A DNA stretch of 64,000 nt from Gordius sp. MW1 (lineage: Eukaryota; Nematomorpha; Gordioida; Gordea; Gordiidae): assembly GCA_964036665.1 (NCBI GenBank), contig OZ038527.1, forward strand, positions 7,017,001 to 7,081,000, written 5' to 3'. The notes beneath the pieces were generated by a model. That model was not told the DNA's origin. It saw only the letters and a list, made by a program, of their open reading frames with translations, and did no database searches. The translations under genes were made by a program, and so were the position numbers. Shown piece after piece: positions 1-64,000 of the stretch; position 1 is the stretch's first letter; every line of letters begins with the position of its first letter.

Positions 1-710
1 ACTAAGCAGTAATAATTTTATAATTTCTCGTCAACTAAGTCTTTAAGTCGAAAGACTCTCGTCAATTAAGCTTAAATTCACAATATGAATGCTAAATTTT
101 CATCTCGTCAACTAGACTTTTATGTTAAAATAGTCTCGTCAACTAAGCAGTAATAATTTTATAATTTCTCGTCAACTAAGTCTTTAAGCCGAAAGACTCT
201 CGTCAATTAAGCTTAAATTCACAATATGAATGCTAAATTTTCATCTCGTCAACTAGACTTTTATGTTAAAATAGTCTCGTCAACTAAGCTTAAAGTAATA
301 ATTTTATAATTTCTCGTCAACTATGCCTTTTAAGTCGAAAAACTCTCGTCAATTAAGCTTAAATTCACAATATGAATGCTAAATTTTCATCTCGTCAACT
401 CGACTTTTATGTTAAAATAGTCTCGTCAACTAAGCTTAAAGTAATAATTTTATAATTTCTCGTCAACTATGCCTTTTAAGTCGAAAAACTCTCGTCAATT
501 AAGCTTAAATTCACAATATGAATGCTAAATTTTCATCTCGTCAACTGGACTTTTATGTTAAAATAGTCTCGTCAACTAAGCTTAAAGTAATAATTTTATA
601 ATTTCTCGTCAACTATGCCTTTTAAGTCGAAAAACTCTCGTCAATTAAGCTTAAATTCACAATAGGAAATGCTAAATTTTCATCTCGTCAACTGGACTTT
701 TATGTTAAAA
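1..710. repeat. Spacer subrepeat array S (141-146 bp units), left edge cut by window
   Basis: Five tandem units, the first cut by the window start. Unit starts are visible near 135, 276 and 422. Each unit holds four boxes of the form CTCGTCAACT or CTCGTCAATT about 25-45 bp apart, separated by AT-rich text. Two subtypes alternate in blocks: a 141 bp form with AAGCAGTAATAA and a 145-146 bp form with AAGCTTAAAGTAATAA. The array ends inside a unit at GTTAAAA, where the P1 element begins. No ORF of note. It resembles rDNA intergenic-spacer subrepeats, because the same boxes lead directly into 28S 3'-end sequence elsewhere in the window. Confidence 0.9.
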
Positions 711-928
711 CCCTCCGTACGCTTTTTGGGTCAATATGACCCAAGCCTTTCTAAAAACATGCAAGAAAAAAAAAGTAATGAACATAGAGCTTCAGATTTT
801 TCAGTAGCTTAACAAATTTTATCATATTACAACTCTGCAAATTTTGGTTAGTTTTCACCCATTGGTTCTAAATATATCATGGTTTTTTGAACGTCTTGGG
901 TCATATTGACCCCTAAAGCGAACGGAGG
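711..928. repeat. 218 bp fold-back at piggyBac left end
   Basis: 711-745 and 895-928 are inverted copies of about 34 nt with few mismatches (CCTCCGTaCGCTTT versus CCTCCGTtCGCTTT on the other strand). Each contains a palindrome: GGGTCAATATGACCC outside and GGGTCATATTGACCC inside. A third, more diverged copy (GGGTCATATAGACTC) lies in inverted orientation near the right end at about 3608-3622. Such symmetric subterminal motifs are plausible transposase-binding sites. The fold-back itself could be a MITE-like remnant nested at the element end. The structure is present in all six complete copies. Confidence 0.75.
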
Positions 929-1137
929 ATATTTTTTTTTTCAAAAAAAATTTTTTTTTTTGCTTAAATGATAAAAACTAATACCCAAATGATATCGAAA
1001 AAATAAATTTTTCTCTAGCTCATATATTTTGTAAATTATGACGATTTTAAATTTGACTTTTTGTTTCCTCGTGGAATTTATCCATGCCAATATTTAGCAG
1101 ATGATTTGTTCCCGCGTATTTCTTTTTTTCTTTTCAC

Positions 1138-2970
1138 ATGGAATCTTTTAAAATTTCGGATATTTTTGAAGATTCTGATTGGGGAAGTAACATTTTTTTT
1201 TGGTTTTTAAGATTTTTAGGTAGCTCAGAAAGTGATACTGATGACTGTTTATCTATTAGTAGTTGTGAATCTGAATCGGAGTTAGATGAAGGAGAGCCAA
1301 GTTTAGGCGGGGGAAAATATTATTATGGTATTTAGACATGATATATAAATTAAAACAAATAAAAAATTGTCAAAACTTTATTTTATAGTTAAGTTATGAC
1401 TATCAATATTTTTTTTATTCTCAGGGAAGGATAAGACAAAATGGGACTCTAATTTCCCCATGAAAACCATCAGAACGCGGAAATGTAATATAGTGCTACA
1501 CCTTCCAGGGGTGAAACCAATAGCTAGGGGTGCAACTTCCTATGTAGATTGTTTTAAATTGTTTGTTTCAACGAATATACTTGAGGAAATTATAAAATTT
1601 ACCAACGAAAAATTCCAGCAAACTAATGAAGGTCCATTAGTTTCTTCTAAAGAATTGGATGCATTTTTAGGACTTTTATTTTTGTTAGGTAATAATTGAT
1701 TTAATAAAATTTTTCTACTTATTTAATTTACATAAATTTTTTATATAGGTGTATATAAGGCCAACCATCAAAACCTCAAAGAGTTTTGGAGTTTGAAAGG
1801 CCTAGGACCCAGCATATTTAGAGCCACCATGCCTCAAAAAAGATTTGAGTCATTATTAAAGATGATAAGATTTGATGATAGTAAACAAGAGCTGCTAGAA
1901 AAATCACGGATAAAGCAACCCATATCCGATTTGTTTTTGAAGCTTTTGTTAAAAATTGCATCCAAAATTATACCCCCTCCGAATACCTCACAATTGACGA
2001 AATGCTGCCAGGTTTTAGAGGGAGGTGCTGCTTTAGGCAATACCTCCCTAATAAACCAAATAAATATGGCATAAAATTCTTTGCCATGTGTTGCGCCAAA
2101 ACTTTTTATACCCTGAATATGGAGATTTACACGGGCTGCCAACCCGAGGGGCCCTTCAAAATAAGCTTTAAAGCCTCCGATATAGTCGAAAGGCTCGTGA
2201 CGCCCATTTCAAAAAGTGGCCGCAATATTACTGTTGACAACTGGTACACTAGTTGTCAACTAGTTGACACCTTGTATTATAATCATAATTTAACATTAGT
2301 GGGGACTTTAAAAAAAAATAAGAGAGAAATACCCTCCGAATTTCTAATTATTAAATCAAGACCGGCACCTTCTACAATATTTGGATTTAAACACAATAAA
2401 ACTCTTTTATCCTACGTCCCAAAAAAAAACAAAAATGTCCTGTTGCTATCTTCTTTCCATTTTAATTATAATAATGATTTATCAAATCACCTAAAACCGG
2501 AAATCGTCACCTTCTACAATGCAACTAAAGGAGGCGTTGATACAGTTGATCAGATGGCTTCAAGCTATTCTGTGTCTAGAATTTCTAGACGATGGCCTTT
2601 GACGGTATTTTTTCATATACTCAATGTGGCTGGAATAAATTCCCAAATAATTTATCTGGCAAATAGTGGTGTAAAACTAACGAGGAGCAAGTTTTTAAAA
2701 GAATTGGCATTAGAATTAATAAAGCCCTTTTTGATTGATCGATTGTCTCTACCTTCTTTGAGGTACAAAACCAAACTATTGATTCATCAACTCTTGGGTA
2801 CAAAGGACGTTCACTCATCGCCCCCCCAAAAAGCTAGAGGTCGTTGCAAATTATGTCAAAATCACAACAAACATAGCACTTATTGCGCTATTTGTAAAAA
2901 ATATATTTGTAAAACTCATATGTATCTGACATGTTTGCATTGTAAGGACGCTGATAATATTATTGAATAA
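1138..2970 (+). pseudogene. piggyBac-like transposase, two introns, frameshifted (copy 1)
   Basis: DDD transposase of the piggyBac superfamily, which would excise and insert the element at TTAA. Exon 1 is 1138-1327, intron 1 1328-1424 (GT...TTCTCAG), exon 2 1425-1688, intron 2 1689-1748 (GT...TATATAG), and exon 3 runs to 2970. Spliced phases fit and recreate the family motifs GKDKTKW and GVYKANH. Family length would be about 558 residues. Visible catalytic motifs are TIDE (about D235), VDNWYTS (D315) and GGVDTVDQ (D416 and D419). A C-terminal cysteine-rich domain begins near 518 with CxxC, CxxC, CxxH and CxxC pairs. Exon 1 is acidic and serine-rich. The reading frame breaks at the T run 1934-1938, where one T appears to be missing. 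The frame before it runs to a stop at 2074, so TIDE onward is in another frame. Two AATAAA signals (2966 and 2973) overlap or follow the stop. Inactive as read, unless frameshifting occurs. Confidence 0.9.
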
Positions 2971-3665
2971 ACAATAAATTGTAAAATTAATTGTGTGCAA
3001 CTTCCAAATAATATAAAAGTTTAATTTTTAAAAATTGCTTTTAGGGCTTTATTGAAAAATTAAGTGTTACACTGTTAAAAATTCTTCAAAAAAATTGCGC
3101 CCCATTAAAACTTTATAAAACAAAAACTAAGAGGGCTAGAAACTATATTAATGGTTTAAATTAAAGAGGAAAATTATATTAATCAATGAAAAAAAAATTA
3201 TATCTTAAATTAAATTATTTTCAAAAATATATAAATTTAAACTTAGCCAATATTTTGATGAAAAAATATGTAAATTTAATGTTGATGGTATTTAAACCGA
3301 AATATCTATATTTCGCATTATTTATTTTAAATAATTTTTTTTTGTTTTTTTTTGCTTCAAGTCTATATTTTAAAAATATGTAAAAAATATCTAAAAATAT
3401 TGGATAGATTTTTGTTAAAGTAAAATTTAGTATACACAGTGAAAAATAATTTAAAATTTTACCGGGTCGGTTATAATTAGCGATAAAATAAAAAGTTATG
3501 AACAAAAATATAAATTTAAGAGCTCAAATTATTGGCAAAAGATCATTTAATATATGTCTAAAATTTAACTCCTAGTACTTTAGAAATTGTAGCGATTTAA
3601 AGTTATGGGTCATATAGACTCAAAAATCCGAACGAATGATGTAAAAATGAAAGGTGAATGAAGGG
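2971..3665. other. piggyBac 3' non-coding region and right end
   Basis: Very AT-rich DNA between the transposase stop and the right terminus. Small ORFs here are low-complexity (Lys, Asn, Phe, Tyr) and overlap on both strands, so I do not call genes. The last 70 bp carry the right-end motif GGGTCATATAGACTC and then a segment resembling the left terminus in inverted orientation, before the terminal GGG and TTAA. The same stretch follows the transposase in copies 2-6. Confidence 0.7.
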
Positions 3666-5178
3666 TTAACACTAAATTAAATATATTAATTCAGAATAGA
3701 TCAAACTTAAAAAGGTATTTTCCTAAATAATTTAAAAGTTCAAACTTAAAAAGGTATTTTCCTAAATAATTTAAAAGTCGTTTCACCATCGTCAATTAAG
3801 TCTCAATCCCTGAGGTAACTTTTCTTGCGACTCTAAGGAATTATTGGCTCTCATCGACATTTAAAACTTAAACTTTTTAATATTCAACTTTACTTTACCC
3901 AATCCTTCTCGACATATAATCCTTATAATTGCCTATTTTTCAAAGATTAATAAAATAAATGTGTGCAGAAAAATTTATATATTTTAATAAAATCCACAAA
4001 TTAACCCTCGTCAACTAAGTCTCAATCCCTAAGGTAACCATTCTTACGCCTCCGACAATACTTTTAAGTTATAATCTTCTCGTCAACTTAAATTTACAAT
4101 TTGAATGCTGAATATTCATCTCGTCAACTGTAATTTTATGTCATAATGCACTCGCCAACTATGCTAAAATTAATAATTTTAATGCTAAATTTTCATCTCG
4201 TCAACTGAGCTTAAATTATTTATTTAGATAGTGCATTTTCATCTCGTCAACTTGACTTTTAAGTCAAAATTTTCATAAATTTATGCTGATTTTTCTTCTC
4301 GTCAACTGTACTATTATGATCTCGTCAACTAAGCAGTAATAATTTTATAATTTCTCGTCAACTAAGTCTTTGAGTCGAAAGACTCTCGTCAATTAAGCTT
4401 AAATTCACAATATGAATGCTAAATTTTCATCTCGTCAACTAGACTTTTATGTTAAAATAGTCTCGTCAACTAAGCAGTAATAATTTTATAATTTCTCGTC
4501 AACTAAGTCTTTAAGTCGAAAGACTCTCGTCAATTAAGCTTAAATTCACAATATGAATGCTAAATTTTCATCTCGTCAACTAGACTTTTATGTTAAAATA
4601 GTCTCGTCAACTAAGCAGTAATAATTTTATAATTTCTCGTCAACTAAGTCTTTAAGCCGAAAGACTCTCGTCAATTAAGCTTAAATTCACAATATGAATG
4701 CTAAATTTTCATCTCGTCAACTAGACTTTTATGTTAAAATAGTCTCGTCAACTAAGCTTAAAGTAATAATTTTATAATTTCTCGTCAACTATGCCTTTTA
4801 AGTCGAAAAACTCTCGTCAATTAAGCTTAAATTCACAATATGAATGCTAAATTTTCATCTCGTCAACTCGACTTTTATGTTAAAATAGTCTCGTCAACTA
4901 AGCTTAAAGTAATAATTTTATAATTTCTCGTCAACTATGCCTTTTAAGTCGAAAAACTCTCGTCAATTAAGCTTAAATTCACAATATGAATGCTAAATTT
5001 TCATCTCGTCAACTGGACTTTTATGTTAAAATAGTCTCGTCAACTAAGCTTAAAGTAATAATTTTATAATTTCTCGTCAACTATGCCTTTTAAGTCCAAA
5101 AACTCTCGTCAATTAAGCTTAAATTCACAATAGGAAATGCTAAATTTTCATCTCGTCAACTGGACTTTTATGTTAAAA
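3666..5178. repeat. Leader T plus spacer array S between P1 and P2
   Basis: 3666-4320 is the leader. It opens with TTAACACTAAATT, then two copies of a 39 bp repeat (about 3690-3768), then CTCGTCAACT boxes and two blocks resembling a 28S stretch (TAAGTCTCAATCCCT followed by GGTAAC) near 3800 and 4017. 4321-5178 holds six 141-146 bp units as in 1-710. The last unit has a variant AATAGGAAATGC and stops at GTTAAAA beside P2. No coding capacity was seen. Confidence 0.85.
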
Positions 5179-8133
5179 CCCTCCGTACGCTTTTTGGGTC
5201 AATATGACCCAAGCCTTTCTAAAAACATGCAAGAAAAAAAAAGTAATGAACATAGAGCTTCAGATTTTTCAGTAGCTTAACAAATTTTATCATATTACAA
5301 CTCTGCAAATTTTGGTTAGTTTTCACCCATTGGTTCTAAATATATCATGGTTTTTTGAACGTCTTGGGTCATATTGACCCCTAAAGCGAACGGAGGATAT
5401 TTTTTTTTTCAAAAAAAAATTTTTTTTTTGCTTAAATGATAAAAACTAATACCCAAATGATATCGAAAAAATAAATTTTTCTCTAGCTCATATATTTTGT
5501 AAATTATGACGATTTTAAATTTGACTTTTTGTTTCCTCGTGGAATTTATCCATGCCAATATTTAGCAGCTGATTTGTTCCCGCGTATTTCTTTTTTTCTT
5601 TTCACATGGAATCTTTTAAAATTTCGGATATTTTTGAAGATTCTGATTGGGGAAGTAACATTTTTTTTTGGTTTTTAAGATTTTTAGGTAGCTCAGAAAG
5701 TGATACTGATGACTGTTTATCTATTAGTAGTTGTGAATCTGAATCGGAGTTAGATGAAGGAGAGCCAAGTTTAGGCGGGGGAAAATATTATTATGGTATT
5801 TAGACATGATATATAAATTAAAACAAATAAAAAATTGTCAAAACTTTATTTTATAGTTAAGTTATGACTATCAATATTTTTTTTATTCTCAGGGAAGGAT
5901 AAGACAAAATGGGACTCTAATTTCCCCATGAAAACCATCAGAACGCGGAAATGTAATATAGTGCTACACCTTTCAGGGGTGAAACCAATAGCTAGGGGTG
6001 CAACTTCCTATGTAGATTGTTTTAAATTGTTTGTTTCAACGAATATACTTGAGGAAATTATAAAATTTACCAACGAAAAATTCCAGCAAACTAATGAAGG
6101 TCCATTAGTTTCTTCTAAAGAATTGGATGCATTTTTAGGACTTTTATTTTTGTTAGGTAATAATTGATTTAATAAAATTTTTCTACTTATTTAATTTACA
6201 TAAATTTTTTATATAGGTGTATATAAGGCCAACCATCAAAACCTCAAAGATTTTTGGAGTTTGAAAGGCCTAGGACCCAGCATATTTAGAGCCACCATGC
6301 CTCAAAAAAGATTTGAGTCATTATTAAAGATGATAAGATTTGATGATAGTAAACAAGAGCTGCTAGAAAAATCACGGATAAAGCAACCCATATCCGATTT
6401 GTTTTTGAAGCTTTTGTTAAAAATTGCATCCAAAATTATACCCCCTCCGAATACCTCACAATTGACGAAATGCTGCCAGGTTTTAGAGGGAGGTGCTGCT
6501 TTAGGCAATACCTCCCTAATAAACCAAATAAATATGGCATAAAATTCTTTGCCATGTGTTGCGCCAAAACTTTTTATACCCTGAATATGGAGATTTACAC
6601 GGGCTGCCAACCCGAGGGGCCCTTCAAAATAAGCTTTAAAGCCTCCGATATAGTCGAAAGGCTCGTGACGCCCATTTCAAAAAGTGGCCGCAATATTACT
6701 GTTGACAACTGGTACACTAGTTGTCAACTAGTTGACACCTTGTATTATAATCATAATTTAACATTAGTGGGGACTTTAAAAAAAAATAAGAGAGAAATAC
6801 CCTCCGAATTTCTAATTATTAAATCAAGACCGGCACCTTCTACAATATTTGGATTTAAACACAATAAAACTCTTTTATCCTACGTCCCAAAAAAAAACAA
6901 AAATGTCCTGTTGCTATCTTCTTTCCATTTTAATTATAATAATGATTTATCAAATCACCTAAAACCGGAAATCGTCACCTTCTACAATGCAACTAAAGGA
7001 GGCGTTGATACAGTTGATCAGATGGCTTCAAGCTATTCTGTGTCTAGAATTTCTAGACGATGGCCTTTGACGGTATTTTTTCATATACTCAATGTGGCTG
7101 GAATAAATTCCCAAATAATTTATCTGGCAAATAGTGGTGTAAAACTAACGAGGAGCAAGTTTTTAAAAGAATTGGCATTAGAATTAATAAAGCCCTTTTT
7201 GATTGATCGATTGTCTCTACCTTCTTTGAGGTACAAAACCAAACTATTGATTCATCAACTCTTGGGTACAAAGGACGTTCACTCATCGCCCCCCCAAAAA
7301 GCTAGAGGTCGTTGCAAATTATGTCAAAATCACAACAAACATAGCACTTATTGCGCTATTTGTAAAAAATATATTTGTAAAACTCATATGTATCTGACAT
7401 GTTTGCATTGTAAGGACGCTGATAATATTATTGAATAAACAATAAATTGTAAAATTAATTGTGTGCAACTTCCAAATAATATAAAAGTTTAATTTTTAAA
7501 AATTGCTTTTAGGGCTTTATTGAAAAATTAAGTGTTACACTGTTAAAAATTCTTCAAAAAAATTGCGCCCCATTAAAACTTTATAAAACAAAAACTAAGA
7601 GGGCTAGAAACTATATTAATGGTTTAAATTAAAGAGGAAAATTATATTAATCAATGAAAAAAAAATTATATCTTAAATTAAATTATTTTCAAAAATATAT
7701 AAATTTAAACTTAGCCAATATTTTGATGAAAAAATATGTAAATTTAATGTTGATGGTATTTAAACCGAAATATCTATATTTCGCATTATTTATTTTAAAT
7801 AATTTTTTTTTGTTTTTTTTTGCTTCAAGTCTATATTTTAAAAATATGTAAAAAATATCTAAAAATATTGGATAGATTTTTGTTAAAGTAAAATTTAGTA
7901 TACACAGTGAAAAATAATTTAAAATTTTACCGGGTCGGTTATAATTAGCGATAAAATAAAAAGTTATGAACAAAAATATAAATTTAAGAGCTCAAATTAT
8001 TGGCAAAAGATCATTTAATATATGTCTAAAATTTAACTCCTAGTACTTTAGAAATTGTAGCGATTTAAAGTTATGGGTCATATAGACTCAAAAATCCGAA
8101 CGAATGATGTAAAAATGAAAGGTGAATGAAGGG
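5179..8133 (+). mobile_element. piggyBac-like transposon copy P2
   Basis: Same termini and architecture as the first copy, at a 4468 bp period, nearly identical throughout. Diagnostic differences from copy 1 are AGCAGCTG upstream of the start codon instead of AGCAGATG, and CAAAGATTTTTGG instead of CAAAGAGTTTTGG in exon 3. Right flank TTAA is at 8134. Confidence 0.88.
5606..7438 (+). pseudogene. piggyBac-like transposase, frameshifted (copy 2)
   Basis: Exons 5606-5795, 5893-6156 and 6217-7438 with the same splice sites as copy 1. It carries the shared T-run frameshift at 6402-6406. A Pro-to-Ser change lies in exon 2 (residue 15 of the piece starting at 5928), in the otherwise conserved HLPGVKP motif. 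A Glu-to-Asp change occurs before FWSL in exon 3. TIDE, VDNW, GGVDTVDQ and the cysteine-rich tail remain readable in the downstream frame. Confidence 0.88.
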
Positions 8134-9698
8134 TTAACACTAAATTAAATATATTAATTCAGAATAGATCAAACTTAAAAAGGTATTTTCCTAAATAATT
8201 TAAAAGTTCAAACTTAAAAAGGTATTTTCCTAAATAATTTAAAAGTCGTTTCACCATCGTCAATTAAGTCTCAATCCCTGAGGTAACTTTTCTTGCGACT
8301 CTAAGGAATTATTGGCTCTCATCGACATTTAAAACTTAAACTTTTTAATATTCAACTTTACTTTACCCAATCCAATCCTTATAATTGCCTATTTTTCAAA
8401 GATTAATAAAATAAATGTGTGCAGAAAAATTTATATATTTTAATAAAATCCACAAATTAACCCTCGTCAACTAAGTCTCAATCCCTAAGGTAACCATTCT
8501 TACGCCTCCGACAATACTTTTAAGTTATAATCTTCTCGTCAACTTAAATTTACAATTTGAATGCTGAATTTTCATCTCGTCAACTGTAATTTTATGTCAT
8601 AATGCACTCGCCAACTATGCTAAAATTAATAATTTTAATGCTAAATTTTCATCTCGTCAACTGAGCTTAAATTATTTATTTAGATAGTGCATTTTCATCT
8701 CGTCAACTTGACTTTTAAGTCAAAATTTTCATAAATTTATGCTGATTTTTCTTCTCGTCAACTGTACTATTATTATCTCGTCAACTAAGCAGTAATAATT
8801 TTATAATTTCTCGTCAACTAAGTCTTTGAGTCGAAAGACTCTCGTCAATTAAGCTTAAATTCACAATATGAATGCTAAATTTTCATCTCGTCAACTGGAC
8901 TTTTATGTTAAAATAGTCTCGTCAACTAAGCTTAAAGTAATAATTTTATAATTTCCGTCAACTATGCCTTTCAAGTCGAAAAACTCTCGTCAATTAAGCT
9001 TAAATTCACAATATGAATGCTAAATTTTCATCTCGTCAACTGGACTTTTATGTTAAATAGTCTCGTCAACTAAGCTTAAAGTAATAATTTTATAATTTCT
9101 CGTCAACTATGCCTTTTAAGTCGAAAAACTCTCGTCAATTAAGCTTAAATTCACAATAGGAATGCTAAATTTTTCTCGTCAACTGGACTTTTATGTTAAA
9201 ATAGTCTCGTCAACTAAGCTAAGTAATAAGTTTCTACTTTCTCGTCAACTATGCAAAACTCTCGTCAATTAAGCTTAAATTCACAATAGGAATGCTAAAT
9301 TTTCATCTCGTCAACTGGACTTTTATGTTAAAATAGTCTCGTCAACTAAGCTTAAGTAATAAGTTTCTACTTTCTCGTCAACTATGCAAAACTCTCGTCA
9401 ATTAAGCTTAAAGTCACAATAGGAATGCTAAATTTTCATCTCGTCAACTGGACTTTTATGTTAAAATAGTCTCGTCAACTAAGCTTAAAGTAATAAGTTT
9501 CTACTTTCTCGTCAACTATGCAAAACTCTCGTCAATTAAGCTTAAATTCACAATATGAATGCCAAATTTTCATCTCGTCAACTGGACTTTTATGTTAAAA
9601 TAGTCTCGTCAACTAAGCTTAAAGTAATTTCTCGTCAACTATGCTTTTAAGTCGAAAAACTCTCGTCAATTAAGCTTGAATTTATAATTTTATAAGTC
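8134..9698. repeat. Leader T plus divergent spacer array S
   Basis: Leader 8134-8776 lacks the short TTCTCGACATATAATCC-type insertion seen in most other leaders (compare 8371 with 3905), a marker shared only with the leader after P4. The array 8777-9698 starts with regular units, then changes near 9206 to shortened units of about 132 bp in which AAGTTTCTACTTTC and ATGCAAAACTC replace longer text. It closes with a unit ending TTGAATTTATAATTTTATAAGTC before the 227 bp units. Confidence 0.85.
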
Positions 9699-10111
9699 GC
9701 ATTCACCACCTCGTCAACTAAGTCTCAATCCCTGAGGTAACTTTTCTTACGCCTCCGACAATACTAATATACTCTCGTCAACTATGCTAAAATAAATAAT
9801 ATTTTCTCCTCGTCAACTTCAACTCTACTCGAAAAGACTAAGTCCACATTTCCTCTCGCCAACTCTTCCCAAGCCAAAAAAATTAACAAACCTTTGATCT
9901 AGCGCTAAGTCTCAATAGATCGTAGGCATTCACCACCTCGTCAACTAAGTCTCAATCCCTGAAGTAACTTTTCTTACGCCTCCGACAATACTAATATACT
10001 CTCGTCAACTATGCTAAAATAAATAATATTTTTTCCTTGTCAACTTCAACTCTACTCGAAAAGACTAAGTCCACATTTCCTCTCGCCAACTCTTCCCAAG
10101 CCAAAAAAATT
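9699..10111. repeat. S' spacer units containing a copy of the 28S 3' end (two units)
   Basis: Unit 1 is 9699-9925 (227 bp); unit 2 starts at 9926 and runs into the larger 28S fragment. Each begins GCATTCACCACCTCG, contains a 28S-like block on the minus strand (GTAAGAAAAGTTACCTCAGGGAT as two overlapping pieces within TCAATCCCTGAGGTAAC), then CTCGTCAACT boxes. Unit 1 ends with about 39 nt equivalent to the last bases of 28S (9885-9923). This is the hallmark of spacer subrepeats formed by duplication across the 28S/spacer boundary. Confidence 0.85.
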
Positions 10112-10545
10112 AACAAACCTTCGATCTAGCGCTAAGTCTCAATAGATCGCAGTATGGTGGCTGCTCTAACTAAGCACAACCCGCTGACCGATACCTAGGT
10201 CGTCTGCGAATGATTTAACACCCTCGCCGTCGTCCCGAATGCTGAGCCGATCGGAACCCGACGCTTAATCGTTAGCCGGGCTTCGAGAACGGCCATCAAC
10301 TTCGAACGGACCGAGGTCACCCTCGGCCATTATACTGAGTTAATCGACTACGAGGCGCGCCGAAATATCGTTACCTTTCTAGGCGGGATTCTGACTTAGA
10401 GGCGTTCAGTCATAATCCCTCAGATGGTAGCGTCGCGCCGTCGGCTTTTCAGCCGGACGCCTGAACCAAATGTCTGAACCTGCGGTTCCTCTCGTACTGA
10501 GCAGGATTACTATAGCAACAACTAGTCATCAGTAGGGTAAAACTA

Positions 10546-10583
<38 letters not shown>

Positions 10584-10619
10584 TATTAGTGGGTGAACAA
10601 TCCAACGCTTGGTGAATTC

Positions 10620-10650
<31 letters not shown>
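10112..10650 (-). rRNA. 28S rRNA 3'-terminal fragment (copy R1, broken gene)
   Basis: Reading the minus strand gives conserved 28S domain V-VI sequence, including CGATGTCGGCTCTTCC, GGTTTAGACCGTCGCG and the sarcin-ricin loop core AGTACGAGAGGAACC (10484-10498). It reaches the 28S 3' end near 10112 (GATCTATTGAGACTTAGC...GGTTTGTT). The gene is interrupted: about 50 nt that should precede CGATGTCGG are missing and replaced by the inverted-repeat insertion, and only ~90 nt of further upstream 28S follow. It therefore cannot yield a functional rRNA. Orientation places the spacer arrays (lower coordinates) downstream of 28S. Confidence 0.92.
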
Positions 10651-10651
<1 letters not shown>

Positions 10652-10661
10652 TATTCACGTA

Positions 10662-10766
10662 GCGGCTCGTAATTCACGTACCTCCATGCTGGTGGGCCGC
10701 GGGCAACGTTGCTGAGGGAAGGGGTGAAGCATCGCCGCTCCTCTCAGCAACGGCTAAATCGTGAAT
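10662..10766 (+). ncRNA. HDV-like ribozyme, left arm (R1)
   Basis: On the plus strand the HDV-like double-pseudoknot order is present. P1 is GCGGCTC with GGGCCGC (7 bp, one G-U). P2 is ATTCAC with GTGAAT. P3 is ACC with GGT around an 8 nt L3 TCCATGCT. A GG after P1' (10701-10702) could form P1.1 with CC of L3. P4 is GTTGCTGAGGG with CTCTCAGCAAC, and J4/2 is GGCTAAATC with a C-N-A-A core containing the presumed catalytic C. HDV-like ribozymes at retrotransposon 5' ends free the element RNA from upstream transcript. Cleavage is predicted just before G10662. Activity is inferred, not shown. Confidence 0.75.
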
Positions 10767-10885
10767 CTCGGATAGTAGTCGGCAACCTTAGAAGAGCTGG
10801 TGGTTGTCGGCGAGAAGGAAAGTCCCTGGAGCCTTGCAGCCTCCTTGTGTAAAACTCTATCAAACAGCTAACGCTATTAGTAAAA

Positions 10886-11143
10886 ATGAATAAATCAACG
10901 CCAAGGCCCCGATCCAATAGTCGTGAAGGGGAAGGGCAAAAGAAAATTCGGGCGACTCGCCATAAAACAGCGCGCGGACAAGTGCAACACGATGTCGAGA
11001 AGAATCGGCTAGGCTGCTAGAACATCCGCGGCCTAGCTGATCCATTAAAGCTCAATGAACTTATTGCAATAATAAGAGAAAATCAGATCTCTGTGCTCTC
11101 GCTTACGGAGACACACCTACCAAATCAGAGCGAAGACTTTTAG
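10886..11143 (+). pseudogene. Non-LTR retrotransposon ORF start, APE endonuclease N-terminus, nonsense mutated (R1)
   Basis: An ATG at 10886 lies in the left arm, about 120 nt downstream of the ribozyme. The 85-codon frame encodes a basic N-terminus, then the APE endonuclease opening motif (reads as NIRGL with a downstream ETHLP). The family is the apurinic-endonuclease-like domain of non-LTR retrotransposons, which nicks target DNA to prime reverse transcription. The ETH motif would supply a metal-binding Glu. Codon 45 is TAG (11018-11020) here, where copy R2 has TTG, so this copy is closed. The remnant ends at the inverted-repeat junction with a stop at 11141. The clade is not resolved from this short piece. 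Confidence 0.7.
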
Positions 11144-11383
11144 CCGATTCTTCTCGACATCAGGTTGTACTTCTCCGCGCGCTGCTTGTTGGCAAGTCGC
11201 CCAAATTTTCTTTAACCCTTCCCCTTCACCTATTGGTTCGGGGCCTTCGCGCTAATTTGTCCATTTTTATTAATTGTGATAGCTGGTTGAAAGAGTTTTA
11301 CGCAGGGAGGCTGCAAGGCTCCAGGGACTTTCCTTCTCACCGACAACCACCAGCTCTTCTAAGGTTGCCGGCTACGATCCGAG

Positions 11384-11488
11384 ATTCACGATTTAGCCGT
11401 TGCTGAGAGGAGCAGCGATGCTTCGCCCCTTCTCTCAGCAACGTTGTCCGCGGCCCACCAGCGAGGAGGTACGTGAATAACGGGCCGC
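11384..11488 (-). ncRNA. HDV-like ribozyme, right arm, 28S-sense strand (R1)
   Basis: On the minus strand: P1 GCGGCCC/GGGCCGC (7 perfect pairs), J1/2 GTT, P2 ATTCAC/GTGAAT, P3 ACC/GGT with L3 TCCTCGCT, GG for P1.1, P4 GTTGCTGAGAG/CTCTCAGCAAC (11 perfect pairs) and J4/2 GGCTAAATC. It is more canonical than the left arm. The predicted cleavage point is between 28S base 11489 and G11488, the exact 28S/insert boundary. This matches the arrangement known for R2 retrotransposons, where the ribozyme processes a 28S co-transcript. Confidence 0.8.
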
Positions 11489-11579
11489 ATCCCTGTGGTA
11501 ACTTTTCTTACACCTCCCGCTTTAAACTCGAAATATCGAAAGGATCGATAGGCCACGCTTTCACGGTGCGTATTCATAC
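11489..11579 (-). rRNA. 28S rRNA internal fragment upstream of the insertion (R1)
   Basis: The minus strand reads GAATACGCACCGTGAAAGCG, then GGCCTATCGATCCTTTCG, and ends GTAAGAAAAGTTACCACAGG then GAT, the conserved 28S domain V stretch that normally continues AACTGGCTTGTGGC. Only about 90 nt is recognisable. Upstream (higher coordinates) the similarity to 28S is lost abruptly, so the gene is broken on this side too. Confidence 0.85.
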
Positions 11580-12249
11580 TTCCTTAACGAACACATGGCC
11601 GCTGAAAAATCACGGTAATCGAATTTTCGCTACTCGCGAGGTTCTAACGTAACGTGGACACGAATTTTCACGAGCCGCCCGCCCACCGCCCGACTACGAC
11701 GCGATCCGAAAATCACGGCGAGAAAGGGGTGCCCGGTACTCACTCTTTCGAAAATCGCTGTGCTTCAATTACGCTCGAAATCGAAGCCGACTGCAAAATG
11801 GCCCATTAACGTTCTTTCTCCGACTCGAAATTGCCCATTAACGCTCTCTCTCCGACGACTGGGACGCTTAACGCAGTGAATTAAAGATTACGTGGCAAGC
11901 AAATAATTTAATTAATACAACGAAAAACCACGTTTCGTATCTAAATTTCACTGCGTTAAAAATATCCCCACTTTAAAGGTAGGTTGACAATGGTAAACTC
12001 ACTAAAATTCACGATAATACTCGAGTTGACGATGGTTTTCCTACATTTAACGTGGGGATACTGCTTTAATCGCTTCCATACGCGATTATAGCAGGAGGAG
12101 GGATGCCCCACACACATACAGATTATCACACTACACGTTAAATTGCAGTACCACCAATGCTACAACGCTATATCAACGCATTACTGCAATAACAACGTAT
12201 CTCACTTTTTCACACAACACCACCTCCTCATATAAGGTTGATGAGAATA
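11580..12249. other. Hairpin-rich non-coding segment upstream of the 28S fragment (R1)
   Basis: No ORF and no 28S similarity that I recognise. Four successive inverted repeats are visible: TTAACGCAGTGAA 11868-11880 with 11947-11959 (13 bp perfect, with ACGTGG/CCACGT nested inside); a 21 nt arm 11963-11983 with 12040-12060 (three mismatches); CTGCTTTAATCGC 12061-12073 with 12082-12094 (one mismatch); and ATTGCAGTA 12142-12150 with 12182-12190. The segment ends AATA, the junction with either G or X. Confidence 0.65.
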
Positions 12250-12432
12250 CGCCCTTCGGGCGTAACTGGGGGCTTCGCCCCCAGACCCCCTTGGGGGCTT
12301 CGCCCCCAAACCCCCTGCTGGGGGCTCCGCCCCCAGTCCCCCGTTGGGGGCACTGCCCCCAAACCCCCGTTGGGGGCTACGCCCCCAAACCCCCATCTCC
12401 TGGGGGCTCCGCCCCCAGACCCCCGGAGAAGG
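12250..12432. repeat. Cluster of GC-rich palindromes with TTC/TCC loops
   Basis: A CGCCC-TTC-GGGCG hairpin at 12250-12262 is followed by six palindromes of the form TGGGGGCTTCGCCCCCA (starting near 12267, 12291, 12319, 12344, 12369 and 12401). Stems are conserved while the 3 nt loops vary (TTC, TCC, ACT, TAC). Spacing is about 25-30 bp with C-rich linkers. ORFs over this tract are Pro/Gly-rich low-complexity artefacts. A purine-rich tract follows at about 12425-12470. Confidence 0.85.
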
Positions 12433-12470
12433 GGGAGATGGGAAGGGGGGGGGGGGAAGGGAAGAGGGGA

Positions 12471-13590
12471 CGACTCATCTATTCTACGTATAAATGTAGC
12501 TTATTTGCTATGCAATTTATGGGCGAGAAAGGTGAGAAGGGGCGAGAATGCCTATAGGGGGGTATTAAATGCAAAAGAATTGGACTGACGGGCATAGGTA
12601 GGTATCAATGTTAGCCAAAAAAACGTAAAATTTTATTTTGATTTACAATTTGACGAAGAGGGAAAATATAAATGAGTTAAGTGTATAAATGTCGGCTGGA
12701 TAAAGTATATAAATATCATCTTTATTTTTTATTTTTTAATAAATGAAATTAGGTTAAACATTTTAGGTTAGGAGGGTGAAGGGGCTAAAATGTAACTCTT
12801 GGAGGAAGCTTTATTGAAATTTTTTGTCATTTAGTGGGCCCCCCCCTTGATTGAAATTTTAAAGTTTCGCCTCCCCCCCCCCCAAACCAAAACCTGGCTA
12901 CGCTCATGTCCCTGTCTGATCAATTAAATTTCATTTTTGATAAACATATTTTTACGATAAAATGTTTTTTAAAAGTGTAATGTATTATAGAGTTAGACGT
13001 CATTTATAATAAGGAGGCTGGATTATTACCAAAAGTTCCGAGAAGATTGAATACATTAAAATATAAAGCTAGAAAAAATGCAACCATTTCATTTTTAAGT
13101 TAAACTGTTTGAACCAAAACAAAATCTAGTGGAACGTTATTGTAAGTAAAGGAAACCTTTAAATTAGTATGCCCTAATTCGCAGTTAATTAAATTAAAGA
13201 TTAATTTTCTAATTTAAAAGATTTAAAAATTATAAACAGCTGACTTGGCGCTCTAAGTGTATTTGCCTGAAGTGAGGGGGAATAGAAGAGTAACTACCTC
13301 CTTCCCCCCCTTTCACTCCGTTAAAACTAAACGCGCACACTATCCCCCCTTTCCCTCCGTTAATTTGCCAAAAGCATATAAAAATCAATAATAATAAAAA
13401 GGGGTTGAGGGATGATCTCCTCCACTCCCGCCCCCTAATAATACCAATTCAGCGGTGGAAGGGTAAGATAGGGAGGGGTAGGGGTTTAACGTATAATCAA
13501 TATAAAAATAGAGGTAACTTTTATTTAGTATGGTTAGTAATAATGGAAAACTTTGTTAAAAATAGTAATTAATTTAGGCGTCCTGTTACG
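12471..13590. other. AT-rich DNA of insertion G without genes
   Basis: Contains the left copy of the 20 bp inverted repeat (12505-12524), short poly-C and poly-G runs (for example 12839-12847 and 12877-12885) and AT-rich text. I see no ORF, RNA gene or tandem array in it. Confidence 0.6.
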
Positions 13591-14130
13591 TCTGCGCATC
13601 TAAAAATGGCACAATTACCAGCGATATGCAATAGCTCCGCTATTGCCTGTTACGAACGCGCATCTAAAAATGATAAAATTTAAAAACTTACTTTTGGTTA
13701 AGGTAAAATGATATTAAATTGGGATAATTCCTATTGTAGCTTATAATAAAAAATTGCATAGAAATTATTAAAAAATTTTACATAGAAATTAATGGGAAAT
13801 AATAATAAAAATTAAAAAAATCCTTACGACGAAACTATCAGCGACATGCAATAGCTCCGCTATTGCCTGTTACGACCGCGCATCTAAAACTGTCACAGGT
13901 ATCATAAAGATAAACCAAAAAATTTAATTGGGATAATTCCTATTGTAGCTTATAATAAAAAATTGCATAGAAATTATTAAAAATTTTTACATAGAAATTA
14001 ATGGGAAATAATAATAAAAATTAAAAAAATCCTTACGACGAAACTATCAGCGACATGCAATAGCTCCGCTATTGCCTGTTACGACCGCGCATCTAAAACT
14101 GTCACAGGTATCATAAAGATATATCAAAAA
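13591..14130. repeat. 209 bp tandem repeat carrying a GCAATAGC palindrome
   Basis: The palindrome GCAATAGCTCCGCTATTGC (8 bp stem, TCC loop) occurs at 13628, 13848 and 14057. The last two lie in near-identical units 209 bp apart that begin GGGATAATTCC (13721 and 13930). The sequence around the first is more diverged. Confidence 0.85.
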
Positions 14131-15530
14131 ATTTACATGTGCTAAATTGTTCCATTGGTCAGTACCAAAAGACAATCTATTAATACATAAGAGTCAAAAA
14201 AAACTAAAAAAAATTTTCGATTCACATTTTGGCCAAATGGTCATTTTTTTCATTGGTCACTACCAACAGATGGTCTATAAGTCAATGTTAGCCAAAAAAA
14301 CGAGGAAAAAAATTTCGATTCACATATTGGCCAATGGTCATTTTTTTCCAATGGTCAGTAGCCAGCGGACGGCCAAAAAGTCATATTATCAATGGTATTA
14401 ACAGAAACAATCATAAAAGTCAAAAAAAACGCAAAAAAAAAATTTCGTTTCACACTTTGGCCAAATGGTCATTTTTTTCATTGGTCACTACCAACAGATA
14501 CTCTATAAGTCAATGTTAGCCAAAAAAACGAGGAAAAAAATTTTACTTCATACTTTGGCCAATGGTCATTTTTTTCCAATGGTCAGTAGCCAGCGGACGG
14601 CCAAAAAGTCATATTATCAATGGTAGTAACAGGAACAATCATAAGAGTCAAAAAAACGAGGAAAAAAATTTTACTTCATACTTTGGCCAATGGTCATTTT
14701 TTTCCAGTGGTCAGTAGCCAGAGGACGGCCAAAAAGGCAGATTATCAATGGTAGTAACATGAACAATCATAATAGGCGGAAAAAAGCGAAAAAATAAACT
14801 TGGATTCACATTTTGGCCAAATGGTCATTTTTTTCCATTGGTCAGCAGCCAGCGGACGGCCAAAAAGTCTTATTATCAATGGTAGTAACAGGAACAAACA
14901 TAATAGTCAAAAAAAACCCCGGGATTCGAACCCAAAAACTGGTTAAATTAACAAAAATTAAAAGTAAACAAAAAAGACATTCGGTGCAAGACATCCACGT
15001 TTTTTTCATTGGTCAGCAGCCAACGGACGGCCAAAAAGAAATATAAAAAAAAATTTCGTTTAACATTTTGGCCAAATGGTCATTTGTTTACAGTGGTCAG
15101 TAGCCAGCGGACGGCCAAAAAGTCATATTATCAATGGTAGTAGCAGTTACAATAATAATATTCAAAAAAAACCCCGAGATTCGAACCCAAAAACTGGTTA
15201 AATTAACAAAAATTAAAAGTGCATATCCACGTTCGGTTCGGTGCGTGACATCCACGATTCCATTGGTCAGCAGTTAACGGACGGCCAAAAAGTCTTATTA
15301 TCAATGGTAGGAACAAGAACAATCATAAGAGTCAAAAAAAACGCAAAAATAATTTCGCTTCACACTTTGGCCAAATGGTCATTTTTTTATTGGTCAGCAC
15401 CCAACGGACGGCCAAAAAGTCTTATTATCAATGGTAGTAACAGGAACAATCATAATAGAAAAAAAAAATCCCGGGATTCGAACCCAAAAACTGGTTAAAT
15501 TAAATTAACAAATAACAAAAATTAAAAGTG
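14131..15530. repeat. Minisatellite with GGACGGCCAAAAAG and tRNA T-arm-like motifs
   Basis: About eight diverged units of roughly 90-180 bp. Each carries GGACGGCCAAAAAG (near 14364, 14596, 14723, 14855, 15024, 15109, 15286 and 15406) between ATTGGTCAG and TTATTATCAATGG-like text. Three units also contain, on the minus strand, GGGTTCGAATCCC or close variants (14920-14933, 15176-15188 and 15473-15485), matching a tRNA T-arm or Pol III B box. Short ORFs across the array follow the repeat and look spurious. Confidence 0.75.
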
Positions 15531-15622
15531 TGTGACATCCACGTTCGGTGCGTGACATCCACGTTTGGTGCGTGACATCCACGTTCGGTGCGTGACATCC
15601 ACGTTCGGTGCGTGACATTCGG
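15531..15622. repeat. 20 bp minisatellite, about 4.5 copies
   Basis: Unit CGTGACATCCACGTTCGGTG repeats head to tail with one or two substitutions. Single diverged units also appear near 14986 and 15227, inside the larger minisatellite. The right copy of the 20 bp inverted repeat follows at 15637. Confidence 0.88.
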
Positions 15623-15662
15623 AAAATGGAAAGTGAGCCCATAAATTGCATAGCAATTAATA

Positions 15663-17736
15663 GAAAGTACCCCGTCCGTTTTGGCACAAAATTGGTGCAC
15701 TAACTGACGCCATTGTGATCTTTAATTAATTAAATCGCCATAACTTCGTCCGTAATAGGAATTTTGACGCGAAACTTCTAGGATTGGTCGGGACGGATGT
15801 CTGTCAACTAAATCACGTGACAAATCAAACTTTTGACTCCACTAGGAAAATTTATATGAAAATTAAATTTTAAGCTATTTTTACCTTTTTGACCACCCAG
15901 AATTCGTTAAAAATATATTTTTACCACCCAGGTCGCTTTCTAATCACGTGATCTAACTACCGTTTACTCCACTAGGTATGAAATTAATTCTAAATTATTT
16001 TTTTTGGCAAAACAAGTTTTTAGGTATTTTGGCCGCCATTTTTTTCCGGGTGGGCAGTATTCATCCAAAATATATTTTTGGGCATCTCCTAGGTCGGCGC
16101 CATCTACCTATAAAAAATTTTTGAGTTGATATTCCGGAAGTCGGCCATCTTTTTAACAAATACATTTAGGATCGTTTTTCCGCCATTAAAATGTCGATTG
16201 CGGGTCGGTTTATGGCCCAAAAAATTTCGACGAGACCTTAATTTGTTGCCCGAGATCCGGGCTATCGAATGAGAAAGAGAAATTCAGCCATCTACGCAGT
16301 TCCGCTATTTTATACGCCATTTTGTTTTTTAAAAACGGTGGAATATTCTAGAACGTCCGCCTTTAAGACCGTTTTAGAAGGCCTGAACCTTAATCATTTT
16401 TAACGAATTTGGTTTTATAAACAGTTCTAACCTCGAGCTACCTAAATATAACAATTTTATGGATTATTAATTAGTTATGGATGTTGAAATACATCATCTT
16501 CACGCTAAAAAATTAGAAATTTTATTAAATTAAAAGTTGTGGGCCAAAACCAAATTTTTTTCTTTTAAAGTATTTATAAGGTTAAGGACTCACTTTAACG
16601 AGCTTTTGGGCCACTAAAGTTAACCGGAATTAATAGAGTAGCGATAAAAGTATATGTCAAAATTTAATTTAATTAATATTCCTTACATTTATTTCAGAAT
16701 AAAGTTTTAAAAAGTTGTTATTTCGCATCCTTAGACCCACCTAAGTTCGAATTGAAGCATATTTCATATCATCCGCCATCTTGGATAGCTAGAAATTCTA
16801 TTTCCGGTCGTCCGCCATCTTGGATTTTCAAACCCATTTTAAACTTGTTTTAACCTTATAAATTGATGTAAAATTGTAAAATATAACAATTTTAAGTTTA
16901 TTATGTATGATTTTCACTATATATTTAAAAATATTATCATTTTATTGATAGTTGATAAATTGATTGTTACGTAAAAATACGTTTTTAATTACGCAATAAA
17001 TCCACTCTCATATAATTTTACGAGTTTTTAATGGCACAATTTATTTAGTTTTTGCACGTTTTATGCTTAGTCATTGTATTTTAAGAGAGAACTGTCTCAA
17101 TTATTGCTGAGTCATGATTATATAACTATTTTAAAACCTTTTATCACGAATATTTATGGTTATATTGCATATCTTATATAACTTTACGAGTTTTTAATGG
17201 CACAGTTTTTTTAATTTTTTAACAAGTTATTATTTAGCATCCTTAGACCCAGCTAAGTTCGTATTGGAGCATATTTCATATCATCCGCCATCTTGGATAG
17301 CTAGAAATTCTATTTTCGGTCGTCCGCCATCTTGGATTTTCAAACCCATTTTAAACTTGTTTTAACCTTATAAATTGATGTAAGATAGTAAAATATAACA
17401 ATTTTAAGTTCATTTTGTATGATTTTCACTATATATTTAAAAATATTATTATTTTATTGATTGTTGAGTTACGTAAAAATACGTCTTAAATTACGCAATA
17501 AATCCACTCTTATATAATTTTACGAGTTTATAACGGCACAATTTATTTAGTTTTTGCACGTTTTATGCTTAGTCATTGTATTTTAAGGGAGAACTGTCTC
17601 AATTATTGCTGAGTCATGATTATATACCTATTTTAAAACCTTTTATCACGAATATTTATGGTTATATTGCATATGTTTTTGAGATTTAACCCGATATTAG
17701 TAATTTTTCTTTAATTTTTTGTTGATTTTAATTGAA
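15663..17736. repeat. Module X copy 1 (non-coding, 2.07 kb)
   Basis: No ORF of note. It begins GAAAGTACCCCGTCCG and contains paired ATCACGTGA-type sites (about 15823 and 15945), each followed by ACTCCACTAGG. Many GCCAT motifs follow, several as CCGCCATCTTGG (near 16769, 16808, 17286 and 17325). The right half is a 512 bp tandem duplication (about 16710-17221 and 17222-17700). This copy is the most distinct of five: it reads GGGTCGGTTTATGGCCC where the others read GGGTCGTATGGCCC, and it lacks the GAGTAAAACCGC stretch near 16635. Confidence 0.8.
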
Positions 17737-19644
17737 TTAACACTAAATTAAATATATTAATTCAGAACAGATCAAACTTAAAAAGGTATTTTCCTAAATA
17801 ATTTAAAAGTTCAAACTTAAAAAGGTATTTTCCTAAATAATTTAAAAGTCGTGTCACCATCGTCAATTAAGTCTCAATCCCTGAGGTAACTTTTCTTGCG
17901 ACTCTAAGGAATTATTGGCTCTCATCGACATTTAAAACTTAAACTTTTTAATATTCAACTTTACTTTACCCAATCCTTCTCGACATATAATCCTTATAAT
18001 TGCCTATTTTTCAAAGATTAATAAAATAAATGTGTGCAGAAAAATTTATATATTTTAATAAAATCCACAAATTAACCCTCGTCAACTAAGTCTCAATCCC
18101 TAAGGTAACCATTCTTACGCCTCCGACAATACTTTTAAGTTATAATCTTCTCGTCAACTTAAATTTACAATTTGAATGCTGAATATTCATCTCGTCAACT
18201 GTAATTTTATGTCATAATGCACTCGCCAACTATGCTAAAATTAATAATTTTAATGCTAAATTTTCATCTCGTCAACTGAGCTTAAATTATTTATTTAGAT
18301 AGTGCATTTTCATCTCGTCAACTTGACTTTTAAGTCAAAATTTTCATAAATTTATGCTGATTTTTCTTCTCGTCAACTGTACTATTATGATCTCGTCAAC
18401 TAAGCAGTAATAATTTTATAATTTCTCGTCAACTAAGTCTTTGAGTCGAAAGACTCTCGTCAATTAAGCTTAAATTCACAATATGAATGCTAAATTTTCA
18501 TCTCGTCAACTAGACTTTTATGTTAAAATAGTCTCGTCAACTAAGCAGTAATAATTTTATAATTTCTCGTCAACTAAGTCTTTGAGTCGAAAGACTCTCG
18601 TCAATTAAGCTTAAATTCACAATATGAATGCTAAATTTTCATCTCGTCAACTAGACTTTTATGTTAAAATAGTCTCGTCAACTAAGCAGTAATAATTTTA
18701 TAATTTCTCGTCAACTAAGTCTTTAAGTCGAAAGACTCTCGTCAATTAAGCTTAAATTCACAATATGAATGCTAAATTTTCATCTCGTCAACTAGACTTT
18801 TATGTTAAAATAGTCTCGTCAACTAAGTTTAAAGTAATAATTTTATAATTTCTCGTCAACTATGCCTTTTAAGTCGAAAAACTCTCGTCAATTAAGCATA
18901 AATTCACAATATGAATGCTAAATTTTCATCTCGTCAACTCGACTTTTATGTTAAAATAGTCTCGTCAACTAAGCTTAAAGTAATAATTTTATAATTTCTC
19001 GTCAACTATGCCTTTTAAGTCGAAAAACTCTCGTCAATTAAGCTTAAATTCACAATATGAATGCTAAATTTTCATCTCGTCAACTGGACTTTTATGTTAA
19101 AATAGTCTCGTCAACTAAGCTTAAAGTAATAATTTTATAATTTCTCGTCAACTATGCCTTTTAAGTCGAAAAACTCTCGTCAATTAAGCTTAAATTCACA
19201 ATATGAATGCTAAATTTTCATCTCGTCAACTCGACTTTTATGTTAAAATAGTCTCGTCAACTAAGCTTAAAGTAATAATTTTATAATTTCTCGTCAACTA
19301 TGCCTTTTAAGTCGAAAAACTCTCGTCAATTAAGCTTAAATTCACAATATGAATGCTAAATTTTCATCTCGTCAACTGGACTTTTATGTTAAAATAGTCT
19401 CGTCAACTAAGCTTAAAGTAATAATTTTATAATTTCTCGTCAACTATGCGTATGCCTTTTAAGTCGAAAAACTCTCGTCAATTAAGCTTAAATTCACAAT
19501 AAAAATGCTAAATTTTCATCTCGTCAACTGGACTTTTATGTTAAAATAGTCTCGTCAACTAAGCTTAAAGTAATTTCTCGTCAACTATGCATTTAAGTCG
19601 AAAAACTCTCGTCAATTAAGCTTGAATTTATAATTTTATAAGTC
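17737..19644. repeat. Leader T plus long spacer array S
   Basis: Leader 17737-18391 carries two copies of the 39 bp repeat, as in leaders after P elements and unlike the three copies after X2-X5. The array 18392-19644 holds eight to nine 141-146 bp units, the longest run in the window. One unit contains an ATGCGT insertion (about 19447), and the last is shortened before the S' units. Confidence 0.85.
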
Positions 19645-20056
19645 GCATTCACCACCTCGTCAACTAAGTCTCAATCCCTGAGGTAACTTTTCTTACGCCT
19701 CCGACAATACTAATATACTCTCGTCAACTATGCTAAAATAAGTAATATTTTCTCCTCGTCAACTTCAACTCTACTCGAAAAGACTAAGTCCACATTTCCT
19801 CTCGCCAACTCTTCCCAAGCCAAAAAAATTAACAAACCTTTGATCTAGCGCTAAGTCTCAATAGATCGTAGGCATTCACCACCTCGTCAACTAAGTCTCA
19901 ATCCCTGAAGTAACTTTTCTTACCCTCCGACAATACTAATATACTCTCGTCAACTATGCTAAAATAAATAATATTTCCTCCTTGTCAACTTCAACTCTAC
20001 TCGAAAAGACTAAGTCCACATTTCCTCTCGCCAACTCTTCCCAAGCCAAAAAAATT
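19645..20056. repeat. S' spacer units (two) before R2
   Basis: Units start at 19645 and 19872. The first ends with the ~39 nt 28S 3'-end copy (about 19831-19869). The second has lost two bases in the 28S-like block (TTACCCTCC in place of TTACGCCTCC) and leads into the larger 28S fragment. Confidence 0.85.
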
Positions 20057-20488
20057 AACAAACCTTCGATCTAGCGCTAAGTCTCAATAGATCGCAGTAT
20101 GGTGGCTGCTCTAACTAAGCACAACCCGCTGACCGATACCTAGGTCGTCTGCGAATGATTTAACACCCTCGCCGTCGTCCCGAATGCTGAGCCGATCGGA
20201 ACCCGACGCTTAATCGTTAGCCGGGCTTCGAGAACGGCCATCAACTTCGAACGGACCGAGGTCACCCTCGGCCATTATACTGAGTTAATCGACTACGAGG
20301 CGCGCCGAAATATCGTTACATTTCTAGGCGGGATTCTGACTTAGAGGCGTAGTCATAATCCCTCAGATGGTAGCGTCGCGCCGTCGGCTTTTCAGCCGGA
20401 CGCCTGAACCAAATGTCTGAACCTGCGGTTCCTCTCGTACTGAGCAGGATTACTATAGCAACAACTAGTCATCAGTAGGGTAAAACTA

Positions 20489-20526
<38 letters not shown>

Positions 20527-20562
20527 TATTAGTGGGTGAACAATCCAACGCTTGGTGAATTC

Positions 20563-20593
<31 letters not shown>
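20057..20593 (-). rRNA. 28S rRNA 3'-terminal fragment (R2)
   Basis: Same extent as R1. Two bases are missing at GAGGCGTAGTC (R1 has GAGGCGTTCAGTC), and one substitution changes TTACCTTTC to TTACATTTC, which R5 shares. The sarcin-ricin loop core is intact. Broken by the insertion at 20594. Confidence 0.92.
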
Positions 20594-20594
<1 letters not shown>

Positions 20595-20604
20595 TATTCA
20601 CGTA

Positions 20605-20709
20605 GCGGCTCGTAATTCACGTACCTCCATGCTGGTGGGCCGCGGGCAACGTTGCTGAGGGAAGGGGTGAAGCATCGCCGCTCCTCTCAGCAACGGCTAA
20701 ATCGTGAAT
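20605..20709 (+). ncRNA. HDV-like ribozyme, left arm (R2)
   Basis: Identical in all paired elements to the left-arm ribozyme of R1: G-U in P1, L3 TCCATGCT. Predicted cleavage is before G20605. Confidence 0.75.
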
Positions 20710-20828
20710 CTCGGATAGTAGTCGGCAACCTTAGAAGAGCTGGTGGTTGTCGGTGAGAAGGAAAGTCCCTGGAGCCTTGCAGCCTCCTTGTGTAAAACTC
20801 TATCAAACAGCTAACGCTATTAGTAAAA

Positions 20829-21086
20829 ATGAATAAATCAACGCCAAGGCCCCGATCCAATAGTCGTGAAGGGGAAGGGCAAAAGAAAATTCGGGCGACT
20901 CGCCATAAAACAGCGCGCGGACAAGTGCAACACGATGTCGAGAAGAATCGGCTAGGCTGCTTGAACATCCGCGGCCTAGCTGATCCATTAAAGCTCAATG
21001 AACTTATTGCAATAATAAGAGAAAATCAGATCTCTGTGCTCTCGCTTACGGAGACACACCTACCAAATCAGAGCGAAGACTTTTAG
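20829..21086 (+). pseudogene. APE endonuclease N-terminal remnant, open reading frame kept (R2)
   Basis: 85 codons from ATG 20829 to TAG 21084-21086. The product has a Lys/Arg-rich first 40 residues, then LNIRGL at 45-50 and TETHLP near 74-79, the first two conserved blocks of the APE-type endonuclease of non-LTR retrotransposons. A full endonuclease is over 200 residues and is followed by reverse transcriptase, and neither is present. The frame is truncated at the inverted-repeat junction. It differs from the other four copies by TTG versus TAG at codon 45, so R2 probably shows the ancestral state. Confidence 0.75.
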
Positions 21087-21328
21087 CCGATTCTTCTCGA
21101 CATCAGGTTGTACTTCTCCGCGCGCTGCTTGTTGGCAAGTCGCCCAAATTTTCTTTAACCCTTCCCCTTCACGACTATTGGTTCGGGGCCTTCGCGCTAA
21201 TTAGTCCATTTTTATTAATTGTGATAGCTGGTTGAAAGAGTTTCACGCAGGGAGGCTGCAAGGCTCCAGGGACTTTCCTTCTCACCGACAACCACCAGCT
21301 CTTAAAAGGTTGCCGGCTACGATCCGAG

Positions 21329-21433
21329 ATTCACGATTTAGCCGTTGCTGAGAGGAGCAGCGATGCTTCGCCCCTTCTCTCAGCAACGTTGTCCGCGGCC
21401 CACCAGCGAGGAGGTACGTGAATAACGGGCCGC
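21329..21433 (-). ncRNA. HDV-like ribozyme, right arm, 28S-sense (R2)
   Basis: Same paired elements as the R1 right-arm ribozyme. The 5' G at 21433 directly follows 28S CCACAGGGAT on the minus strand. Confidence 0.8.
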
Positions 21434-21524
21434 ATCCCTGTGGTAACTTTTCTTACACCTCCCGCTTTAAACTCGAAATATCGAAAGGATCGATAGGCCA
21501 CGCTTTCACGGTGCGTATTCATAC
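21434..21524 (-). rRNA. 28S rRNA internal fragment (R2)
   Basis: About 90 nt of 28S domain V up to the insertion breakpoint; no change seen relative to R1. Confidence 0.85.
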
Positions 21525-22194
21525 TTCCTTAACGAACACATGGCCGCTGAAAAATCACGGTAATCGAATTTTCGCTACTCGCGAGGTTCTAACGTAACGT
21601 GGACACGAATTTTCACGAGCCGCCCGCCCACCGCCCGACTACGACGCGATCCGAAAATCACGGCGAGAAAGGGGTGCCCGGTACTCACTCTTTCGAAAAT
21701 CGCTGTGCTTCAATTACGCTCGAAATCGAAGCCGACTGCAAAATGGCCCATTAACGTTCTTTCTCCGACTCGAAATTGCCCATTAACGCTCTCTCTCCGA
21801 CGACTGGGACGCTTAACGCAGTGAATTAAAGATTACGTGGCAAGCAAATAATTTAATTAATACAACGAAAAACCACGTTTCGTATCTAAATTTCACTGCG
21901 TTAAAAATATCCCCACTTTAAAGGTAGGTTGACAATGGTAAACTCACTAAAATTCACGATAATACTCGAGTTGACGATGGTTTTCCTACATTTAACGTGG
22001 GGATACTGCTTTAATCGCTTCCATACGCGATTATAGCAGGAGGAGGGATGCCCCACACACATACAGATTATCACACTACACGTTAAATTGCAGTACCACC
22101 AATGCTACAACGCTATATCAACGCATTACTGCAATAACAACGTATCTCACTTTTTCACACAACACCACCTCCTCATATAAGGTTGATGAGAATA
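21525..22194. other. Hairpin-rich segment (R2), joined directly to X
   Basis: All four stem-loops described for R1 are kept (first arm at 21813). It ends GAGAATA and continues straight into GAAAGTACCCC, giving the empty site for insertion G. Confidence 0.65.
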
Positions 22195-24279
22195 GAAAGT
22201 ACCCCGTCCGTTTTGGCACAAAATTGGTGCACTAACTGACGCCATTGTGATCTTTAGTTAATTAAATCGCCATAACTTCGTCCGTAATAGGAATTTTGAC
22301 GCGAAACTTCTAGGATTGGTCGGGACGGATGTCTGTCAACTAAATCACGTGACAAATCAAACTTTTGACTCCACTAGGAAAATTTATATGAAAATTAAAT
22401 TTTAAGCTATTTTTACCTTTTTGACCACCCAGAATTCGTTAAAAATATATTTTTACCACCCAGGTCGCTTTCTAATCACGTGATCTAACTACCGTTTACT
22501 CCACTAGGTATGAAATTAATTCTAAATTATTTTTTTTGGCAAAACAAGTTTTTAGGTATTTTGGCCGCCATTTTTTCCGGGTGGGCAGTATTCATCCAAA
22601 ATATATTTTTGGGCATCTCCTAGGTCGGCGCCATCTACCTATAAAAAAATTTTGATTTGATATTCCGGAAGTCGGCCATCTTTTTAACAAATACATTTAG
22701 GATCGTTTTTCCGCCATTAAAATGTCGATTGCGGGTCGTATGGCCCAAAAAATTTCGACGAGACCTTAATTTGTTGCCCGAGATCCGGGCTATCGAATGA
22801 GAAAGAGAAATTCAGCCATCTACGCAGTTCCGCCATTTTATACGCCATTTTGTTTTTTAAAAACGGTGGAATATTCTAGAACGTCCGCCTTTAAGACCGT
22901 TTTAGAAGGCCTGAACCTTAATCATTTTTAACGAATTTGGTTTTATAAACAGTTCTAACCTCGAGCTACCTAAATATAACAATTTTATGGATTATTAATT
23001 AGTTATGGATGTTGAAATACATCATCTTCACGCTAAAAAATTAGAAATTTAATTAAATTAAAAGTTGTGGGCCAAAACCAAATTTTTTTCTTTTAAAGTA
23101 TTTATAAGGTTAAGGACTCACTTTAACGAGCTTTTGGGCCACTAAAGTTAACCGGAATTAATAGAGTAGCGAGTAAAACCGCTAAAAGTATATGTCAAAA
23201 TTTAATTTAATTAATATTCCTTACATTTATTTCAGAATAAAGTTTTAAAAAGTTGTTATTTCGCATCCTTAGACCCACCTAAGTTCGAATTGAAGCATAT
23301 TTCATATCATCCGCCATCTTGGATAGCTTGAAATTCTATTTCCGGTCGTCCGCCATCTTGGATTTTTTTTCCTAACCCATTTTAAACTTGTTTTAACCTT
23401 ATAAATTGATGTAAAATTGTAAAATATAACAATTTTAAGTTTATTTTGTATGATTTTCACTATAGATTTAAAAATATTATCATTTTATTGATAGTTGATA
23501 AATTGATTGTTACGTAAAAATACGTTTTTAATTACGCAATAAATCCACTCTTATATAATTTTACGAGTTTTTAATGGCACAATTTATTTAGTTTTTGCAC
23601 GTTTTATGCTTAGTCATTGTATTTTAAGAGAGAACTGTCTCAATTATTGCTGAGTCATGATTATATAACTATTTTAAAACCTTTTATCACGAATATTTAT
23701 GGTTATATTGCATATCTTATATAACTTTACGAGTTTTTAATGGCACAGTTTTTTTAATTTTTTAACAAGTTATTATTTAGCATCCTTAGACCCAGCTAAG
23801 TTCGTATTGGAGCATATTTCATATCATCCGCCATCTTGGATAGCTAGAAATTCTATTTCCGGTCGTCCGCCATCTTGGATTTTCAAACCCATTTTAAACT
23901 TGTTTTAACCTTATAAATTGATGTAAGATAGTAAAATATAACAATTTTAAGTTCATTTTGTATGATTTTCACTATATATTTAAAAATATTATCATTTTAT
24001 TGATTGTTGAGTTACGTAAAAATACGTCTTAAATTACGCAATAAATCCACTCTTATATAATTTTACGAGTTTATAATGGCACAATTTATTTAGTTTTTGC
24101 ACGTTTTATGCTTAGTCATTGTATTTTAAGGGAGAACTGTCTCAATTATTGCTGAGTCATGATTATATACCTATTTTAAAACCTTTTATTACGAATATTT
24201 ATGGTTATATTGCATTTGTTTTTGAGATTTAACCCGATATTAGTAATTTTTCTTTAATTTTTTGTGTATTTTAATTGAA
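22195..24279. repeat. Module X copy 2
   Basis: 2085 bp with the internal 512 bp duplication. It carries the markers TTTTGATTTGATATTCC (shared with X4) and GGTATGAAATTAATT, and has TTTTTTTTCCTAACCC in the first half-repeat. No genes. Confidence 0.8.
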
Positions 24280-25602
24280 TTAACACTAAATTAAATATAT
24301 TAATTCAGAATAGATCAAACTTAAAAAGGTATTTTCCTAAATAATTTAAAAGTTCAAACTTAAAAAGGTATTTTCCTAAATAATTTAAAAGTTCAAACTT
24401 AAAAAGGTATTTTCCTAAATAATTTAAAAGTCGTTTCACCATCGTCAATTAAGTCTCAATCCCTGAGGTAACTTTTCTTGCGACTCTAAGGAATTATTGG
24501 CTCTCATCGACATTTAAAACTTAAACTTTTTAATATTCAACTTTACTTTACCCAATCCTTCTCGACATATAATCCTTATAATTGCCTATTTTTCAAAGAT
24601 TAATAAAATAAATGTGTGCAGAAAAATTTATATATTTTAATAAAATCCACAAATTAACCCTCGTCAACTAAGTCTCAATCCCTAAGGTAACCATTCTTAC
24701 GCCTCCGACAATACTTTTAAGTTATAATCTTCTCGTCAACTTAAATTTACAATTTGAATGCTGAATATTCATCTCGTCAACTGTAATTTTATGTCATAAT
24801 GCACTCGCCAACTATGCTAAAATTAATAATTTTAATGCTAAATTTTCATCTCGTCAACTGAGCTTAAATTATTTATTTAGATAGTGCATTTTCATCTCGT
24901 CAACTTGACTTTTAAGTCAAAATTTTCATAAATTTATGCTGATTTTTCTTCTCGTCAACTGTACTATTATGATCTCGTCAACTAAGCAGTAATAATTTTA
25001 TAATTTCTCGTCAACTAAGTCTTTGAGTCGAAAGACTCTCGTCAATTAAGCTTAAATTCACAATATGAATGCTAAATTTTCATCTCGTCAACTAGACTTT
25101 TATGTTAAAATAGTCTCGTCAACTAAGCAGTAATAATTTTATAATTTCTCGTCAACTAAGTCTTTAAGTCGAAAGACTCTCGTCAATTAAGCTTAAATTC
25201 ACAATATGAATGCTAAATTTTCATCTCGTCAACTAGACTTTTATGTTAAAATAGTCTCGTCAACTAAGCAGTAATAATTTTATAATTTCTCGTCAACTAA
25301 GTCTTTAAGCCGAAAGACTCTCGTCAATTAAGCTTAAATTCACAATATGAATGCTAAATTTTCATCTCGTCAACTAGACTTTTATGTTAAAATAGTCTCG
25401 TCAACTAAGCTTAAAGTAATAATTTTATAATTTCTCGTCAACTATGCCTTTTAAGTCGAAAAACTCTCGTCAATTAAGCTTAAATTCACAATATGAATGC
25501 TAAATTTTCATCTCGTCAACTCGACTTTTATGTTAAAATAGTCTCGTCAACTAAGCTTAAAGTAATAATTTTATAATTTCTCGTCAACTATGCCTTTTAA
25601 GT
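24280..25602. repeat. Leader T plus truncated spacer array S
   Basis: The leader has three copies of the 39 bp repeat. The array 24973-25602 stops in the middle of a unit at CCTTTTAAGTC, where it is fused to the retrotransposon insertion of R3. No S' units and no 28S 3' end intervene. Confidence 0.85.
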
Positions 25603-26134
25603 CTCGCCATAAAACAGCGCGCGGACAAGTGCAACACGATGTCGAGAAGAATCGGCTAGGCTGCTAGAACATCCGCGGCCTAGCTGATCCATTAAAGCTC
25701 AATGAACTTATTGCAATAATAAGAGAAAATCAGATCTCTGTGCTCTCGCTTACGGAGACACACCTACCAAATCAGAGCGAAGACTTTTAGCCGATTCTTC
25801 TCGACATCAGGTTGTACTTCTCCGCGCGCTGCTTGTTGGCAAGTCGCCCAAATTTTCTTTAACCCTTCCCCTTCACGACTATTGGTTCGGGGCCTTCGCG
25901 CTAATTTGTCCATTTTTATTAATTGTGATAGCTGGTTGAAAGAGTTTTACGCAGGGAGGCTGCAAGGCTCCGACTTTCCTTCTCACCGACAACCACCAGC
26001 TCTTCTAAGGTTGCCGGCTACGATCCGAGATTCACGATTTAGCCGTTGCTGAGAGGAGCAGCGATGCTTCGCCCCTTCTCTCAGCAACGTTGTCCGCGGC
26101 CCACCAGCGAGGAGGTACGTGAATAACGGGCCGC
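25603..26134. mobile_element. Truncated inverted-repeat insertion (R3), left arm mostly deleted
   Basis: Begins TCGCCATAAAACAGC, which is position 10957 of R1. The left ribozyme, 5' UTR, start codon and entire 28S 3' end are lost; the loop and right arm (25788-26134) remain. The endonuclease frame has TAG at 25665. The right arm carries a deletion in GGCTCCGACTTTCC shared with R5. The junction shows only 2-3 bases of shared sequence (GTC/CTC). Confidence 0.8.
26030..26134 (-). ncRNA. HDV-like ribozyme, right arm, 28S-sense (R3)
   Basis: All stems are intact although the opposite arm is gone, so this copy cannot form the long arm-to-arm duplex. It abuts 28S at 26135. Confidence 0.8.
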
Positions 26135-26225
26135 ATCCCTGTGGTAACTTTTCTTACACCTCCCGCTTTAAACTCGAAATATCGAAAGGATCGATAGGCC
26201 ACGCTTTCACGGTGCGTATTCATAC
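26135..26225 (-). rRNA. 28S rRNA internal fragment (R3)
   Basis: The only 28S sequence left in this unit, as its 3' portion was removed by the junction at 25602. Confidence 0.85.
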
Positions 26226-26895
26226 TTCCTTAACGAACACATGGCCGCTGAAAAATCACGGTAATCGAATTTTCGCTACTCGCGAGGTTCTAACGTAACG
26301 TGGACACGAATTTTCACGAGCCGCCCGCCCACCGCCCGACTACGACGCGATCCGAAAATCACGGCGAGAAAGGGGTGCCCGGTACTCACTCTTTCGAAAA
26401 TCGCTGTGCTTCAATTACGCTCGAAATCGAAGCCGACTGCAAAATGGCCCATTAACGTTCTTTCTCCGACTCGAAATTGCCCATTAACGCTCTCTCTCCG
26501 ACGACTGGGACGCTTAACGCAGTGAATTAAAGATTACGTGGCAAGCAAATAATTTAATTAATACAACGAAAAACCACGTTTCGTATCTAAATTTCACTGC
26601 GTTAAAAATATCCCCACTTTAAAGGTAGGTTGACAATGGTAAACTCACTAAAATTCACGATAATACTCGAGTTGACGATGGTTTTCCTACATTTAACGTG
26701 GGGATACTGCTTTAATCGCTTCCATACGCGATTATAGCAGGAGGAGGGATGCCCCACACACATACAGATTATCACACTACACGTTAAATTGCAGTACCAC
26801 CAATGCTACAACGCTATATCAACGCATTACTGCAATAACAACGTATCTCACTTTTTCACACAACACCACCTCCTCATATAAGGTTGATGAGAATA
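26226..26895. other. Hairpin-rich segment (R3)
   Basis: As in R2, without insertion G. Four stem-loops are conserved. Confidence 0.65.
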
Positions 26896-28981
26896 GAAAG
26901 TACCCAGTCCGTTTTGGCACAAAATTGGTGCACTAACTGACGCCATTGTGATCTTTAATTAATTAAATCGCCATAACTTCGTCCGTAATAGGAATTTTGA
27001 CGCGAAACTTCTAGGATTGGTCGGGACGGATGTCTGTCAACTAAATCACGTGACAAATCAAACTTTTGACTCCACTAGGAAAATTTATATGAAAATTAAA
27101 TTTTAAGCTATTTTTACCTTTTTGACCACCCAGAATTCGTTAAAAATATATTTTTACCACCCAGGTCGCTTTCTAATCACGTGATCTAACTACCGTTTAC
27201 TCCACTAGGTATAAAATTAATTCTAAATTATTTTTTTTGGCAAAACAAGTTTTTAGGTATTTTGGCCGCCATTTTTTTCCGGGTGGGCAGTATTCATCCA
27301 AAATATATTTTTGGGCATCTCCTAGGTCGGCGCCATCTACCTATAAAAAAATTTTGAGTTGATATTCCGGAAGTCGGCCATCTTTTTAACAAATACATTT
27401 AGGATCGTTTTTCCGCCATTAAAATGTCGATTGCGGGTCGTATGGCCCAAAAAATTTCGACGAGACCTTAATTTGTTGCCCGAGATCCGGGCTATCGAAT
27501 GAGAAAGAGAAATTCAGCCATCTACGCAGTTCCGCCATTTTATACGCCATTTTGTTTTTTAAAAACGGTGGAATATTCTAGAACGTCCGCCTTTAAGACC
27601 GTTTTAGAAGGCCTGAACCTTAATCATTTTTAACGAATTTGGTTTTATAAACAGTTCTAACCTCGAGCTACCTAAATATAACAATTTTATGGATTATTAA
27701 TTAGTTATGGATGTTGAAATACATCATCTTCACGCTAAAAAATTAGAAATTTAATTAAATTAAAAGTTGTGGGCCAAAACCAAATTTTTTTCTTTTAAAG
27801 TATTTATAAGGTTAAGGACTCACTTTAACGAGCTTTTGGGCCACTAAAGTTAACCGGAATTAATAGAGTAGCGAGTAAAACCGCTAAAAGTATATGTCAA
27901 AATTTAATTTAATTAATATTCCTTACATTTATTTCAGAATAAAGTTTTAAAAAGTTGTTATTTCGCATCCTTAGACCCACCTAAGTTCGAATTGAAGCAT
28001 ATTTCATATCATCCGCCATCTTGGATAGCTTGAAATTCTATTTCCGGTCGTCCGCCATCTTGGATTTTTTTTCCTAACCCATTTTAAACTTGTTTTAACC
28101 TTATAAATTGATGTAAAATTGTAAAATATAACAATTTTAAGTTTATTTTGTATGATTTTCACTATAGATTTAAAAATATTATCATTTTATTGATAGTTGA
28201 TAAATTGATTGTTACGTAAAAATACGTTTTTAATTACGCAATAAATCCACTCTTATATAATTTTACGAGTTTTTAATGGCACAATTTATTTAGTTTTTGC
28301 ACGTTTTATGCTTAGTCATTGTATTTTAAGAGAGAACTGTCTCAATTATTGCTGAGTCATGATTATATAACTATTTTAAAACCTTTTATCACGAATATTT
28401 ATGGTTATATTGCATATCTTATATAACTTTACGAGTTTTTAATGGCACAGTTTTTTTAATTTTTTAACAAGTTATTATTTAGCATCCTTAGACCCAGCTA
28501 AGTTCGTATTGGAGCATATTTCATATCATCCGCCATCTTGGATAGCTAGAAATTCTATTTCCGGTCGTCCGCCATCTTGGATTTTCAAACCCATTTTAAA
28601 CTTGTTTTAACCTTATAAATTGATGTAAGATAGTAAAATATAACAATTTTAAGTTCATTTTGTATGATTTTCACTATATATTTAAAAATATTATCATTTT
28701 ATTGATTGTTGAGTTACGTAAAAATACGTCTTAAATTACGCAATAAATCCACTCTTATATAATTTTACGAGTTTATAATGGCACAATTTATTTAGTTTTT
28801 GCACGTTTTATGCTTAGTCATTGTATTTTAAGGGAGAACTGTCTCAATTATTGCTGAGTCATGATTATATACCTATTTTAAAACCTTTTATTACGAATAT
28901 TTATGGTTATATTGCATTTGTTTTTGAGATTTAACCCGATATTAGTAATTTTTCTTTAATTTTTTGTGTATTTTAATTGAA
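26896..28981. repeat. Module X copy 3
   Basis: Carries GGTATAAAATTAATT and TTTTGAGTTGATATTCC, both shared with X5, and a private change AAGTACCCAGTCC near the start. No genes. Confidence 0.8.
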
Positions 28982-30533
28982 TTAACACTAAATTAAATAT
29001 ATTAATTCAGAATAGATCAAACTTAAAAAGGTATTTTCCTAAATAATTTAAAAGTTCAAACTTAAAAAGGTATTTTCCTAAATAATTTAAAAGTTCAAAC
29101 TTAAAAAGGTATTTTCCTAAATAATTTAAAAGTCGTTTCACCATCGTCAATTAAGTCTCAATCCCTGAGGTAACTTTTCTTGCGACTCTAAGGAATTATT
29201 GGCTCTCATCGACATTTAAAACTTAAACTTTTTAATATTCAACTTTACTTTACCCAATCCTTCTCGACATATAATCCTTATAATTGCCTATTTTTCAAAG
29301 ATTAATAAAATAAATGTGTGCAGAAAAATTTATATATTTTAATAAAATCCACAAATTAACCCTCGTCAACTAAGTCTCAATCCCTAAGGTAACCATTCTT
29401 ACGCCTCCGACAATACTTTTAAGTTATAATCTTCTCGTCAACTTAAATTTACAATTTGAATGCTGAATATTCATCTCGTCAACTGTAATTTTATGTCATA
29501 ATGCACTCGCCAACTATGCTAAAATTAATAATTTTAATGCTAAATTTTCATCTCGTCAACTGAGCTTAAATTATTTATTTAGATAGTGCATTTTCATCTC
29601 GTCAACTTGACTTTTAAGTCAAAATTTTCATAAATTTATGCTGATTTTTCTTCTCGTCAACTGTACTATTATGATCTCGTCAACTAAGCAGTAATAATTT
29701 TATAATTTCTCGTCAACTAAGTCTTTGAGTCGAAAGACTCTCGTCAATTAAGCTTAAATTCACAATATGAATGCTAAATTTTCATCTCGTCAACTAGACT
29801 TTTATGTTAAAATAGTCTCGTCAACTAAGCAGTAATAATTTTATAATTTCTCGTCAACTAAGTCTTTAAGTCGAAAGACTCTCGTCAATTAAGCTTAAAT
29901 TCACAATATGAATGCTAAATTTTCATCTCGTCAACTAGACTTTTATGTTAAAATAGTCTCGTCAACTAAGCAGTAATAATTTTATAATTTCTCGTCAACT
30001 AAGTCTTTAAGCCGAAAGACTCTCGTCAATTAAGCTTAAATTCACAATATGAATGCTAAATTTTCATCTCGTCAACTAGACTTTTATGTTAAAATAGTCT
30101 CGTCAACTAAGCTTAAAGTAATAATTTTATAATTTCTCGTCAACTATGCCTTTTAAGTCGAAAAACTCTCGTCAATTAAGCTTAAATTCACAATATGAAT
30201 GCTAAATTTTCATCTCGTCAACTCGACTTTTATGTTAAAATAGTCTCGTCAACTAAGCTTAAAGTAATAATTTTATAATTTCTCGTCAACTATGCCTTTT
30301 AAGTCGAAAAACTCTCGTCAATTAAGCTTAAATTCACAATATGAATGCTAAATTTTCATCTCGTCAACTGGACTTTTATGTTAAAATAGTCTCGTCAACT
30401 AAGCTTAAAGTAATAATTTTATAATTTCTCGTCAACTATGCCTTTTAAGTCGAAAAACTCTCGTCAATTAAGCTTAAATTCACAATAGGAAATGCTAAAT
30501 TTTCATCTCGTCAACTGGACTTTTATGTTAAAA
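28982..30533. repeat. Leader T (three 39 bp repeats) plus spacer array S before P3
   Basis: The array runs 29676-30533 with six units, three of the 141 bp type and then three of the longer type. It ends with the AATAGGAAATGC variant beside P3, the same order as before P2, P4, P5, P6 and P7. Confidence 0.85.
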
Positions 30534-33488
30534 CCCTCCGTACGCTTTTTGGGTCAATATGACCCAAGCCTTTCTAAAAACATGCAAGAAAAAAAAAGTA
30601 ATGAACATAGAGCTTCAGATTTTTCAGTAGCTTAACAAATTTTATCATATTACAACTCTGCAAATTTTGGTTAGTTTTCACCCATTGGTTCTAAATATAT
30701 CATGGTTTTTTGAACGTCTTGGGTCATATTGACCCCTAAAGCGAACGGAGGATATTTTTTTTTTCAAAAAAAATTTTTTTTTTTGCTTAAATGATAAAAA
30801 CTAATACCCAAATGATATCGAAAAAATAAATTTTTCTCTAGCTCATATATTTTGTAAATTATGACGATTTTAAATTTGACTTTTTGTTTCCTCGTGGAAT
30901 TTATCCATGCCAATATTTAGCAGCTGATTTGTTCCCGCGTATTTCTTTTTTTCTTTTCACATGGAATCTTTTAAAATTTCGGATATTTTTGAAGATTCTG
31001 ATTGGGGAAGTAACATTTTTTTTTGGTTTTTAAGATTTTTAGGTAGCTCAGAAAGTGATACTGATGACTGTTTATCTATTAGTAGTTGTGAATCTGAATC
31101 GGAGTTAGATGAAGGAGAGCCAAGTTTAGGCGGGGGAAAATATTATTATGGTATTTAGACATGATATATAAATTAAAACAAATAAAAAATTGTCAAAACT
31201 TTATTTTATAGTTAAGTTATGACTATCAATATTTTTTTTATTCTCAGGGAAGGATAAGACAAAATGGGACTCTAATTTCCCCATGAAAACCATCAGAACG
31301 CGGAAATGTAATATAGTGCTACACCTTCCAGGGGTGAAACCAATAGCTAGGGGTGCAACTTCCTATGTAGATTGTTTTAAATTGTTTGTTTCAACGAATA
31401 TACTTGAGGAAATTATAAAATTTACCAACGAAAAATTCCAGCAAACTAATGAAGGTCCATTAGTTTCTTCTAAAGAATTGGATGCATTTTTAGGACTTTT
31501 ATTTTTGTTAGGTAATAATTGATTTAATAAAATTTTTCTACTTATTTAATTTACATAAATTTTTTATATAGGTGTATATAAGGCCAACCATCAAAACCTC
31601 AAAGAGTTTTGGAGTTTGAAAGGCCTAGGACCCAGCATATTTAGAGCCACCATGCCTCAAAAAAGATTTGAGTCATTATTAAAGATGATAAGATTTGATG
31701 ATAGTAAACAAGAGCTGCTAGAAAAATCACGGATAAAGCAACCCATATCCGATTTGTTTTTGAAGCTTTTGTTAAAAATTGCATCCAAAATTATACCCCC
31801 TCCGAATACCTCACAATTGACGAAATGCTGCCAGGTTTTAGAGGGAGGTGCTGCTTTAGGCAATACCTCCCTAATAAACCAAATAAATATGGCATAAAAT
31901 TCTTTGCCATGTGTTGCGCCAAAACTTTTTATACCCTGAATATGGAGATTTACACGGGCTGCCAACCCGAGGGGCCCTTCAAAATAAGCTTTAAAGCCTC
32001 CGATATAGTCGAAAGGCTCGTGACGCCCATTTCAAAAAGTGGCCGCAATATTACTGTTGACAACTGGTACACTAGTTGTCAACTAGTTGACACCTTGTAT
32101 TATAATCATAATTTAACATTAGTGGGGACTTTAAAAAAAAATAAGAGAGAAATACCCTCCGAATTTCTAATTATTAAATCAAGACCGGCACCTTCTACAA
32201 TATTTGGATTTAAACACAATAAAACTCTTTTATCCTACGTCCCAAAAAAAAACAAAAATGTCCTGTTGCTATCTTCTTTCCATTTTAATTATAATAATGA
32301 TTTATCAAATCACCTAAAACCGGAAATCGTCACCTTCTACAATGCAACTAAAGGAGGCGTTGATACAGTTGATCAGATGGCTTCAAGCTATTCTGTGTCT
32401 AGAATTTCTAGACGATGGCCTTTGACGGTATTTTTTCATATACTCAATGTGGCTGGAATAAATTCCCAAATAATTTATCTGGCAAATAGTGGTGTAAAAC
32501 TAACGAGGAGCAAGTTTTTAAAAGAATTGGCATTAGAATTAATAAAGCCCTTTTTGATTGATCGATTGTCTCTACCTTCTTTGAGGTACAAAACCAAACT
32601 ATTGATTCATCAACTCTTGGGTACAAAGGACGTTCACTCATCGCCCCCCCAAAAAGCTAGAGGTCGTTGCAAATTATGTCAAAATCACAACAAACATAGC
32701 ACTTATTGCGCTATTTGTAAAAAATATATTTGTAGAACTCATATGTATCTGACATGTTTGCATTGTAAGGACGCTGATAATATTATTGAATAAACAATAA
32801 ATTGTAAAATTAATTGTGTGCAACTTCCAAATAATATAAAAGTTTAATTTTTAAAAATTGCTTTTAGGGCTTTATTGAAAAATTAAGTGTTACACTGTTA
32901 AAAATTCTTCAAAAAAATTGCGCCCCATTAAAACTTTATAAAACAAAAACTAAGAGGGCTAGAAACTATATTAATGGTTTAAATTAAAGAGGAAAATTAT
33001 ATTAATCAATGAAAAAAAAATTATATCTTAAATTAAATTATTTTCAAAAATATATAAATTTAAACTTAGCCAATATTTTGATGAAAAAATATGTAAATTT
33101 AATGTTGATGGTATTTAAACCGAAATATCTATATTTCGCATTATTTATTTTAAATAATTTTTTTTTGTTTTTTTTTGCTTCAAGTCTATATTTTAAAAAT
33201 ATGTAAAAAATATCTAAAAATATTGGATAGATTTTTGTTAAAGTAAAATTTAGTATACACAGTGAAAAATAATTTAAAATTTTACCGGGTCGGTTATAAT
33301 TAGCGATAAAATAAAAAGTTATGAACAAAAATATAAATTTAAGAGCTCAAATTATTGGCAAAAGATCATTTAATATATGTCTAAAATTTAACTCCTAGTA
33401 CTTTAGAAATTGTAGCGATTTAAAGTTATGGGTCATATAGACTCAAAAATCCGAACGAATGATGTAAAAATGAAAGGTGAATGAAGGG
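30534..33488 (+). mobile_element. piggyBac-like transposon copy P3
   Basis: Nearly identical to P1 (offset 29823), but with AGCAGCTG before the start codon and one coding change near the C-terminus. TTAA at 33489. Confidence 0.88.
30961..32793 (+). pseudogene. piggyBac-like transposase, frameshifted (copy 3)
   Basis: Exons 30961-31150, 31248-31511 and 31572-32793. It shares the T-run frameshift (31757-31761). A Lys-to-Arg change lies in the cysteine-rich domain, right after a zinc-ligand-type Cys (AGAACTCAT in place of AAAACTCAT near 32733); all Cys/His positions are kept. Confidence 0.88.
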
Positions 33489-35001
33489 TTAACACTAAAT
33501 TAAATATATTAATTCAGAATAGATCAAACTTAAAAAGGTATTTTCCTAAATAATTTAAAAGTTCAAACTTAAAAAGGTATTTTCCTAAATAATTTAAAAG
33601 TCGTTTCACCATCGTCAATTAAGTCTCAATCCCTGAGGTAACTTTTCTTGCGACTCTAAGGAATTATTGGCTCTCATCGACATTTAAAACTTAAACTTTT
33701 TAATATTCAACTTTACTTTACCCAATCCTTCTCGACATATAATCCTTATAATTGCCTATTTTTCAAAGATTAATAAAATAAATGTGTGCAGAAAAATTTA
33801 TATATTTTAATAAAATCCACAAATTAACCCTCGTCAACTAAGTCTCAATCCCTAAGGTAACCATTCTTACGCCTCCGACAATACTTTTAAGTTATAATCT
33901 TCTCGTCAACTTAAATTTACAATTTGAATGCTGAATATTCATCTCGTCAACTGTAATTTTATGTCATAATGCACTCGCCAACTATGCTAAAATTAATAAT
34001 TTTAATGCTAAATTTTCATCTCGTCAACTGAGCTTAAATTATTTATTTAGATAGTGCATTTTCATCTCGTCAACTTGACTTTTAAGTCAAAATTTTCATA
34101 AATTTATGCTGATTTTTCTTCTCGTCAACTGTACTATTATGATCTCGTCAACTAAGCAGTAATAATTTTATAATTTCTCGTCAACTAAGTCTTTGAGTCG
34201 AAAGACTCTCGTCAATTAAGCTTAAATTCACAATATGAATGCTAAATTTTCATCTCGTCAACTAGACTTTTATGTTAAAATAGTCTCGTCAACTAAGCAG
34301 TAATAATTTTATAATTTCTCGTCAACTAAGTCTTTAAGTCGAAAGACTCTCGTCAATTAAGCTTAAATTCACAATATGAATGCTAAATTTTCATCTCGTC
34401 AACTAGACTTTTATGTTAAAATAGTCTCGTCAACTAAGCAGTAATAATTTTATAATTTCTCGTCAACTAAGTCTTTAAGCCGAAAGACTCTCGTCAATTA
34501 AGCTTAAATTCACAATATGAATGCTAAATTTTCATCTCGTCAACTAGACTTTTATGTTAAAATAGTCTCGTCAACTAAGCTTAAAGTAATAATTTTATAA
34601 TTTCTCGTCAACTATGCCTTTTAAGTCGAAAAACTCTCGTCAATTAAGCTTAAATTCACAATATGAATGCTAAATTTTCATCTCGTCAACTCGACTTTTA
34701 TGTTAAAATAGTCTCGTCAACTAAGCTTAAAGTAATAATTTTATAATTTCTCGTCAACTATGCCTTTTAAGTCGAAAAACTCTCGTCAATTAAGCTTAAA
34801 TTCACAATATGAATGCTAAATTTTCATCTCGTCAACTGGACTTTTATGTTAAAATAGTCTCGTCAACTAAGCTTAAAGTAATAATTTTATAATTTCTCGT
34901 CAACTATGCCTTTTAAGTCGAAAAACTCTCGTCAATTAAGCTTAAATTCACAATAGGAAATGCTAAATTTTCATCTCGTCAACTGGACTTTTATGTTAAA
35001 A
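33489..35001. repeat. Leader T (two 39 bp repeats) plus spacer array S between P3 and P4
   Basis: Leader 33489-34142, array 34143-35001 with six units. It matches 3666-5178 at +29.82 kb. Confidence 0.85.
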
Positions 35002-37957
35002 CCCTCCGTACGCTTTTTGGGTCAATATGACCCAAGCCTTTCTAAAAACATGCAAGAAAAAAAAAGTAATGAACATAGAGCTTCAGATTTTTCAGTAGCT
35101 TAACAAATTTTATCATATTACAACTCTGCAAATTTTGGTTAGTTTTCACCCATTGGTTCTAAATATATCATGGTTTTTTGAACGTCTTGGGTCATATTGA
35201 CCCCTAAAGCGAACGGAGGATATTTTTTTTTTCAAAAAAAAATTTTTTTTTTGCTTAAATGATAAAAACTAATACCCAAATGATATCGAAAAAATAAATT
35301 TTTCTCTAGCTCATATATTTTGTAAATTATGACGATTTTAAATTTGACTTTTTGTTTCCTCGTGGAATTTATCCATGCCAATATTTAGCAGCTGATTTGT
35401 TCCCGCGTATTTCTTTTTTTCTTTTCACATGGAATCTTTTAAAATTTCGGATATTTTTGAAGATTCTGATTGGGGAAGTAACATTTTTTTTTGGTTTTTA
35501 AGATTTTTAGGTAGCTCAGAAAGTGATACTGATGACTGTTTATCTATTAGTAGTTGTGAATCTGAATCGGAGTTAGATGAAGGAGAGCCAAGTTTAGGCG
35601 GGGGAAAATATTATTATGGTATTTAGACATGATATATAAATTAAAACAAATAAAAAATTGTCAAAACTTTATTTTATAGTTAAGTTATGACTATCAATAT
35701 TTTTTTTATTCTCAGGGAAGGATAAGACAAAATGGGACTCTAATTTCCCCATGAAAACCATCAGAACGCGGAAATGTAATATAGTGCTACACCTTCCAGG
35801 GGTGAAACCAATAGCTAGGGGTGCAACTTCCTATGTAGATTGTTTTAAATTGTTTGTTTCAACGAATATACTTGAGGAAATTATAAAATTTACCAACGAA
35901 AAATTCCAGCAAACTAATGAAGGTCCATTAGTTTCTTCTAAAGAATTGGATGCATTTTTAGGACTTTTATTTTTGTTAGGTAATAATTGATTTAATAAAA
36001 TTTTTCTACTTATTTAATTTACATAAATTTTTTATATAGGTGTATATAAGGCCAACCATCAAAACCTCAAAGATTTTTGGAGTTTGAAAGGCCTAGGACC
36101 CAGCATATTTAGAGCCACCATGCCTCAAAAAAGATTTGAGTCATTATTAAAGATGATAAGATTTGATGATAGTAAACAAGAGCTGCTAGAAAAATCACGG
36201 ATAAAGCAACCCATATCCGATTTGTTTTTGAAGCTTTTGTTAAAAATTGCATCCAAAATTATACCCCCTCCGAATACCTCACAATTGACGAAATGCTGCC
36301 AAGGTTTTAGAGGGAGGTGCTGCTTTAGGCAATACCTCCCTAATAAACCAAATAAATATGGCATAAAATTCTTTGCCATGTGTTGCGCCAAAACTTTTTA
36401 TACCCTGAATATGGAGATTTACACGGGCTGCCAACCCGAGGGGCCCTTCAAAATAAGCTTTAAAGCCTCCGATATAGTCGAAAGGCTCGTGACGCCCATT
36501 TCAAAAAGTGGCCGCAATATTACTGTTGACAACTGGTACACTAGTTGTCAACTAGTTGACACCTTGTATTATAATCATAATTTAACATTAGTGGGGACTT
36601 TAAAAAAAAATAAGAGAGAAATACCCTCCGAATTTCTAATTATTAAATCAAGACCGGCACCTTCTACAATATTTGGATTTAAACACAATAAAACTCTTTT
36701 ATCCTACGTCCCAAAAAAAAACAAAAATGTCCTGTTGCTATCTTCTTTCCATTTTAATTATAATAATGATTTATCAAATCACCTAAAACCGGAAATCGTC
36801 ACCTTCTACAATGCAACTAAAGGAGGCGTTGATACAGTTGATCAGATGGCTTCAAGCTATTCTGTGTCTAGAATTTCTAGACGATGGCCTTTGACGGTAT
36901 TTTTTCATATACTCAATGTGGCTGGAATAAATTCCCAAATAATTTATCTGGCAAATAGTGGTGTAAAACTAACGAGGAGCAAGTTTTTAAAAGAATTGGC
37001 ATTAGAATTAATAAAGCCCTTTTTGATTGATCGATTGTCTCTACCTTCTTTGAGGTACAAAACCAAACTATTGATTCATCAACTCTTGGGTACAAAGGAC
37101 GTTCACTCATCGCCCCCCCAAAAAGCTAGAGGTCGTTGCAAATTATGTCAAAATCACAACAAACATAGCACTTATTGCGCTATTTGTAAAAAATATATTT
37201 GTAAAACTCATATGTATCTGACATGTTTGCATTGTAAGGACGCTGATAATATTATTGAATAAACAATAAATTGTAAAATTAATTGTGTGCAACTTCCAAA
37301 TAATATAAAAGTTTAATTTTTAAAAATTGCTTTTAGGGCTTTATTGAAAAATTAAGTGTTACACTGTTAAAAATTCTTCAAAAAAATTGCGCCCCATTAA
37401 AACTTTATAAAACAAAAACTAAGAGGGCTAGAAACTATATTAATGGTTTAAATTAAAGAGGAAAATTATATTAATCAATGAAAAAAAAATTATATCTTAA
37501 ATTAAATTATTTTCAAAAATATATAAATTTAAACTTAGCCAATATTTTGATGAAAAAATATGTAAATTTAATGTTGATGGTATTTAAACCGAAATATCTA
37601 TATTTCGCATTATTTATTTTAAATAATTTTTTTTTGTTTTTTTTTGCTTCAAGTCTATATTTTAAAAATATGTAAAAAATATCTAAAAATATTGGATAGA
37701 TTTTTGTTAAAGTAAAATTTAGTATACACAGTGAAAAATAATTTAAAATTTTACCGGGTCGGTTATAATTAGCGATAAAATAAAAAGTTATGAACAAAAA
37801 TATAAATTTAAGAGCTCAAATTATTGGCAAAAGATCATTTAATATATGTCTAAAATTTAACTCCTAGTACTTTAGAAATTGTAGCGATTTAAAGTTATGG
37901 GTCATATAGACTCAAAAATCCGAACGAATGATGTAAAAATGAAAGGTGAATGAAGGG
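35002..37957 (+). mobile_element. piggyBac-like transposon copy P4
   Basis: One base longer than its sisters because of an extra A at 36301-36302 (GCCAAGGTTTTAG in place of GCCAGGTTTTAG). It carries CAAAGATTTTTGG like P2 and P5. Confidence 0.88.
35429..37262 (+). pseudogene. piggyBac-like transposase copy 4 with false frame rescue
   Basis: Exons 35429-35618, 35716-35979 and 36040-37262. The shared T-run deletion (36225-36229) is followed about 75 nt later by a one-base insertion, so exon 3 reads open to the end (392 codons from 36084). The stretch between the two indels is translated out of frame: about 25 residues before GFRGRC read LTKCCQ where the family has TIDEML. The first catalytic Asp is therefore absent. 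VDNWYTS, GGVDTVDQ and the cysteine-rich tail are in frame. This is the longest frame in the window, but it is predicted to be catalytically dead. Confidence 0.88.
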
Positions 37958-39522
37958 TTAACACTAAATTAAATATATTAATTCAGAATAGATCAAACTT
38001 AAAAAGGTATTTTCCTAAATAATTTAAAAGTTCAAACTTAAAAAGGTATTTTCCTAAATAATTTAAAAGTCGTTTCACCATCGTCAATTAAGTCTCAATC
38101 CCTGAGGTAACTTTTCTTGCGACTCTAAGGAATTATTGGCTCTCATCGACATTTAAAACTTAAACTTTTTAATATTCAACTTTACTTTACCCAATCCAAT
38201 CCTTATAATTGCCTATTTTTCAAAGATTAATAAAATAAATGTGTGCAGAAAAATTTATATATTTTAATAAAATCCACAAATTAACCCTCGTCAACTAAGT
38301 CTCAATCCCTAAGGTAACCATTCTTACGCCTCCGACAATACTTTTAAGTTATAATCTTCTCGTCAACTTAAATTTACAATTTGAATGCTGAATTTTCATC
38401 TCGTCAACTGTAATTTTATGTCATAATGCACTCGCCAACTATGCTAAAATTAATAATTTTAATGCTAAATTTTCATCTCGTCAACTGAGCTTAAATTATT
38501 TATTTAGATAGTGCATTTTCATCTCGTCAACTTGACTTTTAAGTCAAAATTTTCATAAATTTATGCTGATTTTTCTTCTCGTCAACTGTACTATTATTAT
38601 CTCGTCAACTAAGCAGTAATAATTTTATAATTTCTCGTCAACTAAGTCTTTGAGTCGAAAGACTCTCGTCAATTAAGCTTAAATTCACAATATGAATGCT
38701 AAATTTTCATCTCGTCAACTGGACTTTTATGTTAAAATAGTCTCGTCAACTAAGCTTAAAGTAATAATTTTATAATTTCCGTCAACTATGCCTTTCAAGT
38801 CGAAAAACTCTCGTCAATTAAGCTTAAATTCACAATATGAATGCTAAATTTTCATCTCGTCAACTGGACTTTTATGTTAAATAGTCTCGTCAACTAAGCT
38901 TAAAGTAATAATTTTATAATTTCTCGTCAACTATGCCTTTTAAGTCGAAAAACTCTCGTCAATTAAGCTTAAATTCACAATAGGAATGCTAAATTTTTCT
39001 CGTCAACTGGACTTTTATGTTAAAATAGTCTCGTCAACTAAGCTAAGTAATAAGTTTCTACTTTCTCGTCAACTATGCAAAACTCTCGTCAATTAAGCTT
39101 AAATTCACAATAGGAATGCTAAATTTTCATCTCGTCAACTGGACTTTTATGTTAAAATAGTCTCGTCAACTAAGCTTAAGTAATAAGTTTCTACTTTCTC
39201 GTCAACTATGCAAAACTCTCGTCAATTAAGCTTAAAGTCACAATAGGAATGCTAAATTTTCATCTCGTCAACTGGACTTTTATGTTAAAATAGTCTCGTC
39301 AACTAAGCTTAAAGTAATAAGTTTCTACTTTCTCGTCAACTATGCAAAACTCTCGTCAATTAAGCTTAAATTCACAATATGAATGCCAAATTTTCATCTC
39401 GTCAACTGGACTTTTATGTTAAAATAGTCTCGTCAACTAAGCTTAAAGTAATTTCTCGTCAACTATGCTTTTAAGTCGAAAAACTCTCGTCAATTAAGCT
39501 TGAATTTATAATTTTATAAGTC
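37958..39522. repeat. Leader T plus divergent spacer array S before R4
   Basis: Matches 8134-9698 at +29.82 kb, including the leader deletion and the ~132 bp short units (about 39030-39430). Confidence 0.85.
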
Positions 39523-39935
39523 GCATTCACCACCTCGTCAACTAAGTCTCAATCCCTGAGGTAACTTTTCTTACGCCTCCGACAATACTAATATACTCTC
39601 GTCAACTATGCTAAAATAAATAATATTTTCTCCTCGTCAACTTCAACTCTACTCGAAAAGACTAAGTCCACATTTCCTCTCGCCAACTCTTCCCAAGCCA
39701 AAAAAATTAACAAACCTTTGATCTAGCGCTAAGTCTCAATAGATCGTAGGCATTCACCACCTCGTCAACTAAGTCTCAATCCCTGAAGTAACTTTTCTTA
39801 CGCCTCCGACAATACTAATATACTCTCGTCAACTATGCTAAAATAAATAATATTTTTTCCTTGTCAACTTCAACTCTACTCGAAAAGACTAAGTCCACAT
39901 TTCCTCTCGCCAACTCTTCCCAAGCCAAAAAAATT
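39523..39935. repeat. S' spacer units (two) before R4
   Basis: Units start at 39523 and about 39750. The first carries the 28S 3'-end copy (about 39709-39747). Confidence 0.85.
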
Positions 39936-40369
39936 AACAAACCTTCGATCTAGCGCTAAGTCTCAATAGATCGCAGTATGGTGGCTGCTCTAACTAAGCA
40001 CAACCCGCTGACCGATACCTAGGTCGTCTGCGAATGATTTAACACCCTCGCCGTCGTCCCGAATGCTGAGCCGATCGGAACCCGACGCTTAATCGTTAGC
40101 CGGGCTTCGAGAACGGCCATCAACTTCGAACGGACCGAGGTCACCCTCGGCCATTATACTGAGTTAATCGACTACGAGGCGCGCCGAAATATCGTTACCT
40201 TTCTAGGCGGGATTCTGACTTAGAGGCGTTCAGTCATAATCCCTCAGATGGTAGCGTCGCGCCGTCGGCTTTTCAGCCGGACGCCTGAACCAAATGTCTG
40301 AACCTGCGGTTCCTCTCGTACTGAGCAGGATTACTATAGCAACAACTAGTCATCAGTAGGGTAAAACTA

Positions 40370-40407
<38 letters not shown>

Positions 40408-40443
40408 TATTAGTGGGTGAACAATCCAACGCTTGGTGAATTC

Positions 40444-40474
<31 letters not shown>
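39936..40474 (-). rRNA. 28S rRNA 3'-terminal fragment (R4)
   Basis: Matches R1 (TTACCTTTC and GAGGCGTTCAGTC forms). Broken by the insertion at 40475. Confidence 0.92.
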
Positions 40475-40475
<1 letters not shown>

Positions 40476-40485
40476 TATTCACGTA

Positions 40486-40590
40486 GCGGCTCGTAATTCA
40501 CGTACCTCCATGCTGGTGGGCCGCGGGCAACGTTGCTGAGGGAAGGGGTGAAGCATCGCCGCTCCTCTCAGCAACGGCTAAATCGTGAAT
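40486..40590 (+). ncRNA. HDV-like ribozyme, left arm (R4)
   Basis: Same helices as the R1 left-arm ribozyme; predicted cleavage before G40486. Confidence 0.75.
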
Positions 40591-40709
40591 CTCGGATAGT
40601 AGTCGGCAACCTTAGAAGAGCTGGTGGTTGTCGGCGAGAAGGAAAGTCCCTGGAGCCTTGCAGCCTCCTTGTGTAAAACTCTATCAAACAGCTAACGCTA
40701 TTAGTAAAA

Positions 40710-40967
40710 ATGAATAAATCAACGCCAAGGCCCCGATCCAATAGTCGTGAAGGGGAAGGGCAAAAGAAAATTCGGGCGACTCGCCATAAAACAGCGCGCG
40801 GACAAGTGCAACACGATGTCGAGAAGAATCGGCTAGGCTGCTAGAACATCCGCGGCCTAGCTGATCCATTAAAGCTCAATGAACTTATTGCAATAATAAG
40901 AGAAAATCAGATCTCTGTGCTCTCGCTTACGGAGACACACCTACCAAATCAGAGCGAAGACTTTTAG
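40710..40967 (+). pseudogene. APE endonuclease N-terminal remnant, nonsense mutated (R4)
   Basis: As R1, with TAG at codon 45 (40842-40844). Confidence 0.7.
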
Positions 40968-41207
40968 CCGATTCTTCTCGACATCAGGTTGTACTTCTCC
41001 GCGCGCTGCTTGTTGGCAAGTCGCCCAAATTTTCTTTAACCCTTCCCCTTCACCTATTGGTTCGGGGCCTTCGCGCTAATTTGTCCATTTTTATTAATTG
41101 TGATAGCTGGTTGAAAGAGTTTTACGCAGGGAGGCTGCAAGGCTCCAGGGACTTTCCTTCTCACCGACAACCACCAGCTCTTCTAAGGTTGCCGGCTACG
41201 ATCCGAG

Positions 41208-41312
41208 ATTCACGATTTAGCCGTTGCTGAGAGGAGCAGCGATGCTTCGCCCCTTCTCTCAGCAACGTTGTCCGCGGCCCACCAGCGAGGAGGTACGTGA
41301 ATAACGGGCCGC
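41208..41312 (-). ncRNA. HDV-like ribozyme, right arm, 28S-sense (R4)
   Basis: Same helices as the R1 right-arm ribozyme; 5' G at 41312 abuts 28S. Confidence 0.8.
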
Positions 41313-41403
41313 ATCCCTGTGGTAACTTTTCTTACACCTCCCGCTTTAAACTCGAAATATCGAAAGGATCGATAGGCCACGCTTTCACGGTGCGTATTCA
41401 TAC
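41313..41403 (-). rRNA. 28S rRNA internal fragment (R4)
   Basis: Same ~90 nt of domain V, ending at the insertion breakpoint. Confidence 0.85.
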
Positions 41404-42073
41404 TTCCTTAACGAACACATGGCCGCTGAAAAATCACGGTAATCGAATTTTCGCTACTCGCGAGGTTCTAACGTAACGTGGACACGAATTTTCACGAGCC
41501 GCCCGCCCACCGCCCGACTACGACGCGATCCGAAAATCACGGCGAGAAAGGGGTGCCCGGTACTCACTCTTTCGAAAATCGCTGTGCTTCAATTACGCTC
41601 GAAATCGAAGCCGACTGCAAAATGGCCCATTAACGTTCTTTCTCCGACTCGAAATTGCCCATTAACGCTCTCTCTCCGACGACTGGGACGCTTAACGCAG
41701 TGAATTAAAGATTACGTGGCAAGCAAATAATTTAATTAATACAACGAAAAACCACGTTTCGTATCTAAATTTCACTGCGTTAAAAATATCCCCACTTTAA
41801 AGGTAGGTTGACAATGGTAAACTCACTAAAATTCACGATAATACTCGAGTTGACGATGGTTTTCCTACATTTAACGTGGGGATACTGCTTTAATCGCTTC
41901 CATACGCGATTATAGCAGGAGGAGGGATGCCCCACACACATACAGATTATCACACTACACGTTAAATTGCAGTACCACCAATGCTACAACGCTATATCAA
42001 CGCATTACTGCAATAACAACGTATCTCACTTTTTCACACAACACCACCTCCTCATATAAGGTTGATGAGAATA
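41404..42073. other. Hairpin-rich segment (R4)
   Basis: The four stem-loops are conserved. It is followed by insertion G, as in R1. Confidence 0.65.
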
Positions 42074-45000
42074 CGCCCTTCGGGCGTAACTGGGGGCTTC
42101 GCCCCCAGACCCCCTTGGGGGCTTCGCCCCCAAACCCCCTGCTGGGGGCTCCGCCCCCAGTCCCCCGTTGGGGGCACTGCCCCCAAACCCCCGTTGGGGG
42201 CTACGCCCCCAAACCCCCATCTCCTGGGGGCTCCGCCCCCAGACCCCCGGAGAAGGGGGAGATGGGAAGGGGGGGGGGGGAAGGGAAGAGGGGACGACTC
42301 ATCTATTCTACGTATAAATGTAGCTTATTTGCTATGCAATTTATGGGCGAGAAAGGTGAGAAGGGGCGAGAATGCCTATAGGGGGGTATTAAATGCAAAA
42401 GAATTGGACTGACGGGCATAGGTAGGTATCAATGTTAGCCAAAAAAACGTAAAATTTTATTTTGATTTACAATTTGACGAAGAGGGAAAATATAAATGAG
42501 TTAAGTGTATAAATGTCGGCTGGATAAAGTATATAAATATCATCTTTATTTTTTATTTTTTAATAAATGAAATTAGGTTAAACATTTTAGGTTAGGAGGG
42601 TGAAGGGGCTAAAATGTAACTCTTGGAGGAAGCTTTATTGAAATTTTTTGTCATTTAGTGGGCCCCCCCCTTGATTGAAATTTTAAAGTTTCGCCTCCCC
42701 CCCCCCAAACCAAAACCTGGCTACGCTCATGTCCCTGTCTGATCAATTAAATTTCATTTTTGATAAACATATTTTTACGATAAAATGTTTTTTAAAAGTG
42801 TAATGTATTATAGAGTTAGACGTCATTTATAATAAGGAGGCTGGATTATTACCAAAAGTTCCGAGAAGATTGAATACATTAAAATATAAAGCTAGAAAAA
42901 ATGCAACCATTTCATTTTTAAGTTAAACTGTTTGAACCAAAACAAAATCTAGTGGAACGTTATTGTAAGTAAAGGAAACCTTTAAATTAGTATGCCCTAA
43001 TTCGCAGTTAATTAAATTAAAGATTAATTTTCTAATTTAAAAGATTTAAAAATTATAAACAGCTGACTTGGCGCTCTAAGTGTATTTGCCTGAAGTGAGG
43101 GGGAATAGAAGAGTAACTACCTCCTTCCCCCCCTCACTCCGTTAAAACTAAACGCGCACACTATCCCCCCTTTCCCTCCGTTAATTTGCCAAAAGCATAT
43201 AAAAATCAATAATAATAAAAAGGGGTTGAGGGATGATCTCCTCCACTCCCGCCCCCTAATAATACCAATTCAGCGGTGGAAGGGTAAGATAGGGAGGGGT
43301 AGGGGTTTAACGTATAATCAATATAAAAATAGAGGTAACTTTTATTTAGTATGGTTAGTAATAATGGAAAACTTTGTTAAAAATAGTAATTAATTTAGGC
43401 GTCCTGTTACGTCTGCGCATCTAAAAATGGCACAATTACCAGCGATATGCAATAGCTCCGCTATTGCCTGTTACGAACGCGCATCTAAAAATGATAAAAT
43501 TTAAAAACTTACTTTTGGTTAAGGTAAAATGATATTAAATTGGGATAATTCCTATTGTAGCTTATAATAAAAAATTGCATAGAAATTATTAAAAAATTTT
43601 ACATAGAAATTAATGGGAAATAATAATAAAAATTAAAAAAATCCTTACGACGAAACTATCAGCGACATGCAATAGCTCCGCTATTGCCTGTTACGACCGC
43701 GCATCTAAAACTGTCACAGGTATCATAAAGATAAACCAAAAAATTTAATTGGGATAATTCCTATTGTAGCTTATAATAAAAAATTGCATAGAAATTATTA
43801 AAAATTTTTACATAGAAATTAATGGGAAATAATAATAAAAATTAAAAAAATCCTTACGACGAAACTATCAGCGACATGCAATAGCTCCGCTATTGCCTGT
43901 TACGACCGCGCATCTAAAACTGTCACAGGTATCATAAAGATATATCAAAAAATTTACATGTGCTAAATTGTTCCATTGGTCAGTACCAAAAGACAATCTA
44001 TTAATACATAAGAGTCAAAAAAAACTAAAAAAAATTTTCGATTCACATTTTGGCCAAATGGTCATTTTTTTCATTGGTCACTACCAACAGATGGTCTATA
44101 AGTCAATGTTAGCCAAAAAAACGAGGAAAAAAATTTCGATTCACATATTGGCCAATGGTCATTTTTTTCCAATGGTCAGTAGCCAGCGGACGGCCAAAAA
44201 GTCATATTATCAATGGTATTAACAGAAACAATCATAAAAGTCAAAAAAAACGCAAAAAAAAAATTTCGTTTCACACTTTGGCCAAATGGTCATTTTTTTC
44301 ATTGGTCACTACCAACAGATACTCTATAAGTCAATGTTAGCCAAAAAAACGAGGAAAAAAATTTTACTTCATACTTTGGCCAATGGTCATTTTTTTCCAA
44401 TGGTCAGTAGCCAGCGGACGGCCAAAAAGTCATATTATCAATGGTAGTAACAGGAACAATCATAAGAGTCAAAAAAACGAGGAAAAAAATTTTACTTCAT
44501 ACTTTGGCCAATGGTCATTTTTTTCCAGTGGTCAGTAGCCAGAGGACGGCCAAAAAGGCAGATTATCAATGGTAGTAACATGAACAATCATAATAGGCGG
44601 AAAAAAGCGAAAAAATAAACTTGGATTCACATTTTGGCCAAATGGTCATTTTTTTCCATTGGTCAGCAGCCAGCGGACGGCCAAAAAGTCTTATTATCAA
44701 TGGTAGTAACAGGAACAAACATAATAGTCAAAAAAAACCCCGGGATTCGAACCCAAAAACTGGTTAAATTAACAAAAATTAAAAGTAAACAAAAAAGACA
44801 TTCGGTGCAAGACATCCACGTTTTTTTCATTGGTCAGCAGCCAACGGACGGCCAAAAAGAAATATAAAAAAAAATTTCGTTTAACATTTTGGCCAAATGG
44901 TCATTTGTTTACAGTGGTCAGTAGCCAGCGGACGGCCAAAAAGTCATATTATCAATGGTAGTAGCAGTTACAATAATAATATTCAAAAAAAACCCCGAGA

Positions 45001-45484
45001 TTCGAACCCAAAAACTGGTTAAATTAACAAAAATTAAAAGTGCATATCCACGTTCGGTTCGGTGCGTGACATCCACGATTCCATTGGTCAGCAGTTAACG
45101 GACGGCCAAAAAGTCTTATTATCAATGGTAGGAACAAGAACAATCATAAGAGTCAAAAAAAAACGCAAAAATAATTTCGCTTCACACTTTGGCCAAATGG
45201 TCATTTTTTTATTGGTCAGCACCCAACGGACGGCCAAAAAGTCTTATTATCAATGGTAGTAACAGGAACAATCATAATAGAAAAAAAAAATCCCGGGATT
45301 CGAACCCAAAAACTGGTTAAATTAAATTAACAAATAACAAAAATTAAAAGTGTGTGACATCCACGTTCGGTGCGTGACATCCACGTTTGGTGCGTGACAT
45401 CCACGTTCGGTGCGTGACATCCACGTTCGGTGCGTGACATTCGGAAAATGGAAAGTGAGCCCATAAATTGCATAGCAATTAATA
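42074..45484. mobile_element. 3.4 kb composite insertion G (copy 2)
   Basis: Inserted at the same base as copy 1, with AATA on both sides. The 20 bp inverted repeats lie at 42329-42348 and 45459-45478. The GC palindrome cluster is at 42074-42256, GCAATAGC palindromes near 43449, 43669 and 43878, the GGACGGCC minisatellite at 43952-45352 with three T-arm-like motifs, and the 20 bp minisatellite at 45353-45444. It differs from copy 1 by only a few one- or two-base indels (for example CCCCCCCTCACTCC near 43132), so both descend from one insertion. Confidence 0.65.
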
Positions 45485-47570
45485 GAAAGTACCCCGTCCG
45501 TTTTGGCACAAAATTGGTGCACTAACTGACGCCATTGTGATCTTTAATTAATTAAATCGCCATAACTTCGTCCGTAATAGGAATTTTGACGCGAAACTTC
45601 TAGGATTGGTCGGGACGGATGTCTGTCAACTAAATCACGTGACAAATCAAACTTTTGACTCCACTAGGAAAATTTATATGAAAATTAAATTTTAAGCTAT
45701 TTTTACCTTTTTGACCACCCAGAATTCGTTAAAAATATATTTTTACCACCCAGGTCGCTTTCTAATCACGTGATCTAACTACCGTTTACTCCACTAGGTA
45801 TGAAATTAATTCTAAATTATTTTTTTTGGCAAAACAAGTTTTTAGGTATTTTGGCCGCCATTTTTTTCCGGGTGGGCAGTATTCATCCAAAATATATTTT
45901 TGGGCATCTCCTAGGTCGGCGCCATCTACCTATAAAAAAATTTTGATTTGATATTCCGGAAGTCGGCCATCTTTTTAACAAATACATTTAGGATCGTTTT
46001 TCCGCCATTAAAATGTCGATTGCGGGTCGTATGGCCCAAAAAATTTCGACGAGACCTTAATTTGTTGCCCGAGATCCGGGCTATCGAATGAGAAAGAGAA
46101 ATTCAGCCATCTACGCAGTTCCGCCATTTTATACGCCATTTTGTTTTTTAAAAACGGTGGAATATTCTAGAACGTCCGCCTTTAAGACCGTTTTAGAAGG
46201 CCTGAACCTTAATCATTTTTAACGAATTTGGTTTTATAAACAGTTCTAACCTCGAGCTACCTAAATATAACAATTTTATGGATTATTAATTAGTTATGGA
46301 TGTTGAAATACATCATCTTCACGCTAAAAAATTAGAAATTTAATTAAATTAAAAGTTGTGGGCCAAAACCAAATTTTTTTCTTTTAAAGTATTTATAAGG
46401 TTAAGGACTCACTTTAACGAGCTTTTGGGCCACTAAAGTTAACCGGAATTAATAGAGTAGCGAGTAAAACCGCTAAAAGTATATGTCAAAATTTAATTTA
46501 ATTAATATTCCTTACATTTATTTCAGAATAAAGTTTTAAAAAGTTGTTATTTCGCATCCTTAGACCCACCTAAGTTCGAATTGAAGCATATTTCATATCA
46601 TCCGCCATCTTGGATAGCTTGAAATTCTATTTCCGGTCGTCCGCCATCTTGGATTTTTTTTCCTAACCCATTTTAAACTTGTTTTAACCTTATAAATTGA
46701 TGTAAAATTGTAAAATATAACAATTTTAAGTTTATTTTGTATGATTTTCACTATAGATTTAAAAATATTATCATTTTATTGATAGTTGATAAATTGATTG
46801 TTACGTAAAAATACGTTTTTAATTACGCAATAAATCCACTCTTATATAATTTTACGAGTTTTTAATGGCACAATTTATTTAGTTTTTGCACGTTTTATGC
46901 TTAGTCATTGTATTTTAAGAGAGAACTGTCTCAATTATTGCTGAGTCATGATTATATAACTATTTTAAAACCTTTTATCACGAATATTTATGGTTATATT
47001 GCATATCTTATATAACTTTACGAGTTTTTAATGGCACAGTTTTTTTAATTTTTTAACAAGTTATTATTTAGCATCCTTAGACCCAGCTAAGTTCGTATTG
47101 GAGCATATTTCATATCATCCGCCATCTTGGATAGCTAGAAATTCTATTTCCGGTCGTCCGCCATCTTGGATTTTCAAACCCATTTTAAACTTGTTTTAAC
47201 CTTATAAATTGATGTAAGATAGTAAAATATAACAATTTTAAGTTCATTTTGTATGATTTTCACTATATATTTAAAAATATTATCATTTTATTGATTGTTG
47301 AGTTACGTAAAAATACGTCTTAAATTACGCAATAAATCCACTCTTATATAATTTTACGAGTTTATAATGGCACAATTTATTTAGTTTTTGCACGTTTTAT
47401 GCTTAGTCATTGTATTTTAAGGGAGAACTGTCTCAATTATTGCTGAGTCATGATTATATACCTATTTTAAAACCTTTTATTACGAATATTTATGGTTATA
47501 TTGCATTTGTTTTTGAGATTTAACCCGATATTAGTAATTTTTCTTTAATTTTTTGTGTATTTTAATTGAA
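45485..47570. repeat. Module X copy 4
   Basis: Although it follows insertion G like X1, it carries X2-type markers (GGGTCGTATGGCCC, GAGTAAAACCGC, TTTTGATTTGATATTCC). Identity to the first 15.66 kb of the window therefore ends at or just after the G/X boundary. Confidence 0.8.
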
Positions 47571-49122
47571 TTAACACTAAATTAAATATATTAATTCAGA
47601 ATAGATCAAACTTAAAAAGGTATTTTCCTAAATAATTTAAAAGTTCAAACTTAAAAAGGTATTTTCCTAAATAATTTAAAAGTTCAAACTTAAAAAGGTA
47701 TTTTCCTAAATAATTTAAAAGTCGTTTCACCATCGTCAATTAAGTCTCAATCCCTGAGGTAACTTTTCTTGCGACTCTAAGGAATTATTGGCTCTCATCG
47801 ACATTTAAAACTTAAACTTTTTAATATTCAACTTTACTTTACCCAATCCTTCTCGACATATAATCCTTATAATTGCCTATTTTTCAAAGATTAATAAAAT
47901 AAATGTGTGCAGAAAAATTTATATATTTTAATAAAATCCACAAATTAACCCTCGTCAACTAAGTCTCAATCCCTAAGGTAACCATTCTTACGCCTCCGAC
48001 AATACTTTTAAGTTATAATCTTCTCGTCAACTTAAATTTACAATTTGAATGCTGAATATTCATCTCGTCAACTGTAATTTTATGTCATAATGCACTCGCC
48101 AACTATGCTAAAATTAATAATTTTAATGCTAAATTTTCATCTCGTCAACTGAGCTTAAATTATTTATTTAGATAGTGCATTTTCATCTCGTCAACTTGAC
48201 TTTTAAGTCAAAATTTTCATAAATTTATGCTGATTTTTCTTCTCGTCAACTGTACTATTATTATCTCGTCAACTAAGCAGTAATAATTTTATAATTTCTC
48301 GTCAACTAAGTCTTTGAGTCGAAAGACTCTCGTCAATTAAGCTTAAATTCACAATATGAATGCTAAATTTTCATCTCGTCAACTAGACTTTTATGTTAAA
48401 ATAGTCTCGTCAACTAAGCAGTAATAATTTTATAATTTCTCGTCAACTAAGTCTTTAAGTCGAAAGACTCTCGTCAATTAAGCTTAAATTCACAATATGA
48501 ATGCTAAATTTTCATCTCGTCAACTAGACTTTTATGTTAAAATAGTCTCGTCAACTAAGCAGTAATAATTTTATAATTTCTCGTCAACTAAGTCTTTAAG
48601 CCGAAAGACTCTCGTCAATTAAGCTTAAATTCACAATATGAATGCTAAATTTTCATCTCGTCAACTAGACTTTTATGTTAAAATAGTCTCGTCAACTAAG
48701 CTTAAAGTAATAATTTTATAATTTCTCGTCAACTATGCCTTTTAAGTCGAAAAACTCTCGTCAATTAAGCTTAAATTCACAATATGAATGCTAAATTTTC
48801 ATCTCGTCAACTCGACTTTTATGTTAAAATAGTCTCGTCAACTAAGCTTAAAGTAATAATTTTATAATTTCTCGTCAACTATGCCTTTTAAGTCGAAAAA
48901 CTCTCGTCAATTAAGCTTAAATTCACAATATGAATGCTAAATTTTCATCTCGTCAACTGGACTTTTATGTTAAAATAGTCTCGTCAACTAAGCTTAAAGT
49001 AATAATTTTATAATTTCTCGTCAACTATGCCTTTTAAGTCGAAAAACTCTCGTCAATTAAGCTTAAATTCACAATAGGAAATGCTAAATTTTCATCTCGT
49101 CAACTGGACTTTTATGTTAAAA
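47571..49122. repeat. Leader T (three 39 bp repeats) plus spacer array S before P5
   Basis: Array 48265-49122, six units. The boundary between leader and array reads ATTATTATCTCG, a variant shared with the leaders at 8770, 38594 and 52726 (others read ATTATGATCTCG). Confidence 0.85.
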
Positions 49123-52077
49123 CCCTCCGTACGCTTTTTGGGTCAATATGACCCAAGCCTTTCTAAAAACATGCAAGAAAAAAAAAGTAATGAACATAGA
49201 GCTTCAGATTTTTCAGTAGCTTAACAAATTTTATCATATTACAACTCTGCAAATTTTGGTTAGTTTTCACCCATTGGTTCTAAATATATCATGGTTTTTT
49301 GAACGTCTTGGGTCATATTGACCCCTAAAGCGAACGGAGGATATTTTTTTTTTCAAAAAAAATTTTTTTTTTTGCTTAAATGATAAAAACTAATACCCAA
49401 ATGATATCGAAAAAATAAATTTTTCTCTAGCTCATATATTTTGTAAATTATGACGATTTTAAATTTGACTTTTTGTTTCCTCGTGGAATTTATCCATGCC
49501 AATATTTAGCAGCTGATTTGTTCCCGCGTATTTCTTTTTTTCTTTTCACATGGAATCTTTTAAAATTTCGGATATTTTTGAAGATTCTGATTGGGGAAGT
49601 AACATTTTTTTTTGGTTTTTAAGATTTTTAGGTAGCTCAGAAAGTGATACTGATGACTGTTTATCTATTAGTAGTTGTGAATCTGAATCGGAGTTAGATG
49701 AAGGAGAGCCAAGTTTAGGCGGGGGAAAATATTATTATGGTATTTAGACATGATATATAAATTAAAACAAATAAAAAATTGTCAAAACTTTATTTTATAG
49801 TTAAGTTATGACTATCAATATTTTTTTTATTCTCAGGGAAGGATAAGACAAAATGGGACTCTAATTTCCCCATGAAAACCATCAGAACGCGGAAATGTAA
49901 TATAGTGCTACACCTTCCAGGGGTGAAACCAATAGCTAGGGGTGCAACTTCCTATGTAGATTGTTTTAAATTGTTTGTTTCAACGAATATACTTGAGGAA
50001 ATTATAAAATTTACCAACGAAAAATTCCAGCAAACTAATGAAGGTCCATTAGTTTCTTCTAAAGAATTGGATGCATTTTTAGGACTTTTATTTTTGTTAG
50101 GTAATAATTGATTTAATAAAATTTTTCTACTTATTTAATTTACATAAATTTTTTATATAGGTGTATATAAGGCCAACCATCAAAACCTCAAAGATTTTTG
50201 GAGTTTGAAAGGCCTAGGACCCAGCATATTTAGAGCCACCATGCCTCAAAAAAGATTTGAGTCATTATTAAAGATGATAAGATTTGATGATAGTAAACAA
50301 GAGCTGCTAGAAAAATCACGGATAAAGCAACCCATATCCGATTTGTTTTTGAAGCTTTTGTTAAAAATTGCATCCAAAATTATACCCCCTCCGAATACCT
50401 CACAATTGACGAAATGCTGCCAGGTTTTAGAGGGAGGTGCTGCTTTAGGCAATACCTCCCTAATAAACCAAATAAATATGGCATAAAATTCTTTGCCATG
50501 TGTTGCGCCAAAACTTTTTATACCCTGAATATGGAGATTTACACGGGCTGCCAACCCGAGGGGCCCTTCAAAATAAGCTTTAAAGCCTCCGATATAGTCG
50601 AAAGGCTCGTGACGCCCATTTCAAAAAGTGGCCGCAATATTACTGTTGACAACTGGTACACTAGTTGTCAACTAGTTGACACCTTGTATTATAATCATAA
50701 TTTAACATTAGTGGGGACTTTAAAAAAAAATAAGAGAGAAATACCCTCCGAATTTCTAATTATTAAATCAAGACCGGCACCTTCTACAATATTTGGATTT
50801 AAACACAATAAAACTCTTTTATCCTACGTCCCAAAAAAAAACAAAAATGTCCTGTTGCTATCTTCTTTCCATTTTAATTATAATAATGATTTATCAAATC
50901 ACCTAAAACCGGAAATCGTCACCTTCTACAATGCAACTAAAGGAGGCGTTGATACAGTTGATCAGATGGCTTCAAGCTATTCTGTGTCTAGAATTTCTAG
51001 ACGATGGCCTTTGACGGTATTTTTTCATATACTCAATGTGGCTGGAATAAATTCCCAAATAATTTATCTGGCAAATAGTGGTGTAAAACTAACGAGGAGC
51101 AAGTTTTTAAAAGAATTGGCATTAGAATTAATAAAGCCCTTTTTGATTGATCGATTGTCTCTACCTTCTTTGAGGTACAAAACCAAACTATTGATTCATC
51201 AACTCTTGGGTACAAAGGACGTTCACTCATCGCCCCCCCAAAAAGCTAGAGGTCGTTGCAAATTATGTCAAAATCACAACAAACATAGCACTTATTGCGC
51301 TATTTGTAAAAAATATATTTGTAAAACTCATATGTATCTGACATGTTTGCATTGTAAGGACGCTGATAATATTATTGAATAAACAATAAATTGTAAAATT
51401 AATTGTGTGCAACTTCCAAATAATATAAAAGTTTAATTTTTAAAAATTGCTTTTAGGGCTTTATTGAAAAATTAAGTGTTACACTGTTAAAAATTCTTCA
51501 AAAAAATTGCGCCCCATTAAAACTTTATAAAACAAAAACTAAGAGGGCTAGAAACTATATTAATGGTTTAAATTAAAGAGGAAAATTATATTAATCAATG
51601 AAAAAAAAATTATATCTTAAATTAAATTATTTTCAAAAATATATAAATTTAAACTTAGCCAATATTTTGATGAAAAAATATGTAAATTTAATGTTGATGG
51701 TATTTAAACCGAAATATCTATATTTCGCATTATTTATTTTAAATAATTTTTTTTTGTTTTTTTTTGCTTCAAGTCTATATTTTAAAAATATGTAAAAAAT
51801 ATCTAAAAATATTGGATAGATTTTTGTTAAAGTAAAATTTAGTATACACAGTGAAAAATAATTTAAAATTTTACCGGGTCGGTTATAATTAGCAATAAAA
51901 TAAAAAGTTATGAACAAAAATATAAATTTAAGAGCTCAAATTATTGGCAAAAGATCATTTAATATATGTCTAAAATTTAACTCCTAGTACTTTAGAAATT
52001 GTAGCGATTTAAAGTTATGGGTCATATAGACTCAAAAATCCGAACGAATGATGTAAAAATGAAAGGTGAATGAAGGG
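49123..52077 (+). mobile_element. piggyBac-like transposon copy P5
   Basis: As the others, with a private substitution near the right end (AGCAATAAAAT near 51891, others AGCGATAAAAT). Confidence 0.88.
49550..51382 (+). pseudogene. piggyBac-like transposase, frameshifted (copy 5)
   Basis: Exons 49550-49739, 49837-50100 and 50161-51382. T-run frameshift at 50346-50350. CAAAGATTTTTGG (Asp) variant in exon 3, as in copies 2 and 4. Confidence 0.88.
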
Positions 52078-52967
52078 TTAACACTAAATTAAATATATTA
52101 ATTCAGAATAGATCAAACTTAAAAAGGTATTTTCCTAAATAATTTAAAAGTTCAAACTTAAAAAGGTATTTTCCTAAATAATTTAAAAGTCGTTTCACCA
52201 TCGTCAATTAAGTCTCAATCCCTGAGGTAACTTTTCTTGCGACTCTAAGGAATTATTGGCTCTCATCGACATTTAAAACTTAAACTTTTTAATATTCAAC
52301 TTTACTTTACCCAATCCTTCTCGACATATAATCCTTATAATTGCCTATTTTTCAAAGATTAATAAAATAAATGTGTGGAGAAAAATTTATATATTTTAAT
52401 AAAATCCACAAATTAACCCTCGTCAACTAAGTCTCAATCCCTAAGGTAACCATTCTTACGCCTCCGACAATACTTTTAAGTTATAATCTTCTCGTCAACT
52501 TAAATTTATAATTTGAATGCTGAATTTTCATCTCGTCAACTGTAATTTTATGTCATAATGCACTCGCCAACTATGCTAAAATTAATAATTTTAATGCTAA
52601 ATTTTCATCTCGTCAACTGAGCTTAAATTATTTATTTAGATAGTGCATTTTCATCTCGTCAACTTGACTTTTAAGTCAAAATTTTCATAAATTTATGCTG
52701 ATTTTTCTTCTCGTCAACTGTACTATTATTATCTCGTCAACTAAGCAGTAATAATTTTATAATTTCTCGTCAACTAAGTCTTTGAGTCGAAAGACTCTCG
52801 TCAATTAAGCTTAAATTCACAATATGAATGCTAAATTTTCATCTCGTCAACTGGACTTTTATGTTAAAATAGTCTCGTCAACTAAGCTTAAAGTAATTTC
52901 TCGTCAACTATGCTTTTAAGTCGAAAAACTCTCGTCAATTAAGCTTGAATTTATAATTTTATAAGTC
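52078..52967. repeat. Leader T plus very short spacer array S
   Basis: Leader 52078-52732. The array is reduced to one 141 bp unit plus a shortened unit (52733-52967), the shortest S array in the window, before three S' units. Confidence 0.85.
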
Positions 52968-53605
52968 GCATTTACCACCTCGTCAACTAAGTCTCAATCC
53001 CTGAGGTAACTTTTCTTACGCCTCCGACAATACTAATATACTCTCGTCAACTATGCTAAAATAAATAATATTTTCTCCTCGTCAACTTCAACTCTACTCG
53101 AAAAGACTAAGTCCACATTTCCTCTCGCCAACTCTTCCCAAGCCAAAAAAATTAACAAACCTTTGATCTAGCGCTAAGTCTCAATAGATCGTAGGCATTC
53201 ACCACCTCGTCAACTAAGTCTCAATCCCTGAAGTAACTTTTCTTACGCCTCCGACAATACTAATATACTCTCGTCAACTATGCTAAAATAAGTAATATTT
53301 TCTCCTCGTCAACTTCAACTCTACTCGAAAAGACTAAGTCCACATTTCCTCTCGCCAACTCTTCCCAAGCCAAAAAAATTAACAAACCTTTGATCTAGCG
53401 CTAAGTCTCAATAGATCGTAGGCATTCACCACCTCGTCAACTAAGTCTCAATCCCTGAAGTAACTTTTCTTACGCCTCCGACAATACTAATACTCTCGTC
53501 AACTATGCTAAAATAAATAATATTTCCTCCTTGTCAACTTCAACTCTACTCGAAAAGACTAAGTCCACATTTCCTCTCGCCAACTCTTCCCAAGCCAAAA
53601 AAATT
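52968..53605. repeat. S' spacer units (three) before R5
   Basis: Units start at 52968, 53195 and 53422, each 227 bp; the third runs into 28S. Two complete 28S 3'-end copies lie at the ends of units 1 and 2. The other 28S fragments have only two S' units. Confidence 0.87.
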
Positions 53606-54039
53606 AACAAACCTTCGATCTAGCGCTAAGTCTCAATAGATCGCAGTATGGTGGCTGCTCTAACTAAGCACAACCCGCTGACCGATACCTAGGTCGTCTG
53701 CGAATGATTTAACACCCTCGCCGTCGTCCCGAATGCTGAGCCGATCGGAACCCGACGCTTAATCGTTAGCCGGGCTTCGAGAACGGCCATCAACTTCGAA
53801 CGGACCGAGGTCACCCTCGGCCATTATACTGAGTTAATCGACTACGAGGCGCGCCGAAATATCGTTACATTTCTAGGCGGGATTCTGACTTAGAGGCGTT
53901 CAGTCATAATCCCTCAGATGGTAGCGTCGCGCCGTCGGCTTTTCAGCCGGACGCCTGAACCAAATGTCTGAACCTGCGGTTCCTCTCGTACTGAGCAGGA
54001 TTACTATAGCAACAACTAGTCATCAGTAGGGTAAAACTA

Positions 54040-54077
<38 letters not shown>

Positions 54078-54113
54078 TATTAGTGGGTGAACAATCCAAC
54101 GCTTGGTGAATTC

Positions 54114-54144
<31 letters not shown>
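53606..54144 (-). rRNA. 28S rRNA 3'-terminal fragment (R5)
   Basis: TTACATTTC form as in R2, but with the full GAGGCGTTCAGTC. Broken by the insertion at 54145. Confidence 0.92.
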
Positions 54145-54145
<1 letters not shown>

Positions 54146-54155
54146 TATTCACGTA

Positions 54156-54260
54156 GCGGCTCGTAATTCACGTACCTCCATGCTGGTGGGCCGCGGGCAA
54201 CGTTGCTGAGGGAAGGGGTGAAGCATCGCCGCTCCTCTCAGCAACGGCTAAATCGTGAAT
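54156..54260 (+). ncRNA. HDV-like ribozyme, left arm (R5)
   Basis: Same helices as the R1 left-arm ribozyme; predicted cleavage before G54156. Confidence 0.75.
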
Positions 54261-54379
54261 CTCGGATAGTAGTCGGCAACCTTAGAAGAGCTGGTGGTTG
54301 TCGGCGAGAAGGAAAGTCCCTGGAGCCTTGCAGCCTCCTTGTGTAAAACTCTATCAAACAGCTAACGCTATTAGTAAAA

Positions 54380-54637
54380 ATGAATAAATCAACGCCAAGG
54401 CCCCGATCCAATAGTCGTGAAGGGGAAGGGCAAAAGAAAATTCGGGCGACTCGCCATAAAACAGCGCGCGGACAAGTGCAACACGATGTCGAGAAGAATC
54501 GGCTAGGCTGCTAGAACATCCGCGGCCTAGCTGATCCATTAAAGCTCAATGAACTTATTGCAATAATAAGAGAAAATCAGATCTCTGTGCTCTCGCTTAC
54601 GGAGACACACCTACCAAATCAGAGCGAAGACTTTTAG
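54380..54637 (+). pseudogene. APE endonuclease N-terminal remnant, nonsense mutated (R5)
   Basis: TAG at codon 45 (54512-54514); otherwise as in R2. Confidence 0.7.
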
Positions 54638-54876
54638 CCGATTCTTCTCGACATCAGGTTGTACTTCTCCGCGCGCTGCTTGTTGGCAAGTCGCCCAAAT
54701 TTTCTTTAACCCTTCCCCTTCACGACTATTGGTTCGGGGCCTTCGCGCTAATTTGTCCATTTTTATTAATTGTGATAGCTGGTTGAAAGAGTTTTACGCA
54801 GGGAGGCTGCAAGGCTCCGACTTTCCTTCTCACCGACAACCACCAGCTCTTCTAAGGTTGCCGGCTACGATCCGAG

Positions 54877-54981
54877 ATTCACGATTTAGCCGTTGCTGAG
54901 AGGAGCAGCGATGCTTCGCCCCTTCTCTCAGCAACGTTGTCCGCGGCCCACCAGCGAGGAGGTACGTGAATAACGGGCCGC
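54877..54981 (-). ncRNA. HDV-like ribozyme, right arm, 28S-sense (R5)
   Basis: Same helices as the R1 right-arm ribozyme; 5' G at 54981 abuts 28S. Confidence 0.8.
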
Positions 54982-55072
54982 ATCCCTGTGGTAACTTTTC
55001 TTACACCTCCCGCTTTAAACTCGAAATATCGAAAGGATCGATAGGCCACGCTTTCACGGTGCGTATTCATAC
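54982..55072 (-). rRNA. 28S rRNA internal fragment (R5)
   Basis: Same ~90 nt of domain V, ending at the insertion breakpoint. Confidence 0.85.
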
Positions 55073-55742
55073 TTCCTTAACGAACACATGGCCGCTGAAA
55101 AATCACGGTAATCGAATTTTCGCTACTCGCGAGGTTCTAACGTAACGTGGACACGAATTTTCACGAGCCGCCCGCCCACCGCCCGACTACGACGCGATCC
55201 GAAAATCACGGCGAGAAAGGGGTGCCCGGTACTCACTCTTTCGAAAATCGCTGTGCTTCAATTACGCTCGAAATCGAAGCCGACTGCAAAATGGCCCATT
55301 AACGTTCTTTCTCCGACTCGAAATTGCCCATTAACGCTCTCTCTCCGACGACTGGGACGCTTAACGCAGTGAATTAAAGATTACGTGGCAAGCAAATAAT
55401 TTAATTAATACAACGAAAAACCACGTTTCGTATCTAAATTTCACTGCGTTAAAAATATCCCCACTTTAAAGGTAGGTTGACAATGGTAAACTCACTAAAA
55501 TTCACGATAATACTCGAGTTGACGATGGTTTTCCTACATTTAACGTGGGGATACTGCTTTAATCGCTTCCATACGCGATTATAGCAGGAGGAGGGATGCC
55601 CCACACACATACAGATTATCACACTACACGTTAAATTGCAGTACCACCAATGCTACAACGCTATATCAACGCATTACTGCAATAACAACGTATCTCACTT
55701 TTTCACACAACACCACCTCCTCATATAAGGTTGATGAGAATA
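55073..55742. other. Hairpin-rich segment (R5)
   Basis: The four stem-loops are conserved. Joined directly to X at GAGAATA-GAAAG, with no G insertion. Confidence 0.65.
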
Positions 55743-57827
55743 GAAAGTACCCCGTCCGTTTTGGCACAAAATTGGTGCACTAACTGACGCCATTGTGATC
55801 TTTAATTAATTAAATCGCCATAACTTCGTCCGTAATAGGAATTTTGACGCGAAACTTCTAGGATTGGTCGGGACGGATGTCTGTCAACTAAATCACGTGA
55901 CAAATCAAACTTTTGACTCCACTAGGAAAATTTATATGAAAATTAAATTTTAAGCTATTTTTACCTTTTTGACCACCCAGAATTCGTTAAAAATATATTT
56001 TTACCACCCAGGTCGCTTTCTAATCACGTGATCTAACTACCGTTTACTCCACTAGGTATAAAATTAATTCTAAATTATTTTTTTGGCAAAACAAGTTTTT
56101 AGGTATTTTGGCCGCCATTTTTTTCCGGGTGGGCAGTATTCATCCAAAATATATTTTTGGGCATCTCCTAGGTCGGCGCCATCTACCTATAAAAAAATTT
56201 TGAGTTGATATTCCGGAAGTCGGCCATCTTTTTAACAAATACATTTAGGATCGTTTTTCCGCCATTAAAATGTCGATTGCGGGTCGTATGGCCCAAAAAA
56301 TTTCGACGAGACCTTAATTTGTTGCCCGAGATCCGGGCTATCGAATGAGAAAGAGAAATTCAGCCATCTACGCAGTTCCGCCATTTTATACGCCATTTTG
56401 TTTTTTAAAAACGGTGGAATATTCTAGAACGTCCGCCTTTAAGACCGTTTTAGAAGGCCTGAACCTTAATCATTTTTAACGAATTTGGTTTTATAAACAG
56501 TTCTAACCTCGAGCTACCTAAATATAACAATTTTATGGATTATTAATTAGTTATGGATGTTGAAATACATCATCTTCACGCTAAAAAATTAGAAATTTAA
56601 TTAAATTAAAAGTTGTGGGCCAAAACCAAATTTTTTTCTTTTAAAGTATTTATAAGGTTAAGGACTCACTTTAACGAGCTTTTGGGCCACTAAAGTTAAC
56701 CGGAATTAATAGAGTAGCGAGTAAAACCGCTAAAAGTATATGTCAAAATTTAATTTAATTAATATTCCTTACATTTATTTCAGAATAAAGTTTTAAAAAG
56801 TTGTTATTTCGCATCCTTAGACCCACCTAAGTTCGAATTGAAGCATATTTCATATCATCCGCCATCTTGGATAGCTTGAAATTCTATTTCCGGTCGTCCG
56901 CCATCTTGGATTTTTTTTCCTAACCCATTTTAAACTTGTTTTAACCTTATAAATTGATGTAAAATTGTAAAATATAACAATTTTAAGTTTATTTTGTATG
57001 ATTTTCACTATAGATTTAAAAATATTATCATTTTATTGATAGTTGATAAATTGATTGTTACGTAAAAATACGTTTTTAATTACGCAATAAATCCACTCTT
57101 ATATAATTTTACGAGTTTTTAATGGCACAATTTATTTAGTTTTTGCACGTTTTATGCTTAGTCATTGTATTTTAAGAGAGAACTGTCTCAATTATTGCTG
57201 AGTCATGATTATATAACTATTTTAAAACCTTTTATCACGAATATTTATGGTTATATTGCATATCTTATATAACTTTACGAGTTTTTAATGGCACAGTTTT
57301 TTTAATTTTTTAACAAGTTATTATTTAGCATCCTTAGACCCAGCTAAGTTCGTATTGGAGCATATTTCATATCATCCGCCATCTTGGATAGCTAGAAATT
57401 CTATTTCCGGTCGTCCGCCATCTTGGATTTTCAAACCCATTTTAAACTTGTTTTAACCTTATAAATTGATGTAAGATAGTAAAATATAACAATTTTAAGT
57501 TCATTTTGTATGATTTTCACTATATATTTAAAAATATTATCATTTTATTGATTGTTGAGTTACGTAAAAATACGTCTTAAATTACGCAATAAATCCACTC
57601 TTATATAATTTTACGAGTTTATAATGGCACAATTTATTTAGTTTTTGCACGTTTTATGCTTAGTCATTGTATTTTAAGGGAGAACTGTCTCAATTATTGC
57701 TGAGTCATGATTATATACCTATTTTAAAACCTTTTATTACGAATATTTATGGTTATATTGCATTTGTTTTTGAGATTTAACCCGATATTAGTAATTTTTC
57801 TTTAATTTTTTGTGTATTTTAATTGAA
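55743..57827. repeat. Module X copy 5
   Basis: Shares GGTATAAAATTAATT and GAGTTGATATTCC with X3, and has one T run shortened (TTATTTTTTTGGC near 56078). No genes. Confidence 0.8.
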
Positions 57828-59379
57828 TTAACACTAAATTAAATATATTAATTCAGAATAGATCAAACTTAAAAAGGTATTTTCCTAAATAATTTAAAAG
57901 TTCAAACTTAAAAAGGTATTTTCCTAAATAATTTAAAAGTTCAAACTTAAAAAGGTATTTTCCTAAATAATTTAAAAGTCGTTTCACCATCGTCAATTAA
58001 GTCTCAATCCCTGAGGTAACTTTTCTTGCGACTCTAAGGAATTATTGGCTCTCATCGACATTTAAAACTTAAACTTTTTAATATTCAACTTTACTTTACC
58101 CAATCCTTCTCGACATATAATCCTTATAATTGCCTATTTTTCAAAGATTAATAAAATAAATGTGTGCAGAAAAATTTATATATTTTAATAAAATCCACAA
58201 ATTAACCCTCGTCAACTAAGTCTCAATCCCTAAGGTAACCATTCTTACGCCTCCGACAATACTTTTAAGTTATAATCTTCTCGTCAACTTAAATTTACAA
58301 TTTGAATGCTGAATATTCATCTCGTCAACTGTAATTTTATGTCATAATGCACTCGCCAACTATGCTAAAATTAATAATTTTAATGCTAAATTTTCATCTC
58401 GTCAACTGAGCTTAAATTATTTATTTAGATAGTGCATTTTCATCTCGTCAACTTGACTTTTAAGTCAAAATTTTCATAAATTTATGCTGATTTTTCTTCT
58501 CGTCAACTGTACTATTATGATCTCGTCAACTAAGCAGTAATAATTTTATAATTTCTCGTCAACTAAGTCTTTGAGTCGAAAGACTCTCGTCAATTAAGCT
58601 TAAATTCACAATATGAATGCTAAATTTTCATCTCGTCAACTAGACTTTTATGTTAAAATAGTCTCGTCAACTAAGCAGTAATAATTTTATAATTTCTCGT
58701 CAACTAAGTCTTTAAGTCGAAAGACTCTCGTCAATTAAGCTTAAATTCACAATATGAATGCTAAATTTTCATCTCGTCAACTAGACTTTTATGTTAAAAT
58801 AGTCTCGTCAACTAAGCAGTAATAATTTTATAATTTCTCGTCAACTAAGTCTTTAAGCCGAAAGACTCTCGTCAATTAAGCTTAAATTCACAATATGAAT
58901 GCTAAATTTTCATCTCGTCAACTAGACTTTTATGTTAAAATAGTCTCGTCAACTAAGCTTAAAGTAATAATTTTATAATTTCTCGTCAACTATGCCTTTT
59001 AAGTCGAAAAACTCTCGTCAATTAAGCTTAAATTCACAATATGAATGCTAAATTTTCATCTCGTCAACTCGACTTTTATGTTAAAATAGTCTCGTCAACT
59101 AAGCTTAAAGTAATAATTTTATAATTTCTCGTCAACTATGCCTTTTAAGTCGAAAAACTCTCGTCAATTAAGCTTAAATTCACAATATGAATGCTAAATT
59201 TTCATCTCGTCAACTGGACTTTTATGTTAAAATAGTCTCGTCAACTAAGCTTAAAGTAATAATTTTATAATTTCTCGTCAACTATGCCTTTTAAGTCGAA
59301 AAACTCTCGTCAATTAAGCTTAAATTCACAATAGGAAATGCTAAATTTTCATCTCGTCAACTGGACTTTTATGTTAAAA
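57828..59379. repeat. Leader T (three 39 bp repeats) plus spacer array S before P6
   Basis: Array 58522-59379, six units in the standard order. Confidence 0.85.
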
Positions 59380-62334
59380 CCCTCCGTACGCTTTTTGGGT
59401 CAATATGACCCAAGCCTTTCTAAAAACATGCAAGAAAAAAAAAGTAATGAACATAGAGCTTCAGATTTTTCAGTAGCTTAACAAATTTTATCATATTACA
59501 ACTCTGCAAATTTTGGTTAGTTTTCACCCATTGGTTCTAAATATATCATGGTTTTTTGAACGTCTTGGGTCATATTGACCCCTAAAGCGAACGGAGGATA
59601 TTTTTTTTTTCAAAAAAAATTTTTTTTTTTGCTTAAATGATAAAAACTAATACCCAAATGATATCGAAAAAATAAATTTTTCTCTAGCTCATATATTTTG
59701 TAAATTATGACGATTTTAAATTTGACTTTTTGTTTCCTCGTGGAATTTATCCATGCCAATATTTAGCAGATGATTTGTTCCCGCGTATTTCTTTTTTTCT
59801 TTTCACATGGAATCTTTTAAAATTTCGGATATTTTTGAAGATTCTGATTGGGGAAGTAACATTTTTTTTTGGTTTTTAAGATTTTTAGGTAGCTCAGAAA
59901 GTGATACTGATGACTGTTTATCTATTAGTAGTTGTGAATCTGAATCGGAGTTAGATGAAGGAGAGCCAAGTTTAGGCGGGGGAAAATATTATTATGGTAT
60001 TTAGACATGATATATAAATTAAAACAAATAAAAAATTGTCAAAACTTTATTTTATAGTTAAGTTATGACTATCAATATTTTTTTTATTCTCAGGGAAGGA
60101 TAAGACAAAATGGGACTCTAATTTCCCCATGAAAACCATCAGAACGCGGAAATGTAATATAGTGCTACACCTTCCAGGGGTGAAACCAATAGCTAGGGGT
60201 GCAACTTCCTATGTAGATTGTTTTAAATTGTTTGTTTCAACGAATATACTTGAGGAAATTATAAAATTTACCAACGAAAAATTCCAGCAAACTAATGAAG
60301 GTCCATTAGTTTCTTCTAAAGAATTGGATGCATTTTTAGGACTTTTATTTTTGTTAGGTAATAATTGATTTAATAAAATTTTTCTACTTATTTAATTTAC
60401 ATAAATTTTTTATATAGGTGTATATAAGGCCAACCATCAAAACCTCAAAGAGTTTTGGAGTTTGAAAGGCCTAGGACCCAGCATATTTAGAGCCACCATG
60501 CCTCAAAAAAGATTTGAGTCATTATTAAAGATGATAAGATTTGATGATAGTAAACAAGAGCTGCTAGAAAAATCACGGATAAAGCAACCCATATCCGATT
60601 TGTTTTTGAAGCTTTTGTTAAAAATTGCATCCAAAATTATACCCCCTCCGAATACCTCACAATTGACGAAATGCTGCCAGGTTTTAGAGGGAGGTGCTGC
60701 TTTAGGCAATACCTCCCTAATAAACCAAATAAATATGGCATAAAATTCTTTGCCATGTGTTGCGCCAAAACTTTTTATACCCTGAATATGGAGATTTACA
60801 CGGGCTGCCAACCCGAGGGGCCCTTCAAAATAAGCTTTAAAGCCTCCGATATAGTCGAAAGGCTCGTGACGCCCATTTCAAAAAGTGGCCGCAATATTAC
60901 TGTTGACAACTGGTACACTAGTTGTCAACTAGTTGACACCTTGTATTATAATCATAATTTAACATTAGTGGGGACTTTAAAAAAAAATAAGAGAGAAATA
61001 CCCTCCGAATTTCTAATTATTAAATCAAGACCGGCACCTTCTACAATATTTGGATTTAAACACAATAAAACTCTTTTATCCTACGTCCCAAAAAAAAACA
61101 AAAATGTCCTGTTGCTATCTTCTTTCCATTTTAATTATAATAATGATTTATCAAATCACCTAAAACCGGAAATCGTCACCTTCTACAATGCAACTAAAGG
61201 AGGCGTTGATACAGTTGATCAGATGGCTTCAAGCTATTCTGTGTCTAGAATTTCTAGACGATGGCCTTTGACGGTATTTTTTCATATACTCAATGTGGCT
61301 GGAATAAATTCCCAAATAATTTATCTGGCAAATAGTGGTGTAAAACTAACGAGGAGCAAGTTTTTAAAAGAATTGGCATTAGAATTAATAAAGCCCTTTT
61401 TGATTGATCGATTGTCTCTACCTTCTTTGAGGTACAAAACCAAACTATTGATTCATCAACTCTTGGGTACAAAGGACGTTCACTCATCGCCCCCCCAAAA
61501 AGCTAGAGGTCGTTGCAAATTATGTCAAAATCACAACAAACATAGCACTTATTGCGCTATTTGTAAAAAATATATTTGTAAAACTCATATGTATCTGACA
61601 TGTTTGCATTGTAAGGACGCTGATAATATTATTGAATAAACAATAAATTGTAAAATTAATTGTGTGCAACTTCCAAATAATATAAAAGTTTAATTTTTAA
61701 AAATTGCTTTTAGGGCTTTATTGAAAAATTAAGTGTTACACTGTTAAAAATTCTTCAAAAAAATTGCGCCCCATTAAAACTTTATAAAACAAAAACTAAG
61801 AGGGCTAGAAACTATATTAATGGTTTAAATTAAAGAGGAAAATTATATTAATCAATGAAAAAAAAATTATATCTTAAATTAAATTATTTTCAAAAATATA
61901 TAAATTTAAACTTAGCCAATATTTTGATGAAAAAATATGTAAATTTAATGTTGATGGTATTTAAACCGAAATATCTATATTTCGCATTATTTATTTTAAA
62001 TAATTTTTTTTTGTTTTTTTTTGCTTCAAGTCTATATTTTAAAAATATGTAAAAAATATCTAAAAATATTGGATAGATTTTTGTTAAAGTAAAATTTAGT
62101 ATACACAGTGAAAAATAATTTAAAATTTTACCGGGTCGGTTATAATTAGCGATAAAATAAAAAGTTATGAACAAAAATATAAATTTAAGAGCTCAAATTA
62201 TTGGCAAAAGATCATTTAATATATGTCTAAAATTTAACTCCTAGTACTTTAGAAATTGTAGCGATTTAAAGTTATGGGTCATATAGACTCAAAAATCCGA
62301 ACGAATGATGTAAAAATGAAAGGTGAATGAAGGG
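59380..62334 (+). mobile_element. piggyBac-like transposon copy P6
   Basis: Shares AGCAGATG and CAAAGAGTTTTGG with P1, making P1 and P6 the closest pair by these markers. TTAA at 62335. Confidence 0.88.
59807..61639 (+). pseudogene. piggyBac-like transposase, frameshifted (copy 6)
   Basis: Exons 59807-59996, 60094-60357 and 60418-61639; T-run frameshift at 60603-60607. The translated pieces match copy 1 in every residue I compared. Confidence 0.88.
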
Positions 62335-63847
62335 TTAACACTAAATTAAATATATTAATTCAGAATAGATCAAACTTAAAAAGGTATTTTCCTAAATAAT
62401 TTAAAAGTTCAAACTTAAAAAGGTATTTTCCTAAATAATTTAAAAGTCGTTTCACCATCGTCAATTAAGTCTCAATCCCTGAGGTAACTTTTCTTGCGAC
62501 TCTAAGGAATTATTGGCTCTCATCGACATTTAAAACTTAAACTTTTTAATATTCAACTTTACTTTACCCAATCCTTCTCGACATATAATCCTTATAATTG
62601 CCTATTTTTCAAAGATTAATAAAATAAATGTGTGCAGAAAAATTTATATATTTTAATAAAATCCACAAATTAACCCTCGTCAACTAAGTCTCAATCCCTA
62701 AGGTAACCATTCTTACGCCTCCGACAATACTTTTAAGTTATAATCTTCTCGTCAACTTAAATTTACAATTTGAATGCTGAATATTCATCTCGTCAACTGT
62801 AATTTTATGTCATAATGCACTCGCCAACTATGCTAAAATTAATAATTTTAATGCTAAATTTTCATCTCGTCAACTGAGCTTAAATTATTTATTTAGATAG
62901 TGCATTTTCATCTCGTCAACTTGACTTTTAAGTCAAAATTTTCATAAATTTATGCTGATTTTTCTTCTCGTCAACTGTACTATTATGATCTCGTCAACTA
63001 AGCAGTAATAATTTTATAATTTCTCGTCAACTAAGTCTTTGAGTCGAAAGACTCTCGTCAATTAAGCTTAAATTCACAATATGAATGCTAAATTTTCATC
63101 TCGTCAACTAGACTTTTATGTTAAAATAGTCTCGTCAACTAAGCAGTAATAATTTTATAATTTCTCGTCAACTAAGTCTTTAAGTCGAAAGACTCTCGTC
63201 AATTAAGCTTAAATTCACAATATGAATGCTAAATTTTCATCTCGTCAACTAGACTTTTATGTTAAAATAGTCTCGTCAACTAAGCAGTAATAATTTTATA
63301 ATTTCTCGTCAACTAAGTCTTTAAGCCGAAAGACTCTCGTCAATTAAGCTTAAATTCACAATATGAATGCTAAATTTTCATCTCGTCAACTAGACTTTTA
63401 TGTTAAAATAGTCTCGTCAACTAAGCTTAAAGTAATAATTTTATAATTTCTCGTCAACTATGCCTTTTAAGTCGAAAAACTCTCGTCAATTAAGCTTAAA
63501 TTCACAATATGAATGCTAAATTTTCATCTCGTCAACTCGACTTTTATGTTAAAATAGTCTCGTCAACTAAGCTTAAAGTAATAATTTTATAATTTCTCGT
63601 CAACTATGCCTTTTAAGTCGAAAAACTCTCGTCAATTAAGCTTAAATTCACAATATGAATGCTAAATTTTCATCTCGTCAACTGGACTTTTATGTTAAAA
63701 TAGTCTCGTCAACTAAGCTTAAAGTAATAATTTTATAATTTCTCGTCAACTATGCCTTTTAAGTCGAAAAACTCTCGTCAATTAAGCTTAAATTCACAAT
63801 AGGAAATGCTAAATTTTCATCTCGTCAACTGGACTTTTATGTTAAAA
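62335..63847. repeat. Leader T (two 39 bp repeats) plus spacer array S between P6 and P7
   Basis: Leader 62335-62989, array 62990-63847, six units. Same length and order as 3666-5178. Confidence 0.85.
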
Positions 63848-64000
63848 CCCTCCGTACGCTTTTTGGGTCAATATGACCCAAGCCTTTCTAAAAACATGCA
63901 AGAAAAAAAAAGTAATGAACATAGAGCTTCAGATTTTTCAGTAGCTTAACAAATTTTATCATATTACAACTCTGCAAATTTTGGTTAGTTTTCACCCATT
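63848..64000 (+). mobile_element. piggyBac-like transposon copy P7, cut by window end
   Basis: The first 153 bp of the left end, including the outer GGGTCAATATGACCC palindrome. It starts 4468 bp after P6, the same period as P1-P2 and P3-P4. Confidence 0.88.

Follow-up and report, generated by a model that had tools for sequence, protein, structure and literature searches.

A 28S insertion in Gordius sp. MW1 is bounded by predicted HDV-like ribozymes that probably mark the 5' ends of an APE-type non-LTR element

In the genome of Gordius sp. MW1, a fragment of a 28S ribosomal RNA gene is interrupted by an insert whose two arms are inverted copies of each other, and an original prediction from the sequence placed an HDV-like ribozyme at each end. 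Which element do these ends come from, and does an outward-facing pair of ribozymes do anything as a pair? We analyzed the window (the whole 64,000-nucleotide stretch at positions 7,017,001 to 7,081,000 of contig OZ038527.1) along with related copies elsewhere in the genome. We conclude that the ends are very probably the 5' termini of a 28S-targeted non-LTR element of the APE type that begins with a predicted HDV-like ribozyme of ~105 nt, and that the insert is a dead composite. The conserved fold, the exact junctions, one target duplication, and the domains for the APE endonuclease and the reverse transcriptase were all seen directly.

Results

An insert with inverted arms in a 28S fragment

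The insert (10662-11488) lies within the 3' fragment of a 28S gene on the minus strand. The 28S sequence stops at 10651 and restarts at 11489, and 50 nt of 28S (counted on the Rfam alignment) are absent (Table 1). The filler between 28S and the left arm is identical in its letters to nt 10-19 of the element as read in the right arm. The arms are 89% alike over 350 bases. For the right arm, the predicted cleavage junction falls between 28S ...CACAGGGAT and GCGGCCC.

Table 1. Features of the insert, its flanks, and its other copies in the window (arms are aligned to the C7 copy of the element).
Feature	Position	Strand	Predicted ribozyme start	Basis or remark
Example of the 28S-like target GTTACCTCAGGGAT in the satellite	9728..9741	-		Pattern match
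3' fragment of 28S that flanks the insert downstream	10115..10651	-		Rfam matches
10-nt filler TATTCACGTA, separating 28S from the left arm	10652..10661	+		Read directly
Left (long) arm: element 5' end, with 5' UTR and start of the APE endonuclease frame	10662..11140	+		Aligned to nt 3-475
Left-arm HDV-like ribozyme, antisense relative to 28S	10662..10766	+	10662 plus	Predicted cleavage 5' of G10662
Right (short) arm: element 5' end	11141..11488	-		Aligned to nt 3-346
Right-arm HDV-like ribozyme, sense with the 28S fragment	11384..11488	-	11488 minus	Predicted cleavage 5' of G11488
28S fragment, upstream flank of the insert, last letters ...TTACCACAGGGAT	11489..11580	-		Rfam and junction comparison
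Second composite copy	20605..21433		20605 plus, 21433 minus	
Right-arm ribozyme of a shortened composite, outer left arm missing	26029..26134	-	26134 minus	
Third composite copy	40486..41312		40486 plus, 41312 minus	
Fourth composite copy	54156..54981		54156 plus, 54981 minus	

A predicted HDV-like fold at both ends

Both arms have the predicted helices in the correct order: P1 (7 bp), P2 (6 bp, or 7 bp if a terminal G-C is included), P3 (3 bp), and P4 (11 bp). Both also have an 8-nt L3 with CC, a GG in J1.1/4, and a J4/2 of GGC-U-A-A, which fits C-N-A-A. This is the nested double pseudoknot order of HDV-like ribozymes (P1-P2-P3-P4), with a G at the predicted cleavage site. The substitutions that had been pointed out in the left arm (C to T at column 6 in P1 and A to G at column 56 in P4) do preserve pairing, as G-U.

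To describe this fold we used a descriptor (P1 of 7 bp, P2 of 6 bp, P3 of 3 bp, an L3 of 7-8 nt with CC, GG, P4, and C-N-R-A). In the window it matched exactly the nine predicted copies, four on the plus strand and five on the minus strand, and no other place. It had no matches on either strand of 1845 dinucleotide-shuffled 64-kb windows; because the descriptor was devised after inspecting the sequence, this gauges the rarity of the fold and is not a blind prediction. We also applied a slightly looser descriptor to 18 further loci (113,804 unmasked bases, with some overlap); all of its matches were to this ribozyme or to a single other motif. It gave no match in L059, nor in three left arms (one in L015 and one in each of the two L016 composites) in which L3 or P2 is altered. 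The latter three arms were matched by our covariance model R1, which was built from these very sequences with P2 omitted (its name does not refer to the R1 element).

Of the Rfam models for HDV-like ribozymes, RF02682 and RF00094 each matched both arms, with scores under the gathering thresholds. In a search of 1.2 kb at a permissive E-value, RF02682 gave 38.6 bits for the left arm (E = 2.5e-5) and 36.5 bits for the right arm (E = 7.6e-5), and RF00094 gave 29.2 bits (E = 0.06) and 33.2 bits (E = 0.01), respectively. No score for an HDV-type family reached gathering (32.1-38.9 of 44 bits for RF02682 and 29.2-42.7 of 50 bits for RF00094). At the gathering level, the whole window had eight Rfam matches, all to LSU rRNA and none to HDV-like families. 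Genome-wide, with 61 of 5888 candidates scored, RF02682 had one match, below its cut-off (E = 8.9e-4), and the window copies were not among the matches listed.

Minimum-energy folds showed P1 together with P4 in whole or in part, and did not show P3 as named. P2 is absent from these folds because the folding program cannot draw its pseudoknot. For two of the five sequences folded, the energy was near that of shuffles (z about -0.9).

The rarity of the descriptor, the sub-threshold Rfam matches, and the pairing of P1 in seven lineages (described below) back the HDV-like fold of both arms. By these sequence comparisons, each end of the insert is capable of an HDV-like ribozyme fold, with predicted self-cleavage.

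Pairing is kept in diverged relatives

We parsed seven lineages: both arms of the window insert, L012, L013, L014, L060, and L061. The parsing pattern preset P3, J1.1/4, J4/2, and nearly all letters of P2, so that only the P1 count was free. P1 has seven of seven standard pairs in all seven lineages, including two-sided changes (GCGGCCC/GGGCCGC, GCGGCTC/GGGCCGC, GTGGCTC/GGGCCGC, GTGGCTC/GGGCCAC, GTGGCCC/GGGCTAC, GTGGCCT/AGGCCAC, and GTGGCCC/GGGCCAC). P1 pairing is thus kept, also in L060, which over its 5' 346 nt shares 72-73% identity with the window arms (L061 is not in this comparison table). P2 has six of six pairs in the seven lineages, with nearly all of its letters preset as noted. P1.1 (the CC of L3 with the GG) and the C-N-A-A of J4/2, with the predicted catalytic C, are also present in all seven, the J letters being part of the pattern. 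One collection of copies was drawn via the J4/2-P2 motif; BLAST and a protein search led to the same 5' ends as well.

We also aligned 11 rows, four of which (near-identical arms of L015 and L016) had been omitted from the parsing. In this alignment, 96.5% of cells were paired, versus 34-53% when the alignment was slid. Two-sided changes occurred at 3 pairs, in 7 cells, versus 0-1 in the slid controls and a mean of 2.4 cells in shuffles (0 of 500 shuffles were as high). Another of our five measures, "further pair types," was no better than shuffles (487/500). One P1.1 pair was lost in one of the 11 rows. In the row for L061 (alignment A1), MAFFT misplaced one gap, which broke a P1 pair; this row was retained in the 11-row counts. 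P3 and five of the seven P2 pairs are invariant, so the covariation comes from P1 and P4 alone. P4 measures 11 bp in both window arms; L060 and L061 have a shorter P4 that includes a mismatch, and in L013 two P4 pairs are mismatches. The pair counts exclude L059 and L009-L011, which are 5'-truncated and have wholly or partly lost P1.

The parent element

A genome search with the right arm returned at least 39 rows, which comprise 27 ribozyme places and 12 P4 hairpins on the opposite strand. Of these ribozyme places (at least 27), 20 are in 10 complete composites, 1 is in a truncated composite, and 6 are in other copies. All of the composites (at least 10 complete and 1 truncated) are located at C1:6.97-7.09 Mb. 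Elsewhere in the genome, single-oriented copies are headed by the same ribozyme sequence. The frames of these copies encode an endonuclease domain (Exo_endo_phos, PF03372) and a reverse transcriptase domain (RVT_1, PF00078) in one element. An APE-type non-LTR element had been one of the two alternatives in the original prediction, and it was the correct one. The L060 copies also have C-terminal C2H2-like fingers, all under the Pfam cut-offs.

The junctions of these copies confirm that both arms are exact 5' ends. Both L012 and L013 start with this G of P1, directly after 28S ...CACAGGGAT (...TTACCACAGGGAT). One of the two, the C7 copy, follows 28S ...GTTACCACAGGGAT, runs for 3,923 bp, and is followed by ACCACAGGGATAACCGGC; it is flanked by an 11-bp target duplication (ACCACAGGGAT). 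No other copy has clean 28S at each end; L061 also lies between stretches of 28S, but other DNA precedes its ribozyme and it lacks a duplication. Overall, the same 5' junction is found in L012, L013, and the composites; the target duplication is found in one copy; and other copies lie in a satellite with a 28S-like target. Because the arms align to nt 3-475 and 3-346 of the element and start with the same G, both of them are 5' ends.

L009, L010, and L011 are 5'-truncated copies in 28S that are spaced by 25.79 kb, which probably reflects tandem rDNA units. At L059:2421-9346, two diverging copies of the element flank a 28S fragment, an arrangement opposite to that of the window composite. At L014:5473-6400 (minus strand), LTR-like DNA stops at or a few bases from nt 1 of the ribozyme, with a match to an integrase core just below the cut-off. 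LTR-like DNA (as judged by eye) stops in the same way at L061:1299-2074.

Endonuclease and site set the element apart from R2

The inserts could instead be fragments of a known 28S element, either R2, in which HDV-like ribozymes are located where the element meets 28S (PMC3774820), or R1, whose clade encodes an APE endonuclease and includes target-specific families (PMC4640811). We consider this highly improbable. The endonuclease is Exo_endo_phos (PF03372) and not the restriction-like endonuclease of R2. In the same 28S copy, the motifs that we take to mark the R2 and R1 sites lie ~611 and ~546 nt upstream of the insertion site, respectively. Also, R1 has an ORF1 ahead of its endonuclease frame, and the 225 nt ahead of the endonuclease frame in L012 are too few for an R1-type ORF1. 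When the reverse transcriptase piece was compared to PDB, it was nearer to L1 ORF2p (1e-24) than to R2-named chains (3e-11) or to 8gh6 (a "reverse transcriptase-like protein" that is presumably the R2 of Bombyx; 1e-12), and L1 ORF2p ranked first in both of our searches of solved-structure sequences. Judged by its endonuclease and its site, the element is not R2. Protein searches of the best 7993-7995 candidates (those sharing the most words) gave identities of 24-40%, with 35% for the best by E-value, and yielded no clade name.

Alternatively, the element might belong to the RT lineage of mosquitoes, within the R1 clade, or be another named rDNA element with the same site. The insertion site of RT elements is about 634 nt downstream of that of R1 in 28S, and 28S lengths vary between insects. 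The target duplication of RT elements is longer than the 11 bp found here, though, and we found no paper in the open-access literature that carries the target letters, nor any such element with an HDV-like ribozyme in the titles and abstract openings of that literature. This alternative is improbable as well.

Two other elements of the genome have endonucleases that are 30% identical to that of the 28S element. One is a LINE in L057, where a match to Twister-P1 (L057:2353-2407, minus strand; 36.5 bits with a gathering threshold of 67.2) lies upstream of the endonuclease; L063:8797-8851 has a weaker match to twister-P1. Twister ribozymes are reported to occur at the 5' ends of RTE elements (PMC7761336). 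The other is an APE-type element that adjoins an 18S fragment (L064:720-980), for which we found no ribozyme match in Rfam up to E = 0.5 or with covariance model R1 up to E = 1.

Origin of the composite

The window insert is a dead composite of two 5' fragments, with the ribozymes facing outward and 50 nt of 28S lost. All 10 complete composites have the same ends, 841-844 bases apart. The long arm is on the left in the window and on the right in L015 and L016, with the same joint in both, which implies that the composite was flipped in one branch. The inner part that is unique to the long arm is nearly identical between the window and L015 (128/129), while the outer part of the window's left arm is closer to L012 (340/350 identical, versus 307/350 for the long arm of L015). 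This looks like conversion, and by these comparisons the left arm in the window was probably altered by gene conversion. We take the composite to be a single event that was then multiplied with the array. Because it contains only 5' parts of the element, it is unlikely to have mobility of its own.

How did two 5' ends come to be joined? The inverted pair could have formed by fold-back copying, at the DNA level, of one inserted 5' end; indeed, the two arms of L015 belong to one subfamily (343/350 identical). But the inverted arm stops precisely at G1. At this end 28S carries a deletion and a filler is present, with no copied 28S flank, and such an ending resembles the 5' junctions of Drosophila R2 (PMC3774820). 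Fold-back copying is thus rather unlikely. Most likely, the source was two cDNAs, each of which would have stopped at a ribozyme-made 5' end, and which were joined by their inner ends. Later steps would have been multiplication together with the surrounding repeat, a flip in one branch, and probable conversion of the left arm.

The presence of ribozymes at both ends of at least 10 composites might suggest a functional, retrozyme-like unit that releases RNA from both strands. Oppositely oriented ribozymes cannot excise one RNA, and just one of the two is sense with 28S. Furthermore, the composite consists of 5' parts of the element only and so lacks the 3' hairpin, and DNA copying accounts for the copy number, as the composites all lie in a single array and have their ends and joint in common. 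A functional unit is therefore exceedingly improbable, and we rejected a retrozyme-like function for the pair because the ribozymes face different directions. The outward pair is a rearranged fragment that was multiplied with an rDNA-derived repeat, and not a two-ribozyme device.

A 28S-like target in the satellite and a possible short partner element

The 28S-target pattern has 20 matches in the window, all on the minus strand: 15 in the satellite and 5 in 28S. The satellite unit carries the 28S-like stretch AAGAAAAGTTACCTCAGGGAT at these 15 places (such as 9728, 3806, and 62475). Because the satellite bears this stretch, rDNA-type elements can land there, as both L060 elements appear to have done: their 3' ends run into the satellite target (...ACCTCAGGGATTGAG). 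The same array contains transposase frames at 2002-2970, 6470-7438, 31825-32793, 36084-37262, 50414-51382, and 60671-61639; the one of these six that we scanned has PF13843, which we take to be a piggyBac-type domain.

A short element of ~430 bp is inserted in the satellite's 28S-like target in L016, in tandem (7400-7836 and 7837-8265, minus strand), and the first tandem copy is 5'-truncated. It has a separate HDV-like motif after ACCACAGGG, with a 6-bp P1 (GGAGAC/GTCTCC) and a P2 of TCCGCCA/TGGCGGA. Covariance model R1 gave this motif 24.8 bits (E = 0.001); Rfam did not match it at E = 0.05, and its minimum-energy folds were no better than shuffles. The short element terminates in a hairpin (CTCTATCA...TGATGGAG) that resembles the 3'-terminal hairpins of the C7 element and the L060 elements. 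Its body consists of two related halves of ~130 bp (83-85% alike) that have no match to the large element. A genome search with the motif gave five rows, which are the two L016 copies, their second halves, and one partial copy in C8.

Discussion

We infer the following steps, and their order, for the parent element. It would be transcribed within 28S RNA, and the ribozyme would cut exactly at the junction between 28S and the element, leaving a 5'-OH on G1. Translation of the freed RNA would follow, and target-primed reverse transcription would insert its copy at the nicked 28S site (ACCACAGGGAT).

In Drosophila R2, an HDV-like ribozyme that lies wholly within the element cleaves at the 28S junction, and the 5' junctions have 28S deletions and extra nucleotides (PMC3774820). 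The element described here shares with R2 the 28S target, an HDV-like ribozyme inside the element at the junction (with cleavage predicted), and junctions with a deletion and extra nucleotides. It differs from R2 in its APE endonuclease, its 28S site, its 11-bp duplication, and its reverse transcriptase, which is nearer to L1 ORF2p in the PDB search. Like the R1 clade, it has an APE endonuclease (PMC4640811), a 28S target, and a target duplication. Unlike R1, it has another site, no room for an ORF1, an HDV-like ribozyme, and a duplication of 11 bp instead of the 14 bp given for R1 (PMC3414825).

The short element in L016 appears similar to the SIDEs of R2 and R2/R1, which are short and non-autonomous, begin with a ribozyme, and are recognized by a helper through their 3' end (PMC3414825). 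It is short, has a 5' HDV-like motif, and has its 3' hairpin in common with the large element. Unlike in SIDEs, its ribozyme motif is distant from that of the large element (24.8 bits), and the halves of its body do not match the large element.

HDV-like ribozymes reportedly occur at the 5' ends of other non-LTR elements, some of them APE-type (Webb in 2009 and Ruminski in 2011), and our element is like these in that the ribozyme is at its 5' end. To our knowledge, those elements are not known as 28S-site-specific. Among the open-access titles and abstract openings that we searched (most subscription papers are outside this scope), none described a ribozyme of this kind in an APE-type 28S element. 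We provisionally regard this as a probable case of R2-style 5' processing on an APE-type 28S element with another endonuclease and another site than those of R2; its novelty is provisional because the coverage is of open-access literature only.

More broadly, we see the chances as evenly balanced that an APE-type 28S lineage outside of R1 and R2 has come to live as R2 does at a new 28S site, where an HDV-like ribozyme would trim the 28S cotranscript at the junction, and that it has a short non-autonomous partner that shares its target and 3' hairpin and carries a different HDV-like ribozyme. R2 is the well-studied 28S element that is freed by an HDV-like ribozyme. If this reading is true, then an APE-type 28S case would suggest that trimming by a ribozyme tracks the targeting of rDNA and not the protein lineage of R2. 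The diverged copies and the short ribozyme-headed partner form a natural set for tests of how ribozymes are gained or swapped.
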